Assembly: GCA_009379825.1 (NCBI GenBank)
Contig: WHTA01000026.1
Span: forward strand, 1 to 64,000
From: Streptosporangiales bacterium
GTDB lineage: Bacteria > Actinomycetota > Actinomycetes > Streptosporangiales > WHST01
Direction of reading: 5' to 3'
Length of the DNA stretch: 64,000 bases
Notes under the pieces: model-generated
Databases searched by the model: none
The model's input: the letters and a program-made list of their open reading frames with translations, nothing else
What the model was told of the DNA's origin: nothing
Shown here: in pieces, positions 1 to 64,000 of the stretch
Layout: each line of letters begins with the position of its first letter
Numbering within the stretch: the first letter of the stretch is position 1
Program-made: the position numbers and the translations under genes

Positions 1-150
1 CTAGTGCACCCGGTGCTGCTGGGCCGCGGCCGGAGCCTGTACGCCGGCCTGCAGGACCGCATCGACCTGACGCCCGGACCGGTGACCGTGTTCCGTTCCG
101 GGCAATCTGCTCCTGAAGTACCGGCCACCAGGCCGCTCGTGAACCTCTAG
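1..150 (+). CDS. C-terminal fragment of a RibD-C/dihydrofolate-reductase-like protein, frameshifted near its end
   Basis: The gene begins upstream of the window. The visible reading starts LVHPVLLGRGRSLYAGL, which matches the conserved HPVxLGxGxxLF stretch near the end of the RibD C-terminal/DHFR-like reductase family (NADPH-dependent reductases, often of uncertain substrate). Read straight through, the frame ends FRSGQSAPEV... at a TAG at 148-150. If one G in the run at 100-102 is skipped, the end becomes SGNLLLKYRPPGRS with a TGA at 140-142, which is the usual family ending (small residue, hydrophobics, then a basic Tyr-Arg tail). I infer an apparent +1 frameshift, either genuine or a sequencing error. 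The substrate cannot be judged from a fragment. Confidence 0.7.
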   Translation, partial: LVHPVLLGRGRSLYAGLQDRIDLTPGPVTVFRSGQSAPEVPATRPLVNL

Positions 151-344
151 GCGGCACCGCCCTTGGCCTCGATGTGGGCGTCCGGGCCGGGGAAGACGAG
201 CGTCTCCTCGTCACTGCCCGACCAGCGCACCAGATAGGGAGGCGAGCCGTCGGGATGGCTGACCTCAACGATCTCGCCTTCGCGGCGTGGGTCATCCAGG
301 TGAGTGCCCTCGACGACCAGATGATCTCCGACGTGCGCCTTCAT
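147..344 (-). CDS. DUF1918 domain protein
   Basis: This 65-residue protein starts MKAHVGDHLVVEG and contains the DUF1918 pattern: an N-terminal VGD, a central DDPRREGEIVEV stretch, PPYLVRW, and a C-terminal FPGPDAHI. The family is a small SH3-like beta-barrel found almost only in actinobacteria, with no established function. The ATG at 344 is chosen because a purine-rich GGAAGGGA lies just upstream and the family begins here; an upstream in-frame extension to 401 has no family-like sequence. It stands alone, with its 3' end touching the RibD-like gene tail. Confidence 0.85.
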   Translation of the reverse strand: MKAHVGDHLVVEGTHLDDPRREGEIVEVSHPDGSPPYLVRWSGSDEETLVFPGPDAHIEAKGGAA

Positions 345-415
345 CGCATGCTCCCTTCCTGTTCGTAGTTCCAGGATGGAAGCGCGCGGCCACCGTGACA
401 AGCCGTGCGCGGGTG

Positions 416-604
416 TCAGCCAGACTTGCGGCGGAACCGCCGCTTCACCTTCGCGTCCGAGGGGCCCGCGCTCTTGCCCTGCTCACGCGGGGAGTCCCCG
501 GTGTTGTGCTCGCTGTTCTTCTTCCGCTCCAGCGCCTCGCGGAACTTGCGATGGAGATCGTCACTCTCGCCGGTGTCCGGAGCTTCCTGTTTCTCCTCGG
601 CCAT
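416..604 (-). CDS. DUF5302 domain protein
   Basis: A 62-residue, highly charged protein starting MAEEKQEAPDTGE and ending KVKRRFRRKSG. The central DLHRKFREALERKK and the RRKSG terminus are the two conserved blocks of DUF5302, an actinobacterial family with no known function that is predicted to be mostly disordered with one short helix. The ATG at 604 is taken because the longer upstream reading lacks family sequence; no strong ribosome binding site is seen. It follows methionine aminopeptidase on the same strand with a 49-nt gap and may be co-transcribed. Confidence 0.8.
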   Translation of the reverse strand: MAEEKQEAPDTGESDDLHRKFREALERKKNSEHNTGDSPREQGKSAGPSDAKVKRRFRRKSG

Positions 605-653
605 ACCGGCAGCGTACTGTACATTCGCACCACCCACACGCCGTTTTCCGCCG

Positions 654-1424
654 TCACCGGTGGACCGTGAGGACGCGGGGGCCGTCCTCGGTGACGGCCA
701 TCGTGTGCTCTGCGTGGGCGGCGCGGCCGCCGTCGGCGCTGCGCAGTGTCCAGCCGTCGTCGTCGATGCGGTAGTCGTCGCTGCCGCCGGAGAGCAACCA
801 CGGCTCGATCGCCATGACCAGGCCGGGCCGCAGCCGCAGGCCACGACCGGCGACGCCCTCGTTGGGCACCGAAGGCGACTCGTGCATCACCCGCCCGACG
901 CCGTGCCCACCGAAGTCGGTGTTGATGCCGTACCCGGCCGCGCGCCCGACGGCGCCGATCGCCGCGGAGATGTCGCCGATCCGCCCGTCCACGACCGCCG
1001 CCTCGATGCCGGCGCGCAGCGCGTTCTCCGCGGTCGCGATCAGCAGGCCGTCGGCCGCGGACGTCTCCCCGACGGTGAACGAGACGGCGGCGTCGCCCAC
1101 CCACCCGTCCAGGTCGGCGCCGCAGTCGACGCTCAGCAGGTCACCGGCGGCCAGCCGATAGGCACCGGGGATGCCGTGCAGCACCGCGTCATTGACCGAC
1201 GTGCAGATGACGCCGGGGAACGGTGCGGTCGCGAACGTCGGCTGGTAGCCGAGGAAGACCCCGGTGGCGCCGGCGTCGGCCAGCACGTCCCTGGCGACGG
1301 CGTCCAGCTCGGCCAGGCGCATCCCCGCGCTGGCCTGCGCCCGCACCGCCGCGAGCACGTCGGCGACGACGGCGCCGGCCGCGGCCATCGCGTCGATCTC
1401 ACCGGGCGTCTTCAGCTCGAGCAT
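654..1424 (-). CDS. map: methionine aminopeptidase, type I
   Basis: This 256-residue cytoplasmic enzyme removes the initiator methionine from nascent proteins. All dimetal-site residues of the M24 pita-bread fold are visible: D100 and D111 (VDCGADLDGWVGD), H174 (GGHGVG), E207 (AIEPW) and E239 (AEHTM). The substrate-site histidines H83 (LHGIP) and H181 are also present. Length and spacing match short type Ia enzymes without the N-terminal SH3-binding zinc finger. The ATG at 1424 has a strong GGGGGAGG upstream. It is divergent from an XRE regulator, and a palindrome in the shared gap suggests common control. Confidence 0.95.
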   Translation of the reverse strand: MLELKTPGEIDAMAAAGAVVADVLAAVRAQASAGMRLAELDAVARDVLADAGATGVFLGYQPTFATAPFPGVICTSVNDAVLHGIPGAYRLAAGDLLSVDCGADLDGWVGDAAVSFTVGETSAADGLLIATAENALRAGIEAAVVDGRIGDISAAIGAVGRAAGYGINTDFGGHGVGRVMHESPSVPNEGVAGRGLRLRPGLVMAIEPWLLSGGSDDYRIDDDGWTLRSADGGRAAHAEHTMAVTEDGPRVLTVHR

Positions 1425-1441
1425 CGGAGGTCGCCTCCCCC

Positions 1442-1471
1442 TTGCTGGGATAACTATCCCGGTATTAGTAT
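1442..1471 (+). promoter_or_regulatory. promoter and palindromic operator between map and the XRE gene
   Basis: TTGCTG (1442-1447) and TAGTAT (1466-1471) are separated by 18 nt. The -10-like hexamer ends 6 nt before the ATG at 1478, so the XRE transcript is probably leaderless. GGGATAACTATCCC (1447-1460) is a perfect 6+2+6 inverted repeat in the spacer, placed where a repressor would block the polymerase. Autoregulation by the XRE protein, with an effect on map, is inference. Confidence 0.55.
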
Positions 1472-1477
1472 CACACC

Positions 1478-1741
1478 ATGGTGAGGCCACCGTTGAGTCG
1501 GATGGAACGTGAGCGCGGCCGCCGGCTGGGTACGGTCCTGCGCGAGGCGCGCGGCGACCGCACCATGGCCGACGTGGCCGCGGTGTCCGGGGTCTCCGTG
1601 GAGACCCTGCGCAAGATCGAGACCGGCCGGATCGCGACGCCGGCGTTCTTCACCGTGCTCGCGCTCGCGTCCGCACTGGAACTCCAGGTCGACGACCTCG
1701 CCGCCCGCTGCGAGCCGACCGACACCGCCCTCCCGGCCTGA
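1478..1741 (+). CDS. XRE-family helix-turn-helix transcriptional regulator
   Basis: An 87-residue DNA-binding protein consisting almost entirely of one HTH_XRE domain (about residues 14-75). TMADVAAVSGVSVETLRKIE is the helix-turn-helix, with the KIETGR recognition-helix ending usual in this family. There is no ligand or dimerisation domain, as in small plasmid- or phage-like Cro/C1 proteins and stand-alone actinobacterial regulators. It is transcribed away from map, and the leaderless promoter holding a palindrome suggests it controls itself and perhaps its neighbour. Its 3' end faces the peptide ABC operon with a 4-nt gap. Confidence 0.85.
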   Translation: MVRPPLSRMERERGRRLGTVLREARGDRTMADVAAVSGVSVETLRKIETGRIATPAFFTVLALASALELQVDDLAARCEPTDTALPA

Positions 1742-1745
1742 GCGG

Positions 1746-2798
1746 CTACGTAGAGGGCGCCACCGGGAACGCGACCGCGGTGTCCGCCTCCGCGAAGTGA
1801 CAGGCGCTGGGGTGCGTCTCGCTGCGCGGTTCGAGCGCCGGCTCCTGCTCCGCGCAGATGTCCTCCGCCTTCCAACACCGGGTACGGAACCGGCATCCGG
1901 ACGGCGGGTCGGCCGGGTTCGGCACGTCGCCGGCGAGCACGATCCGTTCCCTGGAACCGCGCAGCGACGGCTCCGCCATCGGCACGGCGGACAACAGCGC
2001 CTGGGTGTACGGATGGCTGGGCCGCTGGTACACCTGCTCGCGCGTACCGGTCTCCACGAACTTGCCGAGGTACATCACGGCCACCCGGTCGGAGATGTGC
2101 TTCACCACGGTGAGGTCGTGCGCGACGAACAGGTAGGCGAGGCCGAGCTCCTCCTGGATCTTCTGCAGCAGGTTCACCACCTGCGCCTGGATCGACACGT
2201 CGAGCGCCGACACCGGCTCGTCGAGCACCAGCAACTCCGGGTCGAGCGCGAGCGCCCTGGCCACACCGATCCGCTGCCGTTGCCCGCCGGAGAACTCGTG
2301 CGGGAACCGACCGTCGTGCTCGGGCTTCAGCCCGACCAGCTCCATCAAATCGGCGATCTTGCGCCTGCCGCCCTTGGCGTACAGGCCATGGGTTCGTAGC
2401 GGCTCCGCGATCAGCTCGTGCACGGTCATCCGCGGGTCGAGCGACGCGTACGGGTCCTGGAAGACGATCTGCACCTGTCGCCGCAGCGCGCGCAGCTCTG
2501 CGTGCCCGGCCTTGGTGATGTCGCGGCCCTTGAACTCGATGGTTCCGCTGGTCGGCTTCAACAGCCGGATCACAGTTCGCCCAAGCGTGGTCTTGCCGCA
2601 GCCAGACTCGCCTACGATGCCCAACGTCTCCCCCGGCGCCACCTCGAGGCTGACACCGTCGATCGCATGCACGACACCGACCTGCCGACGCAGCAAACCG
2701 CTGTTGATCGGGAAATGCTTGACCAGGTCGCGCACCCGCAGGATCGGCTCCGCGGCCGGCTGCCGCGTGGGCGTGTTCTCTTCGCTGATCTGGGTCAC
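1746..2798 (-). CDS. oligopeptide/dipeptide ABC transporter, second ATP-binding subunit (OppF/DppF type)
   Basis: This 350-residue cytoplasmic ATPase energises peptide uptake by pairing with the OppD-type subunit encoded just upstream. Visible elements are Walker [10 protein letters not shown] (about 63-71), the Q-loop VFQDP, signature SGGQR (about 170-174), Walker B LLVLDEP, and the switch histidine in VAHDL. The C-terminal extension holds the cysteine-containing CRFRTRC segment of the oligopeptide/dipeptide transporter C-terminal domain. The GTG at 2798 overlaps the upstream TGA (GTGA), marking translational coupling, and the next residues lead straight into the domain; the longer 5' reading to 3020 lies inside the upstream gene and is not used. 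Confidence 0.93.
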
Positions 2799-3826
2799 GT
2801 GATGTGCTCCGCCTCGTCGAGCAACTCCGCAGCCTTCGTCGACACCTCGTGCGAGAAGTGACATGCGGCCTGGTGGTCGGCACCGTCCACCTGCGTGAGC
2901 ACCGGTAGTTCGGTGCGGCACCTCTCCCTGCCCTGGGACAGCAGGCAGCGCGGATGGAACGGGCACCCGGAGGGCACGTTCGCCATGTTCGGTGGGCTGC
3001 CGGGGATCGGCTTGAGCCACCGTTCGTTCCCTGCCGCCTGCGGCAGGCTATTCATCAACCCGAGGGTGTACGGGTGCCGTGGCCGCTCGAAGATGGTCTG
3101 TACGTCGCCGGTCTCCACCACGTGCCCGGCGTACATCACCACCACCCGGTCCGCCATCTCGGCTATGAGCCCCAGGTCGTGGGTGATGAGGATGACGCCC
3201 GCATTCGTCTCTCGCTGCGCCTCCTTGAGCACCTCGAGGATCTGCGCCTGGATGGTGACGTCGAGCGCCGTGGTCGGTTCGTCGGCAATCAGCAGTGACG
3301 GATCATTCGCCATGCCCATCGCGATCATCGCGCGCTGCCGCATCCCGCCTGAGTACTCGTGCGGGTACTGCGTATATCGCCGTTCCGGCTGCGGGATATC
3401 CACGAGCTCGAGCAGCTCGACGGCCCGGTCGCGCAGCGCCTTCCCGCGGATGCCCGGGTTGTGCGACCAGATCGACTCGCCGATCTGGTCGCCCACCTTG
3501 AACAACGGGTCGAGGCAGGTCATCGGATCCTGTGGCACGAGTGCGATCTCGTTGCCTCTGACGGCGCGCAGCTCACGCTTCGACAACTTGAGCAGGTCGC
3601 GGCCGCGGAAGTACGCGGCACCCGTCCTGGTCATTCGCTTCGACTCGGGGACGAGCCGCAGCAGGGACATCACCGTCACGCTCTTGCCGGAGCCAGACTC
3701 CCCGACCACGCCGAGCGTCTCACCCGGGTAGACGTCGTAGCTGACCTCGTCGACAGCACGCAGGTACCCCGAGCTGGTGCGAAAGGTTACCGAGAGATCC
3801 TGGATGGACAGCACGGGTTCGGTCAC
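2795..3826 (-). CDS. oligopeptide/dipeptide ABC transporter, first ATP-binding subunit (OppD/DppD type)
   Basis: A 343-residue ATPase subunit of the importer. Walker A GESGSGKS, signature [13 protein letters not shown], Walker [13 protein letters not shown] and ITHDLGL are all present. The tail carries [16 protein letters not shown], the cysteine-rich motif of DppD/OppD C-terminal domains, which in some homologues binds an iron-sulfur cluster. The signature SGGMRQR is usual for the D subunit, while the downstream SGGQRQR is usual for F. The start is GTG with GGAGGGAGG upstream. It lies 15 nt after the permease gene and overlaps the next ATPase gene by 4 nt. Confidence 0.93.
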
Positions 3827-3841
3827 GGTCGCCTCCCTCCT

Positions 3842-4732
3842 TCAGCCGCGCAGGTTCGGGTCGAGGGCATCCCGCAGTCCGTCCCCGGCCATGTTGAAGC
3901 CCAGGACCACGAGGAAGATCGCGAGTCCGGGGAAGGTCGATACGTACGCGGCGTGGAAGATGTACTCCCGGCCTTCGCCGAGCATCGTGCCCCACTCGGG
4001 GCTCGGTGGCTGTACACCGAGACCGAGGAAACCAAGGCCCGCAGCGATGAGGATGGTCAACCCGACGTTCAGCGTCGCGTAGACGATGATCGGCGTGAGC
4101 GCGTTGCGCAGCAGGTGTCGCCGCAGGATGGCGAACCGGCTGGCGCCGAATGCCTCTGCTGCTTCGATGTAGACCTCCTCGCGCAACGTCAGTGCCAACC
4201 CCCTGGCCAGTCTGATGAACTGCGGCACGACACCGATCCCCGCGGCGATGATCACGCTCTGCATGCCGACACCGAGCACTGCCACCAGCGCCAGTGCGAG
4301 GAGGAACGAGTTGAACGCGAGCATGATGTCGGCCATCCGCTGGATCACGAGGTCGGCCCAGCCTCCGAGATAGCCGGAGATGAGACCGAGTGGAACGCCG
4401 ATCCCGCTGGCTATCCCGACGGCGAGCACACCGATGATCAACGTGTACCTGCCGCCGTACATGATCCTGGCAAGGATGTCCCTACCCAAGCCGTCGGTGC
4501 CCAACGGGTGTGTCCACGACGGAGCGGCGAACGACGCCGCGAGATCCTGCTTGGCCGGATCGTACGGAGTCAGAAGCGGCGCGAACACCGCAAGGAACGT
4601 GAACACCAGCAAGATGCCGATGCCGATGACGGCCGCCTTGTTACGTAGCAGTGCCTTCAGCGCCGCCACCGCGGGGCGGCTGCCTCGCCGATCCTCCACC
4701 GCATCGCGCTCTTCGATGACCGTGTCAGTCAT
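3842..4732 (-). CDS. peptide ABC transporter permease, DppC/OppC type
   Basis: This 296-residue inner-membrane permease has the OppC-type N-terminal extension before the first helix, then six predicted transmembrane segments. HPLGTDGLGRD is the conserved DppC periplasmic motif, and EAAEAFGASRF (about 190-200) is the EAA coupling loop that contacts the ATPases. It forms the translocation pore with the DppB-type partner. It overlaps that partner's 3' end by 8 nt, so both are likely translated in a coupled way. Confidence 0.93.
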   Translation of the reverse strand: MTDTVIEERDAVEDRRGSRPAVAALKALLRNKAAVIGIGILLVFTFLAVFAPLLTPYDPAKQDLAASFAAPSWTHPLGTDGLGRDILARIMYGGRYTLIIGVLAVGIASGIGVPLGLISGYLGGWADLVIQRMADIMLAFNSFLLALALVAVLGVGMQSVIIAAGIGVVPQFIRLARGLALTLREEVYIEAAEAFGASRFAILRRHLLRNALTPIIVYATLNVGLTILIAAGLGFLGLGVQPPSPEWGTMLGEGREYIFHAAYVSTFPGLAIFLVVLGFNMAGDGLRDALDPNLRG

Positions 4733-5657
4733 AGAGGTTCACCCGTGGGTCGACGACCGTGTACAACAGGTCGGTGATGATGTTGACCACGATGAACATC
4801 GCGGCGAACGTGAACACGATTCCCTGCACCATGGGGAAGTCGCGCGCATTGATCGAGTCGATGAGCAACCGTCCGAGGCCGGGCCAGGCGAACACCGACT
4901 CGGTGAGCACCGCCCCTCCGAGCAACGTACCGAACTGCAGACCGATGACCGTCAGGATCGGCACGAACGAGTTCCGCAACGCGTGCTTGTACACGACGAC
5001 TCGTTCCACGAGACCCTTCGCCCGCACCGTCCTGATGTAGTCGCGCCCGAGCACCTCGAGCATGTTGGACCGGGTCATCCGCGACACGATCGCCGTGGAG
5101 AACACGCCGAGCGTCAACGAGGGCAGGATCAGGCTCGACAAGCTCGCCGCGCCGGAAGCGGGAACGACCTTGAGGTTCACCGCGAACACCACGATGAGCA
5201 GGATGCCGAGCCAGTAGACCGGCATGGAGATACCCATCACGCCGACAGCGGAAACCAGACTGTCGATCCAGCTGTCCTTGTGGGTGGCCGCGATGACGCC
5301 GAGCAGGATCCCGACAACGACACCGAACAAGGTACCGAGCACAGCGAGCTCCACGGTGAACGGCAACCGCGCCATGATCTCCTCGGTCACCGGACTGCCG
5401 GTGCGCGCCGAGACACCCATGTTGCCGTTCATCAGATGCTCGAGGAACCGCCAGTACTGGACGATGATCGGCTCGTCCAGCCCCAACTGGCGCCGGATCC
5501 GCTCGACCTCGGCCTGAGTGGCCTCCATCCCCGCGATCATCCGCGCCGGGTCGCCGGGCAGGAGTTGGATGAGTCCAACCAACACCAGCCCGACGCCCAG
5601 CAACGTGATGACCGAGGCAACGAGCCGCCTCGTCATGTACACCCAGAAACCGCGCAC
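4725..5657 (-). CDS. peptide ABC transporter permease, DppB/OppB type
   Basis: A 310-residue permease with a first transmembrane helix at about residues 11-30, the LPGDPA motif that follows helix 1 in DppB/OppB proteins, and five more helices. The EAA-like cytoplasmic loop is RTVRAKGLVERVVV. The start is GTG with GGAGA upstream. It lies 37 nt downstream of the binding-protein gene and overlaps the OppC gene, the usual order A-B-C-D-F. Confidence 0.93.
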   Translation of the reverse strand: MRGFWVYMTRRLVASVITLLGVGLVLVGLIQLLPGDPARMIAGMEATQAEVERIRRQLGLDEPIIVQYWRFLEHLMNGNMGVSARTGSPVTEEIMARLPFTVELAVLGTLFGVVVGILLGVIAATHKDSWIDSLVSAVGVMGISMPVYWLGILLIVVFAVNLKVVPASGAASLSSLILPSLTLGVFSTAIVSRMTRSNMLEVLGRDYIRTVRAKGLVERVVVYKHALRNSFVPILTVIGLQFGTLLGGAVLTESVFAWPGLGRLLIDSINARDFPMVQGIVFTFAAMFIVVNIITDLLYTVVDPRVNLYD

Positions 5658-5694
5658 GTGTCTCCGCTCAGCTCAACACACGATCTGCGGAACG

Positions 5695-7272
5695 CTACTT
5701 CTTGGCCGGCCGTGCGTAGACGGCGTCGAACTTCTCGTTCGGTATGTAAGAGACGCCTTCGACGTCACTGGAGTGTGCAAGGAGCAGGGTCTGGCTCCAC
5801 AGGAACATCCATGGCGCATCATCCCAGATCTGCTTCTGCGCATCGCAGTACATCTTGTCGCGAGCTGCGTCGTCCAACTCCGTGTTGCCCTTGGCGATGA
5901 GCGACTCGACCTTGGGGTTGGTGTAGAACGCGCTCGCCAGCCCGTTCGTCGGCCACTGCGACTTCTGGAACATCTGGAACTGGCTTGGCGCGTCCAGCGC
6001 TCCCGGAGCCCAGCCGAGGAGGTGCATGTCGTACACCTGCTCGTCCTTCGCCGCACCCGTGTTGGCGATGTAGCTCGGCCAGTCCGTTGTCCTGACCTTC
6101 ACCTTGACACCAACCTCACGGAGGTTCGCCGCGATCGCCTGGGCAGCCTGCTTGTCCTGCAGATACCGGCCGGACGGGGTGCCCATGGTGACCGACAGGT
6201 TCTTCGCACCCGCATCGGCCAACAGCTGTTTCGCCTTCTTGGGGTCGTACTCGTAGCTGCCCACGCTGCAGTAGCCGTCGAGGCTCGACGCGAACGGTGA
6301 GTCCACGACATCGACCGCACCGAACACCACCTTTTCGGCGATGCTCTTCTTGTCCACGGCGTAGTTGAGTGCCTGCCGTACCCGCTTGTCGTCGAACGGT
6401 GGCTTGGAGTTGTTGAATGCGGTGAAGACCGTACGGTCGCTCGGTGCCTGCACCACCTCGAGCGCGGAGTCTTCCTCCAGCGCCTTCAGGTCGGACACCG
6501 GCGGGTTCATGATCATTTCCGCCTGACCGGACCGCAGCATCGCTTCGCGCGAGTTGCTCTCCGGCACGATGTGGAAGACGACCCTGTCGTAGTGCGGCTT
6601 CTTACCCCAATAGTCGCCGTACTTCTCGTAGACCGCCTGGTCGCCCTTCTTGAACCTGACGAAGGAGTACGGGCCGGTACCTACCGGCTTCACGATGTTC
6701 TTGTAGCTGTTGCCGTCCTTCTCGGCCGACTCCGGGGACATCATTCCGGAGATGGTCGAGCTCAAGAAGAGCGGAAGGTTCGGCGAGGGATTCTTGAGGT
6801 CGATTTCGAGCGTTGTCGGATCGGCGGCAGTGACCTTGCTGATCACTTCGTAGTTACCGCGGATCGGTACCTCTACCTTCGGGTCGAGCAACCGGTCAAG
6901 ATTGAATTTCGCCGCCTCGGCATCGAACTTGGTGCCGTCCTGGAACTTGACGCCCTCGCGCAGCTTGAACGTCATGGTCTTCCCGCCGTTCGAAGTCTCC
7001 CAGGACTCCGCCAGGCTCGGCTGCACCTTGCCCTTCTTGTCGAGCTTGGTGAGGGCTTCGACGCCGTAGTCGACAACGTTCTGCACCGTCGTCGTGGTCT
7101 GCTGCACCGGGTCGACCGTGTCGAGGTCGACGCCGATGCCGATGTTGAAAGTCTTGTCAGCGCCCTCGCCGCCGCCACCACCGCCGCCGGTGGTGCACGC
7201 GCTAAGTACTAAGGCACCCGCTACGGCCGCGATCAGCGCCACGCGAGTACCGCTTTTCCCAGCTCGCCGCAT
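5695..7272 (-). CDS. peptide ABC transporter substrate-binding lipoprotein (SBP family 5)
   Basis: This 525-residue extracellular lipoprotein captures the ligand for the downstream permease. The signal peptide ends in lipobox LSAC (Cys26), followed by a Gly-rich linker. The mature part has the family 5 pattern: FNIGIGVDLDTVDPVQ at the start, LAESWETSNGGKTMTFKLREG, VGTGPYSF, and YAVDKKSI. Homologues bind oligopeptides, dipeptides, nickel, opines or sugars, so the ligand is not fixed by sequence. The neighbouring amidohydrolase and M20 peptidase favour peptides or acylated amino acids. The ATG at 7272 has GGAGGCGGAGAGG upstream. Confidence 0.92.
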   Translation of the reverse strand: MRRAGKSGTRVALIAAVAGALVLSACTTGGGGGGGEGADKTFNIGIGVDLDTVDPVQQTTTTVQNVVDYGVEALTKLDKKGKVQPSLAESWETSNGGKTMTFKLREGVKFQDGTKFDAEAAKFNLDRLLDPKVEVPIRGNYEVISKVTAADPTTLEIDLKNPSPNLPLFLSSTISGMMSPESAEKDGNSYKNIVKPVGTGPYSFVRFKKGDQAVYEKYGDYWGKKPHYDRVVFHIVPESNSREAMLRSGQAEMIMNPPVSDLKALEEDSALEVVQAPSDRTVFTAFNNSKPPFDDKRVRQALNYAVDKKSIAEKVVFGAVDVVDSPFASSLDGYCSVGSYEYDPKKAKQLLADAGAKNLSVTMGTPSGRYLQDKQAAQAIAANLREVGVKVKVRTTDWPSYIANTGAAKDEQVYDMHLLGWAPGALDAPSQFQMFQKSQWPTNGLASAFYTNPKVESLIAKGNTELDDAARDKMYCDAQKQIWDDAPWMFLWSQTLLLAHSSDVEGVSYIPNEKFDAVYARPAKK

Positions 7273-7312
7273 TGCCTCTCCGCCTCCTTGGTGGTAGGGC
7301 CCCCGAGGTTCG

Positions 7313-7325
7313 GAAAACTATTTTC
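7313..7325. promoter_or_regulatory. small A/T palindrome upstream of the binding-protein gene
   Basis: GAAAA-CTA-TTTTC forms a 5+3+5 inverted repeat about 40 nt upstream of the start at 7272, in an otherwise GC-rich 190-nt gap that also holds a TTGACG -35-like hexamer on the minus strand at 7387-7392. It may be an operator for the transporter operon, but no regulator gene is adjacent and no convincing -10 was found. Confidence 0.3.
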
Positions 7326-7463
7326 GGCATCCTCCACGCTGAGGTAGGTAATGGGTGACGTTGAGAATTGCATACCCAATATGAAGCGTCAACAGTGCGT
7401 CCGGCGGCGGTGGGCGTGGCGTCACCGGGACGCGTTCGACCCTGCACTATCGCGCATGCGCGG

Positions 7464-8690
7464 CTACGGAACAGGCAGCTCGCCGGCCACCACGGTGCCG
7501 CGACAGACCACGGCGCGGATGCGGTCGGTGGACAGTTCGTCTATCCGCTCCCATGGCCGTCCCTCGAGTACGACGAAGTCTGCGTAGCTGCCTGCGGTGA
7601 CCCGTCCGGCCAGGTCGGTCAACCCCAATGACGCACCAGCGGTAGCCGTGGCAGCACGCAGTGCATTCTCCGCGTCCAGCTCCAGCACCTCCGCCATCCG
7701 CACGGTCTCGGCCATCTGGTCGCCGAAGGCCAGGAAGTATCCACTCGCGTCGGTCGCCAGCACGAACCGCACGCCGGCCTTCGCGGCCCACCGGAACCCG
7801 GCATCCCGCGACGGCACCAGCCGCATCGCCTTGGCCCTGGACTCCTCGCCCACAGGCGCCCGGCCACCAGCGATGATGTCGTTGATCAGCAGCGTTGGCC
7901 CGATCGCGATGCCGGCGGCTGCGATCGCCTCGGCCTGCTCCTCGGTCATCTCCGTGGCGTGCTCGATCGAGTCGACCCCCGCGTCCAGCGCCTTCTGGAT
8001 GCCCGCGGGCGTGTGTGCGTGCGCGGCCACCCGCATACCGAGTGCATGCGCCTCGTCGACAGTCGCCTCGACCTCGGCCTCGGTGTGGTTGCGCCAGTGC
8101 ACGTTGTCGCGCGCGGAGAGCACTCCGCCGCTGGTGAAGATCTTGATCCCCGTCAGGCCCTTCTGCGCCCACGTACGGACCAGCTTGCGGCACTCGTCCG
8201 GGCTGTCGGCGGTCGGCCCGCGCAGCGGGTGTGCCGGTGGCACGAACAGGTCGTGGTGCCCGGCCGTCATCCCCACCGGCCCGCTCGCCCGCACCCGCGG
8301 CCCAGTCAGTACCGACGAGTCGAAGACGCGCGACAGCGCGACCTGCACCTCGTCCGCGGCCAGGTCGCGCATCGTGGTCACGCCGTGGCGCATTGCGCGC
8401 TGTGCGTTGGCGGCGGCGTGCAGCACGTGCTCCTCGCGCGTGGTGAGCATCGGCCACACCGACGTGTCGTCACCACGCGGGTTGCCGACCGCGTTCGCCC
8501 GCCCGACCAGGTGCACGTGGGTGTCGACCAGGCCGGGAATGAGGCTCAGCTCGGGCGACCGCTCGTCACCGCCGGGCACCACATCCTCGATGCGGTCACC
8601 GCGCCACCGCACCGTGCAGTTGCCGCGATCCGATACACCGTCCCACACCCGGATGTCGATAGCGCCGTATTGAGAATCGTCAGCTGCCAT
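7464..8690 (-). CDS. metal-dependent amidohydrolase (imidazolonepropionase/prolidase-like)
   Basis: This 408-residue enzyme of the amidohydrolase superfamily should hydrolyse an amide or cyclic amide with a one- or two-metal centre. Visible ligands are H58 and H60 (GLVDTHVHL), K183 (GIKIFTSGG, the carbamylated-lysine position), H224/H226 (AAHAHT), H244 (SIEHA) and D314 (LATDAS). The C-terminal GSYADFVVLEG is the usual return to the small beta domain. The ATG at 8690 is preferred to an upstream TTG at 8717 because it directly precedes the first beta strands. Homologues include Xaa-Pro dipeptidases acting on acylated or carboxyl-proline peptides. It lies 191 nt from the transporter operon on the same strand. 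Confidence 0.85.
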   Translation of the reverse strand: MAADDSQYGAIDIRVWDGVSDRGNCTVRWRGDRIEDVVPGGDERSPELSLIPGLVDTHVHLVGRANAVGNPRGDDTSVWPMLTTREEHVLHAAANAQRAMRHGVTTMRDLAADEVQVALSRVFDSSVLTGPRVRASGPVGMTAGHHDLFVPPAHPLRGPTADSPDECRKLVRTWAQKGLTGIKIFTSGGVLSARDNVHWRNHTEAEVEATVDEAHALGMRVAAHAHTPAGIQKALDAGVDSIEHATEMTEEQAEAIAAAGIAIGPTLLINDIIAGGRAPVGEESRAKAMRLVPSRDAGFRWAAKAGVRFVLATDASGYFLAFGDQMAETVRMAEVLELDAENALRAATATAGASLGLTDLAGRVTAGSYADFVVLEGRPWERIDELSTDRIRAVVCRGTVVAGELPVP

Positions 8691-8778
8691 GCGAACACGG
8701 TAGCCGCTGGGTCGCAATACGTCGCCACCCTTTCGAGCACCGTGATAACGTCACCCAAACCGCAGGGGTGCCGACGTA

Positions 8779-9945
8779 ATGCGGGAGCGCCGAGTGGACG
8801 CGAAGCAAGCGGTCAAGAAGGCCATCGACGATGCCGGCGAACGGCTCGTCGACCTCAGCCATCGGATCCATGCCAACCCTGAGCTCGGTTTCGCCGAGCA
8901 CAAGGCGAGCCGATGGGTCGCGGAGGAGCTGGAACGCGGCGGGCTCGACGTACAGCTCGGCGTCGCCGATCTTCCCACCGCACTCGTGGCGACGGCCGGT
9001 TCCGGACCGCTGGTGCTCGGCATCTGCTGCGAGTACGACGCACTCCCCGACGTCGGTCACGCGTGCGGACACAACGTGATCGCGGCCGCGGGCGTCGGCG
9101 CGGCGATCGGCCTCGCCGGCCTCGCCGACGAGCTCGGCATCACGGTGAAGGTCTTCGGCACGCCCGCGGAAGAAGGCGGCGGCGGCAAGGTACTGATGCT
9201 CGAACGTGGCGTCTTCGCCGACACGCACGCCTGCATGATGGTGCATCCGTCACGGTACGAGCGGGTGGACACGAAGATGTTGGCGATCTCGAGCTATCGG
9301 GTCGACTACACGGGCAAGGAGGCGCACGCCTCCGCGCACCCTGCCGAAGGCATCAACGCGGCCGACGCGCTCACCGTCGCCCAGGTGTCCGTCGGCCTGT
9401 TGCGGCAACACATCCAGGCTACGGACCGGATCCACGGCATCGTCACGCACGGCGGTGAGGCACCGAACATCGTGCCGGCACACACCAGCGCGTCGTACTA
9501 CGTCCGCGCCGCCGACTTCGAGGCGCTCGAGACGCTGACGGCGAAGGTGCGCGCCTGTTTCGACGCCGGCGCCATGGCGACCGGGGCGGCCATCCAGGTG
9601 AGCGAGCCCACCCCGCCGTACGCGGAGATGCTGAACGACGAAGTGATGATGGCCTACTACAAGGCCAACGCGGAGGCGGCCGGCCGCCAGTTCCCCGAGC
9701 TGTCGCCACGGGAGCTGGCCGCGGTCGGCTCGAGCGACATGGGCAACGTCTCGCGTGCCATGCCCTCGATCCACCCGATGCTCGGCCTCGACTGCGGTGA
9801 CTCGGGCAACCACCAACCCGAGTTCGCCAGGCACTGCGCCGGCCCGTCCGCCGACGCCGCAGTCGTGCAGGGCGCCACGGCGATGGCCTGGACGTACGCC
9901 GACCTTGCCGGCGACGAGCTGCAGCGCACCCGCCTGATGACCTGA
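8779..9945 (+). CDS. M20-family metallopeptidase/amidohydrolase
   Basis: A 388-residue zinc hydrolase of the M20D type (aminoacylase, hippurate hydrolase, p-aminobenzoyl-glutamate hydrolase relatives). HRIHANPELGFAEH is the N-terminal signature, GHACGHN (93-99) gives metal ligands, and GTPAEEGGGGK (127-137) carries the catalytic glutamate. The dimerisation-domain histidine is likely in GKEAHASAHP. Such enzymes release amino acids from N-acyl or small amide substrates. A GTG at 8794, also preceded by GGAG, is an alternative start five codons in. It is divergent from the amidohydrolase gene, and together with the importer it suggests uptake and cleavage of acylated or amidated amino acids. Confidence 0.87.
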   Translation: MRERRVDAKQAVKKAIDDAGERLVDLSHRIHANPELGFAEHKASRWVAEELERGGLDVQLGVADLPTALVATAGSGPLVLGICCEYDALPDVGHACGHNVIAAAGVGAAIGLAGLADELGITVKVFGTPAEEGGGGKVLMLERGVFADTHACMMVHPSRYERVDTKMLAISSYRVDYTGKEAHASAHPAEGINAADALTVAQVSVGLLRQHIQATDRIHGIVTHGGEAPNIVPAHTSASYYVRAADFEALETLTAKVRACFDAGAMATGAAIQVSEPTPPYAEMLNDEVMMAYYKANAEAAGRQFPELSPRELAAVGSSDMGNVSRAMPSIHPMLGLDCGDSGNHQPEFARHCAGPSADAAVVQGATAMAWTYADLAGDELQRTRLMT

Positions 9946-9959
9946 CCGTACGACCGACC

Positions 9960-9990
9960 CGATGAGCGTTCGATGAGAAAACGCTCATCG
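9960..9990 (+). terminator. hairpin after the M20 peptidase gene
   Basis: GATGAGCGTT and AACGCTCATC form a perfect stem (11 bp including the flanking C-G pair) around a 9-nt loop, 15 nt after the M20 stop codon. There is no T-tract, as is common for actinobacterial hairpin terminators. It separates the peptidase from the glycosyltransferase operon. Confidence 0.6.
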
Positions 9991-10033
9991 ACGGCTCACC
10001 TGGCTATCACCTGGGCTCACCAGGCTCTCGGTC

Positions 10034-11227
10034 ATGAGCTCCCCACGGGTCACCACGTTGCGCAGGCCGCGGATCGCGTTGTACTCGCACGACGCAGTCG
10101 GCCTCGGCCATATCCGCAGGAACATCGCCATCGCGGGTGCGTTGCGCCGGCTGAACCCGGCACCCGACGTGCTGCTTATCACAGGCACACCGGAGGCCGC
10201 CGCACTCGCCCGACCGGACGGCTGTGACGTACTCGGCCTGCCGGCGCTGACGAAGACGTCGACCGGCGGCTACGGGGCGCGCCACCTGTCGCTGTCGCTC
10301 GGTGAGCTGATCGGGATGCGCGCGGAGATGGTGCACAGCGCGCTCTCCGCGTTCCGACCCGACCTGCTCGTCGTCGACAAGCACCCGCGCGGGTTCCGCG
10401 GCGAGCTCACCCCGACGCTCGACACGCTCACCGCCCGCGGCGCGACGAAGGTGGTGCTCGGCCTGCGCGACGTGCTCGACGAACCGGCCAGGGCGCGGCG
10501 CGAGTGGGCGGACAACCGGTCGACCGAGGCCGTGTCCCGGTGGTACGACCAGGTCTGGCTCTACGGCGACCCGCGGGTGCACGACCTGACGGCCACCCTG
10601 CGGCTGCCGGGCTCGGTGGCCGCGCTGGCCACGTACACCGGTTACCTGGCCGACCGGCCGATGCCCGAGGAGCGGGCGGGCGGGCGTTACGTGCTCGGGC
10701 TGGTCGGCGCGGGCGGCGACGGCGGTCCGCTCGCAGAGGCGTTCGCCGGCGCGGCCATGCCGCCGGGGTACGGCGGGGTGCTGATCACCGGGCCGCATCT
10801 CCCGCCGCCGCGCCGGTCCACGATCAGGGACCGTGCCGCCGCGCGGGCGGACCTCCAGGTGCACGACTTCGTGCCCGACATGGTGCCGTGGCTCGACCAG
10901 GCAGCCGCCGTCGTCGCCATGGGCGGTTACAACACCGTCTGCGAGGCGTTGGTCCGGCGGCTGCCGACCCTCGTCGTGCCGCGGGTACGGCCACGCGCGG
11001 AGCAGCTGGTGCGGGCCAGCGGGCTCGCCGCCACCGGGGCGGTCGACGCGCTCCACCCGGACGACCTCAGCACCGCGCGGGTCGGCGACTGGCTGGCCAC
11101 CGCGGTACGCTGGCCGGCGCGCGACGTCGGCCAGGTCGACCTCGACGGCCTGCGCCGGCTGCCGGCGCTCGCCGAGCAGCTGCTGCACGGTGGCGCGACC
11201 TGTGCGGAGGACGAAGATGTGGCGTGA
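10034..11227 (+). CDS. predicted glycosyltransferase, MurG-like GT-B fold (COG4671 type)
   Basis: This 397-residue cytoplasmic glycosyltransferase begins after a short lead with ALYSHDAVGLGHIRRN, the glycine-rich N-terminal loop and GHxRRN motif of the COG4671 predicted glycosyltransferase group. The C-terminal half has VAMGGYNTVCEAL, the GGYNT nucleotide-sugar loop comparable to the MurG/GT28 donor site. No signal peptide or transmembrane helix is visible. It is the first gene of a six-gene overlapping operon and overlaps the next gene by 11 nt. Acceptor and donor sugars are unknown. Confidence 0.82.
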   Translation: MSSPRVTTLRRPRIALYSHDAVGLGHIRRNIAIAGALRRLNPAPDVLLITGTPEAAALARPDGCDVLGLPALTKTSTGGYGARHLSLSLGELIGMRAEMVHSALSAFRPDLLVVDKHPRGFRGELTPTLDTLTARGATKVVLGLRDVLDEPARARREWADNRSTEAVSRWYDQVWLYGDPRVHDLTATLRLPGSVAALATYTGYLADRPMPEERAGGRYVLGLVGAGGDGGPLAEAFAGAAMPPGYGGVLITGPHLPPPRRSTIRDRAAARADLQVHDFVPDMVPWLDQAAAVVAMGGYNTVCEALVRRLPTLVVPRVRPRAEQLVRASGLAATGAVDALHPDDLSTARVGDWLATAVRWPARDVGQVDLDGLRRLPALAEQLLHGGATCAEDEDVA

Positions 11228-12446
11228 CGGCGACCGGATCGGTTACGTGGTGAAGCGCTACCCGAGGTTCTCCGAGACGTTCGTGGTCGCCGAGATCATC
11301 GCGAGGGAGAGCCGTGGCGCGGACGTCGACATCTTCGCGCTCCGGCCGTGCGTGGACGGCAGGTTCCACGACGCGCTGGCGAAGGTGCGCGCGTCGGTCA
11401 CGTACCTCACCCGCGCCGGCAAGGCGGAGGAGCTCTGGTCGGTGCTGCGCGACGCAGCGCCTGCCCTGCCTGGCCTGCCTGGCCTGCCGCTCGCGCTCGG
11501 TGAGCTGCTCGACCACGACGCCGAGACCGCAGGGCAGGCGGTCGAGCTCGCCCAGCAGGTGAAGGAACGCGGCCTCACCCACCTGCACGCGCACTTCGCG
11601 ACGTCGGCGACCACCGTGGCCAGGCTGGCCGGCATGCTCGCGGACGTCCCGTACTCGTTCACGGCGCACGCCAAGGACATCTTCCACGAGTCCGTCGAGC
11701 CCGAGGACCTGCGCACGAAGCTCGCCGACGCACACCACGTCGTGACGGTCAGCGACTTCAACGTGGCGTACCTCGCCGAACGGTTCGGCGCCGCGGCCGC
11801 CCGGGTGCACCGGGTGTACAACGGGCTGGACCTCGACGACTTCGGGTACCAGGAGCCGGCGGCCGCTCAGCCACCCGTGGTGCTCGGCGTGGGCCGGCTG
11901 GTGGAGAAGAAGGGCTTCGACGTCCTCCTGGACGCCTGTGCACTGCTCACCGCGGCGGGACGTGAGCTGCGGTGCCGGATCGTCGGCACCGGACTGCTCG
12001 AGGACGACCTGCGGGCGCAGGTGCACAGGCTCGGCCTCGGCAACGTCGTGCAGCTGACCGGTGCGCTCCCGCAACCCGAGGTGCGGCGGGAGATGCGTGC
12101 GGCGACCGTGCTCGCCGCGCCGTGCGTCGTAGGCGCCGACGGCAACCAGGACGGCCTGCCGACCGTGCTGCTCGAGGCGATGGCGCTCGGCACCCCGTAC
12201 GTGTCCACGGGCGTGGCGGGCATCGACGAGGCGGTGGTGCACGAGCGCACCGGCCTCGTGGTGCCGCAGCGGGACGCGGCCGCACTCGCGCGCAGCATCG
12301 CGCGCCTGCTCGACGACCAGCTGCTCCGTACGAGGCTGGCGGCAGCGGCGCGGGCACACGTCGAGCGGTCCTTCACCAGCGAGCGACAGGCCGACGAGCT
12401 CGACGCGCTCCTGCAGGCCGACGGCTCGCTCGCAGGAGCGCACTGA
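11217..12446 (+). CDS. glycosyltransferase family 4 protein
   Basis: A 409-residue GT-B glycosyltransferase. The N-terminal domain starts GYVVKRYPRFSETFVVAEI, the KxFPxxSETF motif of exopolysaccharide GT4 enzymes. Later come FTAHAKDIF, the acceptor-side VSDFN and VYNGLDLDDF. The C-terminal GT4 domain has GVGRLVEKKGFDVLL and the EX7E-like EDGLPTVLLEAMALG variant (here starting DGLPTV). The ATG at 11217 has GGAGG 6 nt upstream and overlaps the previous gene by 11 nt. It probably adds a hexose to the same glycan or lipid acceptor as its neighbours. Confidence 0.9.
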   Translation: MWRDGDRIGYVVKRYPRFSETFVVAEIIARESRGADVDIFALRPCVDGRFHDALAKVRASVTYLTRAGKAEELWSVLRDAAPALPGLPGLPLALGELLDHDAETAGQAVELAQQVKERGLTHLHAHFATSATTVARLAGMLADVPYSFTAHAKDIFHESVEPEDLRTKLADAHHVVTVSDFNVAYLAERFGAAAARVHRVYNGLDLDDFGYQEPAAAQPPVVLGVGRLVEKKGFDVLLDACALLTAAGRELRCRIVGTGLLEDDLRAQVHRLGLGNVVQLTGALPQPEVRREMRAATVLAAPCVVGADGNQDGLPTVLLEAMALGTPYVSTGVAGIDEAVVHERTGLVVPQRDAAALARSIARLLDDQLLRTRLAAAARAHVERSFTSERQADELDALLQADGSLAGAH

Positions 12447-13597
12447 TGCGGGTGGCGTACGTGTGCGCAGACGCCGGCATCCCCGTGTATGGCAGCAAGG
12501 GTGCGTCGATCCACGTGCAGGAGGTGCTGAAGGTGCTCTCGGCAACGGCCACGTCGGTCGACCTGTTCTGTAGGCGCACCGGCGGCACGCCGCGCGGTGT
12601 GCTCGGCGCGGTCACCACCCACGAGCTCCCCGTACCGGCCGCCGACCTCGCGACCAGGGAACGGCTCTGCCGGCAGGACGACGAGCGGCTGGCGCGGCGG
12701 CTGACCGCGGCCGGGCCGTTCGACCTGGTCTACGAGCGGTACTCGCTGTGGAGCCAGGCCGGCATGACGTACGCGCGGGACCTGGGCGTGCCGGGTGTGC
12801 TCGAAGTGAACGCACCGCTCATCGACGAACAGCGCACGCACCGCGGCCTCGTACACCGGGCCGAGGCGGAGGCGGTGCTGCGCACCGCGGCGCGTGCGGC
12901 CACCGTGGCCGTCGCCGTCTCTGGGCAGGTGGCCGCGTGGGTACGCGCGCACGTCCCGGACGCCGACGTCGTCGTGCAACCCAACGGCGTCGACGTCGAC
13001 CGCATCCGGCCGGCCGCGGCACCTTCCGCGGAGCCGTTCACCGTCGGGTTCGTCGGCTCGCTCAAGCCGTGGCACGGCGTGCACACCCTGGTCGACGCGT
13101 TCGCCGCGCACGCCAGCCGTCACCCGCGCTCCCGGTTGCTCGTGGTCGGCGACGGACCGGAACGGAACGACCTCACCGAACGGGTGGCCAGGCACGGCCT
13201 CACCGCCACCACCGAGTTCACCGGCGCGGTGGCGGCCGACGAGATCCCCGCACTCCTACAGCGGATGACCGTCGCGACCGCGCCATATCCGCGCGACGAC
13301 GGGCACTACTTCTCGCCGCTGAAGGTCTACGAGTACCTGGCCGCCGGGCTGCCGGTGGTGGCCAGTGCGATCGGCCAGCTCACCGACGTGCTCACGCACG
13401 ACCGCGACGGCGTGCTCGTACCGGCGGGCAACCCGGCCGCGCTCGCCGCCGAGCTGTCCGCACTCCACGACGACCCCGCCCGCCGCCACCGGCTCGGCCG
13501 GCAGGCACGCGAGACGGCCACGCGGCACACCTGGACCCAGGTCGTCGAGCGCACGCTCGACGCCGCGAACACGGCGAGGATGACCAATGTCGGCTGA
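12446..13597 (+). CDS. glycosyltransferase family 4 protein
   Basis: A 383-residue GT4 enzyme starting MRVAYVCADAGIPVYGSKGA, with the N-terminal Gly-rich GSKGASIHV donor loop typical of actinobacterial GT4 proteins. The C-terminal domain shows GFVGSLKPWHGV, VVGDGPERN, TGAVAADEIPALL and SPLKVYEYLAAGLPVVAS, which holds the EYLAAGLPVV donor-sugar loop. The start ATG overlaps the preceding TGA by one base (TGATG), so translation is coupled. It is the third glycosyltransferase of the operon. Confidence 0.9.
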   Translation: MRVAYVCADAGIPVYGSKGASIHVQEVLKVLSATATSVDLFCRRTGGTPRGVLGAVTTHELPVPAADLATRERLCRQDDERLARRLTAAGPFDLVYERYSLWSQAGMTYARDLGVPGVLEVNAPLIDEQRTHRGLVHRAEAEAVLRTAARAATVAVAVSGQVAAWVRAHVPDADVVVQPNGVDVDRIRPAAAPSAEPFTVGFVGSLKPWHGVHTLVDAFAAHASRHPRSRLLVVGDGPERNDLTERVARHGLTATTEFTGAVAADEIPALLQRMTVATAPYPRDDGHYFSPLKVYEYLAAGLPVVASAIGQLTDVLTHDRDGVLVPAGNPAALAAELSALHDDPARRHRLGRQARETATRHTWTQVVERTLDAANTARMTNVG

Positions 13598-15347
13598 CCC
13601 CAAGCTGGAGCCCGCACTCAGGGGTTTCCGCCGCACGCTGCGGTACGTACGGCCGCACCTGCGGCCACAGCGCAAGTTCGTCGCCGGCGGCCTGCTCGCG
13701 CTCGCCGGCGAGGTGGCGTTCCGGCTGCTCGAACCGTGGCCGCTGAAGATCGTCATCGACTCGGTCATCGTGCCGGCGACCACCGGGCGCGGCGGCGCGA
13801 ACCCGTTCCTCCCGCTGCTTGCCGCAGCGGTCGCGGTGGTGGCGTTCGCCGGCTTCCGCGCCGCCTCCGCGTACCTGATGACGGTCTGCTTCGCCATCGC
13901 CGGCAGCCGGGCGATGACCACCGTGCGCGCCGACCTCTTCGCCCACGTGCAGCGGCTGTCGCTGCGCTTCCACGGGCACACGAAGACCGGCGACCTGCTC
14001 ACCCGGTTGGTCAGCGACGTGAACCGCGTACAGGAGGTCGCCGTCACCGCCGCGCTGCCCTTGGTCGGCAACGTCGTCGCGCTGCTGAGCATGACCGCCG
14101 TCATGTTCGTGCTCAACTGGCAGCTTGCGCTCGTCGTGGTCACGGTGTTCCCGACCTTCCTGCTGATGAGCACCTGGCAGAGCAGCCGGATCAACGGCGC
14201 GGCGCGGCAGCAGCGGCTGAGAGAGGGGGAGCTGGCCGGCACGGCCGGCGAGGCCCTGTCGGCCATCAGGGTCGTGCAGGCGTACTCGCTCGAACCAGTA
14301 CTGCAGCAGGCGTTCAGCGCGAACAACACGCGGGCACTGCGCGACGGCGTGGTCTCGTCCCGGCTGGCCGCCGGCCTGGAACGACGCACCGACCTGCTCG
14401 TGGGCTTCGGCACCGCCCTGGTGCTGCTGACCGGCGGTGCGGTCGCGTTGTCCGGCGCGCTGACCGTCGGCGAGCTGGTCGTCTTCCTGACCTATCTGAA
14501 GAGCGCGTTCAAGCCGATGCGCGACCTGGCCAAGTACACCGGCAGGCTGGCGAAGGCCGCGGCGTCCGGCGAGCGCATCGTCGACCTGTTCGAGACGCAC
14601 GCGGAGGTGGCGGACCGCCGGTACGCCTGGCACGCACCGCGCTTCACCGGCGACGTGCGGTTCGAGGACGTCGACGTGCACTACGGCCCTGGCGCGCCCG
14701 CGGTGTCCGGCGTCGACCTGCACGTCCCGGCCGGCACCCGGGTGGCACTGCTCGGCCGGTCCGGCTCGGGGAAGTCGACGCTCGCCTCGCTCGTCCCCCG
14801 GTTGCAGGACCCGACCGGCGGCCGGGTCCGTATCGACGGCTACGACGTGCGCGACCTGACGGTGGCCTCGTTGCGCAGCCAGGTGGCGATCGTCCTGCAG
14901 GAGACCGTACTGTTCGCCACGACCGTCCGCGAGAACATCAGGTACGGACGGCCGTCCGCCTCCGATGCTCAAGTGGAGCACGCGGCCAGGCTGGCCAACG
15001 CCGACGAGTTCGTCACGCTGATGCCGCAGGGCTACGACACGATCGTCGGCGAACGCGGCGAGAGCATGTCAGGCGGCCAGCGGCAACGCATCGCCATCGC
15101 GCGCGCCATCCTCAAGGACGCGCCCATCGTCATCCTCGACGAGGCCACCACCGGGCTCGACGACGAGAACTCCCGCGGTGTGCTCGACGCGCTGCGCGAG
15201 CTCACCGAGGGCAGGACCACATTCGTCATCTCCCACGACGAGACACAGGTGGCCGACTGCACGATGGTCGTACGGCTGGCGGACGGCCAGGTCACGTCCG
15301 TGGACCACACACCGCGGCACAGCGCGTTCGCGGGGCGCCCATGCTGA
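13587..15347 (+). CDS. ABC exporter, fused membrane and ATPase domains (MsbA/lipid-exporter type)
   Basis: This 586-residue half-transporter has six predicted transmembrane helices in its first 330 residues, then a complete nucleotide-binding domain. LLGRSGSGKSTL is Walker A, VLQETVLF the Q-loop, [15 protein letters not shown] the signature, VILDEATTGLD Walker B and ISHDE the switch histidine. It would work as a homodimer. Type IV exporters of this kind flip lipids, glycolipids or peptides outward. It overlaps the upstream glycosyltransferase by 11 nt and the downstream kinase gene by 7 nt, so its cargo is most simply the product of the glycosyltransferases. Confidence 0.92.
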   Translation: MSADPKLEPALRGFRRTLRYVRPHLRPQRKFVAGGLLALAGEVAFRLLEPWPLKIVIDSVIVPATTGRGGANPFLPLLAAAVAVVAFAGFRAASAYLMTVCFAIAGSRAMTTVRADLFAHVQRLSLRFHGHTKTGDLLTRLVSDVNRVQEVAVTAALPLVGNVVALLSMTAVMFVLNWQLALVVVTVFPTFLLMSTWQSSRINGAARQQRLREGELAGTAGEALSAIRVVQAYSLEPVLQQAFSANNTRALRDGVVSSRLAAGLERRTDLLVGFGTALVLLTGGAVALSGALTVGELVVFLTYLKSAFKPMRDLAKYTGRLAKAAASGERIVDLFETHAEVADRRYAWHAPRFTGDVRFEDVDVHYGPGAPAVSGVDLHVPAGTRVALLGRSGSGKSTLASLVPRLQDPTGGRVRIDGYDVRDLTVASLRSQVAIVLQETVLFATTVRENIRYGRPSASDAQVEHAARLANADEFVTLMPQGYDTIVGERGESMSGGQRQRIAIARAILKDAPIVILDEATTGLDDENSRGVLDALRELTEGRTTFVISHDETQVADCTMVVRLADGQVTSVDHTPRHSAFAGRPC

Positions 15348-16570
15348 CCGCAGCCGACCGCGAGCTGGTGACGCGCGAGCCCGCCATCCCCGGCCTCCGC
15401 GTCGCGCTCGACCCCGACGCACTCCTCGAGCTGTTCCTGCCGCAGTGGCCGGCCGGCCAGCCGCAGCCGCAGAGCGCCCACGTCAGGTACGTGCGCTACA
15501 AGCCTGGCACCAGCCTGCTCGCCGGGGTGGAGCTACGGACGGCGACGGAGTCGGCGCGGGCGTTCGTGAAGGCGTACGGTCGCGGCGGCGAGGCGAAGGT
15601 CGCGAAGCTGCGGGCGAACGGGGACGCCGACCCGGTCGGGTGGGGCGCCCTCGTCGACGACGAGCTCAACCTCGTCTTCGCCGACGCCACCGCCGACCGC
15701 GCCCTGCCCGGGCTGCGGCGGCTCACGACGACCGCCGACGGGCGACTGCAGCCGTTGCGCTACAAGCCGGAGCGCCGCTGGGTGGGCAGGCACCACCAAG
15801 CGGCTGGCGTCGTACGGCTGGTGAAGGTACACCGGCCGCGCACGACGGCCGGCTACCTGGCGGCGCAACACGCGCTGACGGCCGCCGGGCTACCCGTCCC
15901 CGCGCTGCACTCGGCCGACTCGGAAACCGGTGTGCTGACCTACGACTGGTTCGACGGCACCCCGCTCGACCAGCTGGCACCCACCGCGGACCAGCTGCAC
16001 GAAGCCGGCGCGCTGCTCGCCCGGTTGCACCGGGCGGCCGGGCCGGTGCAGGGCCGGCCGCCGAACCCCACGGCCGACGTGGGAGCAGCGGTCGAGGCGA
16101 TCGCGGCGATCGCGCCGCGCTGCGCCACCGTCGCGCAGTCGGCCGTGCTCTCCGCGCTGCACGCACGGCGCGCGCTCGAGCCGGTCACCACCACCGTGCA
16201 CGGCGACTTCTCCGCCGACCAGCTGATCGCCCGTCCCACCGGTCTGGGCCTCGTCGACCTCGACCGGGTGCGCACGGACGACCCGGTCACCGACCTGGCG
16301 ACCTGGGTCGCCGCCGAGCTGGCCGGCGGGCGCGCGCCGGCCGACGCCGAGCCGGCCGACGTCCTCGGCCCGCTGCTCACCGGCTACCTCGCAGGCACCG
16401 ACCTGGCCGTACACCGCCGGCTGGCCGTGGCGACCACGCTGGCGTTGCTGCACCGCGCCGTCGAGCCGTTCCGGCACCGGGCGCCGGACTGGCTGCCGCA
16501 GACCGAGGCGCTCGTGCACGCCGCGGACCGGATGGCGCACGCGAGCCAGCACCGGAGGGTACGTGCCTGA
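15341..16570 (+). CDS. APH-fold phosphotransferase (kinase) family protein
   Basis: A 409-residue protein with the aminoglycoside-phosphotransferase/choline-kinase fold. The catalytic loop is VHGDFSADQL and the metal-binding strand is GLVDLDRVRTDDP, equivalent to the kinase DFG. An N-lobe lysine lies in FVKAY, and a KPERRWV stretch sits between the lobes. The usual Asn of HGDxxxxN is Gln here. The fold acts on sugars, aminoglycosides, choline and amino acids. In this operon a sugar or glycolipid kinase is more likely than an antibiotic-resistance enzyme. ATG at 15341 overlaps the ABC exporter stop by 7 nt. Confidence 0.8.
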   Translation: MLTAADRELVTREPAIPGLRVALDPDALLELFLPQWPAGQPQPQSAHVRYVRYKPGTSLLAGVELRTATESARAFVKAYGRGGEAKVAKLRANGDADPVGWGALVDDELNLVFADATADRALPGLRRLTTTADGRLQPLRYKPERRWVGRHHQAAGVVRLVKVHRPRTTAGYLAAQHALTAAGLPVPALHSADSETGVLTYDWFDGTPLDQLAPTADQLHEAGALLARLHRAAGPVQGRPPNPTADVGAAVEAIAAIAPRCATVAQSAVLSALHARRALEPVTTTVHGDFSADQLIARPTGLGLVDLDRVRTDDPVTDLATWVAAELAGGRAPADAEPADVLGPLLTGYLAGTDLAVHRRLAVATTLALLHRAVEPFRHRAPDWLPQTEALVHAADRMAHASQHRRVRA

Positions 16571-17602
16571 CCTCGCTGCCCTCGTGCGACTGCGGCCGGC
16601 CACCGGCGGTGAGCTGCGGCTGCGCCGGTCCTGGCCGCGCGGCGAGCCACCTGCTGCTCGAGTACACCGATGCCGACGGCGTGCCGATGCCCGGCCAGTG
16701 GTTCGCCGACCCGCACCGCCTCCGACGTACGGCCGCACGTACGCCGGCGCCGGCGGAGGTGGTGCGCGAAGCCGGCGTGCTGCTGCAGCCGGCCGGCGCG
16801 GACCGGCGGCTGCCCGGCCTGCGCACGCTGCTGCAGGAGCCGGCGAACACCCTCGTCGTGCACCGGCCGGAGCGCCGCGGCGTGGTGCGAATGGCGACGG
16901 GCACCAGCTACGCCAAGGTCGTGCGGCCAGGACGCAGCGCGCACCTGGTCGACAACCTGGCCAGGGCGGACGCCGCGGCCGCCTTCGCCGTACCGCGGGT
17001 GGTCGACCACGACAGCGCCGCCGGCACCGTGGTCTGCACAACGCTCGACGGGCGCACGCTCTACGACATCGGCGCCGACCCGTCGTGGTCGACCGCCGCC
17101 GCGTGGCGGACCTGGCGTGCCGTCGGCGACGCTCTGCGCACGCTCCACGACGCGCCGCTCGACGACGCGCTGCCGGAGCACGGTGCGTCCCGCGAGCACG
17201 ACACCACCGCAGACTGGCAGCACGCGGCCGTACGGCACGGCCTGCTGCCACCGGTCGATGTCGACGCCGCACTCCGGGAGCTGCGCGCCGGCGCCCCTGG
17301 CCCGCTCGGACTGCTGCACCGCGACCTGCACGACAAGCAACTGGTGCGCCGCCCGGACGGCGGCATCGGCCTGGTCGACCTGGACACCCTCGCCGTCGGC
17401 GAGTGCGCCCTGGACCTCGCCAACCTGCTGACCCACCTGGAGCTACGGGTCGCCGCCGGCCGTCTCGCCGGGGCCACCGCGGCCGCCGCCCGCGCCGGCT
17501 TCCTGACCGGCTACCGCCCGGACACCGCCACCCTGACCCGCATCCCCGCCTACACACCTACGACTACGAGCGGTCTACGCCTTCCGCCCCCGCCTCACCT
17601 GA
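16563..17602 (+). pseudogene. second APH-fold phosphotransferase gene, with two apparent +1 frameshifts
   Basis: The body reads HLLLEYTDADG, then GTSYAKVVRPG, and the catalytic LLHRDLHDKQLVRR with GLVDLDTLAVGECALDLAN, so it is an APH-fold kinase paralogous to its neighbour. The expected start, a GTG at 16563 overlapping the upstream gene, gives MPDLAALVRLRPATGGELRL in a different frame; the frame must gain one base near 16640-16650 to reach HLLLEY. Near 17555 a second gain is needed to reach the natural-looking ending AVYAFRPRLT with TGA at 17600-17602. Without it, the frame runs to 17691 into the antisense of the next gene. Either the gene is broken or the sequence has two one-base insertions. 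Confidence 0.7.
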
Positions 17603-17609
17603 CGCCGGC

Positions 17610-19436
17610 TCACTTGAGCCCGACGGTCACCGCTGCGGTCTCTGCGCCGGCTACCTCGGCCGTCACCGATACCGAGCCCGAGACGGCGTAGACGCTGCCG
17701 TGCAGTCGGTACGGCACGTCCTTCGGGGACAGCCGCAGCGCGTCGCTGCCGCGGCCGGTCGCCGCGTCGACCACCCGGACGAGCAGCGGGTAGCCGCCGG
17801 GCGTGGGTTCCCCGCTGCCGAGCACCACGATCGACCGGCCGGCCGGCTCGACCGACTCGGCGAGGCCGCGGCGGTCGAGCGTGGGTAGGTCCTGGTGGTC
17901 GTTGAGCGCCCTCGGGAAGCGCTCCTCGCGCCGCCACTGCTCGGTGCCGTCGGACGCGGCGAAGCTCGTCAGCCGCACCTCCTCGCCACCGCCCTTGACG
18001 GGGGCCGTACCGGCCACCACGAAGCCACCGGCCCTGCTGTACTCCGCCGTGTACGAGTAGGTACCGCCAGGCGGGTGCTCGCCGACCATGTACCTGTAGT
18101 GCTGCCAACGCACCCGCCCGGTCTTCGCATCGAGCGCAGCCACCAGCTGACGCGAGTGCTCCGCCGTGTGCGGCGCGCTGACGAACAGCGTGCCGTCGTG
18201 GTAGACGAGGCCGTTGTCGGCTGGCACGTGCCGTTTGTCGGTCCAGCGCCAGCGCGGCTCGCCGGTCTCCAGGTCCAGCCGGACCAGCGCGCCGACCCAT
18301 CCCCAGCCGGGCGACGCCACCTGTCCGGACACGCGGCCGCAGCTCACCACCACGCCGTCGCCGGCCGCGACCAGGCCGGTCAACGCGCAGCCCTGGTGAC
18401 CGCGATACCGCCAGGCCCGTGCGCCGTCGAACCGGTACCCGGTCACCTCGGCGAGGAACCGCCCGGTGGGCTGACCAGTGACGACCATGTCGTCGCGTAC
18501 GGCGAGCGGCGTGTCACCGGCCGCGGCGAACCGGGTGAGCAGCTCGCCGCGACGGCTGTCGAAGACGAAGATCTGCGAGTTCGACGCCCCGCCGGCCGCG
18601 AACCTACGTACGGAGCTCTCGTTGGTCGCCGCGACCGCCACCAACCGGCCGTCCGGCGACGCGACCGGGCGCCCGAAGAACGACATCCCCCAGCGCGAGT
18701 AGCGCCACCGCGGCTTGCCCGTGCTCGGGTCGACGGCGACGATCCCCGGGCCGAGCTGACCGACGAGCCCACCGGCGGACGCCGTCCACTGGCCGATGTC
18801 CTGCTGCCAGCGCGCGCCACCGCGGAACGTGGTCGGCCGCTGCGGCCCGAGCGGCTCCGCCGCGACCGACTGCGCCGTGTTCGCCTGGTCGGTCCACTCG
18901 TCGGCCACCTGCACACCCACCAGGGTGGTCGCGACCAGGACGAGCACCACCGCCACCGCAGTGACCGCGGTCGGCAGCGCGACCAGCGGTCCGTCGACGT
19001 CCCTTACGAGCATCAGTCCGACCAGGTAGAGCAGCCCGGCCAGCACGCCGACGACACAGCCGGCGATGGTCAGTGGGAGCTTCGGGCCCACGCCGAGGCC
19101 GATGACCGGTGTCGGGATGGTGCGCTGGGCGAACAACATGCTGAGGCCGGAGACGGCGACGAGGGCGCTGCCGACGCCCACCCGCGCACCCCACGGCACG
19201 ATCCGGTGCTGTGCACCGGCGAGCAGACAGCCGAACACCGCGACGATCACCCACAGCGGCGTCACCCAGCCGCCCGGCACCGGCGCCTCGTCCCGGGTTC
19301 CCAGCACTGCCGGGCTGAGGCTCGCGTACGCCAGCACCACCGCACCCGTGAACGCCGCGACCACGCCGGCGCCCAACAGCACCATGGCGACACTGCGACG
19401 CACCGGAAGCGGCATGGCAACGGGTGTGTCTGTCAC
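17610..19436 (-). CDS. membrane-anchored PQQ-like beta-propeller protein
   Basis: This 608-residue protein has about five predicted transmembrane helices in residues 18-180, then a large extracytoplasmic domain built of PQQ-propeller-like repeats. Examples are GIVAVDPSTGKPRWRY, VRLDLETGEPRWRW, ALDAKTGRVRWQHY and SDGTEQWRR, each the DxxTGxxxW blade motif. Such proteins may act as scaffolds or sensors at the envelope; nothing points to actual PQQ binding or enzymatic activity. The start is GTG. It converges on the glycosyltransferase/kinase operon with a 7-nt gap if the kinase ends at 17602. Function unknown. Confidence 0.8.
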   Translation of the reverse strand: MTDTPVAMPLPVRRSVAMVLLGAGVVAAFTGAVVLAYASLSPAVLGTRDEAPVPGGWVTPLWVIVAVFGCLLAGAQHRIVPWGARVGVGSALVAVSGLSMLFAQRTIPTPVIGLGVGPKLPLTIAGCVVGVLAGLLYLVGLMLVRDVDGPLVALPTAVTAVAVVLVLVATTLVGVQVADEWTDQANTAQSVAAEPLGPQRPTTFRGGARWQQDIGQWTASAGGLVGQLGPGIVAVDPSTGKPRWRYSRWGMSFFGRPVASPDGRLVAVAATNESSVRRFAAGGASNSQIFVFDSRRGELLTRFAAAGDTPLAVRDDMVVTGQPTGRFLAEVTGYRFDGARAWRYRGHQGCALTGLVAAGDGVVVSCGRVSGQVASPGWGWVGALVRLDLETGEPRWRWTDKRHVPADNGLVYHDGTLFVSAPHTAEHSRQLVAALDAKTGRVRWQHYRYMVGEHPPGGTYSYTAEYSRAGGFVVAGTAPVKGGGEEVRLTSFAASDGTEQWRREERFPRALNDHQDLPTLDRRGLAESVEPAGRSIVVLGSGEPTPGGYPLLVRVVDAATGRGSDALRLSPKDVPYRLHGSVYAVSGSVSVTAEVAGAETAAVTVGLK

Positions 19437-19497
19437 GCGCTGAGGCTAACCACCCGATACCGGACGCCAGGCGCGGGGATCACCCTCGCGACCCCGG

Positions 19498-20436
19498 TCA
19501 ACGACGCCAGCCGGCGGTGGCCAGCTCGCCGCCGTACGCGTCGCGGTCACCGGCCGGCTCCCACCGGCGCGGCGCACGACCTTCAGGGACCACCCAGGGT
19601 GCGATGGCGAGCACGCCCGCCATGACCGCGGCGCACGTGCCGGTGATCGCGGCCGCGCCGCCCGCGTAGCCGGCGAACAGACCGAGCCGGTGCATCTGGT
19701 CCGGTGGCGTCTGCGCGGTGGCCAGCAGGGTGAGGACGCCGATGGCGAGCAGCACCACGGCGGCGAACCCCAGCAGCGGCAAGGCACGCGACCGCCGCGG
19801 GCTCGCCATCCGGGTCGACCTGAACGTCGCGAACGCGCCGACGGCAGCAGCGCAGGCGCCCACCACCAGGCAGGCGGCGATGACGTCGCTCGGCCGGTGC
19901 CACCGTGCGGAGAGCGTGCCTACGCCGGTCAGCGCCGCGTACGCCACCGCGAGCAGGGCGAACCCGCCGCGCATCCGCGCCGGCACCACCAGCACGACCG
20001 CGACGGCCACCGAGAGCGCGACCGTCGCGTGCCCGCTCGGCAGCGTGTTGAACAACCCCCCGGTCACCCCGCCTGGCAGCGCCGACGGCAGGTCCGGGCG
20101 GTCGAAGACCAGCTGCTTCAGGACCTGGGTGGTCAGGTTCGCACCGACGAGCAACGCGCCGACCCCGAGCGCGAGCGCCGCCCGGCGCCGCAGCAGCGCG
20201 ACCACCACCACGACGACGAACGCGATCACCACCGAGGCGACCGACACCAGCTCGAGCACCCCGTACACCAGCTCCGCGATGTGCCCGAACCCGATCGTCG
20301 ACCCGGTGATCGCCACGGTGTCCACGTACCGACCAGTAGCGGTCGTGACGAACACGTGGTGCATGACCACCACCGCCACCGCCTGCACGACCGCGCAGAC
20401 GGTGAGCAGCGTCGTACGCCGAACTCGCTCCGCCAT
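19498..20436 (-). CDS. PAP2-superfamily membrane phosphatase
   Basis: A 312-residue integral membrane protein with about seven to eight predicted helices. The PAP2 catalytic motifs are in order: KQLVFDRPDLP (motif 1, KxxxxxxRP), LPSGHATVAL (motif 2, PSGH) and SARWHRPSDVIA (motif 3, SRxxxxxHxxxD-like, here with SARWHRPSD). The family dephosphorylates lipid phosphates such as phosphatidate or undecaprenyl diphosphate on the outer face of the membrane. The ATG at 20436 is the first credible start. It sits between the PQQ-propeller gene and the TRAP operon on the same strand, with a 47-nt gap after the TRAP gene. Confidence 0.88.
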   Translation of the reverse strand: MAERVRRTTLLTVCAVVQAVAVVVMHHVFVTTATGRYVDTVAITGSTIGFGHIAELVYGVLELVSVASVVIAFVVVVVVALLRRRAALALGVGALLVGANLTTQVLKQLVFDRPDLPSALPGGVTGGLFNTLPSGHATVALSVAVAVVLVVPARMRGGFALLAVAYAALTGVGTLSARWHRPSDVIAACLVVGACAAAVGAFATFRSTRMASPRRSRALPLLGFAAVVLLAIGVLTLLATAQTPPDQMHRLGLFAGYAGGAAAITGTCAAVMAGVLAIAPWVVPEGRAPRRWEPAGDRDAYGGELATAGWRR

Positions 20437-20483
20437 ACTTCGAGCGTAAACGAGACAGCGGCCACCTGGGCGCCCCGGGCCGG

Positions 20484-21770
20484 TCAGCCGAAGACAGCCT
20501 GCGGCAGCCAGGTGACGATGGGTGGCGCCAGCGTCATCACCAGCAACGCGAGCGCCAGCACCGCGACGTACGGCAGTACCGCCCTGCTGAGCTGTCCGAA
20601 CGAGACGGTACTCAGCTTGGTCAACACATACAGCAACGCGCCGACCGGCGGGGTCAACAGGCCGATCATCAGGTTCACCACCACGATGACGCCGAAGTGG
20701 ATCGGGTCGACGCCGAGTTCCATGGCGATCGGCAGCAGCACGGGAACGAAGATCACGATGGCCGGCACGGCGTCCATCGGCATCCCCACGATGAGGAAGA
20801 ACACCATCGTGACGAGCAGGAACGCCGTCGGCCCGAGATCCAGCTCGGTCACGACGGCGGACAGCGTCTCGCCGAGCTGGCCGAGCGTCAGGACGAACGT
20901 GAACGCGCCGACGACGGCGAACAGGATCATGATGGTCGAGCTGAACACCGCGCTGTCGGTGAAGATCCCCAGCACGTCGCGGGGTTTCACGGTGCGGTAG
21001 ACGACCATCCCCACGACGAGCACGTAGGCCGCCGCCAACATGGCGATCTCCGTGATCGTCGCGAAACCGCCGAAGATGCCCGCCACGATGAGGGCGGGGG
21101 CGGCGAGTGCGGGCAGTGCGTCCCGCACCAGGATGCCGAGCTGACCGAGCGAGCGGCACCCACCTTCCCCGGCCGGCAACAGGCCACGGCGCGCCTGCCA
21201 CGAGATGAGCACCAGCAGTGCCGTCGCCAGCAACAGAGCCGGCCCCACGCCGCCGATGAACAACTGCCCGATGGACAGGTTGGTGACCAGCGCGACGAAG
21301 ATCATCGGGATGCTCGGCGGCATGATCGGGCCGAGCACCGCCGCGCTCGCGTTGACTGCGGCCGCCCGCTCCGGCCGGTAACCCTCCTTGCGCATGGCCG
21401 GCAGCATCACCGCGGAGACGGCCGCGGCGTCCGCGGGTGCACTGCCTGACACCCCGGAGGCGAACACGTTGACGCCTACCGATGCGTACGCGAGGCCGCC
21501 ACGCAGCCGGCCGAGGAAGAACATCAGCAGCCGCACGATGCGCGTCGTCATCCCCGTACGGTTCATCAGCTCGCCGGTGAGGATGAAGAACGGGATGGCC
21601 AGCAGCTCGTAGCTGGAGACGCCCTTGGCCATCGTCGTCGGCAACGTCGTCGCGTCGGTGAGGCCGAGCACGCCTACGGTGATCAACGCCGAGCCGCCCA
21701 TGGCAACCCAGATGGGCAGGCCGACCGCCATCAGCGCGAACAGCAGGGAGAAGAGAAGGACGACTTCCAC
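20484..21770 (-). CDS. TRAP transporter large permease (DctM type)
   Basis: A 428-residue membrane protein with about twelve predicted helices. GLPIWVAMGGSAL near the start, SGSAPADAAAVSAVMLPAM, PPSIPMIF and PPVGALLYV are conserved DctM motifs. It is the ion-coupled translocation subunit of a tripartite ATP-independent periplasmic transporter for organic acids. Start GTG. It lies 9 nt after a creatininase-family gene, which separates it from its DctQ partner. It is the last clear member of the catabolic operon beginning at 28954. Confidence 0.92.
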   Translation of the reverse strand: MEVVLLFSLLFALMAVGLPIWVAMGGSALITVGVLGLTDATTLPTTMAKGVSSYELLAIPFFILTGELMNRTGMTTRIVRLLMFFLGRLRGGLAYASVGVNVFASGVSGSAPADAAAVSAVMLPAMRKEGYRPERAAAVNASAAVLGPIMPPSIPMIFVALVTNLSIGQLFIGGVGPALLLATALLVLISWQARRGLLPAGEGGCRSLGQLGILVRDALPALAAPALIVAGIFGGFATITEIAMLAAAYVLVVGMVVYRTVKPRDVLGIFTDSAVFSSTIMILFAVVGAFTFVLTLGQLGETLSAVVTELDLGPTAFLLVTMVFFLIVGMPMDAVPAIVIFVPVLLPIAMELGVDPIHFGVIVVVNLMIGLLTPPVGALLYVLTKLSTVSFGQLSRAVLPYVAVLALALLVMTLAPPIVTWLPQAVFG

Positions 21771-21779
21771 GCGGCTCCC

Positions 21780-22541
21780 TCACTCCCCCGTGCCAGGTCG
21801 CTGCGCAAGCGCCCGCACGAACTCGGCGGTGCGTTCGACGGCTGCGGCGACGATCTCCGTGCCGGCCTCGGCCGTCGCGTACCGTGCGTCGCCGAAGGCG
21901 CCGTTGCGAGTGCGCGAGCCGAACGACCGCGGCACCTGCAGCGCGTGCGGCTGATAGTTGTCCTCGAACGGCAGGTAGTCGTCGGTGAGGTCACCGGGCT
22001 CGAGCGCATCACTGCGCACGAGCTCGGGCACCAACGCCATGGCGACGCTCGTCTCGATCTCGCACGCGTGCCCCCAGCGCGTCGTCTTGCGGAGGCCGGC
22101 GATCACGTCCGCCGCCTGTGTCATCCAGAACGCCGACGCCGCCTCGATACCGTGCTCGTGGGTGAGCTCGGTGATGAGTACCCCGAGGATGTTCTCGTTG
22201 CCCCGGTGGCCGTTGACGAACACGACCTTGCCGATCCCGTGCCGTTGCAAGCTCCGTGCGACGTCGGTCAGTACGGAGGTGAAGCTGTGCGCCGAGATGC
22301 TGATCGTGCCGGCGAACCCCATATGGTGGGCCGACAGCCCGTACGGCAACGCCGGCGCGACCACGGCAAGCGGTGTCACCCGCTGTGCCACCTGCCCGGC
22401 GATCTGCTCGGCGATCCGCCAGTCGACGCCCATCGCGAGGTTCGGGCCGTGCTGCTCGGTGGCGCCGACGGGGATGAGCGCCACCGTCGGGCGCGCGTCC
22501 GCGAACTCCCCGGTGGTCTGCTGCGCGATCGGATGGTTCAC
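21780..22541 (-). CDS. creatininase-family metallohydrolase
   Basis: This 253-residue enzyme shows VALIPVGATEQHGPNLAMG, the family's ExH metal motif, then FVNGHRGNENIL (usual form NGHGGN) and CEIETSVAMAL with a metal-ligand glutamate. Creatininase relatives open cyclic amides (creatinine) or cleave formamides, N-acyl amides and mycofactocin precursors with two divalent metals. The GTG at 22541 overlaps the TRAP small-permease stop (GTGA). It is inserted between the two TRAP permease genes, so it is likely to act on the imported compound. The substrate is unknown; a lactam or amide of a sugar-acid-like molecule is an inference. Confidence 0.88.
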   Translation of the reverse strand: MNHPIAQQTTGEFADARPTVALIPVGATEQHGPNLAMGVDWRIAEQIAGQVAQRVTPLAVVAPALPYGLSAHHMGFAGTISISAHSFTSVLTDVARSLQRHGIGKVVFVNGHRGNENILGVLITELTHEHGIEAASAFWMTQAADVIAGLRKTTRWGHACEIETSVAMALVPELVRSDALEPGDLTDDYLPFEDNYQPHALQVPRSFGSRTRNGAFGDARYATAEAGTEIVAAAVERTAEFVRALAQRPGTGE

Positions 22542-23020
22542 ACGCCCTCCTCCGTGGTCGGCGCCCGCAGCGGGCGGGTGAGTGCCAGCACCACAAGCAG
22601 TGCGGCCGCGACGGGGATCGCCAGGTACGCCCACGCGGTGGAGATGTGCAGCTGGACGTACTCGATGCCGCCGCGTACCTGCGTCACCCGTGCGCCTGCG
22701 ATCGCCAGGATGCCGAAGAAGACCAGCTCGGCAGCTCGGATCACCAGGGCATGGGCCCCGGCCACCAATCCCCGCAACCGGTCGACGAGGAACCCGGTGA
22801 CGATGTGGTCGGCCCGCGCGTAGGCGGCGACCGCCCCGAGCATGGTCAACCAGAGGAAGAGCAGCACGCTCAGGTCGGTGACCCACACCCAGCCACCGCC
22901 GGCGGCGCGGGCGACGATCTGCACCATGTTGACGGTGAAGACGACGAGGAACGTGATCCCGGCCAGCCACGCGCACGACGTGCCGATGGCGCCATTGACC
23001 CGTTGAAGAGCTCGGCTCAC
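22538..23020 (-). CDS. TRAP transporter small permease (DctQ type)
   Basis: A 160-residue protein with four predicted transmembrane helices. The pattern VFTVNMVQIVARAAGGG in helix 1-2 and the later LSVLLFLWLTMLGAVAAY match DctQ, the membrane subunit that supports the large permease and docks the binding protein. Start GTG. It lies 15 nt after the binding-protein gene and overlaps the creatininase-family gene by 4 nt. Confidence 0.88.
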   Translation of the reverse strand: MSRALQRVNGAIGTSCAWLAGITFLVVFTVNMVQIVARAAGGGWVWVTDLSVLLFLWLTMLGAVAAYARADHIVTGFLVDRLRGLVAGAHALVIRAAELVFFGILAIAGARVTQVRGGIEYVQLHISTAWAYLAIPVAAALLVVLALTRPLRAPTTEEGV

Positions 23021-23035
23021 GGACGATCTCCAGGC

Positions 23036-24079
23036 TCAGTCGGTCTGCTTCTTCAGCCGCTCGACCTCGGCCAGCAGGCCCTTCGGCCACGACTTCCCGT
23101 CGAACTTGTCGAACTCGCCGTCCACGGCGGCGCGGAAGGCGGCGATGTCGGGCTGTACGACCGTCACCTCCTGCTTCAGCGTCTTCATGGCCTCGTCCAT
23201 CTGCTTGTCCACCTGTGCGGTGTTGTACGCGCCGGCCTTGTTGCCCGCCTTCACCAGGGCCTTGCGCTGGCTGTCACATAGCGACTGCCACAGCTCCTCG
23301 CCCGCGTACCAGGACCGGGCGTCGCGGATGTAGTCAGTCGGCATGTAGTAGTCCTGCACCTCGTGCAGGCTCTGGTTGACCATCGTGATGGCGCCGTTCT
23401 CCTGCGCGTCGACCACGCCTTGGCGTAGCGACACGTAGAGGTCGGACAGCTCGATCGCCTGTGGCTTGGCCCCGACCACCTCGGCGAACGCCTTCGGCAT
23501 CGGTGCTTCCGCGATCCGCAGCTTGAGCCCCTTCATGTCATCGGTGTTACGGATCGCTTTGTTGGCCGACAGCGCACGCGGTTCGGCATCGCCGTTGATC
23601 GCGATGACCCGTACGCCGGTCTTCTTCGCCGCCTGCTCGCGCAGCTTGGTGAACTTCGGTGAGCCGAGCACCCGGATCATCTGGTCGTAGTCGTCCCAGA
23701 TGAACGGCACGCTCGACACCAGGAAGGCCTCCGCGCCCTTGAGGGTCGGGTAGATGCTGATGCCCTCGTAGAACATGTCCGCACCCTCGCCGGACTTCAT
23801 CGCGGCGAAGATGTCCTCGAAGCTGCCGAGCTGGCTGTTCGCGAACACCTTGACGGTGATCTTGCCATCGGTCTCGTTGTCGACGAGCTTGGCGAACCGC
23901 TTGGCTGCCAACGTCGCCGGGTCGGACTCCGCGCGGATGGTGGCCAGGCGCAACGTCTGCGTGCCACAGCTGCCGTCGGCGGAAGTCTCCTCGCTACCGG
24001 TGACGAACGAACACCCGGTCGCGGTCAGGGCAACGGCTGTCAGCGACGCGAGGAGCGTCGTCCGGAGTCTGTTCGGCAT
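23036..24079 (-). CDS. TRAP transporter substrate-binding lipoprotein (DctP type)
   Basis: A 347-residue extracytoplasmic solute receptor. The signal peptide ends in a lipobox ending TATGC. The mature protein has LRLATIRAESDPATLAAKRF, FANSQLGSFEDIF, GLKLRIAEAPMP and LSDLYVSLRQGVVDAQEN. The last contains the region after the conserved arginine (GLKLRI) that pairs with ligand carboxylates in DctP proteins, which suggests an organic acid ligand. ATG at 24079 with AGGAGA upstream. Confidence 0.92.
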   Translation of the reverse strand: MPNRLRTTLLASLTAVALTATGCSFVTGSEETSADGSCGTQTLRLATIRAESDPATLAAKRFAKLVDNETDGKITVKVFANSQLGSFEDIFAAMKSGEGADMFYEGISIYPTLKGAEAFLVSSVPFIWDDYDQMIRVLGSPKFTKLREQAAKKTGVRVIAINGDAEPRALSANKAIRNTDDMKGLKLRIAEAPMPKAFAEVVGAKPQAIELSDLYVSLRQGVVDAQENGAITMVNQSLHEVQDYYMPTDYIRDARSWYAGEELWQSLCDSQRKALVKAGNKAGAYNTAQVDKQMDEAMKTLKQEVTVVQPDIAAFRAAVDGEFDKFDGKSWPKGLLAEVERLKKQTD

Positions 24080-24104
24080 GGCTTCTCCTGTTGGGAAGGC
24101 GTCC

Positions 24105-24572
24105 TCACCGAGCGGCGAAGACGAACTCGATCTCGACGGGGGACTTGCGGGGCAGCGCGGCGACTCCGACGGCGGAACGTGCGTGCCGACCGGCCGAGCC
24201 GAAGACGGCGCCGAGCAGTTCGCTCGCGGCGTCGATGACCCGCGGCTGGTCGTGGAAATCCGTTGTGCTGGCGACGAATCCGGTGACCCGGAGCACCGAG
24301 GCGATCTGGTCGATGCCACCGACGAACTCGGCCGCGCAGGCCAAGCCCTGCAGGGTGCAGACCCGCGCGGCGTGCTGTGCTTGCTCGACCGACACGTCCG
24401 CGCCGACCGTTCCGGTCACGCGCACCTCGCCGTCCTCCTTCGGCAGCTGACCGCTGACGAAGACGAGGTCCCCGTATCTGGTGGCCGGCACGTAGTCGAA
24501 CGACGGCACTGCCGCCGGCGGGAGCTGCAGGCCCAGCTCGGCGAGCTGCGTACTGGGAGTGGACATGCTCAT
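24105..24572 (-). CDS. RidA/YjgF-family protein
   Basis: A 155-residue member of the RidA (YjgF/YER057c/UK114) family, which hydrolyses reactive enamine/imine intermediates released by PLP enzymes or acts in degradative pathways. The strand-order pattern GDLVFVSGQLP, the central AARVCTLQGL and the C-terminal VEIEFVFAAR fit. The canonical RidA arginine of the active site is not obvious, and R near the C-terminus is replaced by KSPVEIEF, so it may be a divergent, pathway-specific member. It lies between the TRAP receptor and epimerase genes and overlaps the latter by 4 nt. Confidence 0.85.
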   Translation of the reverse strand: MSMSTPSTQLAELGLQLPPAAVPSFDYVPATRYGDLVFVSGQLPKEDGEVRVTGTVGADVSVEQAQHAARVCTLQGLACAAEFVGGIDQIASVLRVTGFVASTTDFHDQPRVIDAASELLGAVFGSAGRHARSAVGVAALPRKSPVEIEFVFAAR

Positions 24573-25504
24573 CGCTGCCTTTCCGTGTGCAGGTAATGGG
24601 CTGCCCCCATGGCTGCGTCGGCATACCGCGGGCGGAAGGCCAGGTGCCTCTCCGCCCGTCTGGTGTCGAGCAGCGGTAGTCGCACGCCGGCGACCGTGCC
24701 GGCGGCCACGTCCGCGACAGCACCAGCGGCCGCGGCGAGCTCGGTGGCCAGTTCCGCGAGGCTGCCGCGGTGACCGGTGACGTTGTAGACCTGGTGCGGC
24801 TCCGCGACGGCCACGGCGGCCAGCACCGCCGACGCGGCGTCGTCGACGTGCATCCAGTCGGCGACGTCGGTCCACGCCTCGATCCGCGCCGGCTCGTCCG
24901 CCACCAGGTCAGCGACGAAGCGCACGAGCGACTGCTGGCTACCGCCGTACCACCGTCCCGGTCCGTACACCAGCGGCAGCCGCAGCGCCGTCGTCTCGAC
25001 GCTGAGCTGCGCAGCCAGCACCCGGCCGAGCTCCTCGCAGGCGACCTTCGACGCGCCGTAGACACTGGCCGGGTGCACAGGTGCGGTCTCGTCGACGTCT
25101 CCGGCGTACTGCTCCGGTGGGCCGTACACGGTGGTGCTGCTCGACCAGACCACCCGGCAGCCGACCGCGGCCGCGGCCTGCACGGCGTGTACGAAGCCAC
25201 AGACGTTGACGTGTGCCGCGCGGTCCGGACGCTGACTCGCGCCGCTTGCCAACCCGGCCCCGCCCTCGCCGTACGCGGCGAGGTGCACGATCGCCCGTGG
25301 CCGGATCCGTTGCGCCGTCTCGGTTACCGCAGTCGCGTCGGTGAGGTCGAGGGTGTGCCTCGGCACCTCGGTAAGCTCCGGACGCAGCCGTCGCGGTTCG
25401 TGGACGTCGACGAGTACCGGCGCGTACCCGTGGTCGAGTGCGGCCGCCGCGACGGCTTGGCCGACGAAGCCGGCACCTCCGGTGATCAACAACGTACCGT
25501 TCAC
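24569..25504 (-). CDS. NAD-dependent epimerase/dehydratase (extended SDR)
   Basis: A 311-residue extended short-chain dehydrogenase. ITGGAGFVGQAVA is the Rossmann TGxxGxxG motif, IVHLAAYGE the NNAG-like strand, SSSTTVYG supplies the catalytic Ser/Thr, and YGASKVACEE the YxxxK pair. Relatives include UDP-sugar epimerases and uronate dehydrogenases. No UDP-sugar signature is clear, and the operon setting fits oxidation or epimerisation of a free sugar acid. GTG at 25504 overlaps the enolase-superfamily stop by 4 nt. Confidence 0.87.
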   Translation of the reverse strand: MNGTLLITGGAGFVGQAVAAAALDHGYAPVLVDVHEPRRLRPELTEVPRHTLDLTDATAVTETAQRIRPRAIVHLAAYGEGGAGLASGASQRPDRAAHVNVCGFVHAVQAAAAVGCRVVWSSSTTVYGPPEQYAGDVDETAPVHPASVYGASKVACEELGRVLAAQLSVETTALRLPLVYGPGRWYGGSQQSLVRFVADLVADEPARIEAWTDVADWMHVDDAASAVLAAVAVAEPHQVYNVTGHRGSLAELATELAAAAGAVADVAAGTVAGVRLPLLDTRRAERHLAFRPRYADAAMGAAHYLHTERQR

Positions 25505-26646
25505 CGGTCGCTCCGCAGCCGTTCGATCGCCTGCTCGTCCAGCTCCACGCCGAGCCCTGGCGCGTCCGGGATGGTGACGACGCCCGCGGACACCTGCAGC
25601 GGTTGCAGCGCCAGCTCGTCGCGCAACGCGTTCGGCCCCCGGTCGAACTCGAACCGCAGCGGCTCCGACACGTGTTCCGGAGCCGGGTAGTCGGGCACGG
25701 CGGCCAGCAGCTGCAGCGACGCCGCCTGCCCGACCACGCCGCACCACACGTGCGGGCTGAAGCGGACGTTCCAGGTCTGCGCGAGGTGTGCGATGACCCT
25801 CGCCTCGCTCAGCCCGCCACACTTGCAGACGTCGGGCTGCACGACGTCGACGAGCCGTTCGGCGATGAGGTCACGGAAACCGAACCTCGTGTAGAGCGCC
25901 TCGCCGCTGGCCGTCGGCACGCCGGCGGCACGTACCAGCCGCATGCCGCCGACGTCCTCGGGCGGCACGGGTTCTTCGGCCCAGGCGAGGTCGAGGTCGT
26001 CGAGGCCGCGCAGCACCCGCAACGCGACGTCCGCGGAGTAGTTGCCGTTGAAGTCGACCATCAGCGCACGGTCCGCACCGATCACCTCGCGCGTCGCTTC
26101 GACCCTGCGCCGGTCCTCGGCAGGCCCCAGGCCGAGCTTGATCTTCACCGCGTCGAAGCCCTGCTCGACCGCGGCGGTGATCTCGTCGACGAACGCCGCG
26201 AGGTCGCGGGTCGCGGTGACGTAGCCGGTCGACGCGTACGCGGTCACCCGGTCGCGCACCCTGCCGCCGAGCAGCCTGCCGACACTGACGCCGAGCGTCC
26301 GCCCGAGGGCATCCCACATCGCGACGTCGAGCGCGCTGGCCGCGGCGACGTGCGGACCGCCGTACGTGGAGTGGTAGCTGCGCTGCAGGTGGTGGGTGAA
26401 CCAGCCGCTGGCCGAGTCGAGCTGCCGGTCGATGACCGTCGGGGCCAGCTCCCGCACGCATGCGCCGACCACGTCGACCGAACCGAACGCCTCGCCCCAG
26501 CCGATGACACCGTCACTCGTCGTCAACCGCACCAGCGTCGACTGCCGGGCCGGCAACCGGCCGCGCGCCGAGCCGTACGCCGCGCCGTCCGGGAGCTGGT
26601 ACACCAGCGGCACCGACTCGATGCTCTTCACCGTGGGCAGACTCAT
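25501..26646 (-). CDS. mandelate racemase/muconate lactonizing enzyme family protein (enolase superfamily)
   Basis: A 381-residue TIM-barrel enzyme. The acid/base lysines are in AVKIKLGLG (KxK), metal ligands in MVDFNGNYS, AWAEEPVPPEDVGG and the ASGEALY strand, and the opposing histidine in FSPHVWCG. These mark the mandelate-racemase subgroup, which abstracts a proton alpha to a carboxylate in acid-sugar dehydratases, cycloisomerases or racemases. ATG at 26646 overlaps the TPP-enzyme stop (ATGA). The operon suggests dehydration or lactone isomerisation of a sugar acid; the exact substrate is unknown. Confidence 0.9.
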   Translation of the reverse strand: MSLPTVKSIESVPLVYQLPDGAAYGSARGRLPARQSTLVRLTTSDGVIGWGEAFGSVDVVGACVRELAPTVIDRQLDSASGWFTHHLQRSYHSTYGGPHVAAASALDVAMWDALGRTLGVSVGRLLGGRVRDRVTAYASTGYVTATRDLAAFVDEITAAVEQGFDAVKIKLGLGPAEDRRRVEATREVIGADRALMVDFNGNYSADVALRVLRGLDDLDLAWAEEPVPPEDVGGMRLVRAAGVPTASGEALYTRFGFRDLIAERLVDVVQPDVCKCGGLSEARVIAHLAQTWNVRFSPHVWCGVVGQAASLQLLAAVPDYPAPEHVSEPLRFEFDRGPNALRDELALQPLQVSAGVVTIPDAPGLGVELDEQAIERLRSDR

Positions 26647-28277
26647 CCGCGTTCCCCCAGCAGTTCGGACATCCGCGCCGCGGGCGTGAGGACGTCGGGA
26701 TCGGTGCGTACGGCGAGCACTCGCGGCCGGTCGAAGTCCTTCGCGGCAGCGAGCTGTTCGTCCAACTCGTCGGCGGTGTTCACGGTCGCGGCCTCGGCGC
26801 CCAACGCACGCGCGTACCCGGCCACATCCACCGGGCCGATGTCCACCGCGCTCGGCCGACCGTTCGCACGTGCCTGGTGCAGCGCGATGGTGCCGTACAA
26901 GCCGTTCTGGAACACGATCGTCAGCACCGGAGCGCCCATCCGACTTGCGGTCTCCAGCTCCTGACCGGTCATCAGGAAACCACCGTCGCCGCAGAGCGCG
27001 ACGGCGTTGCGGTGCGGCTCGGCGAGCGCGGCGCCGATCGCCGCGGGCAGGCCGTACCCCATGGCACCCGAGGTGGGCGCGAGCTGCGTTCGTGCGTGCT
27101 CGAACCGCCAGTAGCTGTGGCCGAACACCGAGAAGTTGCCGGCGTCGCTGGTGAGCACGACGTCGTCCGGCAGTTGCCTGTGCATCGCGGCAACCACCTG
27201 CGCGGGGTGGACGCCGTGCTCCGTGGTGTAGCCGTCAGGGTCGGAGAGGTCGAGGTACGTACGGTGCGCGCGCGTCCAGTCGCGGCGGTGCGGCTCGACC
27301 GGGCGGTCGAGCAGCGCGTCGGCGAACGCCTCGACGGTGGCGACGACACCCCGCTCGACCGGCACGACCGCGCCGATCGACTCGGCGGCGACGTCCACCT
27401 GGATCACCCGCGCGCCGGGTGCGGGCAGTGCATAGGCCTGGGTGGTGATCTCGCTGAGCCGGCAGCCGAGCGCCAGCACCAGGTCCGCGGCGCGCAGCGG
27501 CTCCAGCAGCGGCGGCGGCGTGCCGAGGCCGAGGTGGCCGAGGTAGTTCTGGTGGCTGTTCGGGAACGCGTCCTGCCGCCTGAAGCCGGCATAGACGCCC
27601 AGGCCGTACGCCTCGGCCAGCCGGACAAGCGGATCGTGCAGGTCGTGTGCGCCGCGGCCGAGGATGGCGACCGGACGCTCGGCGTCCGCCAGTGCGGCGG
27701 CGACAGCGGTGACCTCCGCCGGCGACGGACGCGGCGACGGCGGCGTGGGTACCGGGACGGCGGCTGGCGGGCACTCACCCGCGAGCACGTCGGCAGGGAA
27801 CGCCACCATCGCAGGACCTGGCCGCCCGAGGGTGCTGCGCCGCAGCGCCTCCCCGACGGTCGCCGCGGCGCGGTCGGCGCGGGTGACCGTCGTCGCGTAC
27901 GTGGTGATCTCGGCGAAGAACCGCGGCAGGTCGACCTCTTGGAACGCCTCCTTGCCGAGGTGCGGCGTCTCGACCTGGCCGAGCAGCACCAGCATCGGGG
28001 TGGAGTCCTGTCGCGCGGTGTGCACACCGATGGCCAGGTTCGATGCCCCGACGGCGCGGGTGCCGAGCGCTACCGCCGGCCGGCCGGTGAGCTTGCCCTC
28101 CGCCTCGGCCATGAACGCGGCACCGGACTCGTGCCTGGTGGAGACGAGCGTGATGTCCGGGTGCCGGTGCGCCGCGTCGATCAGTTCGAGGAAGCTCTCA
28201 CCAGGCACGGTGTAGAAGCGCCGCACGCCGGCGGCGGCGAGCAGCTCGACGACCGCGTCGCCTGCGTTGCCCGTCAT
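26643..28277 (-). CDS. thiamine-pyrophosphate-dependent enzyme, acetolactate-synthase/decarboxylase type
   Basis: A 544-residue TPP enzyme with the three classic domains. The N-terminal PYR domain carries the activating glutamate in STRHESGAAFMAEAEGK, the middle domain has ALGCRLSEITTQAY, and the C-terminal PP domain has LCGDGGFLMTGQELET and IVFQNGLYG, the GDG-(N) Mg-TPP motif. Similar to catabolic acetolactate synthases, benzoylformate decarboxylases and related 2-oxo-acid lyases; the substrate is not determined. It overlaps the GntR gene and the enolase-superfamily gene by 4 nt each, the second gene of the operon. Confidence 0.88.
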   Translation of the reverse strand: MTGNAGDAVVELLAAAGVRRFYTVPGESFLELIDAAHRHPDITLVSTRHESGAAFMAEAEGKLTGRPAVALGTRAVGASNLAIGVHTARQDSTPMLVLLGQVETPHLGKEAFQEVDLPRFFAEITTYATTVTRADRAAATVGEALRRSTLGRPGPAMVAFPADVLAGECPPAAVPVPTPPSPRPSPAEVTAVAAALADAERPVAILGRGAHDLHDPLVRLAEAYGLGVYAGFRRQDAFPNSHQNYLGHLGLGTPPPLLEPLRAADLVLALGCRLSEITTQAYALPAPGARVIQVDVAAESIGAVVPVERGVVATVEAFADALLDRPVEPHRRDWTRAHRTYLDLSDPDGYTTEHGVHPAQVVAAMHRQLPDDVVLTSDAGNFSVFGHSYWRFEHARTQLAPTSGAMGYGLPAAIGAALAEPHRNAVALCGDGGFLMTGQELETASRMGAPVLTIVFQNGLYGTIALHQARANGRPSAVDIGPVDVAGYARALGAEAATVNTADELDEQLAAAKDFDRPRVLAVRTDPDVLTPAARMSELLGERG

Positions 28278-28954
28278 CCGTCCTCCCCGGTGTCCTCGCT
28301 GGCGAGCCGGCGGTAGACGCCGTTGATGTGGTCGCGCGCGGCGGCCAGCAGCCCGGCCACGTCACCACCGCGCAGCGCCTCCAGGAAGCGCCGGTGCTCG
28401 TCGTTGGCGCGGCGGGCCTGCACGACCGAGCGCCCCTGGTACAGCCGGGCGAGCTGCGCGTGCACCTTCAGGTCGTCGTAGGCGTCCAGCAGGAACGGGT
28501 TCCTGCAGGCCGCGACGGTGAGCCGGTGGAACCGCGCATCCAGCTCGTTGAACTCGCGCACGTCGAGCTCGTCGGCCGCGGCCAGCTCGTCCAGCTGTCC
28601 GGTGATCGCGTCGAGCTCCGTCAGCTCGGCCGCGGTGATCTGGTCGGCTGCGCGCTCCAGCGCCCCGCACTCGATGACCTCGCGACCGTCGAGCAGCTGC
28701 CGCAGCCCCGTCTCGTCGAGCAGCGGAGTGACGGTGAACCCGCGGTACGGCTCCGCGCTCACCAGCCGCTCAGACGCCAGCCGGTTCAACGCCTCCCGCA
28801 GGGGTGTGTGGCTGACGCCGACATCCTGCGCGAGGCGGTCGATGTTGAGCCGCTCGCCCGGTGGGAGCTGCAGATCGATGATCCGCGAGCGCAGCAGGCC
28901 GTACACCCGGTCGGCCAACGCGTCGCGCGACAGAGGCGTCGCCTGACGATTCAT
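28274..28954 (-). CDS. GntR-family transcriptional regulator, FCD type
   Basis: A 226-residue regulator with an N-terminal winged helix (RVYGLLRSRIIDLQLPPGER, DVGVSHTPLREALNRLASE) and a helical FCD effector domain that includes the metal/ligand motif EFNELDARFHRLTV. Members sense organic acids and sugar acids and usually repress catabolic genes. It is the first gene of the operon ending in the TRAP permease. The start overlaps a promoter with a TTGACA -35 and a palindrome, indicating autoregulation and probably a leaderless message. Confidence 0.92.
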   Translation of the reverse strand: MNRQATPLSRDALADRVYGLLRSRIIDLQLPPGERLNIDRLAQDVGVSHTPLREALNRLASERLVSAEPYRGFTVTPLLDETGLRQLLDGREVIECGALERAADQITAAELTELDAITGQLDELAAADELDVREFNELDARFHRLTVAACRNPFLLDAYDDLKVHAQLARLYQGRSVVQARRANDEHRRFLEALRGGDVAGLLAAARDHINGVYRRLASEDTGEDG

Positions 28955-28957
28955 GGA

Positions 28958-28990
28958 TCCTATATGATCTAGGAACTAAGATCTTGTCAA
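28958..28990 (-). promoter_or_regulatory. promoter and palindrome driving the GntR catabolic operon
   Basis: On the minus strand TTGACA (28990-28985) and TCATAT (28967-28962) are 17 nt apart, and the second ends 7 nt before the ATG at 28954, which suggests leaderless transcription. TCCTA-N7-TAGGA (28958-28974) is an inverted repeat covering the -10 region, a natural binding site for the GntR product. The TTGACA is a perfect consensus hexamer in a GC-rich setting; the -10 is weak. Confidence 0.55.
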
Positions 28991-29090
28991 GTGCGGCGAC
29001 CGTCCGGGAGCCGATGACCGACCGCGGCGGGCGGTTGCGCCCGTGGGGCAAGCTAGGGGTGATCATGCTTCCGACCAGAAGGCGCAGCCC

Positions 29091-30008
29091 ATGCGATTCG
29101 GCATCTCCATCCCGCAGCTGACGACCACGAACGCCTTCGACCCGGTCGCGTTCCGCACCTACCTCACCCGGGCGGAGGAGCTCGGCTTCGACAGCGCGTG
29201 GACAATGGAGCAGGTGCTCGGCGCCACCCCGTTCCTCGCGGCGAACGAGGTGCTGAGCCATGCGGCCGCCGTCACCGAGCGGCTCCGGCTGGGCTGCGTG
29301 GTCTACGTCGCTGCGCTGCACAACCCGGTGCACCTGGCGAAGACGCTGAGCACGCTCGACCAGCTCAGCCGGGGTCGGCTGGAGGCCGGCCTCGGCGTCG
29401 GGGCGCCGCGGGTGCAGTACTCCGCATACGAGGTCGACCCTGGCACCAGGGTGGCCAGGCTGACCGAGGGCCTGCGGCTGATGAAGGCGCTGTGGACGCA
29501 GGAGCGGGTGACGTTCGACGGTCGGTTCTGGCAGCTCGACGACGCCGGCATGGAGCCGAAGCCGTTCCAGCAGCCGCACCCGCCGGTCTGGTTCGGCGCC
29601 AGCCATCCGGACGCCCTGCGGCGCACCGCCCGCCTCGCCGACGGGTTCTTCGGCGCCGGCTCGTCCACCACCGACCAGTTCGTCGAGCAGGTGCCGGTCG
29701 TCCGGCGCCACCTCGCGGAGTTCGACCGCGACCCGGCGGAGTTCCGCATCGCGAAGCGCGTCTACATCGCGGTCGACGACGACGCCGACCGGGCCAGGCA
29801 GCGGATGGACGACGCACTGGTCGCGGTCTACGGCGAGTTCGGCAAGAGGCTCTCACCGGTCGCCGTCGTCGGTCCGCCGGACATCTGCGTGCGGGAGCTT
29901 GAACGGGTGCGCGAAGCCGGCGCCGAGCTGATCCTCGTCAACCCGCTGTTCGACTACGCCGAGCAGCTGGAGCGGCTCGCCGCCGACGTCCTCCCCCGCC
30001 TGGCCTGA
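29091..30008 (+). CDS. LLM-class flavin-dependent oxidoreductase
   Basis: A 305-residue luciferase-like monooxygenase-family protein. MRFGISIPQLTTTNAFDP starts the first barrel strand. EELGFDSAWTMEQ, RLRLGCVVYVAALHNPVHLAK, LSRGRLEAGLGVGAPRV and PPVWFGASHPDALRR are the usual barrel motifs for FMN or F420 cofactor binding. The substrate cannot be named. The start ATG at 29091 is used; an upstream GTG reading is not like the family. It is followed by an AlkZ-like gene three nt later. Confidence 0.88.
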   Translation: MRFGISIPQLTTTNAFDPVAFRTYLTRAEELGFDSAWTMEQVLGATPFLAANEVLSHAAAVTERLRLGCVVYVAALHNPVHLAKTLSTLDQLSRGRLEAGLGVGAPRVQYSAYEVDPGTRVARLTEGLRLMKALWTQERVTFDGRFWQLDDAGMEPKPFQQPHPPVWFGASHPDALRRTARLADGFFGAGSSTTDQFVEQVPVVRRHLAEFDRDPAEFRIAKRVYIAVDDDADRARQRMDDALVAVYGEFGKRLSPVAVVGPPDICVRELERVREAGAELILVNPLFDYAEQLERLAADVLPRLA

Positions 30009-30011
30009 CCG

Positions 30012-31092
30012 ATGCCGCCGACGATCACCGACGAGCAGCGCCGGGCACGGTTGGCCGTAAGGCACCGGCTCACGCCGCAGACGGCAGGCCGGTCGCCGGT
30101 CGACGCGGCCGAGGCCGTGCTCGCCCTGCACGCCACCGACCCGGCGTCGGTGTTCCTGTCGGCCAGGGCCCGCGGCAACGGCACTGCCGTCGAGGACGTC
30201 GAGCAGGCGCTGTACGTCGAGCGTTCTGTGGTCCGGATGCTCGGCATGCGCCGCACGATGTTCGTCACGCCCACCGACCTCGTGCCGGTCGTCCACGCCG
30301 CATGCACGAAAGCTGTCGCGGCGAAGGAACGTACGAAGCTGCTTGAGTTCGTGGCACAGACCGGCTTCACCACGTCACCGCAGCGCTGGTTGCGCCGCGT
30401 CGAGCGCGACACCCTCGACGCACTGCGTGCCCGCGGCGAGGCCACCGCCTCGGAGCTGACCGAGGACGTACCCGAGCTGGGCCGCAAGATCCTGGTCGGG
30501 AGCGGGAGGTGGCAGGCCGAGCAGGGGGCGGCCACCCGAGTGCTGTTCCTGCTCGCCGCCGACGGCGAGGCCATCCGCGGCCGGCCAAGGGGCTCGTGGC
30601 TGAGCACGCAGTACCGCTGGGCGTCGACGGACACGTGGCTGCCCACCGGCCCGCTGCCCGACCTCGACACCGACGCGGCCCGCAGCACACTGGCACGCCG
30701 CTGGCTGTGGGCATACGGGCCGGCCACCGAGGCGGACCTGAAGTGGTGGACGGGCTGGACCCTCACCCAGACCAGGCGAGCACTCGCCGGGCTCGACGTC
30801 GTCGAGGTCGAGCTGTCGAACGGCACCGGCTACCTGCTCGCGGACGACGTCGACCAGGTCGCCACCCCGCCACCGTGGGTCGCGCTGCTGCCCGCACTCG
30901 ACCCCACGGCGATGGGCTGGACCGGACGCGACTGGTTCCTCGGGCCGCACCGCGACGCGCTGTTCGACGACGTCGGGACGAGCGCTACCGACGCCGTGCA
31001 CGAGGCCGCCGGCGCGCTGCAGACGTGGCTCGGCCCCGCCCGCATCACGCCGCGCTTCCGCACCCCCGCTCGAGCGCGAGCTCACCACTTGA
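30012..31092 (+). CDS. AlkZ-like winged-helix DNA-glycosylase family protein, with an internal deletion and terminal frameshift
   Basis: This belongs to the AlkZ/YcaQ-like winged-helix family, which in studied members removes crosslinked or bulky bases. ITDEQRRARLAVRHRL, MLGMRRTMFVTP and ARRWLWAYGPATEADLKWW match. The reading then goes from DWFLGPHRDALFD directly to DVGTSATDAVHEAAGAL. Family members carry roughly 30-35 residues between these blocks (an NxGxxGPTxWWDGRxVGGW stretch), so an in-frame internal deletion is likely. Near the end, CGCACCCCCGCTCGAG holds one C more than needed for RTPLERELTT with TGA at 31090-31092; uncorrected, the frame runs on to 31205. Confidence 0.7.
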
Positions 31093-31133
31093 CCCGTCCA
31101 GGGAACCCCCGCCTCAGCAGGTGCAACACTAAC

Positions 31134-31162
31134 TTGACCGGGCGGTCAATCAAGCCTAACTT
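31134..31162 (+). promoter_or_regulatory. promoter with TetR-type palindromic operator upstream of the SPW gene
   Basis: TTGACCGGGCGGTCAA (31134-31149) is a perfect 7+2+7 palindrome of the form TTGACCG-N2-CGGTCAA, a typical TetR-family operator shape. Its left half serves as a -35 (TTGACC), with TAACTT (31157-31162) 17 nt downstream as a -10. A TetR gene lies two genes down, so repression of this promoter by it is likely. Confidence 0.65.
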
Positions 31163-31174
31163 GGGAGGCGTAGT

Positions 31175-31197
31175 GATCCGCCGGAGATCGACGGATC
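31175..31197 (+). ncRNA. 5' UTR hairpin upstream of the SPW gene
   Basis: GATCCGCCG and CGACGGATC pair with one mismatch around a GAGAT loop. It lies about 10 nt after the expected transcription start and 30 nt before the ATG at 31227. It could stabilise the message or affect initiation; nothing more is seen. Confidence 0.35.
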
Positions 31198-31226
31198 CCC
31201 TCTGAAACGAAGTGGGTGAGATCTCC

Positions 31227-31586
31227 ATGCGTAAGTGGACACGCTGGCAGGACTGGGCCGCCCTGGTGATCGGGGCGTACGCGATCCTGTCACCGATCTG
31301 GACTCCGACCACGGCAATGGCGACGACGTCGCTCGTCATCTTCGGTGTCCTTCTCGCGGCCGCAGCCCTGTGGTCACTGGCCGCTCCCGGCTTGGTCGCG
31401 TTGGAATGGATCCACGCCGCGCTCGGCGTCCTCGTGTTCATCTCGCCTTGGGCGCTGCTGTACTTCGGCGACACGACCGCCATGTCGTGGACCGCTTGGA
31501 TCGCCGGCGCACTCGCGGTCGTCGCCGGGCTGTGGGCCGTTCCGGCGAGCAGCAAGGCGCACGACAAGGCGGTCCCTCAGGGCTGA
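31227..31586 (+). CDS. SPW-repeat membrane protein
   Basis: A 119-residue protein with four predicted transmembrane helices, built of two related halves: WTRWQDWAALVIGAYAILSPIW and ALEWIHAALGVLVFISPWALLYF. Each holds the SPW motif (ILSPIW and FISPWA). Family function is unknown; members are common near cell-envelope genes and vitamin K epoxide reductase-like proteins in actinobacteria. A GTG at 31212 is an alternative start, but MRKWTRWQDW is the usual beginning. The gene has its own promoter with a TetR-type palindrome and is followed by the TetR gene after 106 nt. Confidence 0.85.
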   Translation: MRKWTRWQDWAALVIGAYAILSPIWTPTTAMATTSLVIFGVLLAAAALWSLAAPGLVALEWIHAALGVLVFISPWALLYFGDTTAMSWTAWIAGALAVVAGLWAVPASSKAHDKAVPQG

Positions 31587-31692
31587 CTCCGCTTGCGGAT
31601 GACCGCGGGCAGCCGCGATCATCGGCCGGTAGCACGCGGGTCGGTGGGTCACTTGGCCCCCGACCCGCTCATCCCACGGCGGCGGAGGCGGC

Positions 31693-32292
31693 ATGAAGGT
31701 CACGGCGAAGCGTGCGAAGAAGGACAAGGCCGCCGAGATCGCTGCCCGGGAACGCATCCTGGACGCCGCCGAGGAGATGTTCGCCGCCGGCGGCTTCGCC
31801 GCGACACCCACGGCACGTATCGCGCACGCGGCACACACGCCCAAGGGCCTGCTGTTCTACTACTTCCCCAAGAAGATCGACATCCTGCTCACCCTGCTTC
31901 GCGAACGGCTGCCGGCGGCACCGCTGTGTCAGCTGGACGGACTCGCCCAGCCCGGCGACATCACCGGGTCGCTGCGACGCCTCGCCACCAGGCTCGACCT
32001 CGGGCGCCACGAGTCGGTCGTGCTTCGCGCAGTGCTGATGCGTGAGGTGGACACCCATCCGGACGTGCAGGGCCACCTGCGCTGGCTGGCCAAGGGACTC
32101 ATCGACCTCACCGAGGCAGTACTCGACGCCGCTTCGGGCAAGCCGCTCGACCCGTCCCGGCGCAGGGACGCCGCGGAGACGTACGTCTCGGTGATGCTGT
32201 TCGAGGCGAACTCACGGCGGTTCGACGGCCCGCAGCCGGACCTACACGCGGCAGCACGCATCGTCGCCGCCGGGCTCGGGTCCACCGGATGA
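31693..32292 (+). CDS. TetR-family transcriptional regulator
   Basis: A 199-residue regulator with the N-terminal TetR DNA-binding domain: RERILDAAEEMFAAGGF followed by HAAHTPKGLLFYYFPKKIDIL, where YYFxxKxxIL is the recognition-helix signature. The C-terminal ligand domain is not assignable. It starts after a lysine-rich lead. The TTGACCG-N2-CGGTCAA palindrome upstream of the SPW gene is the best candidate operator. It overlaps the ACT-protein gene by 4 nt. Confidence 0.9.
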   Translation: MKVTAKRAKKDKAAEIAARERILDAAEEMFAAGGFAATPTARIAHAAHTPKGLLFYYFPKKIDILLTLLRERLPAAPLCQLDGLAQPGDITGSLRRLATRLDLGRHESVVLRAVLMREVDTHPDVQGHLRWLAKGLIDLTEAVLDAASGKPLDPSRRRDAAETYVSVMLFEANSRRFDGPQPDLHAAARIVAAGLGSTG

Positions 32293-32672
32293 CGGTGACG
32301 CTCGACGTGCTCGCGGACGAGCTCGCGGTGTGCCGGCTGCCTGCGGACGCGGCAGTCGCGGTGCCACCGGCGCCTGCCGCGCTGTACTCCGTCACCCGCA
32401 CCGCGGACGAGGTGTCCGTCGTGTGCCCGGCGACGCTGGCGCCGGCGGCAAGCACGGTGGAAGCAGGGTGGCGCGCACTGCGGGTACGCGGGCCGCTCGA
32501 CTTCACGCTCACCGGCGTGCTCGCCGCGATCGCCGACCCGCTGGCCGCCGCCGGCATCCCGATCTTCGCGCTCTCGACGTACGACACCGACTACGTGCTC
32601 GTGGCCGCGGCCGACCTGCCGGCAACCGTCGACACCCTGCGCGCCGCCGGCCACACGGTCGACGCGTCCTAG
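32289..32672 (+). CDS. ACT-domain protein (CASTOR/ACT_7-like)
   Basis: A 127-residue protein with a C-terminal ACT-like amino-acid-binding domain (FTLTGVLAAIADPLAAAGIPIFALSTY followed by DYVLVAAADL), resembling the ACT_7 group related to eukaryotic CASTOR arginine sensors. The N-terminal half includes AALYSVTRTADEVSVVC, a degenerate first ACT repeat. No enzyme domain is attached, so it probably binds an amino acid in a regulatory role. Its start overlaps the TetR stop (ATGA), and its stop shares bases with the convergent esterase stop at 32669-32672. Confidence 0.78.
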   Translation: MTVTLDVLADELAVCRLPADAAVAVPPAPAALYSVTRTADEVSVVCPATLAPAASTVEAGWRALRVRGPLDFTLTGVLAAIADPLAAAGIPIFALSTYDTDYVLVAAADLPATVDTLRAAGHTVDAS

Positions 32673-33643
32673 CGGCCGAGCACCTCGCGCACGAAGGCGA
32701 GCTTCTTCACCTCGTGGAAGGCTTCGCCACCCTCGTGCTCGTTGTACGGGTACACCTCGATGTCGCGCGGCCCACCGTACGCGTTGTAGGCGGCGAACAC
32801 TGTCGACGGCGGGCAGATCTCGTCCATCAGGCCGACGGAGAACAACGCCGGTGCGGTCGCGGCGGGCGCCAGGTTGACGCCGTCGAAGTACGCCAGTGTG
32901 CGGAAGACCCGGTCGACGTGGTCACGGTGCACCTTCAGGTAGCGGCGGATCTCGGCGTACGGGTCGCTGTCGACGAGCTCGACGGCACGGCGGAAGTCGC
33001 AGAGGAACGGTACGTCGGGCAGCGCCGCCCGCACGTCGTTGCGCAGGGCGGCCACGGCCAGCGTGATGCCGCCGCCCTGACTGCCACCGGTGACCACTAC
33101 GTTCGCGACGTCCACCGCAGGGTGCTCGCCCACGGCATCGACCGCACGGACGGCGTCGACGAAGACCCTGCGGTAGTAGTACGTCTCCCGGTCGAGGATG
33201 CCGCGCGTCATGAAGCCGGGATGGTGGGCGTTCGCGCCCGACGGCTCGGGGTCGCCGGTGTCGCCCGGCGTGCCGGCACTGCCCTGTCCCCTGGTGTCCA
33301 TCACGAAGTGCGCGTAGCCCGCCTGCGCCCACAACGTGTTCTGGTGGGCGAGGCCACGGCCGCTGCCGTAACCGATGTACTGCACCACGACGGGCAACGG
33401 CACAGCTGCACCTGCCGGCACGTGCAGCCACCCGTGCACCGGCTGGCCGTCCCAGCCGGCGAACCGCACGTCGAAGGTGTCAAGCAACCGCAGGCCGGTG
33501 TCGTGCGGCGTCCACGAGACGTCGATCGGGTGGCCGCGCACCGATTGCAACGAAGCGCTCCAGAACGCGTCGAAATCGCCCGGTCGCTCGACCTTCGACC
33601 GGTACGCACGGAGCTCGTCCAGACCGAGATCGAAATGTGGCAC
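32669..33643 (-). CDS. acetylxylan esterase/cephalosporin-C deacetylase family (CE7)
   Basis: A 324-residue alpha/beta hydrolase of carbohydrate esterase family 7, which removes acetyl groups from small acetylated xylo-oligosaccharides and cephalosporin C. The catalytic triad is visible as S188 (TGGSQGGG), D274 (GLMDEICPP) and H303 (NEHEGG). RGQGSAG and the Tyr near the oxyanion turn (QYIGYGSG) are also family features. There is no signal peptide, so it is cytoplasmic, as expected for CE7. It lies between the ACT gene (converging) and the antiporter operon on the same strand, 16 nt downstream of it. Confidence 0.92.
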   Translation of the reverse strand: MPHFDLGLDELRAYRSKVERPGDFDAFWSASLQSVRGHPIDVSWTPHDTGLRLLDTFDVRFAGWDGQPVHGWLHVPAGAAVPLPVVVQYIGYGSGRGLAHQNTLWAQAGYAHFVMDTRGQGSAGTPGDTGDPEPSGANAHHPGFMTRGILDRETYYYRRVFVDAVRAVDAVGEHPAVDVANVVVTGGSQGGGITLAVAALRNDVRAALPDVPFLCDFRRAVELVDSDPYAEIRRYLKVHRDHVDRVFRTLAYFDGVNLAPAATAPALFSVGLMDEICPPSTVFAAYNAYGGPRDIEVYPYNEHEGGEAFHEVKKLAFVREVLGR

Positions 33644-33659
33644 CGGAACCTCCAGGAAG

Positions 33660-35360
33660 CTAGCCCACTACCGAACGCAGGAACGAAGCCAACAGCACCA
33701 AGCCGAGCAACAGCACGACCAACCACACCATCGCGCTCGTCGACCATGCACTGTTGAGCACTCCGCCGGAGTGCAGCGGCCGGGCCAACGCGACGACGGT
33801 GCGTTTCGCTACCGGCACCAGGCTGACGGCGAGCCGGTCACGGGCCCACGCCACGCCGCGCACGGAGCCCCGCCAGGCCGCCGGCCACAGCTTCCGGTAG
33901 ACCGCGTCCGCGTCCAGGTTCACCGAGCGCAGCTCCGGTGGGTACAGGCCGGTGCGCATGAGGACGGTGAACGCGAGTGACGCGAGCACGAGCAGCTGGA
34001 GCTGGTTGACGACGTGCGCCGTCGTGTAGGGCACGTAGTCGACCGGGTACGGCAGGATGCCGTACAGCAGGTCGGGTGCCACACCGATGCCGATGCAGAT
34101 GAGTGCCGCGATGCCCATGGCGACGCGCATGTTGATCGGCGCTTCGTCGACGCGGTAGCCGCGGTCGTGCGCGAAGAACGCGAAGAACGGGATCTTGATA
34201 CCGGCGTGGTGGAAGACACCGGCCGAGGCGAACAGCAGCAGCCCCCAGATGACCGTGCGGTGGTCCTCGGCCACCGCCTGCATGATCATCGACTTGGTCG
34301 CGAACCCGGAGAAGAGCGGGAACGCGGAGATCGACGCCGCACCGATCATGCACAGCACGGTCGTCTGGGGCATGGACTTGTAGAGACCGCCTAGCTCCGA
34401 ACCCTTCACCGTTCCGGTGCGTAGCAGCACCGCACCCATGCTCATGAAGAGCAGACCCTTGAAGATGACGTCAGCAAAGGCGTGTGCCGCGGCGCCGTTG
34501 ATGCCCAGCGCGCCACCCATGCCGACGCCGACGACCATGAAGCCGAGCTGGTTGATCATGCTGTACGCGAGCACGCGTCGCAGGTCGTTCTCGATCACCG
34601 CGAAGAAGATCGGGAAGCAGGTCATGATCGCGCCGACCACGATGAGCAGCTCGGTGCCCGGGAAACCACGGGCCAGCGCGTAGATCGCGAACTTGGTGGT
34701 GAACGCGGAAAGCACCACGGTGCCGATGACCGTGGCCTCCGGGTACGTGTCCTGCAGCCACGAGTGCAGCACGGGGAACGCGCACTTGATCCCGATCGCA
34801 AGCAGGATCAGCACGCCGCCGGTGTTGTCGACACCGATGGCGTCGAACTGCAGGTCGTAGCCGGCGTTGAGCCGCACGATGATGCCGGCGAGCATCAACA
34901 GCCCGGACAACACCTGCGCGGCGAGGTACCTGACGCCCGCGCGGAAGCTGCGTTCGTTGCGCCGCGCCCAGATGAGGAAGACCGACGAGAGCCCGGCGAG
35001 CTCCCAGAACACGAACATGGTGACCATGTCGCCGGCGAGTGCACCACCGACCGCGGAGCCCGCGTACACCAACGTGGACACCTGCTGCACCGTGTCACGG
35101 ACGTGCAGCGAGTAGATCACGCACAACAGTGCGGCGATGAGGAAGACCGTCGCGAAGACGCGGCCGAGCGCGTCCACCCGCAGGGGTTCCAACGTCATCC
35201 CGAGCAGCTCGAGCTCGCCCGCGCTCCCCTCCGGCAGCGTCCAGAGCAACGCCATGCCGGCGACAGGGAGCACGAGCATCCACGCACCGCGGAGCCAGCG
35301 CCGCAGCAGCGGCACGGGGATGGCTCCGAGGATGAGCAGGAGCGCGGGATTACTCGTCAT
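33660..35360 (-). CDS. Mrp-type antiporter subunit, third MrpD/NuoN-like protein
   Basis: A 566-residue multi-helix membrane protein of the proton-conducting subunit family shared by Mrp antiporters and complex I. The key helix-5 glutamate is in FVFWELAGLSS, the helix-7 lysine in AIGIKCAFPVLHSWL, and the discontinuous helix region in QDTYPEATVIGTVVLSA. IENDLRRVLAYSMINQLGFM is a further signature. It has an extra C-terminal hydrophilic region and two final helices. It is the last gene of the antiporter operon and overlaps the 95-residue membrane protein by 11 nt. Confidence 0.9.
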   Translation of the reverse strand: MTSNPALLLILGAIPVPLLRRWLRGAWMLVLPVAGMALLWTLPEGSAGELELLGMTLEPLRVDALGRVFATVFLIAALLCVIYSLHVRDTVQQVSTLVYAGSAVGGALAGDMVTMFVFWELAGLSSVFLIWARRNERSFRAGVRYLAAQVLSGLLMLAGIIVRLNAGYDLQFDAIGVDNTGGVLILLAIGIKCAFPVLHSWLQDTYPEATVIGTVVLSAFTTKFAIYALARGFPGTELLIVVGAIMTCFPIFFAVIENDLRRVLAYSMINQLGFMVVGVGMGGALGINGAAAHAFADVIFKGLLFMSMGAVLLRTGTVKGSELGGLYKSMPQTTVLCMIGAASISAFPLFSGFATKSMIMQAVAEDHRTVIWGLLLFASAGVFHHAGIKIPFFAFFAHDRGYRVDEAPINMRVAMGIAALICIGIGVAPDLLYGILPYPVDYVPYTTAHVVNQLQLLVLASLAFTVLMRTGLYPPELRSVNLDADAVYRKLWPAAWRGSVRGVAWARDRLAVSLVPVAKRTVVALARPLHSGGVLNSAWSTSAMVWLVVLLLGLVLLASFLRSVVG

Positions 35361-35637
35361 CGCGCGCCTGTTCTTTCTGGTCGTGCTCTACCTTCGGGTC
35401 GTAGTAGTCCTCGTCCCTGCGCAGCACCCGGCGCAGCTCCTTGGCCGTCAGCACCAGCAGGAAGCTGCCTACGAAGCCGAACACCCCGTAGAACCCGAAC
35501 CAGCCCTCCGCAGAGAAATGGGGATGCTTGTCGTAGAACAGGTCGGCGGCGAGCAGCAGTCCACACACGATGAACAGCGCGTAGACGATACGCGTCACGT
35601 TGCGCGGCTCGTCGAGCCAGCGGTGGTCATCCTTCAT
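35350..35637 (-). CDS. small two-helix membrane protein of the antiporter operon
   Basis: A 95-residue protein with predicted helices at about residues 16-32 and 48-64 and a charged C-terminal tail (RRVLRRDEDYYDPKVEHDQKEQARDDE in two parts). I do not recognise a named family. It overlaps both neighbours (ATGA with the second MrpD-like gene, 11 nt with the third), so it is part of the operon and probably an accessory subunit. The ATG at 35637 is used because the longer reading upstream lies within another gene. Confidence 0.75.
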   Translation of the reverse strand: MKDDHRWLDEPRNVTRIVYALFIVCGLLLAADLFYDKHPHFSAEGWFGFYGVFGFVGSFLLVLTAKELRRVLRRDEDYYDPKVEHDQKEQARDDE

Positions 35638-37112
35638 GGCGCCCCCAAGACCTCGGAGATGGGCGCGATCAACGCGTCCGGGAAGAAGAACAGCGCGACG
35701 CCGGCGAGCGCGGTGAGGACCAGCGGCACCACACACGCGACCGGCGCCTCGCCGTGGTGCAACGGCTGCGGCGGCGGCCGGAAGAACGCCCGGATCGGGA
35801 TCGGCATCAGGTACGCCAGAGCCAGCAGCGAGCCGAGCAGCAGCAGGATCACCATCACCGGCTGGATGTCCTTCGCAGCACCGAGCAACAGCAACCACTT
35901 GCTCCAGGTGCCGCCGAGCGGCGGCAGCCCGACGATGGACACCGAGGCGATGAAGAACGCGCCGAACGTCCACGGCATCGCCCGGCCGAGCCCGTCCAGC
36001 TCGCTGACCTTCGTCTTGTGCGCAGCCGTATGGATAGCGCCGGCACAGAAGAAGAGCGTGATCTTGCCGACCGCGTGCGTGACGATGTGCAACGCCCCGC
36101 CTGCGGCGGCGACGTCGTTCGCGAGCATCGCCGCCAGCACTATGTACGCGAGCTGGCTCACCGTCGAGTACGCCAACCGCGCCTTCAGGTTGTCCCTCGT
36201 GATGGCCACGAGCCCTGCGACGAGCAACGTGAACGCCGTCACCCACATCATCGGCGTCGCCGCGTCGGCGCTGCGCAGCGCGTCGATGCCGAAGATGTAG
36301 ATGACGATCTTCAGCACCGCGAACACGCCGGCCTTGACCACGGCGACCGCGTGCAGCAACGCGGAGACCGGCGTAGGCGCCACCATGGCCGAGGGCAGCC
36401 ACCAGTGGAACGGCATCAACGCGGCCTTGCCGATGCCGAACGCGTACAGGAAGACGAGGACCGTCATGATCCCCGGGCCGGCGCGGGCCCGCAGGATGCC
36501 GCCTTCGACGAAGTCGGTGGTGCCGGCGATCAACCAGGTCCAGATGATCGCCGGCAGCAGCAGGCAGATCGACGTGGTCAGCAGGATGACCAGGTAGACC
36601 CGGCCACCGCGCTTGGCCTTCTCGTCATCGTGATGGGTGACCAGTGGCCAGGTCGCCAAGGTCAGCATCTCGTAGCCGATGAACAGCGTCACCAGGTTCG
36701 CGGAGAACGCGATCCACAGTGCCGCGGCGATCGCCAGCGCGAAGAAGCAGTAGAAGCGGGCCTGCCGCTGCTCCCTGTTGCCGCGCATGTAGCCGATCGA
36801 GTACAGCGTGGTCACCGGCCACAGCACGCCGGCGACCGTCGCGAACAGCAAGCCGAGTGGTTCCAACCGGAAAGCCAGCGACAGCCCGGGCAGCCACGTC
36901 CACATCTCGAACTGCAGGTCGTCACCGACCACCGGCCACAGGCTCACCACGAGCGCAGCGACGGCGACGCCCGCGACGAGCGACACCAGTTCGCGGACAT
37001 TCGGCTTGTTGCGCAGAAGGAGCACGACGAACGCCGCAACGACCGGCAGCGCAACAGTGGTGGGGAGCACAGCGGCGTGCTCGGGCGTCAGCCAGCCGAG
37101 CTGGGCGGTCAT
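35634..37112 (-). CDS. Mrp-type antiporter subunit, second MrpD/NuoN-like protein
   Basis: A 492-residue polytopic membrane protein. LFIGYEMLTLATWPLV holds the conserved glutamate, GIGKAALMPFHWWLPSAMVAP the helix-7 lysine and broken helix, HAVAVVKAGVF a further lysine, and HIVTHAVGKITLFFCAG the later His/Lys pair of the proton path. It is a paralogue of its two neighbours in the operon. ATG at 37112 overlaps the upstream stop (ATGA). Confidence 0.9.
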   Translation of the reverse strand: MTAQLGWLTPEHAAVLPTTVALPVVAAFVVLLLRNKPNVRELVSLVAGVAVAALVVSLWPVVGDDLQFEMWTWLPGLSLAFRLEPLGLLFATVAGVLWPVTTLYSIGYMRGNREQRQARFYCFFALAIAAALWIAFSANLVTLFIGYEMLTLATWPLVTHHDDEKAKRGGRVYLVILLTTSICLLLPAIIWTWLIAGTTDFVEGGILRARAGPGIMTVLVFLYAFGIGKAALMPFHWWLPSAMVAPTPVSALLHAVAVVKAGVFAVLKIVIYIFGIDALRSADAATPMMWVTAFTLLVAGLVAITRDNLKARLAYSTVSQLAYIVLAAMLANDVAAAGGALHIVTHAVGKITLFFCAGAIHTAAHKTKVSELDGLGRAMPWTFGAFFIASVSIVGLPPLGGTWSKWLLLLGAAKDIQPVMVILLLLGSLLALAYLMPIPIRAFFRPPPQPLHHGEAPVACVVPLVLTALAGVALFFFPDALIAPISEVLGAP

Positions 37113-38584
37113 GACGCACCCCCGAGCAGCGCCCTGGCAGCGCCCTCCGCAAGGCTGTCCAGCCGCGCCGGGTCGATGCCCAGGTACAGGGATGCGAGCA
37201 CCAACAGCCAGGTGGCCGCCACCATCGACGCCGGCGGCGACTCGACCGGTCCGGTCGCCGGCGCCTCCCTGAACCAGCAGACCTCGACGATGCGGCCGAC
37301 GTAGACCAGCGCGAGCAACGAGCTCACAAGCACGACCGCGACGAGCACCCATTTGCCGTCGGTCACGAGCGCGACCACAAGCGCCCACTTGCTCACGAAG
37401 CCCGCGGTCGGCGGCACACCGACCAGTCCGAGGCCGGCGAGCACGATGGCGGCGAACGTCCACGGCATCCGGCGGCCGAGCCCGGCGAGCGCACTGAGCC
37501 GCACCGAACCCAGGCGCAGCAGCAACATGCCGGCCACGGCGAACAGCGCCGCCTTCGTCACGCCGTGGTTGACCAGGTGCAGGTAGGCGGCGGTGAGACC
37601 GCCGACGCTGTGCAAGCTGAACCCGACCACGATGTAACCGATCTGGCCCACACTCGACCAGGCCAGCAGGTACTTCAGGTCCTTCTGGAAGCAGGCGACC
37701 GCCGCGCCGATGACCATGCCGGCGCTGCCGATGACCATGCCGATGGTGTCCACCGGCAGCATCCGGAAGACCAGCGTGACGCCGAAGACCGTGTAGGCGA
37801 ACCGCATGAACGCGTAGATCGCCACCTTCGTGCTGGTCGCCGCGAAGAACGTGCTCAGCGCCGAGGGCGCCTCCGCGTAGGCGTCGGGCAGCCACGCGTG
37901 CAGCGGGAAGACGGCCATCTTCACGCAGAGGCCGACGAACGTGAACGCGACCGCAGCGGTCAGCGCACGGTTGCCGTAGACGTCGGGCAGCCGGGCCGCG
38001 AGGTCGGCCATGTTCAGCGTGCCGGTGACCGCGTACGCCAGTCCGATGCCGATCAGCAGGAAGGTCGCGCCGATGGTGCCGATGATCAGGTACCTGAACG
38101 CCGCCAGCAGCGCCCGGCGCCGCCGTCCCATCGCGATCAGCGCGTACGAGGAGAGCGACGCGATCTCGAAGAAGACGAACGCGTTGAAGGCGTCACCTGT
38201 CGCCGTGACACCGAGCAGACCGGTGAAGGTCAGGCACGCGCAGGCGTACACCAGCGGGATGCGGTGACGGTCGATCTCCGCCTCGATGCTGCGCTTGGCG
38301 TAGATCCCCACCACGAAGCCGATGCCGGAGACCAGGATCAGCACCGGGACGTTCGCCGCGTCGATGACGTACTCGATCCCGACGGGTGGTTCCCAGCCGC
38401 CCATCGCGTAGTGCAGCTCCCTGCCGCCGGACACCCGGACCGCAAGCAGCACGGCACACGCGAGCGCGCTCACGGTGGCCAGCAGGAAGAACAGCCAGGC
38501 GACCAGGCGGTGCCGGACCAGCACGCACATTGGCGCACACAGCAGGGGCAGCAGCACCTGAAGTGCCGGGAGGTGAGCGGTCAT
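37109..38584 (-). CDS. Mrp-type antiporter subunit D (MrpD/MnhD)
   Basis: A 491-residue membrane protein with about fourteen predicted helices. FVFFEIASLSSYALIAM contains the helix-5 glutamate, KMAVFPLHAWLPDAYAEAPS the lysine and following motif, and HLVNHGVTKAALFAVAGM the later proton-path residues. Of the three copies this one is closest to classic MrpD and directly follows the MrpC gene, the usual order. The starting ATG overlaps the MrpC stop by 4 nt. Confidence 0.92.
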   Translation of the reverse strand: MTAHLPALQVLLPLLCAPMCVLVRHRLVAWLFFLLATVSALACAVLLAVRVSGGRELHYAMGGWEPPVGIEYVIDAANVPVLILVSGIGFVVGIYAKRSIEAEIDRHRIPLVYACACLTFTGLLGVTATGDAFNAFVFFEIASLSSYALIAMGRRRRALLAAFRYLIIGTIGATFLLIGIGLAYAVTGTLNMADLAARLPDVYGNRALTAAVAFTFVGLCVKMAVFPLHAWLPDAYAEAPSALSTFFAATSTKVAIYAFMRFAYTVFGVTLVFRMLPVDTIGMVIGSAGMVIGAAVACFQKDLKYLLAWSSVGQIGYIVVGFSLHSVGGLTAAYLHLVNHGVTKAALFAVAGMLLLRLGSVRLSALAGLGRRMPWTFAAIVLAGLGLVGVPPTAGFVSKWALVVALVTDGKWVLVAVVLVSSLLALVYVGRIVEVCWFREAPATGPVESPPASMVAATWLLVLASLYLGIDPARLDSLAEGAARALLGGAS

Positions 38585-38946
38585 GACGCCGCCGCGCCGT
38601 CGGACTCCTCGGCGGCGATCGCCTCGTCCTCTTCCAGCGTCCCGTAGGCGTTGAAGATCCGTACGGCCAGCGCGAGACCGAGCGCCGTGGTCGCCACGCC
38701 GACCACGATCGCGGTGAGGATCAGCACGTGCGGCAACGGGTTCGAGTAGACCTCGAAGCCCTTCTCGATGATCGGTGCGGTGCCGCCGACGACCTTGCCG
38801 AAGCTGATGTAGAGCAAGAAGACCGATGCCTGGAACAGGTTGAGCCCGATCAGCTTCTTCACCAGGTTGCCGTGGCTGAGCACCGTGTAGAGGCCGATGA
38901 TCATCAACCCGAAGACGAGCCAGTAGGTGTAGTGCGTGAGGATCAC
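38581..38946 (-). CDS. Mrp-type antiporter subunit C (MrpC/MnhC, NuoK-like)
   Basis: A 121-residue protein with three predicted helices. GLYTVLSHGNLVKKLIGLNLFQ and HVLILTAIVVGVATTALGLAL (each given in part of the family motif) are the NuoK/MnhC signatures, including the GLNL turn and the ALxLTAIVVG helix. An acidic C-terminal tail follows. It overlaps both neighbours by 4 nt and starts at GTG. Confidence 0.92.
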   Translation of the reverse strand: MILTHYTYWLVFGLMIIGLYTVLSHGNLVKKLIGLNLFQASVFLLYISFGKVVGGTAPIIEKGFEVYSNPLPHVLILTAIVVGVATTALGLALAVRIFNAYGTLEEDEAIAAEESDGAAAS

Positions 38947-39935
38947 CGCGGCACTCTCCTACCCGCGAAGGCGAAGAACACCACCGTGAGGACGGCAGCC
39001 ACGGTCACGCCGACACCGAGCTCGATCAGCAGGATGCCGATGTGCTGGCCCTCCTCCGGGTGGTGTAGGTTCAGCGTGCCGTACTCGAGGAACGACCCAC
39101 CGAGCAGCATGTTCACCACGCCGACGCCCGCGTACAGCAGCAACCCGAGCGGGACGAGGGCGAGCAACACCCGCCTGGGCATGACGCGCCGCCCGCTGTC
39201 CAGCCCGAAGACCAGCCCGTACAACACGAACCCTGCGGCGACGATGACACCGGCCTGGAAACCGCCGCCAGGCCCGTAGTCGCCGTGGAACTGCACGTAG
39301 AACGCGAACACCAGGATGAACGGCATGAGGATCGTGCTGACCACCCGCAGGACCGGGTAGTCGGTGAGCAACAGCGCGGCGCGCTCGGCTTCCTCCGACT
39401 GCCTGGGCAGGTAGGTGAGGATCAACAGCACCGCGACGCCCGCGGTGAAGATCACCGCGAGCTCGCCCAGCGTGTCGAAGCCTCGGTAGCTTGCCAGCAC
39501 CGAGGTCACCGTGTTCGGCACTCCGATCTCGTGCTGCGACTCCTCCAGGTACGTGTGCGTGATCGGGTGCTCCTGCACCGGGGAGTCCGCCGTGCCGAAG
39601 CCCGGCAGGTCCTGGCTCGCGTACAGCAGCATGCCGCCGGTGAAGAGCGCACCGAGGCTGGCCGGCAGCACCCGCCGGCGCGGCGTCTGCGCCTCCCGCG
39701 ACCGGGTGATGGCGAGGGTGGTGAGGAACAGCACGGTGCTGATGCCCGCGCCCACGGCGGCCTCGGTGAACGCCACGTCGACCGCGTCGAGCAGCACGAA
39801 CATGCTCGCCGACACCAGGCTGAACAACGCGGCGAGCATGACCGCCCCGTAGAGCGCGCGCATCCGGGTGATGACGATCGCCGTCGCTACGAGGATGCCG
39901 AGCAGGGCGATGTTGATCAGTTCGAATGTCGCCAT
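38943..39935 (-). CDS. DUF4040-MnhB fusion subunit of an Mrp/Mbh-type antiporter
   Basis: A 330-residue membrane protein combining two modules. Residues about 1-90 match the DUF4040 (MbhD/C-terminal MrpA) helices: MRALYGAVMLAALFSLVSA and DVAFTEAAVGAGISTVLFL. Residues about 140-330 match MnhB/MrpB: SVLASYRGFDTLGELAVIFTA followed by MPFILVFAFYVQFHGDYGPGGGFQAG. In canonical Mrp operons DUF4040 belongs to MrpA, and MrpB is separate. The arrangement seen is close to archaeal Mbh/Mrp modules. It overlaps neighbours by 1-4 nt. Confidence 0.9.
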   Translation of the reverse strand: MATFELINIALLGILVATAIVITRMRALYGAVMLAALFSLVSASMFVLLDAVDVAFTEAAVGAGISTVLFLTTLAITRSREAQTPRRRVLPASLGALFTGGMLLYASQDLPGFGTADSPVQEHPITHTYLEESQHEIGVPNTVTSVLASYRGFDTLGELAVIFTAGVAVLLILTYLPRQSEEAERAALLLTDYPVLRVVSTILMPFILVFAFYVQFHGDYGPGGGFQAGVIVAAGFVLYGLVFGLDSGRRVMPRRVLLALVPLGLLLYAGVGVVNMLLGGSFLEYGTLNLHHPEEGQHIGILLIELGVGVTVAAVLTVVFFAFAGRRVPR

Positions 39936-40258
39936 CAGCGCCGCTTCTCCCCCGCGTGCCAGATGTGCACGTTGTCCTTCCGCCCCGCCTGCGCGAGCAC
40001 GTGGGTCGCTGTCGGGCCGGTCAACAGCATGAACAACACGATCAGCACCAGCCGCACACCGACGCCCCAGTCGGGCGCCTGCAGCAGCAGCCCGAGCAGG
40101 ATGAAGGTGGCGCCGGCGGAGTCGGTGAGGCCGGCGGCGTGGATCCTGGTGTAGAAGTCCGGCATCCGCAGCACGCCGAGCCCGCCGGAGACCACGAAGA
40201 CACAGCCGATGGCCAGCAGCACACCGGTGGCGACGTCGAGGATCTGCGGTGCGGTCAC
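39935..40258 (-). CDS. Mrp-type antiporter subunit G (MrpG/MnhG)
   Basis: A 107-residue protein with three predicted helices. GLGVLRMPDFYTRIHAAGLT and SAGATFILLGLLL are the MnhG signature, the first holding LRxPDxYxRxHA. Start GTG at 40258 overlaps the MrpF stop. Confidence 0.92.
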   Translation of the reverse strand: MTAPQILDVATGVLLAIGCVFVVSGGLGVLRMPDFYTRIHAAGLTDSAGATFILLGLLLQAPDWGVGVRLVLIVLFMLLTGPTATHVLAQAGRKDNVHIWHAGEKRR

Positions 40259-40533
40259 TGCGGTCCCTCGCCCGGCATGACGTCGAGCTCGTCGTAGTGC
40301 GTGAGACGCAACACGGCGATCGTGCCTACGAAGTTCACCAGCGCGTAGAACAGCGCGATGTCGAGGAACTGCGGGCGGCCGGCGAGGAACCCGACGACCG
40401 CGATGAACAGCACGGTCTTCGTACCGAACATGTTGATGGCCAGGATGCGGTCGTAGAGAATCGGCCCGAGGAACGACCTCGCCAACGCCAGCCCCATGGT
40501 GACGAGCAGGGCGACCATCGCCGCGACGTACAT
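40255..40533 (-). CDS. Mrp-type antiporter subunit F (MrpF/MnhF)
   Basis: A 92-residue protein with three predicted helices. ARSFLGPILYDRILAINMFG contains the family motif GPxxxDRILAxN, followed by GRPQFLDIALFYALVNFVG. ATG at 40533 overlaps the MrpE stop by one base (TGATG). The longer reading upstream is inside MrpE and is not used. Confidence 0.9.
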   Translation of the reverse strand: MYVAAMVALLVTMGLALARSFLGPILYDRILAINMFGTKTVLFIAVVGFLAGRPQFLDIALFYALVNFVGTIAVLRLTHYDELDVMPGEGPQ

Positions 40534-41003
40534 CAACGCCCCTCCAGCGGCTTCACCCGGCGCAGCATGCTGCCAGCCTGCAAGTCGTCGAGGTCCGTCG
40601 AGCGGAGGGCGTGCACCTCGATCCCGCGGTCGTCGACTTCCAGCGACAGCGTCCCGGGTGTCAACGTGATCGAGTTCGCGTAGATGGCCTGGGACAGCTC
40701 CGGGATGCCGTCGACCGGCGTCACGTCCACCCGCGGTTTCGGCGCCAGGCGCGGCGACCACACCTGGCCGAGGACCTTCAGGGCGGACAGCAGGATCTGG
40801 CCGCCGAGCCACAGGCAGTACAGCGGCAGCCGCAGCGCCATCCGTACGGGGATGTGCACCTCGGCACGCTCCATCCGGGAGACGACCCAGACGGTCAGCA
40901 CGATGGAGACGACGCCGAGGGTGAGGAGCAGCACGGTGTAGTGCCCGGAGAGCAACAGCCAGAACGCCACGAGTGGCGCCGCCAAGCCGATGACCCAGCG
41001 CAT
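40533..41003 (-). CDS. Mrp-type antiporter subunit E (MrpE/MnhE)
   Basis: A 156-residue protein with two to three predicted helices at the N-terminus and a soluble C-terminal domain. SALKVLGQVWSPR and the strand region ANSITLTPGTLSLEVDDRGIEVHAL (in part) are the MnhE signature, in which NSITLTPGT is highly conserved. ATG at 41003 has AAGGAG 5 nt upstream; a GTG one codon earlier is an alternative. It is the first gene of the nine-gene antiporter operon. Confidence 0.9.
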   Translation of the reverse strand: MRWVIGLAAPLVAFWLLLSGHYTVLLLTLGVVSIVLTVWVVSRMERAEVHIPVRMALRLPLYCLWLGGQILLSALKVLGQVWSPRLAPKPRVDVTPVDGIPELSQAIYANSITLTPGTLSLEVDDRGIEVHALRSTDLDDLQAGSMLRRVKPLEGR

Positions 41004-41388
41004 CACACCACTCCTTCACCCGCTTACCCGACCGCGGCCCGCTCCTGCCATCTCACATAGCGGACCGTAGTCGGCCAGTCATTCAGCTTGGCACCGGCGT
41101 TTCACCGGTTCCGACACCCTCTCTGCCCCATCTACCGTCGCGGCGGGCGAGCTCCACGGCGGGCGCATCCGCATCGACTTTCTCGGCACCGGTGGCGGCG
41201 GATCGGCATGGGCGTTCCAGCCGCCAGTTTTGCCGATACGTTAACATCGCACACCTCTTCAGACGCCGCAGGCCTAGGCCAGTTGATCTTCCCGCAGGTA
41301 GGCGATCCGTCCCGATCTGACGGACATGCACTCGGCTACTGTGACCGGGATATGGGACACCTGGGCGGCGAACCGGACGGAGGCCGGC
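41004..41388. other. non-coding gap between the antiporter operon and the orphan gene
   Basis: About 385 nt between divergent genes. It must contain the antiporter operon promoter on the minus strand, but I could not pick a convincing one. A local AT-rich spot GATACGTTAACATCG lies near 41235. TACTGT at 41338-41343 is a possible plus-strand -10 for the 41389 gene. No credible coding frame is seen. Confidence 0.5.
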
Positions 41389-42405
41389 GTGGGCGCAGCT
41401 GACGCGAGACCGCCGGACGCGCGCGACCTCGTCCGGAGCCTGGTGGACAGGTACGCGTTCGGCGAGATCGCCGCTGCCGCACGACTGTTCGGGCACCTGG
41501 ACCCCGAACGGCGGGACCGGGTCGTGCACTTGTGCGAGTTCGGCGGCCGGCTGCTCGACCTCGACGCCGAGGACTTCGACCACTTCCCCGGCGTGCCCGC
41601 GGCACTGGCCGACCGGGCGTGCCGTTCCTGGATGCCGCAGCGCCCGGACGCGTACGAGCGCGGCGCGCTGGCGTCGCTGCTGCCCGCGTTCACGCTGATG
41701 CTCGAGGTCATCGCGGTGCGGTGGGAACGCGGCGACATGTCGCACACGCTCTCCGTCACCCACATCGTGAACGAGTACCTGCCGCTGCTGATCTGGGAGC
41801 CCATGCTCGGCCACGCCGCCGACCCGGCGCGGCTGCGTGCGCACGTACTCGGCGAGTCCAGCCTGTGGGCGACCGACACCAGGCAGTGCCAGCACGGCGG
41901 CCCGGAGCGAAAGGCCGCCCGCATCGCCGTCGACGTCGCCGACCGGCCGATGGCGGAGTGGCAGAGCTACCTGGACCGACACCACTCGCACGTCGCGGAC
42001 GCCCTCGCCGCGTGCGCCGGCTACTGCCAGGCCGACTGCACCGTACGTACCCGACTGCCGGAGCAGCTGCGTGCCACGCTGCGCACCCGGGTGCGGGTGG
42101 CCCGCAGGCTCGGCGGCAGCCCGCTGGTCGGCCTGCGGCATGCCGCACCGGTCGGGCACGGCTTCGGCGTACCGAACCGCACCGAGGTGCTGGAGGCCTG
42201 GGAGGAGACCAGGGCCCGCATCGACGACGAGGCGCTGCCCCCGGAGGAGCGAGCGCTGGCCCGCCACGTACGCGCCGACGACGGCTACCCGCTCCCCGGG
42301 CTGCCCACCTTCCTGTCCGCCGTCACCAACCAGCCGGTGCACCCGGACACCCTGCTCGCGGACACCCGCCAACTCATCGCAGCAGCCGTCGACCCCACCG
42401 ACTGA
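41389..42405 (+). CDS. orphan protein of unknown function
   Basis: A 338-residue soluble protein that I do not recognise. It has no signal peptide or transmembrane helix. Notable segments are YAFGEIAAAARLFGHLD near the start, a HIVNEYLPLLIWEPML block, and cysteines in RQCQHGG and CAGYCQADC, which could bind metal or form disulfides. The GTG at 41389 is chosen for a GGAGG 5 nt upstream; an ATG at 41326 extends the frame without extra support. Coding bias is strong. It is divergent from the antiporter operon and precedes a repeat patch; nothing in the neighbourhood fixes its role. Confidence 0.65.
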   Translation: MGAADARPPDARDLVRSLVDRYAFGEIAAAARLFGHLDPERRDRVVHLCEFGGRLLDLDAEDFDHFPGVPAALADRACRSWMPQRPDAYERGALASLLPAFTLMLEVIAVRWERGDMSHTLSVTHIVNEYLPLLIWEPMLGHAADPARLRAHVLGESSLWATDTRQCQHGGPERKAARIAVDVADRPMAEWQSYLDRHHSHVADALAACAGYCQADCTVRTRLPEQLRATLRTRVRVARRLGGSPLVGLRHAAPVGHGFGVPNRTEVLEAWEETRARIDDEALPPEERALARHVRADDGYPLPGLPTFLSAVTNQPVHPDTLLADTRQLIAAAVDPTD

Positions 42406-42458
42406 CCGGCGTCGGGTTCCCGGCATCCCGGCTCGCCGCCGCACGCCAACCAGCCGGC

Positions 42459-42846
42459 GAATGGCGGCCCGGGGCGGGTGTCAGGTGTGCGAGAAGGCAA
42501 CCGACGGGCGGCGGCTACGCACCGCAAGGCTGGTACCTACGCCCGCGCCGGGCCAACGCCCGAGCAGCGGCCAACGCAGCCAGCCGGTGGTGTCAGGAAG
42601 CGGCGAAGACACAGCGACCCTCCGGCCGGCGCCAGCTTCGCGCGCCACAGACTCAGGCCCATGCCCATGCCCAGGACCGCGCAACCGGGTGGTGGCGGGC
42701 CCGGGCCTATGCGACGCAGCGGCCGGCGGCGACGCGCGTGCCGGCCGGATCAGGTCAGGAGGCGAGAAGGACACAGCATCCGGGCTGGGGCTGTGCGCAG
42801 CCAGCCGGGACCGGGCGAGCGTCAGGAGGCGACGAAGAGGGCGTCT
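42459..42846. repeat. degenerate repeats sharing GTCAGG..GAGAAGG..ACACAGC and CAGCCGG
   Basis: Four imperfect cores start at 42480, 42592, 42754 and 42821: GTCAGGTGTGCGAGAAGG, GTCAGGAAGCGGCGAAGACA, GTCAGGAGGCGAGAAGGACA and GTCAGGAGGCGACGAAGAG. Three carry a CAGCCGG element a few tens of bases before the core; the one at 42754 has GCCGGCCGG instead. The two middle cores continue with ACACAGC. The last core is the 3' end of the IdeR coding region (its stop codon lies in GTCAGG), so the others look like decayed copies of that end. The rest of 42406-42821 holds no credible gene. Confidence 0.5.
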
Positions 42847-43514
42847 GGCTTGGCGCCGTCCAGCACCAGGGTGCTGACGCCGATCGCCAGCTCTACCGTG
42901 TCGTCGCTGCGGGCGGTGAGGGTTACTTCGGCGCTCGGGGCGACGCCGGCGTCGTGTAGCTCGCGCATGAACTGGACGTCGTCCTGGACGCGTTCGCTGA
43001 TTCGCCTGATCACGGCCTTCGTGCTCACGCCGGGACGCGCGACCTCGCGGGCCGTGCGCAGCTCGGCTGCGGGCGCCTGCTCGAGCGGCACGTCGAGCTC
43101 GTCCAGCCCGGGGATCGGGTTGCCGTGCGGGCACAGCCGCGGCTTGTCGCAGAGCGCGACGATGCGCCGCTCCACGTCGTCGGACATCACGTGCTCCCAC
43201 CGGCAAGCCTCGACGTGTACGTGCTCCCAGTCGAGGCCGAGCACGTCGAGCAGCAGCACCTCGGCCAGCCGGTGCTTGCGCATGACCTGCATCGCGTACT
43301 GGTGGCCGCGCGGCGAGAACTCCAGGTGCCGGTCGCCTTCCACCTTCACCAGGCCGTCGCGCTCCATCCGCGCGACCGTCTGGCTGACCGTGGGTCCGCT
43401 CTGGTTGAGCCGCTCGGCGATCCGCGCGCGCAACGGAACGATGCCCTCTTCGGTCAACTCGAAGATTGCCTTGAGGTACATCTCCGTCGTGTCGATAAGA
43501 CCATGCGCAGTCAC
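42822..43514 (-). CDS. ideR: DtxR-family iron-dependent regulator (IdeR-like)
   Basis: A 230-residue metal-activated repressor. The winged helix (RARIAERLNQSGPTVSQTVA) is followed by the dimerisation domain. Both metal sites can be placed: M12, C104, E107 and H108 (primary) and H81, E85 and H100 (ancillary). These correspond to DtxR M10/C102/E105/H106 and H79/E83/H98 with a shift of two. Cys at the primary site favours an iron-sensing IdeR over a manganese-sensing MntR. The C-terminal about 75 residues form the SH3-like domain. GTG at 43514 is the only start that fits this numbering. The target genes are unknown here. Confidence 0.9.
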   Translation of the reverse strand: MTAHGLIDTTEMYLKAIFELTEEGIVPLRARIAERLNQSGPTVSQTVARMERDGLVKVEGDRHLEFSPRGHQYAMQVMRKHRLAEVLLLDVLGLDWEHVHVEACRWEHVMSDDVERRIVALCDKPRLCPHGNPIPGLDELDVPLEQAPAAELRTAREVARPGVSTKAVIRRISERVQDDVQFMRELHDAGVAPSAEVTLTARSDDTVELAIGVSTLVLDGAKPDALFVAS

Positions 43515-43577
43515 ACAGGCATGGTACCTGCGCCGCCCGACACCAGGACGCGCCCTGGACGGCCGGCCCCCAGAAAG

Positions 43578-43618
43578 GCGATGGCCCGCGGCCGCCATCG
43601 GCGGCCGCGGGCCATCGC
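43578..43618 (-). terminator. strong perfect hairpin downstream of the choice-of-anchor P gene
   Basis: A 19-bp perfect inverted repeat (43578-43596 with 43600-43618) closes a 3-nt ATC loop. The core is GATGGCCCGCGGCCGCC. It lies 31 nt after the stop codon at 43649, and on the minus strand it is followed by CCTTTCTG. It is well placed as a transcription terminator for the secreted-protein/transpeptidase pair, and also insulates the ideR start. Confidence 0.8.
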
Positions 43619-43648
43619 AGGGGTGATTACTGCCAGTGTCCGGTGCTG

Positions 43649-44530
43649 CTAGCCGGTCACTGCGTGGTTGGTCGGCACGGGAGTGGGCGTCGGGGCCGAG
43701 CCGCCGTTGTCGCCGTCGTCACCACCGTCGTCGCCGTCGTCGTCGTCATCGTCGTCGCCGTCGTCGGCCGGGGTGTCACCGCAGGTGGCACTGGCCACGA
43801 CCACGTCGACGAGCGAGCCCTCGGTCTGCTCACTGGCGAGCACGTTGCTCAGGTCCAGCTCGCCCAGGCCGGTCAGACCGGCGCCCGCGCTGAGGCCACC
43901 CGCCGCGTCGAGCGACGCGACCAGCTCGTTGACCTGGCTCGCCGTCAGGCCGGGAGCCACCTCGACGTGCACGGCGTTCACCGTGAGGCTGCCGTCGTCG
44001 TTGCTGATCTGCTCGTTCAGGGTGATCTCCAGGAGCCCGGGCACACCGATCTTGGTGTTCGGCGCGGGGGCGTCCACGGTGCCGGCCACGGTGTCGCCGG
44101 CGATGTTCAGGTCCGCGATCGTCGTCGAACCGGCCGCCTTCTCACACTTGGCCGAGATCACATCTGCGGTGATGAGGCCGCCCTCACCACCGAGGTTCAG
44201 GCTGGCAACCCGGGACTCCGCGTGGTTCGCCTCGGCGATCGCCTCGAGGACGTTCACGTCCATCGGGGCGTCGTCGGACACGGGGAGCGACAGCGTCGGG
44301 TTGTTGTCGCGCGCCGGGATGGAAACCAGCCGCTCCTTCACCAAGTCACCGCTCGGCGACTCGACGTAGGGCATTGCGGCGAGTACGTCCTTCCCCAACG
44401 CCTGCACCTGCAGCGCGAACGCGTTCTCCGGGTAGTGACCAGCAGCGTTCGCCGGGTTGACCGCTGCGATGAGCATGCCGACGCCGACAGTTGCGGCGAC
44501 GCCTGCTCCAGCGATCTTCTTCCATGCCAT
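43649..44530 (-). CDS. secreted choice-of-anchor P family protein
   Basis: A 293-residue exported protein. The signal peptide (KKIAGAGVAATVGVGMLIA, then AVNPANA) should be cleaved near ANA-AGHY. The mature part matches the actinobacterial choice-of-anchor P family: YPENAFALQVQALGKD, EANHAESRVASLNLGG and the paired cysteines in ISAKCEKA and ASATCGDTP. A low-complexity Asp/Gly tail (pure GAC/GAT and GGC codons) and a Pro/Thr end follow, without a clear sortase motif or transmembrane anchor. Function unknown; presumably cell-wall associated. It follows the L,D-transpeptidase gene by 44 nt. ATG at 44530 is preceded by GAGGAGG. Confidence 0.82.
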   Translation of the reverse strand: MAWKKIAGAGVAATVGVGMLIAAVNPANAAGHYPENAFALQVQALGKDVLAAMPYVESPSGDLVKERLVSIPARDNNPTLSLPVSDDAPMDVNVLEAIAEANHAESRVASLNLGGEGGLITADVISAKCEKAAGSTTIADLNIAGDTVAGTVDAPAPNTKIGVPGLLEITLNEQISNDDGSLTVNAVHVEVAPGLTASQVNELVASLDAAGGLSAGAGLTGLGELDLSNVLASEQTEGSLVDVVVASATCGDTPADDGDDDDDDDGDDGGDDGDNGGSAPTPTPVPTNHAVTG

Positions 44531-44574
44531 CAGGGTGTGGCCTCCTCGTACCGTTTCTTTCTCGGGGGGTCTGC

Positions 44575-45459
44575 TCACCGGATGAGTACCAGCGAGCCGA
44601 GCGGTACCGAACGGAGTTCTGTCAGTGCGTCAGCTGGAACGCGGACGCACCCGTTCGATACGGCCTGTCCAAAGACCGATGAGTCAGTGGACCAACCATG
44701 AATCGCGACCGTGCCAGGGCCGCCACCGAACGTGTCCAGCGTGTCGGAATGTGCTCCGAGCGGGAGCACGATCGGTGTGTACTTGCGCTGCTTCTGATCG
44801 ATGATCGAGGCCATCAGGTAGGTGCGCACCCGCGGTGTGGGTGTCTTCTTCGTACCGACAGCGACGTCCCAGCTGCCGACCTCGGAACCGTTCTTCAGCA
44901 AGGTCAGCGTGCGGGCAGCCACATCGATCTTGATCACATGCATGGAGCGTGCGACCTGCAGCTGGTTGGTGGACTTGATCCAGCCGGTCGAGCCGTTCGG
45001 CTTCGAGGGCAGCAGGATCCTGAGCCAACCAGAACGCTCGTCCACCACCGGAACCCAGGTGAGATTGCCGAGTTCCTTGACGGGCAAGCGAGCCACGACA
45101 GAGCCACGTGGGTTGTCGTAGATCTTCGTCTTCTTCTTGGGGTGTACGACCTTGCCGTCGGTCTCCTTCATCGAGTTGTCGCGCGGCAGGCCGGCGATCG
45201 TGGTGAACGTCGACGAGGTCTTGATCTTCTTCGGCTTAGCCTTCGCCGACGCCTTCGCGGTCGTGGACGCGTTCTTCGGCTCGGCCGATTTGCCGTCGTC
45301 GGACCCGCAGCCGGCGAGAGCGGTCGCCGTCAGGATGGCTGCGGCCGCGACCGCGGCGATGCGCGAGACACGACTCCGTGCGCACGCGTGACCTACGACA
45401 CCGGTCGCGAGGGACGACCGGTTCAGGCGGGTCTTCAATCGATCTCCTGAACGGGGCAT
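44575..45459 (-). CDS. L,D-transpeptidase lipoprotein (YkuD domain)
   Basis: A 294-residue lipoprotein that should form 3-3 crosslinks or attach proteins in peptidoglycan. A long basic N-terminus leads to a lipobox at LAGC (about Cys51). Ala/Lys-rich linker sequence follows, then an SH3-like part and the YkuD domain with IKIDVAARTLTLLKNG, the catalytic histidine in AIHGWS and the catalytic cysteine in VSNGCVRV. The ATG at 45459 lacks a good ribosome binding site, so the true start may differ. It is co-oriented with the choice-of-anchor P gene; the pair may act together at the wall. Confidence 0.88.
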   Translation of the reverse strand: MPRSGDRLKTRLNRSSLATGVVGHACARSRVSRIAAVAAAAILTATALAGCGSDDGKSAEPKNASTTAKASAKAKPKKIKTSSTFTTIAGLPRDNSMKETDGKVVHPKKKTKIYDNPRGSVVARLPVKELGNLTWVPVVDERSGWLRILLPSKPNGSTGWIKSTNQLQVARSMHVIKIDVAARTLTLLKNGSEVGSWDVAVGTKKTPTPRVRTYLMASIIDQKQRKYTPIVLPLGAHSDTLDTFGGGPGTVAIHGWSTDSSVFGQAVSNGCVRVPADALTELRSVPLGSLVLIR

Positions 45460-45604
45460 TACGGGGCGGCACGCGCTGCCACCGGCCGGGGAAGGCACGG
45501 TCACCGGGTGCAGCGCACGAACCGCAATGTATCTGCTCGCTTACGGGGAGTCCACACCGGCCCCGGCAAGGTGATGCTCTTGTTATCCGCCGACGAACCC
45601 CTTT

Positions 45605-46630
45605 TTAGGCGCTGACCTCGTCGAACACCACCGCGACCTTGCCGGCGGCGCCGGCGTCGGCGATCTCGTACGCCTCCGCCGCCGCAGCCAGCGGGAAGCG
45701 GTGCGTCACGATCCGTTCCGGGCGCAGCCCCCGCCGGTGCAGCAGCCCGACCAGGTCGTGCATCCGCCCGACGCTGGTCACCCAGGAGCCCATCACCGTC
45801 AGCTGCGGGTGGATCAGCAGCGGGCTCGCCGGCACGTCGAACGCGCCACCCTCGCCGACCAGCACGCACCTGCCCCACCGCGCGGTGCTGCGCACGGCGT
45901 CCAGCCGGCCCGCCGACGAGCCCGAGCAGTCGACCGTCACCGAGAAGCCGCCGGCCAGCTCGTCGGCGGTCGGCACCGCCTGCTCGACCAGCCCGAGGTC
46001 GAGCGCGAGCTGCCGGCGCTGCGGCGACGGGTCCACGCCCACCACGCCGGACACGCCGAAGGCCGCCCCAAGGATGGCCACCGCGAGGCCGACCGGACCG
46101 AGGCCGGTGACCAACAGGTCGTCCCTGCCGGACGGCTTCGCACGCAACAGCGCCTGGTACGCGGTGCCGAAGCCGCAGGCCACGCAGGCGCCGTCCAGGT
46201 AGCTCAGCGAGTCGGGCAGCACGATGCAGGTGTCCTCCTCGGCGACCATCAGGTCGGCGTGGCCGCCGTCGCGCTGCCAGCCGTACGCGGCCCGCCGCGG
46301 CGAGGTGCAGCTGATGAAGTACCCGTCCTGGCAGTCGCGGCACTGGCCACAGCCGGCGATGTGGTAGACGGCGACCCGGTCGCCTGGCGCCAGCCGCACG
46401 CACCCCGGGCCGACCACCACGACCTCGCCGCTCGGCTCGTGCCCGGCGACCACGTCCTGGTACGCCTCCGGACCCGTACCGAGGTGCTCCCGGTAGATCG
46501 CCCGCAGGTCGCTGCCACAGATGGTCGAGGCGCGCATCCGCAGCAGCACCTGGCCGTGGCCGGGCTCCGGGTCGGGCAGGTCCTCGCGGACGACCACCCG
46601 GCGCTGACCGGGCAGATACACACCTCGCAC
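45605..46630 (-). CDS. zinc-dependent alcohol dehydrogenase family protein
   Basis: A 341-residue medium-chain dehydrogenase. Catalytic zinc ligands are in STICGSD and AGHEPSGEV. The structural zinc cysteines are CGQCRDCQDGYFISC, and the NAD(P) loop is TGLGPVGLAVAILG. The GTG at 46630 is chosen because AAGGAGG stands 5 nt before it; the longer upstream readings have no family sequence. Substrate unknown. It is divergent from the thioesterase-like gene at 46676 with a 45-nt gap. Confidence 0.9.
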   Translation of the reverse strand: MRGVYLPGQRRVVVREDLPDPEPGHGQVLLRMRASTICGSDLRAIYREHLGTGPEAYQDVVAGHEPSGEVVVVGPGCVRLAPGDRVAVYHIAGCGQCRDCQDGYFISCTSPRRAAYGWQRDGGHADLMVAEEDTCIVLPDSLSYLDGACVACGFGTAYQALLRAKPSGRDDLLVTGLGPVGLAVAILGAAFGVSGVVGVDPSPQRRQLALDLGLVEQAVPTADELAGGFSVTVDCSGSSAGRLDAVRSTARWGRCVLVGEGGAFDVPASPLLIHPQLTVMGSWVTSVGRMHDLVGLLHRRGLRPERIVTHRFPLAAAAEAYEIADAGAAGKVAVVFDEVSA

Positions 46631-46675
46631 GACAGCCTCCTTCACACCGGCCCGGCGTTGGGTACGGTCGTGGCC

Positions 46676-47493
46676 ATGCTCGACGACCCAGCGCCCCCGG
46701 CCTCCTCGACTTCCAGCGGTCACCGTACGCGCGAGACGCTCGTCGTGCCGGCCAGGTTCTGCGGTCCGCCGGGGTCCGGCAACGGCGGCTACGTGGCGAG
46801 CCGGGTCGCGACGTACGTGGGGGTGACTGAGCTGCCGACACCGCACCGCACGGCGTCGAGCCGCGCGCCGTCACCACGGTGCTGCGCGCACCGATCCCGC
46901 TCGACGCGGCGCTCACCGTGGACGTGGCCGGGCCGCGGGCCACCCTCCGGCAGGACGAGACGGTGCTCGCGGAGGCGGCACCAGGCTCGCTGGACGTCGA
47001 CCCGCCTGAGCCGGTGCCGTACGAGGAGGCGCTCGCGGCCGGCGAGCGCTACCCGGGGTTCACCACGCACCCGATGCCCACCTGCTTCGGCTGCGGCGGC
47101 GAGCGCGCCCCTGGCGACGGCCTGCGGCTGGCGATCGGTCGGCTCGGCGACGGCCGGGTGGCCGCCGCCTGGCAGCCGGACGACTCGCTGCTGCCGGCGG
47201 GCGCGGAGGTGCCGGTCATCGGCGCGGAGTTCGCCTGGACGGTGCTCGACTGCACGTCCGGCTGGGCGTGGGACATGCCGGGCGAGCCGGCGCTGCTCGG
47301 CACCATGACCGGCATCGTGGACGAGGCGCCGTACGCCGGCGACCGGTGCGTGGCGGTCGCGGCCGTGGTGAGCCGCGAGGGCCGCAAGATCCGTACCGTA
47401 TCCGCCCTCTACGACGCCGACGGCCGGGTGCTCGGCCGTGCCCAGTCGGTCTGGGTCACCGTCGACCCGGCCCGCTTCGCGGTCACGGGTTGA
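46676..47493 (+). pseudogene. thioesterase-like/hotdog-fold gene with an apparent frameshift
   Basis: The start gives RETLVVPARFCGPPGSGNGG and YVASRVATYVG, the beginning of actinobacterial thioesterase-like proteins. After that the reading becomes Arg/Ser-rich noise, while the other frame is open from 46831 with VEPRAVTTVLRAPIPLDAA and then TCFGCGGERAPGDGLRL, the family body. The lengths differ by one base, so a base seems missing (or two extra) between about 46829 and 46870. The downstream part alone could start from a GTG at 46879. TACGGT 7 nt before the ATG suggests a leaderless message. Acyl-CoA thioesterase activity is only a family guess. Confidence 0.65.
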
Positions 47494-48160
47494 GGCGCTC
47501 GACCCGCCAGCCGCCGTCCGTCCTCGTGTAGCGCAGCCGGTCGTGCATCCGGTCGCCGCGGCCCTGCCAGAACTCCACCGTCAGCGGCCGGATCCGGAAG
47601 CCGCCCCAGAAGTCCGGCAGCGGCACCTCGACGTCCTCCGGCCAACGGTGCTGCAGCCGTTCGTACCGGTCCTCGAGTACGTCCCTGGACGCGACGGGCG
47701 CGGACTGCTCCTCGCTCGCCCAGGCGCCGAGCTGCGAGCCGCGCGGGCGTACGGCGAAGTAGGCCGCGCTCTCCTCGCGGGTGACCTGCTCCACGTCACC
47801 GCACACGATCACCTGCCGCTCCAGGTGGATCCACGGGAACGTCGCGCTCGCCCGCGGGTTGGCGGCGAGCTCGCGGCCCTTGCGGGAGCGGTAGTTCGTG
47901 TAGAACACGAACCCGTGCTCGTCGTACCCCTTCATCAGCACCGTACGGGAGCTCGGCCGGCCGTCCTCGTCGGCGGTGGCGACCACCATGGCGTTCGGCT
48001 CCGCCAGCACCTCGCGGGCCGCCGTGGCGTCCGCGAACCACCGGTCGAACTGGGTCATCGGGTCGGGCGCCAGCTCGGTCTCGGCCAGCCCCGCGGCGGC
48101 GTACGCACGGCGCAGCGACGCGGGATCGGACTGCGGCCGCGCGGGTTCTGGAGTGTTCAC
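47483..48160 (-). CDS. pdxH: pyridoxamine 5'-phosphate oxidase
   Basis: A 225-residue FMN enzyme that oxidises pyridoxamine or pyridoxine phosphate to [23 protein letters not shown] and [12 protein letters not shown] bind FMN and phosphate. The C-terminal signature is [16 protein letters not shown]. The start GTG at 48160 matches the family beginning; the longer frame is not used. Its 3' end overlaps the convergent thioesterase-like gene by 11 nt. serC, whose product is a PLP enzyme, lies nearby. Confidence 0.95.
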
Positions 48161-48335
48161 ACGGCGATGGTGCCACGAGCGGAGCCGCCCGTAGTGTGAT
48201 GTGTCGGACACCGCCCCGACTGGCACCTGACCAGCGACCAGGGGTTGAATGTCAGCTCTCGAATGGTGAACCACCTCAGGCGGGTGGTCCGATCGTGGTG
48301 GCCGCTATCCGCGGCCAGGCAGACGGGAGCAGTGC

Positions 48336-49439
48336 ATGTCCGACTTCAAACCGGGCCTCGAGGGCGTAGTCGCGTTCGAAACGCAGATCGCGGAGCCCGA
48401 CAAGGAAGGTGGCGCCCTCAGGTACCGCGGCGTCGACATCGAGGACCTCGCCGGCAAGGTCACCTTCGGCCACGTCTGGGGGCTGTTGGTGGACGGCGAG
48501 TTCGCGCCCGGCCTGCCGCCTGCGGAGCCGTTCCCGCTGCCGGTGCACTCCGGCGACGTCCGCGTCGACGTGCAGTCCGCACTCGCCATGCTCGCGCCGG
48601 TCTGGGGACTGCAGCAGCTCTACGACATCACGCCGGAACAGGCCCGCGACGACCTCGCCAGGGTCGCGGTCACCGCGCTGTCGTTCATCGCCCAGTCGAT
48701 GCGCGGCCAGGACCTGCCGATGGTGCCGCAGAGCGAGGTGGACAAGGCCAGGACCATCACCGAGCGGTTCATGATCCGCTGGCTCGGCGAGCCGACGCCT
48801 GAGCAGGTGCAGGCGGTCGACGCTTACCTCGTCTCGGCGGCCGAGCACGGCATGAACGCGTCCACGTTCACCTCCAGGGTGATCGCGTCCACCGGCGCGG
48901 ACGTCGCGGCCGCGCTGTCCGGTGCGGTCGGCGCGATGTCCGGCCCGCTGCACGGCGGCGCACCGGCACGCGTGCTGCACATGATCGAGGAGGTCGAGCG
49001 GCTCGGCGACGCGACCGCGTACGTGAAGCAGGAGCTCGACTCCGGCGGCCGGCTGATGGGCTTCGGGCACCGCGTCTACCGCGCCGAGGACCCGCGGGCG
49101 CGGGTGCTGCGGCGTACGGCACAGGAGCTCGGTGCGGAGCGCTACGAGGTGGCCGCGGCGCTCGAGCAGGCCGCGCTTGCCGAGCTGCGGGCACGCCGGC
49201 CGGACCGGGTGCTCGAGACCAACGTGGAGTTCTGGGCCGCCATCGTGCTCGACTTCGCCGGCGTGCCGCCGGACAAGTTCACCGCGATGTTCACCTCCGC
49301 CCGCACCGCCGGCTGGAGCGCGCACATCCTGGAGGAGAAGAAGACCGGCCGGCTGATCCGCCCGGCCGCGCGGTACATGGGCCCGCAGGAACGGCCGGCC
49401 ACCGCCGTCACCGGCTACGACAAGATCATCGCCGGGTAA
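48336..49439 (+). CDS. citA: citrate synthase
   Basis: A 367-residue citrate synthase of the shorter type. The catalytic residues are in SGPLHGGAPARV (His), GFGHRVYRAEDPR (His) and VEFWAAIVLDFAG (Asp-containing region), and YRGVDIEDLAG marks the N-terminal domain. It condenses oxaloacetate with acetyl-CoA, or perhaps propionyl-CoA as some paralogues do. It resembles the second citrate synthase of actinobacteria found next to pdxH and serC, hence the symbol. ATG at 48336 follows GGGAG. Confidence 0.92.
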   Translation: MSDFKPGLEGVVAFETQIAEPDKEGGALRYRGVDIEDLAGKVTFGHVWGLLVDGEFAPGLPPAEPFPLPVHSGDVRVDVQSALAMLAPVWGLQQLYDITPEQARDDLARVAVTALSFIAQSMRGQDLPMVPQSEVDKARTITERFMIRWLGEPTPEQVQAVDAYLVSAAEHGMNASTFTSRVIASTGADVAAALSGAVGAMSGPLHGGAPARVLHMIEEVERLGDATAYVKQELDSGGRLMGFGHRVYRAEDPRARVLRRTAQELGAERYEVAAALEQAALAELRARRPDRVLETNVEFWAAIVLDFAGVPPDKFTAMFTSARTAGWSAHILEEKKTGRLIRPAARYMGPQERPATAVTGYDKIIAG

Positions 49440-49456
49440 CCGGACTCGACTGCCAA

Positions 49457-49487
49457 GGGTACGCCGCGGCGCGGCCGTGGCGTACCC
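49457..49487 (+). terminator. hairpin after the citrate synthase gene
   Basis: GGGTACGCC and GGCGTACCC form a perfect 9-bp stem, with up to four further pairs inside, beginning 18 nt after the stop codon. No T-tract is present. It separates citA from serC. Confidence 0.7.
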
Positions 49488-49521
49488 GCGACACTCACGA
49501 AAAGTTACTCTCGGGGCTCTA

Positions 49522-49549
49522 TTGATCACGCTGTGCTACCCGATAGCCT
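49522..49549 (+). promoter_or_regulatory. likely leaderless promoter of serC
   Basis: TTGATC (49522-49527) and TAGCCT (49544-49549) are 16 nt apart. The -10-like element ends 6 nt before the GTG start at 49556, leaving no room for a ribosome binding site. Confidence 0.5.
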
Positions 49550-49555
49550 CGAGAC

Positions 49556-50689
49556 GTGGCTGAAGAAGCGAATTCCCCCATCACCGTTCCCTCCGGCCTG
49601 CTACCTGCGGACGGCCGCTTCGGCTGTGGACCGTCCAAGGTGCGACCGGCCGCCGTGGCAGCTCTCGCCGACACCGGAACCCGGCTGCTCGGCACCTCGC
49701 ACCGGCAGGCGCCGATCAAGTGGCTGGTCAAGCAGGTCAAGGAAGGCGTCCAGGAGCTCTTCGGCCTGCCCGACGACTACCAGGTGGTCCTCGGCAACGG
49801 CGGTTCCACCGCGTTCTGGGACATCGCGGCGTTCAGCCTGGTCAGGAACCGCTCGCAGCACTGCGTCTTCGGCGAGTTCTCCAGCAAGTTCGCGGCGGCG
49901 ACCAAGGCCGCGCCGTGGCTGGAGGAGCCCGAGCTGGTGCAGTCCGACCCCGGCACCCACCCGACCCCGCACGCGACCGGCGACGTGGACGTCTACGCGC
50001 TGACCCACAACGAGACGTCGACCGGCGTCGCGATGCCGGTAATGCGCATCCCTGGCGCGAACGACGACTCGCTGATCGTGGTCGACGCCACCAGCGGCGC
50101 CGGCGGCCTCGTGGTCGACCCGAGCGAGTTCGACGTCTACTACTTCGCCCCGCAGAAGTGCTTCGCCTCCGACGGCGGGCTGTGGATCGCGGCGATGTCG
50201 CCGGCCGCGCTCGAGCGGGTGCAGGAGGTGAAGGCGTCCGGCAGGTACATCCCGACGTTCCTCGACCTCGCCACCGCCGTGGACAACTCGGCGAAGGACC
50301 AGACGTACAACACCCCGGCGGTCGCCACCCTGTTCCTGCTCGCCGACCAGCTCGGCTGGCTCAACGAGCACGGCGGGCTCACCTGGGCAACGGAGCGCAG
50401 CGCGCGCTCGGCGGCCCACCTGTACAGCTGGGCGGAGAAGACCCCGGTCGCCGAGCCGTTCGTGAGCAACCCGGCGCAGCGGTCCAACGTCGTCGGCACG
50501 ATCGACTTCATCGAGGGCGTGAACACCAAGATGCTGGCCGCCACCCTGCGGGCCAACGGCATCGTGGACACCGAGCCGTACCGCAAGCTGGGCCGCAACC
50601 AGCTGCGCATCGGCATGTTCCCCGCCATCGACCCGGCCGACGTAGAGGCCCTCACCACCTCCATCGACTACATCCTCGACCGCCTCTGA
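49556..50689 (+). CDS. serC: phosphoserine aminotransferase
   Basis: A 377-residue PLP aminotransferase that converts 3-phosphohydroxypyruvate to phosphoserine in serine synthesis. GRFGCGPSKVRP starts the domain, LGNGGSTAFWDIAAF and HNETSTGVAMPV are the actinobacterial SerC motifs, and the PLP lysine is in YYFAPQKCFASDGGLW. The end ...LRIGMFPAIDPADVEAL fits. The start is GTG under a probable leaderless promoter. It is separated from citA by a hairpin. Confidence 0.95.
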   Translation: MAEEANSPITVPSGLLPADGRFGCGPSKVRPAAVAALADTGTRLLGTSHRQAPIKWLVKQVKEGVQELFGLPDDYQVVLGNGGSTAFWDIAAFSLVRNRSQHCVFGEFSSKFAAATKAAPWLEEPELVQSDPGTHPTPHATGDVDVYALTHNETSTGVAMPVMRIPGANDDSLIVVDATSGAGGLVVDPSEFDVYYFAPQKCFASDGGLWIAAMSPAALERVQEVKASGRYIPTFLDLATAVDNSAKDQTYNTPAVATLFLLADQLGWLNEHGGLTWATERSARSAAHLYSWAEKTPVAEPFVSNPAQRSNVVGTIDFIEGVNTKMLAATLRANGIVDTEPYRKLGRNQLRIGMFPAIDPADVEALTTSIDYILDRL

Positions 50690-50758
50690 CACCCGGCCGC
50701 CCGCCCCCGCGTGGCAGGTGACCGGCCGGCGACCCAAGGCCGGATGGCCGTCTTCGGG

Positions 50759-50775
50759 CGCCCCGCCGTGGGGCG
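50759..50775. terminator. short hairpin between serC and the MerR gene
   Basis: CGCCCC-GCCGT-GGGGCG forms a 6-bp stem between the converging serC and MerR genes. It is a weak candidate for a bidirectional terminator; the remainder of this 182-nt gap holds nothing recognised. Confidence 0.3.
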
Positions 50776-50871
50776 GGTTGGCCGGACTCGTCGACCCGTG
50801 CCGCCCGACGCAGGATGGCTAGCCACAGGCTGGCCGGGCCGAAGGCAGCTGTAGGGCGTGGTCGGCCGTAG

Positions 50872-51501
50872 TCAGGTGGGGCCGAAGACCCGGCCCGACT
50901 CGTTGACCTGGGCTGCCCGGCGCAGGGCGGCTAGCAGCAGGTCGCCGGCGACCGTGCCGACGATGGCTGTCTCCACGGCCGCGTCGACGTCGGTCTGTTG
51001 GGCGACCAGGGCCAGGTCTTCCTTCGCCACCACCTCGGCCGCCTCGGCGTAGCGGTCGACGTTGGCGAGCAGGCCCTCCCCGACGGCGCCGCTGAGGCCG
51101 GCCACCACCTCCACCAGGTTGGCGTACGCGGGATGGTCGACGTTGATCCGCCAGCCGCGCCGCTCGACCAGCCCGTCGACGACCTCGGTGGCGGCGCTGC
51201 GTGCCTCTTCGTCTGCCGTCGCCTTGACCGGTGTGATGCTCCCGACCGCCCGGCCGAGCCGCTGGTTGAGCGTCGGCCCCGGCTGCTCCAGGTAGGCGAG
51301 CACGTCCCGCGTCGTCGCGATGGACAACCCACCGACCTCGACCAACGCACGCACCAGCCGCAGCCGGCTCTCGTGGCGCTCGTCGTACTGCGCCTGGTTG
51401 GGACTGGTGCGCTCGCCGCGCGGGAGCAGCCCCTCGCGCAGGTAGTACTTGATCGTCGGGATGGGAACTCCGGTCCGCCCGCTCAGCTCGGCTATCCGCA
51501 C
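50872..51501 (-). CDS. MerR-family transcriptional regulator
   Basis: A 209-residue regulator. The MerR winged helix is RIAELSGRTGVPIPTIKYYL then REGLLPRGERTSPNQAQYDE, with the wing arginines present. The C-terminal half has no cysteines or metal motif, so it likely senses an organic ligand, as in the many actinobacterial MerR proteins with helical C-domains. Start GTG at 51501. It is divergent from the membrane protein gene at 51626, and a perfect palindrome lies between them. Confidence 0.9.
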   Translation of the reverse strand: MRIAELSGRTGVPIPTIKYYLREGLLPRGERTSPNQAQYDERHESRLRLVRALVEVGGLSIATTRDVLAYLEQPGPTLNQRLGRAVGSITPVKATADEEARSAATEVVDGLVERRGWRINVDHPAYANLVEVVAGLSGAVGEGLLANVDRYAEAAEVVAKEDLALVAQQTDVDAAVETAIVGTVAGDLLLAALRRAAQVNESGRVFGPT

Positions 51502-51555
51502 CGACCGCGCCTCCTTCGTCTCCGAATTACCTCTTGCACAATCGCGAGCAACTGT

Positions 51556-51572
51556 GGATAGTATAACTATCC
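51556..51572. promoter_or_regulatory. palindromic MerR-type operator between divergent genes
   Basis: GGATAGTATAACTATCC is a perfect 7+3+7 inverted repeat between the MerR gene and the membrane protein gene. On the minus strand it contains TATACT, usable as a -10 for the MerR gene; on the plus strand it contains TATAAC. Overlap with both promoters is what a MerR regulator controlling itself and its neighbour would need. Confidence 0.65.
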
Positions 51573-51625
51573 GTTATAGATAGCTTCACTGTCCATAAGA
51601 GTCGGGCGTGTCCGCTTCAATCTCC

Positions 51626-52559
51626 ATGGTTCGCCGCGTGGTGCGCTGGCACCGTCCCCTGATGGCCGTGTCCGGCGCGTCGCTGTTGGTCTCGTGGTGT
51701 GCGTCGTCGGACTCGCCGTCGACGACCGGGTGCTCGTCGGTGCGCCCATCTGGCTGAAGCCGGCGAAGTTCGCCGTCTCGATCGCCTGCTACGGCCTCAC
51801 GTTGGCGTGGCTGCTCTCGCGGCTACACCGCTGGCGCCGGCTCGGCTGGTGGCTCGGCTCGGCGGGCTGCTCGCCGACGAGCTCGCCGCCATCGTGCTGC
51901 AGGTGGTGCGGGGACGACAGAGCCACTTCAACTACGTGACGCCGTTCGACACAGCCGTCTTCCAGACCATGGCGGCGATGATCGTCACGCTGTGGGTGGC
52001 GAACCTCGTCGCGGGCGTGCTGTTCCTCCGACAGCCGCTCAGCGCGCGGTCGACCAGCTGGGCGATCCGCACCGGCACGCTGATCTCGCTCGCGGGCATG
52101 GCGGTCGCGTTCTTCATGCCTCGGCCGACGCCCGACCAGATGGCCAGGCTCGAAGCGGGCCGGCAGGCGGGGGTCATCGGTGCGCACACCGTGGGCGCGC
52201 GGGACGACGGGCCAGGTCTGCCGATCACCGGCTGGAGCACGGTCGCCGGCGGCCTGCAGGTGCTCGTACTGCTCGCGATGCTGCTCACCGCACTCGCCGG
52301 CCGCTACGCGCTGCTGCGCTGTGAGGCGGTGCGGAGCCGGCTCGTGCTGCTCGCCGCGGGCGGCTATGCCGGGGCGCTCGCCCTGGTGACCTGGCAGGCG
52401 CTGCGCGGCCAGTCGGTCGTGCAGCCGGACACCCTGACCGTGGCCCTCGCCGCCGTGCTCGCCATCGTCACCGCGGCCGGCCTCGCGCTGGTGCTCGCCG
52501 CTGCCCGCCGGCGCGTTGCGGTGACGCAGTCCGCGACCGTCACCGGCGTGGTCGGGTGA
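51626..52559 (+). pseudogene. integral membrane protein gene with two apparent frameshifts
   Basis: The ATG at 51626 reads [20 protein letters not shown], then the sense continues one frame over as [40 protein letters not shown], and a third frame carries on as [35 protein letters not shown] and later helices. Joined, it is a polytopic membrane protein with about eight helices. Two single-base losses (near 51685-51694 and 51858-51875) explain the frames. I do not recognise a function. It is divergent from the MerR gene and probably its target. Confidence 0.65.
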
Positions 52560-52576
52560 GCGGATACGGTGGGCGG

Positions 52577-53605
52577 ATGCGCGTACTGGTCACCGGCGGT
52601 GCCGGGTACATCGGCAGCCACACGACCCTCGCCCTGCTCGAGGCCGGCCACGACGTGATGATCGTGGACAACCTCACCAACTCGTACGAGGAGGCGGTGC
52701 GGCGCGTCAGCGAGCTGGCGGGGCGGGAGCCTGAGCTGCACCTCGTCGACCTGCTCGACGAGGGTGCGCTCGACGACCTGTTCGCGCGGATGGAGCTCGA
52801 CGCCGTCGTACACATCGCCGGCCTGAAGGCCGTGGGCGAGTCGGTCGCCGACCCGCTGCGCTACTACTCCACCAACATCGGTGGCACGCTGGCGCTGCTG
52901 CGGGTGATGCAGCGGCACGACGTGTTCCGGCTGGTGTTCAGCTCGTCCGCCACCGTCTACGGGCTGCACGGCGAGGCCGAGGACATGCCGCTGCACGAGG
53001 ACCTGCAGCTCGGCGCCGTCAACCCGTACGGCCAGACGAAGGTGCACATCGAGCAGATCCTCACCGACGTGGCGGCCGCCGACGCCCGGTGGCGGCTGGC
53101 GTTGCTGCGGTACTTCAACCCGGTGGGCGCGCACCCGTCCGGCCGCATCGGCGAGGACCCGCAGGGCGTGCCGGCGAACCTGCTGCCGTTCACCGCCCAG
53201 GTGGCCATCGGCCGTCGCGACAAGCTGGTCGTCTTCGGCGACGACTACCCGACCCCGGACGGCACCGGGGTGCGCGATTACATCCACGTGCTGGACCTCG
53301 CCGAGGGCCACCTCGCCGCGCTCGAGCACCTGGACGAGTTCCCTGGGGCGAACGCCTGGAACCTCGGCACCGGCACCGGCTCGTCCGTCCTCGAGGTGCT
53401 GCACGCCTTCGAACGCGCCGTGGGACACCAGCTGCCCTCGGTCGTCGCGGACCGCCGTCCCGGCGACGCCGCCGTGTCGTACTGCGACCCGAGCAAGGCG
53501 CAGCGCGACCTGGGCTGGCGGGCCAGCCGAGCACTCGACGAGATGTGCGCCGACCACTGGCGCTGGCAACAGCAGAACCCGTACGGCTACCGCGACCCGG
53601 CCTGA
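52577..53605 (+). CDS. galE: UDP-glucose 4-epimerase
   Basis: A 342-residue extended SDR that interconverts UDP-glucose and UDP-galactose. MRVLVTGGAGYIGSHTTLAL is the classic GalE start. The catalytic Ser lies in FSSSATVYG and the YxxxK in NPYGQTKVH. ALLRYFNPVGAHPSG and GTGVRDYIHVLDLAEGH are strong GalE motifs. The ATG at 52577 is preferred to the GTG at 52556, which overlaps the upstream stop; TACGGT ends 6 nt before the ATG. UDP-galactose could feed nearby envelope glycosylation. Confidence 0.94.
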   Translation: MRVLVTGGAGYIGSHTTLALLEAGHDVMIVDNLTNSYEEAVRRVSELAGREPELHLVDLLDEGALDDLFARMELDAVVHIAGLKAVGESVADPLRYYSTNIGGTLALLRVMQRHDVFRLVFSSSATVYGLHGEAEDMPLHEDLQLGAVNPYGQTKVHIEQILTDVAAADARWRLALLRYFNPVGAHPSGRIGEDPQGVPANLLPFTAQVAIGRRDKLVVFGDDYPTPDGTGVRDYIHVLDLAEGHLAALEHLDEFPGANAWNLGTGTGSSVLEVLHAFERAVGHQLPSVVADRRPGDAAVSYCDPSKAQRDLGWRASRALDEMCADHWRWQQQNPYGYRDPA

Positions 53606-53614
53606 CCGACCGCG

Positions 53615-55444
53615 TCACTCCTGCAGCCAGAACGGCTCCCCGCCGCCCGACTTACGGCGCCGACGGCCACCAGGCGGCTTGGCCGCCCGCCGCCCGCCGC
53701 CCTCGGCGGCCCGCCTGGTACCCGGCGGAGGCGGCAGCGCCGACCCGCCGTTGCCCTGTCCCGGCGCGGCCGGCGGCGCACCGTCGGGCGGCGGCGCATC
53801 GTTGCCGAACCCACCACCAGGCGGAGGCGGGCCGTTGGCTCCCGGGCCGCCCAGCGGCGGAGGCGCGCCGTTACCGAACCCACCACCAGGCGGGGGTGGC
53901 GGTGCACCGTTGTCGAACGCGCCACCCGGTGGAGGCGGCGGCGCACCGTTGGCGCCCGGGCCGGATGGTGGCGCGGTCTCGCCCGGTGGGCCGTGGCCGG
54001 GTGCGTGCCGGGGACCGGACGGCGTTCGGGACTCGGACAGGCCGTTGCCGTACCTGTCCCCCGGCGGGGACGGTGCGCCGTTGCCGAAGGCAGCTCCCGG
54101 CGGTGGCGGTAGCGGGGCACCGTCCGCGTGCCTGGGGATCGAGTGGCGGGCACCGGGCCGGTCGTCCGGCGCTTCCGGCATGCCGGGGCCGTTCGCGTGG
54201 CGCGCGCCCGGTGGCGGCGGCGGAACCTGGCCCGCCCCCGGCGGCGGTGCCTGCTGCGACAGCGGCGGGATGGTGGGCGGTGCACCCGGCCCGACGGGGA
54301 CGGCCGCGTCGCGACCTCGGCGGCCAGGCACCGGCCAGCCGTCGGCGTCGACCGGTTCGGCGGTCGTGCCGTAGTCAGGCGCCGGATACGGCTCGTCGCG
54401 CTCGTACTTGCGCTCGCGCCGGCCGCCGGGCTCGCCGCCCGCAGGCCGCTGCCGGCGCCGGAGGAAGAACGCGGCCGCGGCCGCAAGCAACGCGATGACG
54501 ATCGGCGTGGCGATGAACAACACGTCGGAGAGCGCGATGCCGCTCTCGTCGTCCTCGCTGGCTTCCGGCTTGCTCGACTGCTTCGCCTTCGGCTTCTTCC
54601 CTGCGGCGAGCGCCTCGTCCACGTTCAGGCTGAGCACCTCGCTGCGCTTGCCCTCCGAGCTCAGCAGCAGGTCATTGCCGTCGGCGGTGTACGTGATGCC
54701 CTCGCCCTGCTGCTGCTTCGGCAGCGGGAACGAGCCCAGCTGCTTCCCGGTCGTCGAGTAGACGTAGCCGGTGTCGTAGCTGCGCAGCACGAACTGCTTG
54801 CCGTCCGGCCGGAACGCGCCGTCGGTGATCATCGGCGGCAGCTTGCCGTCCAGCTTGGTCAGCTCGTTCGCCCCGGGGACCAGGTCGTCGGCGCGGTAGA
54901 GCCGCCCGTTGGGGCCCTTGGTGACCACGTACGGGATGTTGGTCTTCGGGTTGACCAGCAGCGCCTCGGCGTCGTGCGCGCCGTCGGGATAGGTGACCTC
55001 GTACGCCGCGGAGACCGGGAAGTAGCCGGTCTGGACCGGCTGCGGGAGCTTGTACCGGTAGAGCATGAGGCTGTCCCTCACGCTCTCGTTGTCCCCGATG
55101 TCACCGACCCAGAGGTTGCGCCCGCGCCCGGCGGCGAGGGCCTCCCAGTTGACGTTCTGCGCGCCCTCGAGCCGCATGGTCGCGTCCGAGCGGCCGGTCT
55201 CCGGGTTGATGCCGAAGACCCGCGTCGGCGCGTGGTCGTTGACGGTGAAGACGTACTCGGGCTCCTTCGGCGAGACCGCGAGCCCGCTGGACGCGTCGAT
55301 CCGGGTGTCGGTGAAGCGGAACGCGACGTCCTTCTTCGGCGCGGCGGCGGCCTGCTGGTCGGTGACCAGGCCGGGCGCCACCGCCGTGGCGGCCAGCGCG
55401 ACCGCCGCCACAGCCCGCGTCAGGTAGCCGGTTGCGCTCAACAC
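53615..55444 (-). CDS. secreted propeller-like membrane protein with a repetitive Pro/Gly-rich cytoplasmic tail
   Basis: A 609-residue protein. The signal peptide runs from VLSATGYLTRAVAAVALAAT to the AAAA before PKKD. The extracellular part carries propeller-like repeats (for example GLAVSPKEPEYVFTVND, NVNWEALAAGRGRNLWVGDI and GEGITYTADGNDLLLSSEG). One transmembrane helix, DVLFIATPIVIALLAAAAAF, is followed by an Arg-rich stop-transfer. About 240 residues of Pro/Gly-rich sequence end it, with several near-repeats of the form GNGAPPPPPGGGF. The GTG at 55444 overlaps the FkbM stop by 7 nt. Function unknown; a scaffold at the envelope is plausible. Confidence 0.78.
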   Translation of the reverse strand: MLSATGYLTRAVAAVALAATAVAPGLVTDQQAAAAPKKDVAFRFTDTRIDASSGLAVSPKEPEYVFTVNDHAPTRVFGINPETGRSDATMRLEGAQNVNWEALAAGRGRNLWVGDIGDNESVRDSLMLYRYKLPQPVQTGYFPVSAAYEVTYPDGAHDAEALLVNPKTNIPYVVTKGPNGRLYRADDLVPGANELTKLDGKLPPMITDGAFRPDGKQFVLRSYDTGYVYSTTGKQLGSFPLPKQQQGEGITYTADGNDLLLSSEGKRSEVLSLNVDEALAAGKKPKAKQSSKPEASEDDESGIALSDVLFIATPIVIALLAAAAAFFLRRRQRPAGGEPGGRRERKYERDEPYPAPDYGTTAEPVDADGWPVPGRRGRDAAVPVGPGAPPTIPPLSQQAPPPGAGQVPPPPPGARHANGPGMPEAPDDRPGARHSIPRHADGAPLPPPPGAAFGNGAPSPPGDRYGNGLSESRTPSGPRHAPGHGPPGETAPPSGPGANGAPPPPPGGAFDNGAPPPPPGGGFGNGAPPPLGGPGANGPPPPGGGFGNDAPPPDGAPPAAPGQGNGGSALPPPPGTRRAAEGGGRRAAKPPGGRRRRKSGGGEPFWLQE

Positions 55445-56199
55445 CGGCTCCGCGGTAGCTGCCAGTGCGGCTGGAACAGGTAGTTGCGACAGCCGTCTCG
55501 CACGTTGGACACGCGACGCCACTCCCCTCTGGACCACGCCGAGACGTGGTAACCACGTTCGGTGAACCAGCCGACAACGTCCTTCGCACAGTGACCGTAC
55601 CTCTGCGCGTGCCGGTTCTCGACCTCGAGGAGGACACTCGGCTGGAATGTCCGAATAATCCTTTCGGCGCCGCGGGCCAGTGCCAGCTCGGCACCCTCCA
55701 CGTCCGCCTTCACGAAGTCGACGCGCCCGAGCCGCGCGCGTGCGGCCAGGTCGTCCAGCGTACTCACCGGGATCTCGTGCTCGACGTGCGCCGCGAACTC
55801 GGCGTTCGAGCCGAGGCCGCGGGCGCCGGTCGCGACGAACGACCTGCCGGTGACCGGCCGGCCCCTACGCAGCGGCACCCGCACCCGCGCGGTGTGCGCG
55901 TGGTCCGCGACGGCGACCGCGCAGCGATGCACGTTCGCACCCGCCCGCAGCCGCAGCCAGCCGTCGTAGCGCGCGTAGTAACCAGGCAGCGGCTCCACGC
56001 TGAGGACGACCCCGGCGGGCCCGACCAGCTGGGACAGCACGGAGGTGTAGACGCCCAGCCCGGCTCCGACGTCGATGACCGTGTCACCGCGGCCGACCAG
56101 CCGGCGGAGCCCACGCACCTCCGGCTCGACCCACGGGGTACCCGCGGCCAGCGTGTGCAGGAGGCGGGCAGTCAACATCCCGCGCGGACCGGACCTCAC
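55438..56199 (-). CDS. FkbM-family methyltransferase
   Basis: A 253-residue SAM-dependent methyltransferase. The SAM motif is GDTVIDVGAGLGVYTSVLS, followed by VLSVEPLPGYYARYDGW, the FVKADVEGAE motif and SVLLEVENRH. The family O-methylates sugars and polyketides. GTG at 56199 is used; an ATG seven codons later is an alternative. It overlaps the propeller-protein gene. With galE nearby, a role in modifying a surface glycan is possible but unproven. Confidence 0.87.
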   Translation of the reverse strand: MRSGPRGMLTARLLHTLAAGTPWVEPEVRGLRRLVGRGDTVIDVGAGLGVYTSVLSQLVGPAGVVLSVEPLPGYYARYDGWLRLRAGANVHRCAVAVADHAHTARVRVPLRRGRPVTGRSFVATGARGLGSNAEFAAHVEHEIPVSTLDDLAARARLGRVDFVKADVEGAELALARGAERIIRTFQPSVLLEVENRHAQRYGHCAKDVVGWFTERGYHVSAWSRGEWRRVSNVRDGCRNYLFQPHWQLPRSRC

Positions 56200-56257
56200 G
56201 TCATCCCATCCTGCCTTACCGGCCAGGCGGCGCGGTACGCCCGGGTACGTTGCACCG

Positions 56258-56344
56258 TCAGCGGAGTAGCGCGTTGAGCACGACGAGTACCACGAGCACC
56301 GCGAGCACCAGCGGCAGCAGCCAGCGCGTGGTCCTGGGGTTCAC
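56258..56344 (-). CDS. 28-residue single-helix membrane peptide
   Basis: A short frame GTG to TGA encodes MNPRTTRWLLPLVLAVLVVL followed by VVLNALLR: a basic N-terminus and one leucine/valine-rich transmembrane helix. It fills most of the gap between the FkbM and thpR genes on the same strand and starts 10 nt after the thpR stop. The choice of hydrophobic codons (CTC, GTG, GTC, CTG) and the gene-sized gap support expression; a recognised ribosome binding site is weak. Function unknown. Confidence 0.5.
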   Translation of the reverse strand: MNPRTTRWLLPLVLAVLVVLVVLNALLR

Positions 56345-56353
56345 CTTCGCAGG

Positions 56354-56908
56354 CTACCCACCGGCCAGCGGCCAGGCGGCGACGGTCTCGTACCGCGGCT
56401 GCGGCCCGAGGTGGCTGCGTACGAGCGCGACCTCGGTCGCCCGCCAGTCGGGTCCCCGGTAGTCCTCGAGCTGCGCCACCTGTGCCCGTACGTCACACGG
56501 CTGCTTCTTCGCCCGGCCGACGGTGAGGTGCGGGCGGTAGGTGCGCTCGTCCATGGCCAGCCCGACGCGGCGGCCGGCCGCCCCGAGCGAACCGGCCAAC
56601 CTGACAAGCGGCTGCCGGTCGCCGGTCACCGCCAGCCAGAACACGCTCGCCCTGGCCCGGCGCGGGAACGCACCCGCGCCTGCGAACGCCAGCGTCAGCG
56701 CCGGGTGCCGGCTGCACGCGCGTGCCAGCCGCGCCTGCAGCCGCTGCGCGACGACGTCGGTCACCTCGCCGTAGAACGCCAGCGTCAGGTGCATCCTGGC
56801 GGCCGACTCCCACCGCAGCTCGGGCAGCTGTCGGCGGGCCTCGGCCAGCGCCTCGTCGACCTCGGCGAGCACCTCGGCCGGTGGCACCAGCGCGGCGAAC
56901 AGCCTCAT
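56354..56908 (-). CDS. thpR: RNA 2',3'-cyclic phosphodiesterase (LigT/ThpR)
   Basis: A 184-residue 2H phosphoesterase. The two HxT motifs are ARMHLTLAFYGEV and TYRPHLTVGR. MRLFAALVPPAEVL is the family start. It opens 2',3'-cyclic phosphates on RNA or tRNA fragments. The ATG at 56908 overlaps the MFS stop (ATGA), so it is in the MarR-MFS-thpR operon. Confidence 0.92.
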   Translation of the reverse strand: MRLFAALVPPAEVLAEVDEALAEARRQLPELRWESAARMHLTLAFYGEVTDVVAQRLQARLARACSRHPALTLAFAGAGAFPRRARASVFWLAVTGDRQPLVRLAGSLGAAGRRVGLAMDERTYRPHLTVGRAKKQPCDVRAQVAQLEDYRGPDWRATEVALVRSHLGPQPRYETVAAWPLAGG

Positions 56909-58251
56909 TCCGCCTGGCGGGAGGACGCCAGCGCCGGCTGACCGGCCGTGCGTACGTCGATGTCGGTCACGGTCACGACCGCATCCTCCTCCCGCGTGCG
57001 CTCCACGTCCCAGTGTGGCAACGGCCGCACCCGGGGACGTATCCGCATGCCCTGCTTCCGCGCGAGCACCGCGGTGACCACGACCGTCGCGACGACGCAG
57101 ATGATCCCGCCGCTGATCAGACCCCACTGGGCACCGAGCAGGCCGGCGATCCAGCCGACAAGCGGCGCCCCGATCGGCGTGCCACCCATGAAGACCAGCA
57201 TGTACAGCGACATCACCCGGCCGCGCATCGACGGCCGTGTCTGCATCTGGACGTACGCGTTCGCCGTAGTGGCCATGCTGATGGCGAACACCCCGATCGG
57301 CACCAGGATCGCCATGAACGTCTCGTACGTCGGCAGCAGCCCGGCGACGATCTCCAGCACGCCGAACAACACCGCGGCCTGCACGAAGAACCGCGCCCGC
57401 GGCCGCGCACGGCGAGCGGCGAGCAGCGCACCGGTCAGCGAGCCCACCGCCATCGCCGTGGCCAGCAGCCCGAACGCGCCCGCGCCACGGCCGAAGACCT
57501 CCTTGGTCATCAGCGCCATGGTGATCTGGAAGTTGAACCCGAACGTCCCGACCACACCGACGATGATGATCGGCAGTAACAGCTCGGGCCGCTCACGTAC
57601 GTACCGCAGCCCCTCCCTGAGCTGGCCCGGCTCCCTGGACACCCGGTCCGGCAGCCGCAGCTCGTCGGCGCGCATCAGCCGCAGCCCGACGACCACCGCG
57701 GCGTACGAGGCCGCGTTGATGAGGAAGACCGGCCCGGTGCCGACCAGGCTGATCAGCACGCCGGCAACCGCGGGGCCGACGATGCGCGCGGTGTTGAACG
57801 ACGCGCTGTTCAGCGCGACCGCGTTGCTGACCTCCTGCTGCCCGACCATCTCGACCACGAACGCCTGCCTGGTCGGGTTGTCGACGGCCGTCACGATGCC
57901 GAACGTCAACGCCAGCGCGTACACGTGCCAGACCTCGACGACGCCGGTGAGGTTGAGCAACCCCAGCGTCACCCCGACGACGGCGAACGCGATCTGCGTG
58001 GCGACCAACAGCTTGCGCTTGTCGAGCCGGTCGGCGAGCACGCCACCCCAGAGACCGAACAGCAGCAACGGCAGGAACTGCAGACCCGTGGTGACACCGA
58101 GCGCCACACCGCTGTTGCCGGAGAGGTGGAGCACCAACCAGTCCTGTGCGATGCGCTGCATCCAGGTGCCGACGTTCGAGACGATGGCACCCGACCAGTA
58201 GAGCCGGTAGTTCCTTACCCGTAGTGACCGGAAGGTGTTCGGAAGCCTCAT
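56905..58251 (-). CDS. MFS transporter (EntS/DUF894-like)
   Basis: A 448-residue major facilitator with about eleven or twelve helices. RSLRVRNYRLYWSGAIVSNV is the start typical of this group; WGGVLADRLDKRKLL is the loop 2-3 motif, and NPTRQAFVVEMV and SLGTGPVFL-like stretches follow (here SLVGTGPVFLINA). A charged C-terminal tail is present. Such proteins export drugs or siderophores. It is the second gene of the MarR operon, 42 nt after MarR. Confidence 0.9.
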   Translation of the reverse strand: MRLPNTFRSLRVRNYRLYWSGAIVSNVGTWMQRIAQDWLVLHLSGNSGVALGVTTGLQFLPLLLFGLWGGVLADRLDKRKLLVATQIAFAVVGVTLGLLNLTGVVEVWHVYALALTFGIVTAVDNPTRQAFVVEMVGQQEVSNAVALNSASFNTARIVGPAVAGVLISLVGTGPVFLINAASYAAVVVGLRLMRADELRLPDRVSREPGQLREGLRYVRERPELLLPIIIVGVVGTFGFNFQITMALMTKEVFGRGAGAFGLLATAMAVGSLTGALLAARRARPRARFFVQAAVLFGVLEIVAGLLPTYETFMAILVPIGVFAISMATTANAYVQMQTRPSMRGRVMSLYMLVFMGGTPIGAPLVGWIAGLLGAQWGLISGGIICVVATVVVTAVLARKQGMRIRPRVRPLPHWDVERTREEDAVVTVTDIDVRTAGQPALASSRQAE

Positions 58252-58293
58252 GCTGGGGCTAGTTTCTCCAATCCAACGGACGGCGGTACGTCC

Positions 58294-58755
58294 TCATGCG
58301 GTGGCGAGCTTCTCCAGTACGGGGACGGCGGCGCGTAGTGCGTCGCGTTCGGCAGGAGTGAGCTCTTTCAGGCGTTGTGCGAGCCAGGCGTCGCGTCGCT
58401 TGCGGTCCTCCTTGATCAGCCGGCGCCCCTGGACCGTCGGCGCGAACAACGCCTGCCGGCGGTCGGTCGGGTGCGCCGTGCGTTCGACCAGCGCCCGCTG
58501 CTCGAGCTGCGCGACGATGCGGGTCATCGACGGCGGCTTCACCCGTTCGCGCCTGGCCAGCTCGTTCAGGGCCAGCGGCCCGTGCTGCTCGAGTGTCGCC
58601 AGTGCCGCCACCTGTGTGGCCGGCAGTGCGTCGAGCTCGGCGGCCCGCTGCGCACGCAGCCGGCGCGACAACCGCATCACGGAGATACGCAACGTGCTCG
58701 ACAGCGCAGCGTTCGTCCGCACTGCGGACCTGAGGGAATCGTTTACGACGCGCAC
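58294..58755 (-). CDS. MarR-family transcriptional regulator
   Basis: A 153-residue winged-helix regulator. ALNELARRERVKPPSMTRIV is the recognition region and HPTDRRQALF the wing (DxRxxxxxLT-like). It likely represses itself and the MFS exporter behind it. The GTG at 58755 stands almost at the predicted transcription start. A perfect palindrome sits inside the promoter. The first 25 residues vary in the family, so a later start is possible. Confidence 0.9.
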   Translation of the reverse strand: MRVVNDSLRSAVRTNAALSSTLRISVMRLSRRLRAQRAAELDALPATQVAALATLEQHGPLALNELARRERVKPPSMTRIVAQLEQRALVERTAHPTDRRQALFAPTVQGRRLIKEDRKRRDAWLAQRLKELTPAERDALRAAVPVLEKLATA

Positions 58756-58763
58756 ATGTACGC

Positions 58764-58792
58764 ATCTTACTCGTTAGCAAAGCTAACGTAAA
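58764..58792 (-). promoter_or_regulatory. MarR promoter with palindromic operator
   Basis: Minus-strand TTTACG (58792-58787) and TAAGAT (58769-58764) are 17 nt apart, and the start codon follows 8 nt later, consistent with a leaderless message. CGTTAGC-AAA-GCTAACG (58772-58788) is a perfect 7+3+7 inverted repeat filling the spacer, as expected for a MarR-type operator. Confidence 0.7.
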
Positions 58793-58832
58793 GGGCAGTA
58801 GGCCCTACGGGGCATTACACCTCTGGAGCCGC

Positions 58833-60284
58833 TCAGCCGAGGCCGAGCAGCTTCTCGATCGGTGCGATGGCGAAGTACAGCGCGAACAGAGCCCCGACGA
58901 CCCACATCAACGGGTGGATCTCCCTGGCCCGCCGCTGCGCGACCCTGATCACCACGTAGCTGACGAACCCGGCCCCGATGCCGTTGGCGATCGAGTACGT
59001 GAACGGCATCACCACGATGGTGAGGAAGGCCGGGATGGCGACCCCGGAGTCCTTCCAGTCGATGCCGGTGACCTGGGTCATCATCAGGAACCCGACGACG
59101 ACGAGGGCGGGCGCGGCGGCCTGCGAGGGGATGACCTCCACCAGCGGAGCGAGGAAGATGGCGAGCAGGAAGAGCAGCCCGGTGACGATGCTCGCCAGCC
59201 CGGTACGTGCACCCTCACCGACGCCCGCGGTCGACTCCACGTAGGTCGTGTTCGACGAGACCGACGACGCGCCGCCCGCGATGGCGGCGATCGAGTCGAC
59301 GAACAGCACCCGACCGATGCCGGGCAGCCGGCCGTGCTCGTCGAGCAGGTTCGCCTCCGCGCCTACCCCGACGACGGTGCCCATGGTGTCGAAGAAGTCG
59401 GAGAGCATCAGCGAGAAGATGAGCAGGATCACGGCGAGCACGCTGATCCTGGTGAACGACCCGAACAGGCTCACGTCGCCGATCAGGCTCAGATCGGGCA
59501 GCCGGAACGGGTCCGTGGGGACGGCGGGCACCGCGTTGCTCCAACCGCCTGGCTCCTCCGGCGCGACTCCGATGTCGAAGATCGCCTGCACGACGAACGC
59601 GAGGACCGTGGCGGCGACGATGGCGATCAGGATCGCGCCGCGCGTCTTGCGGGCGACGAGCACGGCCATCAGCAGCACGCCGAAGACGAAGACGACGATC
59701 GGCCATCCCGTCAGCTGGCCGACGACGCCGAGCTGGAGCGGCACGGTGCCCTGTTCCGGGCGGGAGACGAACCCGGCGTCGACGAAGCCGATCAGTGCGA
59801 TGAACAACCCGATGCCGACGCTGATGGCGGTCTTCAGCTGTCTGGGGATCGCGTTGAACACGGCGGTGCGGAACCCGGTGACTACGAGGATGGTGACAAG
59901 CACCCCCTCGATGACGACCAGCCCCATCACCTCGGGCCAGCTCAACGTCTTGCTGATGACCAGCCCCGCGACGAAGCCGTTGATGCCGAGGCCGGCGGCG
60001 AGCGCGAGCGGGTACCGTCCGACGACGCCCATCAGGATGGTCAGCACACCGGCGACGAGCGCGGTCACCGCCGCCACCCGGCCGGGCCCGAGCACCGTGC
60101 CGTTCATGTCCGGGGCGTTCCCGAGGATGATCGGGTTGAGCACGACGATGTACGCCATCGTCATGAACGTCACCAGCCCGCCGCGGAGCTCCCTCGCGAC
60201 GGTCGAGCCGCGGGCACTGATCGCGAAGTACCTGTCGACAGGACCACGCGCTGCCGCGGCGTCGCGTTGAGCGGTCTCACTCAT
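58833..60284 (-). CDS. NCS2-family purine permease (AzgA/guanine-hypoxanthine type)
   Basis: A 483-residue permease with about twelve to fourteen helices. RGSTVARELRGGLVTFMTMA starts it; NPIILG, AAGLGINGFVAG, SDFFDTMGTVVGVG and GGASSVSSNTTYVESTAGVG are AzgA-type NCS2 motifs. It imports adenine, guanine or hypoxanthine with protons. ATG at 60284 has GAGGAG upstream. It follows the MarR gene region on the same strand but has a separate upstream gap, divergent from the DUF2530 gene. Confidence 0.92.
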   Translation of the reverse strand: MSETAQRDAAAARGPVDRYFAISARGSTVARELRGGLVTFMTMAYIVVLNPIILGNAPDMNGTVLGPGRVAAVTALVAGVLTILMGVVGRYPLALAAGLGINGFVAGLVISKTLSWPEVMGLVVIEGVLVTILVVTGFRTAVFNAIPRQLKTAISVGIGLFIALIGFVDAGFVSRPEQGTVPLQLGVVGQLTGWPIVVFVFGVLLMAVLVARKTRGAILIAIVAATVLAFVVQAIFDIGVAPEEPGGWSNAVPAVPTDPFRLPDLSLIGDVSLFGSFTRISVLAVILLIFSLMLSDFFDTMGTVVGVGAEANLLDEHGRLPGIGRVLFVDSIAAIAGGASSVSSNTTYVESTAGVGEGARTGLASIVTGLLFLLAIFLAPLVEVIPSQAAAPALVVVGFLMMTQVTGIDWKDSGVAIPAFLTIVVMPFTYSIANGIGAGFVSYVVIRVAQRRAREIHPLMWVVGALFALYFAIAPIEKLLGLG

Positions 60285-60449
60285 GGCGAACTCCTCGCAG
60301 GCGTGCGGCACGCGGACCGGGTGCCGCAGAACAGCCAGACGACGACGTCTACCGGGCACCGAGAAGCCTGCCAGAACGCGTTGCCAGAAGGCGAGCAGAT
60401 CACCCGTGCGCGCGGGCGGCCGACACGTGAACGTGATGACTCGTCCGGG

Positions 60450-60455
60450 TAGGCT
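60450..60455 (+). promoter_or_regulatory. -10 element of the DUF2530 gene, likely leaderless
   Basis: TAGGCT ends 7 nt before the GTG at 60463. No Shine-Dalgarno sequence fits between them. No good -35 was found. Confidence 0.45.
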
Positions 60456-60462
60456 GGCGGAC

Positions 60463-60690
60463 GTGCCTGACCCACGGCCACGCCACTCCAGCCCGCCACC
60501 GCTGCGGCCCAACGCGCTGCTCACGGTGGCGATCATCACCTTGCTGTGGATCGTCGCGCTCGTGGTGCTGTTGGTCTTCGGCCACCTGCTGCCGGTCGAC
60601 GACCGGTGGTGGCGCTGGGTCTGCGTCGCCGGCATCGCCCTCGGCCTGATCGGCATCGGCTACTTCGCCCGCAGCCCGTTCCGCCGCTGA
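60463..60690 (+). CDS. DUF2530 membrane protein
   Basis: A 75-residue protein with a proline-rich N-terminus and two predicted helices: LLTVAIITLLWIVALVVLLV and WWRWVCVAGIALGLIGIGYF. The WxWxCVAGIALGLxG segment is the DUF2530 signature, an actinobacterial family of unknown function often found beside NCS2 permeases and the sacsin-like gene, as here. It converges on the latter with an 8-nt gap. Confidence 0.85.
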   Translation: MPDPRPRHSSPPPLRPNALLTVAIITLLWIVALVVLLVFGHLLPVDDRWWRWVCVAGIALGLIGIGYFARSPFRR

Positions 60691-60698
60691 CCCCGTCC

Positions 60699-63600
60699 TT
60701 ACGGCCAGGCGTCCAGGCGGGCTTCGGCCAGTAGGTCGGCGATGGGGGTGTCGCCCGACAGGAGGGCGGCCAGCAGGTGGCGCTGCTCCCAGTGCCCGCC
60801 CGCCCAGGCGACGCCGCGGGCCAGGCCGGTCAGCGACGCCGCGTGGATCTCGCCGTCGACGTAGCGCCAGTCCGCCGCGGTGCCGTCCACGACCAGCGGG
60901 TCGTGTGCCAGGTAGCTGGCAGGCGCGCCTGGCACCACACCGCGCACCAGGTCGGGTACCGGCTCGACGTCGCCGGTGGACTCCACGTGGCCCGACACCA
61001 GCTCGCTGGCCAACGGCAGGTCGAGCAACGCCGCCAGCCGCACCACCCGGTCGCGCCGGACGGCCACGACCGGTCGGTCGCCGAGCAACGGCAACAGGTC
61101 GGGCGCGTCGAGCACGACGACGTCCGCGGCGTCCACGACCACCGTGCCCGTCCCCTGCACCACCCGCAGCCGCTCCGGCGGCTGGACGTCGACGTCGGGG
61201 CCGTCGGCGAGCGCCGAGTAGAGGCCGTGCAGCTGCACCGGCGTCACCGACCGTTCCGCCTCGACCAGCCGCGCCAGCAGGTCCGCCACACCCGACGCCT
61301 CGCTGAGCAACGCCGCCACGGTCGTACGCACACCCACCGCCGCGAGCAGCGCGGTGTCGCCGGCCGGCGCCTCGTCGTAGAGCGCCGCGAGCAGCGGGTC
61401 CGCGTCGGCCGTACGCAGGTCGGCCGGTCGCCTGCCGTCCACGATCGGGCTGGTGCGCAACCACCACGCGGTGTACGAAGGCACCAGGCTGCGCCGCCCG
61501 TCGCCGAGCAGCACGGTGGCCGGCTCCACGATCGCCGCCCGCAACGTCGGCTCGCCGAGCAACCGCAACGCGTCGCCCCAGCGGTCCGGCGCCACCAGGT
61601 CGAGATCGCGTACGGCGACGAACTCCACGAGCACCGGCGGCACGTCGTCGGCCGCGCCGAGCACGGCGAGCGTGTCCTCGATCCAGGCGTCCTCGCCGTC
61701 GAGGTCGTGGTCGCACTCGTCCGGGTCGAGCGGCAGGTCCTCGTCGCGCACGATGGCGAAGTTCTCCACCACACCCACGCGCGCCAGCGTCTCCCCGCCC
61801 CACTGCTCCGCCAGGTCGGCGGCCACCGCGCCGAACGGGGCGTCCGCGGACACCACCTGCGCCATCGGCCCGTCAGGGAGCAGCAGCTCGTCCGCCACCC
61901 GCACGTCGCCGTCGCTGTCGCGCAGCGCCAACGCCGCCAACCACGGCTCGTCGCCGGGCTCCAGCGTGCTCGCCCGCACGGCCGGCAGCACCGCGGCCGC
62001 CACGACCTCCGGGTCGTCCGCCTCGTACGAGCCGGCCACGGCCGCGCGCACGTGCGGGTCGTCGAGCACCGCGCGCCAGTTGCCTTCCACGGCCCCGAGC
62101 CGGCCGAGCAGCGGGTGCACCGCCTCGGCGTCGACGACCCGTACGCCCAGCGCGCTCAACGCCTCGACGTCGAGGTCGGCCGTCGGCAGCAGCACGCCGC
62201 GCGGGCCGCGTACCGTACGGCCGTCGGCCAGGGGTACCGGCAGCGCCGGCAGCGCGTCGCGGTCGACGGACTCCAGCTCCGCGTACACCCGCTGCCACCA
62301 CGCAGGGTCCCGGCGCAGGGTGGCCAGCAGGTCGACGACGTCGCCGAGCCCGAGCTCGCGTACGCCCAGCAACCGCAACGCGGTACCGCGGTGCGACCAA
62401 CCGGCGGGCAGCAGCCCCGGCAGCACCTCGGCGAGTACGTCGATCAGGCCGGCGGGGACGTCGGCGGCCGTCGCGTCCGGCGGCACCACCGCGGGCCCGG
62501 CGGCCGCGGTCGGCAGGAACGCCCGGCCGGGCAGCGCGTCGTGCACCGCCTGCCGCACCTTGCCGTCGAGCACCCCCGCCGACACCGGGCCGGGTACCAG
62601 CTCGAGTACGGCCGGGTCGGCGGGCAGCGCGGTCACCAGGTCCGCGTACGTCTCGGCCGCCTGCGTCACCAGGTAGTCGGTGAGCGCGCCAGGCGCCACG
62701 TGCCGGCGCGCCGGGTCGAGCGGGAACGACGCCAACAGCAGGGCCGGTACGTCGACCGGCTCGTCGCTCGGCGTCGGCCCGTGCAGCACCGGTGACACCC
62801 CGGCGGGCAACGGCCGCGGCAGGTCGTCGCCGGACAGCGGCACCGCCCACCGCACCGACCAGTGTGGCCTGGCGCGCTCCTCGGCCGGCCGGTCGGCGAG
62901 CAGCTCCTGGTCGAGCTCGCCGGCGCGGGTGGCGATCCGCCAGCGCGTGACCACCCCGCCGTCGTCGGTCTCCACCAGCGCACCTGACTCGTCCCAGCTG
63001 GCGCGTAGCTCGCGGACGACACCGGAGTACGTCAGCTGCACCGTTCGCAGAGCCGGCAGGCCGAGCAACAGGGCCGGGCCGACGTCGACGAGCAGCCGGT
63101 GCGCGTACTCCTTCGCGGCGGCGTCGCGCAGCGGGAGCACGACCTCCGTGTCGTAGCCGTCGGGCGGCGCCTCGTCGCAGGGGTACGGCAACCGCAGTGC
63201 GGGGACGTGCCCCTCGCGGCGGCCGAGCTCGTCGGCGAGCGCGGGGACGGCCGCCACCTCGCCCGCGACGGCCGGTCGCGACCAGGCGACGCCGCCGGAC
63301 GTGGAACGGATCCGCGGCTCGTCGCTGACCGATAGCACCGCGGCGAACCCGACACCGAAGCGCCCGGTCGTCGGTCCCTCGCGCTTCGCGGACGCACGCA
63401 ACGTGGACAGCGACTCCACCCCGGCCGCGTCGAGCGGCGCACCGGCGTTGACAGCGCGCAGCTCGTCGTCGTCGAGCACCAGCCGCAGCCGGCCGGGCAC
63501 GCCGGCCGCGATCGCGGCGTCCGCCGCGTTCTGTGCGAGCTCGACGACCAGCCGGTCGCGGTACGCGCCGAGCGCGTAGTCCTCCTCGGCGTTCGCGTCC

Positions 63601-63707
63601 TCACGGAACCGCGCAGGCGCCGCCGACCATGCGGCGAGCACGCGGGCGCGAAGCGTCGCGGTGTCGAAGTAGTCCGCGGAGTCGGCTAGCCCGCGCGCCT
63701 CGCCCAT
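60699..63707 (-). CDS. large sacsin-like GHKL ATPase-domain protein
   Basis: A 1002-residue cytoplasmic protein. The N-terminal about 250 residues resemble the Hsp90/sacsin N-terminal ATP-binding fold: RDRLVVELAQNAADAA (E/N of the ATP-Mg box), LRAVNAGAPLDAAGVESLS and TTGRFGVGFAAVLSVSDEP (the glycine-rich lid). The remaining 750 residues show no recognised domain. The family has been noted in actinobacteria as sacsin N-terminal ATP-binding-like proteins, with a chaperone or DNA-related role assumed but not shown. ATG at 63707. It stands next to a DUF3027 gene on the same strand, 14 nt away. Confidence 0.85.
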   Translation of the reverse strand: MGEARGLADSADYFDTATLRARVLAAWSAAPARFREDANAEEDYALGAYRDRLVVELAQNAADAAIAAGVPGRLRLVLDDDELRAVNAGAPLDAAGVESLSTLRASAKREGPTTGRFGVGFAAVLSVSDEPRIRSTSGGVAWSRPAVAGEVAAVPALADELGRREGHVPALRLPYPCDEAPPDGYDTEVVLPLRDAAAKEYAHRLLVDVGPALLLGLPALRTVQLTYSGVVRELRASWDESGALVETDDGGVVTRWRIATRAGELDQELLADRPAEERARPHWSVRWAVPLSGDDLPRPLPAGVSPVLHGPTPSDEPVDVPALLLASFPLDPARRHVAPGALTDYLVTQAAETYADLVTALPADPAVLELVPGPVSAGVLDGKVRQAVHDALPGRAFLPTAAAGPAVVPPDATAADVPAGLIDVLAEVLPGLLPAGWSHRGTALRLLGVRELGLGDVVDLLATLRRDPAWWQRVYAELESVDRDALPALPVPLADGRTVRGPRGVLLPTADLDVEALSALGVRVVDAEAVHPLLGRLGAVEGNWRAVLDDPHVRAAVAGSYEADDPEVVAAAVLPAVRASTLEPGDEPWLAALALRDSDGDVRVADELLLPDGPMAQVVSADAPFGAVAADLAEQWGGETLARVGVVENFAIVRDEDLPLDPDECDHDLDGEDAWIEDTLAVLGAADDVPPVLVEFVAVRDLDLVAPDRWGDALRLLGEPTLRAAIVEPATVLLGDGRRSLVPSYTAWWLRTSPIVDGRRPADLRTADADPLLAALYDEAPAGDTALLAAVGVRTTVAALLSEASGVADLLARLVEAERSVTPVQLHGLYSALADGPDVDVQPPERLRVVQGTGTVVVDAADVVVLDAPDLLPLLGDRPVVAVRRDRVVRLAALLDLPLASELVSGHVESTGDVEPVPDLVRGVVPGAPASYLAHDPLVVDGTAADWRYVDGEIHAASLTGLARGVAWAGGHWEQRHLLAALLSGDTPIADLLAEARLDAWP

Positions 63708-63721
63708 GCCTCGATGGTCGC

Positions 63722-64000
63722 TCAGCTGTGGCCGAGCTGTTCGTCCGCGCCCTCGGCCAAGTCGGCCTCCTGGTCGGCTGCCGCCGCGGGGGTGCGTGCG
63801 ACGTCCACGATGTCGAACGTCTCCTCGTCGACGGCGGGCACCACCTCCACCGGTGAGGCCTTGTGCTCCACCGCCGCCTCGGAGTGTCCGCCGCAGCCGT
63901 GGTCCAGGCTCACCACGGAGCCGTCCGCCGGCACCATCTCGTTGGCGCAGACACCGAAGAGCTGCCACAGCGAGCCGCCGAGCGGCACGAAGAAGCCACA
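63722..64000 (-). CDS. DUF3027 protein, 3' part
   Basis: The gene continues past the window edge. The visible frame reads CGFFVPLGGSLWQLFGVCAN then EMVPADGSVVSLDHGCGGHS, the conserved C-terminal core of DUF3027, an actinobacterial family of unknown function. An acidic variable tail of about 45 residues follows. The cysteines and histidines in FGVCANE and DHGCGGHSE could bind metal. The DUF3027-sacsin-like pairing is conserved in actinobacteria as far as I know. Confidence 0.85.
   Translation of the reverse strand, partial: CGFFVPLGGSLWQLFGVCANEMVPADGSVVSLDHGCGGHSEAAVEHKASPVEVVPAVDEETFDIVDVARTPAAAADQEADLAEGADEQLGHS

Follow-up and report, generated by a model that had tools for sequence, protein, structure and literature searches.

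Several described systems resemble, each in part, the six-gene cassette (g1 to g6) analysed here. Assembly of the lipid A core relies on several glycosyltransferases (WaaG-type GT4s), core kinases and export by MsbA, and the cassette likewise combines several glycosyltransferases, dedicated kinases and an MsbA-like half-transporter. It differs in having no lipid A pathway, and its kinases are maltokinase/APH-like. With the PglK-type flipping of lipid-linked oligosaccharides it has in common a fused TMD-NBD exporter beside GT4 enzymes, but no oligosaccharyltransferase is present, and two kinases are added. The teichuronic acid operon tuaA-H carries glycosyltransferases along with the UDP-glucose dehydrogenase TuaD, and a TuaD-like enzyme accompanies some cassette loci; the regulator of the tua operon is of the PhoB/OmpR family, as is the one proposed for the cassette. 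In place of the Wzx-type flippase and the polymerase of tuaA-H, however, the cassette has an ABC exporter and kinases. An AlgE-like porin and a nucleotide-sugar dehydrogenase liken the Escherichia version of the cassette to alginate-type export, but an Alg8/Alg44-type synthase is missing and an ABC exporter is present. Tandem homologues of g1 and g2 (31-40% identity) reside in 'redA-redB' of R. etli, on pSymB of S. meliloti and on plasmids of Ruegeria, Sulfitobacter and Azospirillum, in some cases with a UDP-sugar dehydrogenase nearby. Unlike the cassette, these rhizobial and Rhodobacterales loci have a different third glycosyltransferase and no kinases, and carry instead a polysaccharide deacetylase, lyase or phosphatase and an oligopeptide-type ABC importer. 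Maltokinase and actinobacterial glucosamine kinase share with g5 and g6 an N-terminal extension preceding the APH-type kinase, but are found in a different genomic context.

The initial annotation knew of no named system with this exact set. In agreement, neither the set nor a product assigned to it was found described in open-licence papers on COG4671, rhizobial redA/redB, alginate export, phosphoglycolipid clusters, MsbA-like proteins with sugar kinases, and teichuronic acid.

Organization of the six-gene unit

The window, i.e. the whole stretch of 64,000 nt analysed, carries the cassette as follows:

g1, 10034..11227, + strand: 397-aa GT-B glycosyltransferase, C-terminal half MurG/GT28-like
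g2, 11217..12446, + strand: 409-aa GT4 glycosyltransferase, EpsE/WcaL-like
g3, 12446..13597, + strand: 383-aa second GT4 glycosyltransferase (PF13692, 5.2e-31)
g4, 13587..15347, + strand: 586-aa fused TMD-NBD ABC exporter, MsbA-like half-transporter
g5, 15341..16570, + strand: 409-aa APH-fold sugar-kinase-like protein with N-terminal extension, motifs HGDFSADQ and LVDLD
g6, 16563..17602, + strand: APH-fold kinase, paralogue of g5, frame broken near 16640 and near 17555

Genes g1 to g5 (10034-16570) are five complete, intact ORFs on one strand, overlapping by 11 (g1/g2), 1 (g2/g3), 11 (g3/g4) and 7 nt (g4/g5). The claim that every junction overlaps thus holds from g1 to g5, but is true of g5/g6 only for the nominal g6 start; nor can six open genes be maintained, as g6 is not a single open frame in the draft assembly. 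By reference to L022, a relative of the same genus, g6 residues 2-15 are read in the frame of the GTG at 16563; a second frame, which runs to 17565, encodes residues 16-329, and a third, ending at 17602, encodes residues 329-341. The breaks stem from an indel near 17555 and, near 16646, from a gap of 2 nt relative to L022; they may reflect either an assembly error or a pseudogene. The kinase core is intact despite the broken ends (HRDLHDKQ, DLDT), but with g6 frame-broken in the source genome the window's own copy of the cassette may be impaired. Such close packing is not the rule: some relatives have hundreds of nt between neighbouring genes, as between g5 and g6 in locus L019.

In Pfam, g1 marginally reaches the cut-off of Glyco_tran_28_C (PF04101; 22.3 bits vs 22), and its Jiangella orthologue scores 33.5 bits. 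The nearest solved structure is MurG (1f0k, E=1.4e-8), and the N-terminal motif YSHDxxGLGHxRRN is invariant in an alignment of 19 relatives. The GT4 assignment of g2 comes from Pfam (PF00534, 4.5e-35), and the match to EpsE (NF041876, 187 bits) falls under the equivalog cut-off of 400. The exporter g4 matches PF00664 (8.6e-46) and PF00005 (2.4e-32); its best NCBIfam model is MsbA (TIGR02203, 388 bits, equivalog cut-off of 602 not reached), and PglK (NF050066) is matched at 135 bits, the cut-off of 1000 not being reached. The lack of a Wzx-type flippase, a Wzy polymerase and a priming transferase, already pointed out from the letters, is borne out by Pfam and NCBIfam profiles for the six genes; within the unit there is no polymerase or ligase.

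Taken alone, g5 has no Pfam match, and is assigned to the APH family (4.3e-16) in the genome scan; the core frame of g6 matches APH in Pfam (PF01636, 2.2e-15). The two are paralogues (hhalign E=1.4e-19), fused to each other in L029, L033 and Paracoccus, and g6 is fused to a sulfotransferase in L039. AlphaFold2 predicts an APH/maltokinase-type kinase fold for g5 (mean pLDDT 92.8), and the model of the Jiangella g6 orthologue has a mean pLDDT of 93.0. The structural comparison with maltokinase advised by the initial annotation placed mycobacterial maltokinase (4u94, E=6.4e-11, TM 0.46/0.42) on top of the Foldseek PDB matches of g5, and actinobacterial glucosamine kinase (6hwj, E=2.3e-10, TM 0.46/0.40) on top of those of g6; several antibiotic kinases are also among the matches. 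Neither protein reaches E<=0.001 with a maltokinase family of Pfam or NCBIfam, and as the glucosamine-kinase signature is likewise absent (see below), membership of either family is not supported. The H-G/R-D catalytic loop of the APH fold and the DxD metal motif are present in both families: HGD is found by pattern in 33 of 34 g5 proteins, and in the alignment in the remaining one (L033, which the domain hit cuts in two); all 34 g6 proteins have H[RG]D.

Distribution, losses and recurrent neighbours

Co-occurrence was assessed in 37 independent loci, ascertained by g1 only and counted if the contig was long enough. All six functions, i.e. g2, g3, g4 and two kinase genes or domains beside g1, are found in 37/37. 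The order is nearly constant, one kinase being placed ahead of g4 in two of these loci; in the distant loci L074 and L078 the same six families are ordered g1-g4-g2-g3-g6-g5. Hosts include Actinomycetota, Planctomycetota, Paracoccus and E. coli, and Jiangella, Microbacterium and Marinactinospora are among the carriers. In E. coli the cassette resides exclusively on plasmids (18 of 5,426 complete genomes); the carriers are conjugative plasmids, from cattle, food and human isolates. Pairwise distances among the six families correlate (r=0.78-0.92), and shared host history contributes to this as well. No intact g1 devoid of partners was found among g1 matches above 300 bits with enough contig. 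At the cassette site, related genomes retain just a g5-like ORF, with the catalytic loop gone in three aligned cases. Losses thus look like losses of the whole cassette, rather than the independent loss of members that had been named as evidence against a common pathway. The cassette is real, and the association exceeds chance; the 37/37 co-occurrence supports the view that the six genes make a single functional unit.

A nucleotide-sugar (UDP-glucose) dehydrogenase adjoins the cassette in 9/37 loci, where about 0.3 adjacent copies are expected from 44 copies in about 102 Mb. The dehydrogenases scanned are above the cut-off of TIGR03026; against the TuaD equivalog they score 310-380, the cut-off of 700 not being reached. 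Genome G000 has two copies, both away from the cassette, and none in the window. The dehydrogenase is non-adjacent in most loci and went undetected in one of 22 genomes with the cassette, so that glucuronate is perhaps not used by every cassette. Sulfotransferases lie beside the cassette in four loci, and the Escherichia cassette is accompanied by an AlgE-like outer-membrane porin (PF13372, 1.1e-23) and a dehydrogenase. As a candidate defence island the locus was discarded, PADLOC giving only ABC-ATPase-type matches, from g4.

Upstream repeats and the candidate regulator

Two overlapping repeats precede g1:

Inverted repeat, 9960..9990, no strand: perfect 11-nt arms CGATGAGCGTT / AACGCTCATCG and a 9-nt loop, between a peptidase gene and g1
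Operator-like array, 9981..10024, + strand: four 11-nt direct-repeat units ACGCTCATCGA-CGGCTCACCTG-GCTATCACCTG-GGCTCACCAGG

The inverted repeat has a single exact copy in the 6.15-Mb genome. It is absent upstream of g1 in the 13 relatives inspected, and is therefore probably local. Being unique to the source genome, the palindrome was rejected as a conserved regulatory element; the overlapping direct repeat is conserved instead. CTCAY-N6-CTCAY, with a period of 11 nt, occurs upstream of g1 in 33/50 loci; core pairs with period 11 number 50, against 0.6 +/- 0.7 in dinucleotide shuffles, and other periods yield 0-4 pairs. In the array, the first TCAY core lies 49 nt before the g1 start, and the three-core form occurs once genome-wide, before g1. 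In G000 and G001 the same CTCAY repeat is found 49 nt before the orthologous HK-RR operon; the response regulator orthologue of G000 lies at C66:3666-4334. An OmpR-type two-component system is among the recurrent neighbours of the cassette; in the source genome the repeat-bearing HK-RR operon sits away from it. Since 11 of 25 cassette-free genomes also have an orthologue, the regulator is not dedicated to the cassette. Both the direct-repeat operator and the two-component system are additions to the initial annotation.

Proposed function and alternative readings

The recurrence of UDP-glucose dehydrogenase, sulfotransferase and AlgE-like porin genes nearby points to an acidic glycan. We favour, at a probability of roughly 0.6, the view that the cassette is a regulated six-gene unit for the assembly, phosphorylation and export of an acidic glycan, either displayed on the surface or secreted, which probably contains uronate. 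As to product chemistry, lipid carrier, order of steps and kinase substrates, we infer the following. The MurG-like g1 would start or extend a sugar on a membrane acceptor, and g2 and g3 would extend it by other sugars, of which one or more would probably be a uronic acid supplied by UDP-glucuronate. Phosphate would be transferred by g5 and g6 onto sugar hydroxyls of the product or of a direct precursor, and g4 would move the product across the membrane in the manner of MsbA or PglK. Passage through the outer membrane of Gram-negative hosts would be the task of the AlgE-like porin; in some lineages sulfotransferases may add extra charge. Transcription would be controlled by the OmpR-type two-component system, the regulator plausibly binding the CTCAY-N6-CTCAY repeats as either activator or repressor. 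The export of a small phosphorylated glycoside or glycolipid, as initially proposed, is not established, an acidic secreted glycan being favoured by the neighbours at least as well. A fuller scenario can be put forward only tentatively: a pathway, spread by horizontal transfer, for a glycan with several kinds of acidic group (uronate and phosphate, with sulfate in some lineages), which the kinases would modify once it is assembled and before its ABC export. A single conserved box for an OmpR-type regulator would control the pathway, which would be common to Gram-positive actinobacteria, planctomycetes and plasmids of E. coli.

The product might instead be a phosphoglycolipid kept in the membrane, g1 glycosylating a lipid, g2, g3, g5 and g6 elaborating the headgroup and g4 flipping it, in analogy to the GT4 enzymes, core kinases and MsbA of lipid A core assembly. 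MurG, to which g1 is nearest by structure, has a lipid-linked acceptor, and MsbA is the best model of g4; the Escherichia AlgE-like porin, however, would be expected with a soluble glycan that is exported, not with a lipid retained in the membrane, and no acyltransferase or other lipid enzyme recurs near the cassette, so that this reading seems somewhat unlikely. It is also rather improbable that g5 and g6 serve nucleotide-sugar synthesis by phosphorylating free mono- or disaccharides, the exported glycan being phosphate-free. Their top structural matches are indeed free-sugar kinases, but mutase, pyrophosphorylase and isomerase genes are not recurrent among the neighbour clusters listed. The signature Q-x(2)-RE-x(2)-YA-x(3)-LP-x-W of actinobacterial glucosamine kinases (PMC6520443) is found in 0/34 g5 and 0/34 g6 proteins. 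Moreover, within the unit the kinases are found at the exporter end, and one of them is fused to a sulfotransferase, an enzyme of decoration.

The APH fold, and the antibiotic kinases among the structural matches, could suggest an aminoglycoside-like antibiotic locus, with the kinases conferring self-resistance and g4 acting as efflux pump. We consider this very unlikely, as cyclitol, aminotransferase and deoxysugar genes are missing from the recurrent neighbours, and the six genes span several phyla and E. coli plasmids, whereas an antibiotic cluster would be strain-specific. Genes of the GT4 and ABC types abound, and translational overlap is not kept in relatives, as would be the case if the six genes were mere neighbours in a general surface-polysaccharide region, with no joint action; the invariable co-occurrence over several phyla, the shared operator before g1, the kinase fusions and the loss of whole cassettes leaving a degenerate g5 make this hardly credible.

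As far as found in the open-licence literature, no product has been described for this putative surface-glycan unit, which spans several phyla and conjugative E. coli plasmids. Small in size, conserved in content and preceded by a readable operator, the cassette lends itself to testing. If the glycan-phosphorylation reading is true, known kinase activities would be extended to exported glycans, and many genes annotated as aminoglycoside phosphotransferases would be explained as probably not being resistance genes.

Composition and distribution of the unit

A scan of GTDB genomes with g1, the GT28-like gene, as sole query retrieved 20 loci, hosted by Jiangella, Microbacterium, Marinactinospora, Allonocardiopsis, Serinibacter, Auraticoccus, Actinomyces, and MAGs of Solirubrobacterales, Acidimicrobiales, Planctomycetota and Gemmatimonadetes. 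Class- and phylum-wise searches identified g1 in 20 of 395 genomes and in 17 of 297, hence the unit is rare and patchy. Co-occurrence was assessed in 37 loci where g1 exceeded 300 bits and the contig was long enough; their regions were fetched and searched with one profile HMM per gene. g2, g3, g4 and two kinase genes or domains have been found in all 37, and their presence is not built in, because g1 alone was used to find the loci. The co-occurrence check suggested in the initial annotation comes out positive; order is shifted in two loci, where one kinase precedes g4, and the families are reshuffled in the distant loci L074 and L078.

In the window the unit is organized as follows.

10034-11227, + strand: g1, intact, GT28-C-like half barely above the Pfam cut-off
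11217-12446, + strand: g2, intact, GT4 (Pfam)
12446-13597, + strand: g3, intact, GT4 (Pfam)
13587-15347, + strand: g4, intact, fused ABC exporter (Pfam)
15341-16570, + strand: g5, intact, APH family match in the genome scan, without Pfam match in the single scan
+ strand: g6, core frame APH (Pfam), reading frame broken
9981-10024: four repeat units, first core 49 nt before the g1 start

The description as six overlapping genes holds for g1 to g5, which overlap by 11, 1, 11 and 7 nt, and is not confirmed for g6, which spans more than one frame. Tight overlap is not conserved among relatives, so translational coupling, also proposed initially, is not a defining trait. Aligned with g6, a same-genus protein (L022) runs through three frames in succession, the breaks falling near 16640 and near 17555. 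The central one, which holds the kinase, is a long open frame with intact catalytic motifs, and its dN against the relative (0.36) is well under dS (0.73). The gene was therefore under constraint, and the breaks are either recent or assembly errors.

The site of the whole cassette in Marinactinospora hosts a g5-like ORF alone in four Streptosporangiales relatives (L023 to L026); it is still open, though the three aligned copies (L023, L024, L025) have a degenerate HGD catalytic loop, and is either a retained pseudokinase or a relic. Rather than independent loss of members, envisaged as counter-evidence at the outset, cassette losses look all-or-nothing, with only this remnant left. A further g1 copy in the Marinactinospora genome (L073) is partial and has no partners. 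In the g1-g4 tree the window groups beside Jiangella and Microbacterium is split, which suggests horizontal transfer. In Paracoccus the unit is plasmid-borne, its g5 and g6 being fused. It is also present, at 99% identity or above, on plasmids in 18 of 5,426 complete E. coli genomes. Two large E. coli plasmids (L053, 10010-20188, and L057) host, between insertion sequences, the full cassette together with genes for an AlgE-like porin and UDP-glucose dehydrogenase. The isolates behind the cassette plasmids are of bovine, food and human origin, and L057 also has a gene annotated as a heat-stable enterotoxin some 3 kb upstream.

A leader repeat and a candidate regulator

Inspection of the g1 leader region revealed direct repeats of 11-nt period, CTCAY-N6-CTCAY. 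The period was noticed before being tested, with other periods and random tiles as controls: 50 core pairs occur across 50 loci, versus 0.6 +/- 0.7 in dinucleotide shuffles and 0-4 for other periods (7 to 16), and about 1% of random 160-nt tiles from the same loci bear such a pair. The whole window genome contains a single copy of the three-core form, the one at this locus.

An OmpR-class response regulator resides beside the unit in 15 loci and a histidine kinase in 17, orthology not being general. One orthologous regulator group has a clear member in all six cassette genomes tested (about 335-364 bits, versus at most 231 for the next). This orthologue lies away from the unit in both the window genome and its sister, in an operon whose first gene follows the same CTCAY repeat at a distance of 49 nt. 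The operon (L106, 1727-6890, contig C66 of the window genome) includes genes for a small secreted protein, histidine kinase, response regulator and ABC-2 transporter, and is a candidate regulator of the cassette. We infer that the regulator may bind the CTCAY repeats. It is also found in 11 of 25 cassette-free genomes, and is not exclusive to cassette carriers.

Kinases, neighbours and plausible product

g5 and g6 are paralogues (hhalign E=1.4e-19), fused in Microbacterium barkeri, Serinibacter and Paracoccus. HGD is kept in 33 of 34 g5 sequences by pattern, and the remaining one (L033, split by the domain hit) reads HGD in the alignment; H[RG]D is kept in 34 of 34 g6. The g5 model predicts an APH/maltokinase-type fold (mean pLDDT 92.8). 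Among solved structures, g5 comes closest to mycobacterial maltokinase and g6 to actinobacterial glucosamine kinase, at TM-scores of about 0.4-0.5. No maltokinase profile matches either protein, and the published glucosamine kinase signature (PMC6520443) is found in none of 68 g5 and g6 sequences. Both are sugar-kinase-like. In a Planctomycetota MAG (L039, 16135-18300) g6 is fused to a sulfotransferase, and a second sulfotransferase gene lies directly upstream of g1.

The unit resembles MsbA- and PglK-type export of lipid-linked oligosaccharides in its working, with kinases added, but belongs to neither family by curated cut-offs. Those alphaproteobacterial loci that share only g1 and g2, including the annotated redA and redB of R. 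etli, form a sister group with other partners. The rhizobial g1-g2 homologues (L048, L052, L056), a candidate sister glycan system, sit with genes for an oligopeptide-type ABC importer, a UDP-sugar dehydrogenase and an adenylate cyclase; the S. meliloti locus additionally has a polysaccharide lyase and a deacetylase. Genes for an oligopeptide-type importer, an amidohydrolase and an M20 peptidase lie just upstream of the cassette in the window (1746-9945), and the importer shared with the sister systems is probably a coincidence. A Candidatus Manganitrophus plasmid (L055) carries g1 and g2 homologues with heparinase II/III-like, APH and radical SAM genes, several ORFs being apparently split by frameshifts. 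No description of the six-gene unit, and no product assigned to it, was found in the open-licence literature; the initial view of an undescribed pathway agrees with this.

Of the 37 loci, 9 have a nucleotide-sugar dehydrogenase next to the unit (Actinomyces, Microbacterium, Escherichia and several other families), above the TIGR03026 cut-off where scanned; the nearest equivalog of the actinobacterial ones is TuaD, under that model's cut-off. Given 44 copies in about 102 Mb (22 cassette genomes), our own arithmetic puts the expected number of adjacent copies (+/-10 kb) at about 0.3. The window genome has two full dehydrogenase genes, both away from the cassette. In four loci, two from Planctomycetota and two actinobacterial, sulfotransferases (PF13469 where scanned) lie next to the unit, one of them fused to g6.

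The main structural rival is a membrane phosphoglycolipid; the Escherichia unit, however, runs on into the AlgE-like porin and UDP-glucose dehydrogenase, and the porin speaks for a soluble product, at least in that host. That the genes form an antibiotic locus is improbable. In the best-supported account g1-g3 would assemble a glycan on a membrane acceptor, g5 and g6 would phosphorylate, and g4 would export the product; the weakest step is that the phosphate would sit on the glycan itself, not on a precursor. Taken together, the dehydrogenase, sulfotransferase and porin neighbours favour an acidic, uronate-containing exported glycan as the putative product.

Follow-up and report, generated by a model that had tools for sequence, protein, structure and literature searches.

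The ATPase gene and its neighbors

The window (the whole stretch of DNA that we analyzed, 64,000 nucleotides) contains, on its minus strand, a gene for a sacsin-like ATPase with a predicted Hsp90-like fold (60699..63707). The open reading frame runs from an ATG at 63707 to 60699 and encodes 1002 amino acids. It is a genuine gene and not a chance reading frame, because the ATPase has a match in all 61 genomes of a sample of relatives (same genus and order). In its own genome, the ATPase is the single match. NCBIfam model NF047352 (sacsin N-terminal ATP-binding-like) matches amino acids 50-132 with 73.6 bits, which is over the curated cut-off of 50. Pfam returned only SACS at E up to 1, with 18.9 bits (under the cut-off of 32.8).

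Upstream of the ATPase gene, on the same strand and after a gap of 14 nucleotides, is a gene for a DUF3027 protein. The window holds its 3' part (63722..64000, minus strand); the whole gene spans 63722-64558 of the same contig. The product is a normal member of the family of SCO4330, ML2142, and Rv0877 (PF11228, 280.1 bits, gathering cut-off of 25).

On the other side of the ATPase gene is a convergent DUF2530 gene (60283..60690, plus strand; PF10745, 36.4 bits), which is 8 nucleotides from the ATPase stop codon and whose true start may be further in. Next are genes for an NCS2-type permease (Xan_ur_permease; 58833..60281, minus strand, start codon approximate; PF00860, 101.9 bits), a MarR-family regulator similar to Rv0880 (58294..58755, minus strand; PF01047, and also NF052438 with 127 bits, below the cut-off of 220), and an MFS transporter (MFS_3; 56905..58251, minus strand; PF05977, 205.9 bits). 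The initial annotation had named DUF2530, NCS2, MarR/MFS, and DUF3027 as the neighborhood of a 1002-residue protein with an Hsp90 fold. Pfam confirmed the identities of these genes, the reading frame holds up, and the fold agrees with a predicted structure and its matches, as follows.

An Hsp90-like model with conserved ATP-site residues

The AlphaFold2 model of the ATPase (pLDDT 90.4) has an Hsp90-like N-domain followed by a middle segment. By VIA-align, the N-domain (about amino acids 17-240; 62988..63659, minus strand) resembles human sacsin SR1 (5v44; Z = 14.2, rmsd 3.0, 172 residues aligned). With the segment that resembles the Hsp90 middle domain (about amino acids 250-400; 62508..62960, minus strand), model residues 29-397 align to Hsp90 7l7i (Z = 14.4, rmsd 5.2, 284 residues aligned). 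Topoisomerase VI-B (2hkj) is also among the structural matches (Z = 13.2, rmsd 4.0, 273 residues aligned).

The rest of the protein (amino acids 401-1002; 60702..62507, minus strand) is an alpha/beta body that is modeled with confidence and whose fold we did not identify. Amino acids 400-1002 are barely covered by the structure search, and we did not recognize an Hsp90 C-terminal dimerization domain there. Among the best 50 structure matches listed by VIA-align, no aligned range extends past model residue 461, and Pfam and NCBIfam gave no convincing family match for the C-terminal ~600 residues. We discounted longer Foldseek alignments to full-length Hsp90s (rmsd 8-22, low TM-scores). Within the body, residues 427-621 have weak similarity to 771-951 (hhalign E = 0.015 with the full profile, or 0.001 on the segments), which is suggestive of an internal repeat. 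Profile self-comparison gave no second N-domain.

The residues of an ATP site are present. The N box (E56-L57-x-x-N60-x-x-D63; 63519..63542, minus strand) includes a putative catalytic Glu and a putative Mg-binding Asn, as judged from our alignment and Table 1 of PMC9880540, a paper that we used in excerpt. In the G1 motif (N87-x-G89; 63441..63449, minus strand), Asn replaces Asp79 of Hsp90, as it does in sacsin (Asn160). The ATP lid (amino acids 105-116, with K108; 63360..63395, minus strand) is a low-pLDDT loop in the model and is followed by the G2 motif, GRFGVGF (amino acids 115-121; 63345..63365, minus strand). Finally, R334-R335 (62703..62708, minus strand) may be the catalytic arginine loop; in the model, a strand (323-326) precedes the pair, and a long helix (341-359) follows it. 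From this position in the model and the description in the excerpts of PMC9880540, we infer that R334-R335 is the counterpart of Arg474 of sacsin.

The initial annotation had considered that most relatives might have lost the lid and the Asn residues. Instead, E56, N60, D63, N87, G89, K108, G115, R116, G118, G120, F121, R334, and R335, and with them the N box, the G1 Asn, the lid Lys, and GxxGxGF, are invariant in both of our alignments (24 of 24 rows in A1 and 44 of 44 rows in A3). Most of these correspond to ATP-site residues of sacsin or Hsp90 that are tabulated in the part of PMC9880540 that was available. Given these residues, the protein is predicted to hydrolyze ATP.

DUF3027

In an alignment of 22 DUF3027 rows, C184, C187, C204, C222, and H225 are invariant columns. 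They look like zinc ligands and may form a zinc site. The structure predicted for a homolog (L064) has a low confidence (pLDDT 52.7), except around residues 30-110. Using this model, Foldseek found nothing below E = 0.001; the best rows were designed cystatin-like inhibitors (E = 0.086). DUF3027 had no sequence match in PDB at E up to 1.

Excerpts of two papers place DUF3027 among the actinobacterial signature proteins (PMC4255298) and report that insertions in SCO4330, which encodes a DUF3027 protein, lead to less actinorhodin (PMC6585502). We found no function for DUF3027 in the open-access literature. The published passages on SCO4330, ML2142, and Rv0877 that we had, which were parts of papers, do not mention a pairing with a sacsin-like ATPase. 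Our open-access searches, in which long result lists were covered in part, returned no study of the ATPase or of the pair. They also returned no ATPase assay, mutant of the ATPase gene, or interaction data.

The ATPase is an optional gene at a fixed site

The initial annotation described this neighborhood as conserved in actinobacteria and named a lack of conserved linkage, like the loss of the lid and Asn residues, as a reason to reject its idea. Neither was observed: both the linkage to DUF3027 and the wider surroundings are strongly conserved. We inspected flanks of up to 1.5 kb at 47 loci. In 40 of these, DUF3027 is upstream of the ATPase gene and on the same strand; in five, DUF3027 is missing from the flank; and in L020 and L022, it is downstream and on the other strand. 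Of 80 named loci, 71 have DUF3027 upstream on the same strand, with the two genes within 1 kb in 59 of the 71. Based on start codons that a script picked, 4 of the 71 pairs touch or overlap. The 9 exceptions are 7 loci without DUF3027 in the fetched stretch, which covered less than 4.0 kb upstream in each case, and 2 with DUF3027 on the other strand (L089 and L129). The gap exceeds 2.5 kb in 10 Streptomyces loci.

We also considered 31 genomes that were hand-picked from outside the two best-sampled groups (families f3 and f5) and that had rows in both best-row listings. In 28 of these, the ATPase gene is directly behind DUF3027. In two of the others, the genes are on opposite strands and 4-4.7 kb apart, and in G408 they are on two contigs. 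Overall, the two genes point in opposite directions in Thermobifida fusca (L129, of which L020 is probably a duplicate record), Streptomyces antibioticus (L089), L022, L024, G484, and G492.

The surroundings recur as well: across loci, the ATPase site lies among csp, NCS2, MarR, and MFS genes. If at least 4 kb upstream was available, then a cold-shock gene was nearly always found within 5 kb upstream of DUF3027 and on the same strand (57 of 59 loci). Across the 20 loci common to both alignments, the pairwise divergence of the ATPase is correlated with that of DUF3027 (r = 0.88), which fits co-inheritance. Adjacency and co-inheritance do not prove that the two proteins are in contact.

In a class-wide draw of 393 genomes, DUF3027 is nearly universal (390 genomes), while the ATPase profile matched just 183 genomes, leaving 210 without a match. 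(These ATPase counts are from scoring at most two candidates per genome, with E up to 1e-30, so genes may be missed.) About half of the sampled genera have DUF3027 without a detected ATPase. Some of the 183 matches are of another type: when we searched 10 of the positive genomes fully, four had only long-type matches (G554, G562, G660, and G663) and two were broken by contig ends (G370 and G504). G504, whose contig ends inside the ATPase gene, is the one genome that we found to have the ATPase without DUF3027. G584 has two near-full-length ATPase matches. Across the phylum, a single-protein query matched 23 of 296 genomes, again with two candidates scored per genome; five of the matches were outside the class and were weaker (E = 1e-5 to 3e-21).

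Nine of the clusters that we fetched have no ATPase gene, yet they still have DUF3027 and the cold-shock gene. From these clusters, we conclude that the ATPase gene is an optional element whose site, behind DUF3027, is fixed. The initial annotation had also suggested that the pair may hide a basic cellular function. Given the nine clusters, and the ATPase profile matching only 183 of 393 genomes, this suggestion is at best partly supported.

Comparison with sacsin, Hsp90, and TmtA

Besides the fold of its N-domain, the ATPase resembles sacsin SR1 (SIRPT) in having Asn at the G1 site, the lid Lys, and an arginine pair that is preceded by a strand and followed by a long helix. Its best sequence match in PDB is a sacsin structure (5v47, E = 1.3e-4). 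In contrast to sacsin, which has three SIRPT repeats, the ATPase has just one N-domain, and Pfam did not find the ubiquitin-like, DnaJ, and HEPN domains of sacsin (described in the part of PMC3710099 that was available). The modeled arrangement of N-domain and middle segment is shared with Hsp90, HtpG, TRAP1, and PRK14083, but Hsp90 has Asp at G1, and the ATPase does not match the Hsp90 family models (no hit to PF00183 at E up to 1, and 12.3 bits for NF010683, with a cut-off of 455).

The N-terminal part also resembles TmtA from the PADLOC database over 300-500 residues (best profile E = 3e-30, at amino acids 28-364). The TmtA profiles are longer, with 1,302-1,782 positions, while the ATPase has ~1000 amino acids and is linked to DUF3027. 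(We did not find the meaning of the name TmtA in the open-access literature, for which result lists were covered in part.) Longer relatives of about 1,550-1,650 amino acids occur in some of the same genomes. In a phylogenetic tree, 24 DUF3027-linked proteins are separated from 12 other (long-type) relatives by a branch with support of 100/99; L056 and the TmtA sequences themselves were not included. In this tree, the DUF3027-linked proteins belong together, and the longer TmtA-like relatives fall outside their group.

Possible roles of the ATPase

Our preferred explanation, to which we give a probability of roughly 0.42, is that the gene encodes a working ATPase of the sacsin type that is an accessory partner of DUF3027. 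The protein would bind and hydrolyze ATP and, like Hsp90, would move as a clamp, driven by closure of the lid and by R334 and R335. Its C-terminal ~600 residues would hold DUF3027, or a complex that contains DUF3027, so that the ATP cycle changes the conformation or stability of DUF3027 or its complex. DUF3027 would then be a client or an adaptor. This genome has no hit to PF00183 or NF010683, and in most of the 61 relatives, these two Hsp90 models leave room for no other Hsp90-type ATPase. The ATPase activity, the contact with DUF3027, and the chaperone role are all inferred.

Alternatively, the ATPase might be a general cytosolic chaperone that replaces HtpG, with DUF3027 a mere passenger of a stable chromosome region. 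The modeled Hsp90 fold is consistent with this. Also, neither PF00183 nor NF010683 gives an Hsp90 chaperone over the cut-off in 44 of the 61 relatives, while all 61 have the ATPase. Nevertheless, we consider replacement unlikely: 17 of the 61 relatives have both kinds of protein, more than half of the class-wide draw has no ATPase match, the ATPase misses the Hsp90 family models, and the tight linkage to DUF3027 is retained across distant families.

Third, a GHKL ATPase might act on nucleic acid or on a transcription or RNA complex, along with DUF3027 and the upstream cold-shock protein. The match to topoisomerase VI-B, the frequent cold-shock gene (which matches just 24-168 bp from the DUF3027 match in three genomes without the ATPase), and the lowered actinorhodin in the SCO4330 insertions could be explained this way. 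On the other hand, the sequence and the details of the motifs, such as Asn at G1, are closest to sacsin and Hsp90, and Pfam found no nucleic-acid-binding domain in the ATPase or in DUF3027, so we view this role as quite unlikely.

A role in anti-phage defense, as suggested by the similarity to TmtA and by the longer relatives in some of the same genomes, seems very unlikely. The tree separates the DUF3027-linked proteins from the long type, and a PADLOC search with DUF3027 itself gave nothing at E up to 1. A gene that recurs at the same site among csp, NCS2, MarR, and MFS genes and is found in all 61 relatives does not resemble a mobile defense gene.

It is highly improbable that the protein is an ATP-binding relic or a scaffold without turnover: G1 Asp is replaced by Asn, and recombinant SIRPT1-SR1 of sacsin alone has low ATPase activity, but a larger piece of mouse sacsin with the same Asn is as active as yeast Hsp90 (both from the excerpts of PMC9880540), and every aligned row retains the putative catalytic Glu and both arginines of the pair.

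Returning to the accessory partner of DUF3027, a more elaborate version would be a dedicated actinobacterial machine of the Hsp90 type. It would comprise the ATPase and DUF3027 (as a zinc-binding client or co-chaperone), with the C-terminal LGHS of DUF3027 as a docking tag where it is kept; it would be the sole Hsp90-like ATPase in lineages without HtpG, and it would be coupled to the upstream cold-shock gene. We regard this combination as a long shot. The simpler pairing looks worth testing. As the ATPase comes and goes at one site behind DUF3027, lineages or mutants with and without it would offer a direct handle on DUF3027. Sacsin, for which mutations are known in a human ataxia, is hard to study as a full-length protein. 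If active, the ATPase would be a compact bacterial model of the sacsin module.

The C-terminal tail of DUF3027

DUF3027 of this genome ends in LGHS, like many other DUF3027 proteins. We considered the LGHS or GH tail as a docking tag for the ATPase; it is enriched with the ATPase, but the association is not strict and is confounded by ancestry, so we do not count it in favor of contact. Of the 73 named loci whose tail could be read, 69 have the GH tail, as do 8 of 9 loci in f5 and 15 of 28 on the f3 list, which also includes the same genus as this genome and one f2 genome. (Some of the named loci are probably the same records as some of the f3 and f5 loci.) Among loci that we hand-picked from the listed rows of the class-wide draw, it is present in 17 of 41 from other ATPase-positive families (absent in 24 of 41), and in 7 of 48 counted as ATPase-less, that is, outside the ATPase positives of the draw and lacking an N-terminal match in the sequence that we fetched. 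The ATPase occurs without the tail in f82 (10 of 10), f6 (7 of 7), and 13 of the 28 on the f3 list. Conversely, some members of f80, f91, f92, and f9 carry the tail, but no ATPase was detected in them.

Linkage of the sacsin-like ATPase to DUF3027

The 1002-residue sacsin-like protein is encoded on the minus strand (open reading frame from 63707 to 60699), 14 nt downstream of a DUF3027 gene on the same strand (contig positions 63722-64558, or 8723-9559 of the fetched locus L005), of which only the 3' end lies within the window. These two genes form an operon-like pair that closes the window. Beyond the stop codon of the ATPase are, in order, a convergent DUF2530 gene, an NCS2-type permease, a MarR regulator, and an MFS transporter. 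Pfam bore out these neighbors, which the initial annotation had named.

A same-strand DUF3027 gene precedes the ATPase at 40 of 47 loci and at 71 of the 80 named loci (within 1 kb at 59 of those 71). Outside the two best-sampled groups (f3 and f5), the same arrangement holds for 28 of 31 genomes picked by hand. The two genes are oppositely oriented in Thermobifida fusca (L129), in Streptomyces antibioticus (L089), and in some further genomes. Other exceptions involve wider spacing (over 1 kb at 12 named Streptomyces loci) or contig ends. At Streptomyces loci L079, L091, L104, L106, L125, and L136, the 3.5-8 kb between the two genes includes open reading frames, which we take to resemble helix-turn-helix proteins, small WFKSSYS-type proteins, and small HATPase-like regulators. 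The cluster is more extensively rearranged in a genome from family f82 (L209).

The ATPase gene is present in all 61 genomes of the relatives sample (same genus and order). A class-wide draw of 393 genomes from 123 genera yielded DUF3027 in 390 genomes and in every genus. The ATPase profile matched 183 of the 393 genomes and 61 of the 123 genera, but at least four of these 183 genomes hold long-type relatives only, and the profile survey may miss genes. The sole genome found with the ATPase and without DUF3027 was G504, whose ATPase gene is cut by a contig end.

We fetched nine clusters that lack the ATPase (L200-L208), and a search of these stretches for an ATPase match gave 0/9. All nine retain DUF3027 and a cold-shock gene, and there were matches to MarR in seven, NCS2 in six, and MFS and DUF2530 in five each. 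In L204, the DUF3027 and DUF2530 matches are just 69 bp apart. The ATPase is therefore an optional element of an old neighborhood and was either gained or lost as a unit.

Fold and ATP site

Residues 50-132 match NCBIfam's sacsin N-terminal ATP-binding-like model above its cut-off. Pfam's SACS matches the window protein below cut-off, and 20 of 24 aligned relatives match it with E of 0.01 or better. Among solved structures, sacsin SR1 domains (5v47, E = 1.3e-4) come closest in sequence, followed by HtpG (E = 0.01). In an AlphaFold2 model built from 44 sequences (pLDDT 90.4, pTM 0.63), the lid at 105-116 is floppy. By VIA-align, residues 29-397 of the model superpose on Hsp90 across its N and middle domains (7l7i; Z = 14.4, rmsd 5.2, 284 aligned), residues 29-237 superpose on human sacsin SR1 (5v44; Z = 14.2, rmsd 3.0, 172 aligned), and topoisomerase VI-B is slightly lower (Z = 13.2). 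With Hsp90 and sacsin tied and topoisomerase VI-B nearby, the structural ranking alone cannot pick Hsp90 over other GHKL proteins; the sequence matches favor kinship with sacsin and Hsp90.

PMC9880540 tabulates the ATP-binding residues of Hsp90 and sacsin. Their counterparts in the window protein (E56, L57, N60, D63, A64, N87, G115, G118, G120, and F121) are invariant in both ATPase alignments (24/24 and 44/44 rows). The same holds for G89 and for K108, the lysine of the lid. The T187 column has threonine in 20 and 42 rows, respectively, and serine in the others. Like sacsin, the window protein has asparagine at the G1 site. An invariant arginine pair, R334/R335, sits between a strand and a long helix in the model. 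PMC9880540 places sacsin's Arg474 in a similar setting, and we infer that the pair is its equivalent. Given the conservation of the ATP site and the arginine pair, the protein is likely an active ATPase.

Possible functions

Our main reading, with a probability of roughly 40%, is that the protein is an active sacsin-type clamp in service of DUF3027. The DUF3027 proteins of Mycobacterium tuberculosis and Streptomyces coelicolor are Rv0877 (PMC7781554) and SCO4330. In PMC6585502, transposon insertions in SCO4330 (more than five) are among those that lower actinorhodin. In Streptomyces violaceoruber (L137), a same-strand ATPase gene follows about 260 bp after DUF3027, so these insertions could be polar on the next gene.

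Alternatively, the protein could be a general chaperone. An Hsp90 chaperone scored over the cut-off (PF00183 or NF010683) in 17 of the 61 genomes of the relatives sample, and searching the window's own genome for HSP90 (PF00183) and PRK14083 (NF010683) gave no match. A nucleic-acid-related role is another rival: a cold-shock gene lies on the same strand within 5 kb upstream of DUF3027 at 57 of the 59 named loci (L062-L141) with enough sequence. In three clusters without the ATPase (L205, L206, and L208), the cold-shock match is 24-168 bp from the DUF3027 match. A role in defense is a third rival. PADLOC's profiles for TmtA (long sacsin-like defense proteins) match the N-terminal part of the window protein, and sacsin-like proteins of greater length, in frames of roughly 1,550-1,650 amino acids, are encoded in some of the same actinobacterial genomes. 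In a tree of N-terminal regions, a branch with support of 100/99 parts 24 DUF3027-linked proteins from 12 other relatives. (Long relatives are at loci L059, L060, L187, L188, and L195.) The fourth rival, a catalytically dead scaffold, has the conserved ATP site against it.

The domain already has a name at NCBI, so this is not a new fold. The DUF3027-linked group is a distinct variant, with one N-domain, a complete ATP site, and a 600-residue body without a match. These C-terminal 600 residues are confidently modeled by AlphaFold2, and the structure search barely reached them. Our search of the open-access literature, which covered long result lists in part, found no paper on this group.

In the DUF3027 alignments, a variable linker is followed by an extreme C-terminal tetrapeptide, LGHS, that is conserved in many families. 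In other families it is replaced by the recurring tails ELELVS.DS or DTLSYELVP. The tail looks like a candidate short linear motif.
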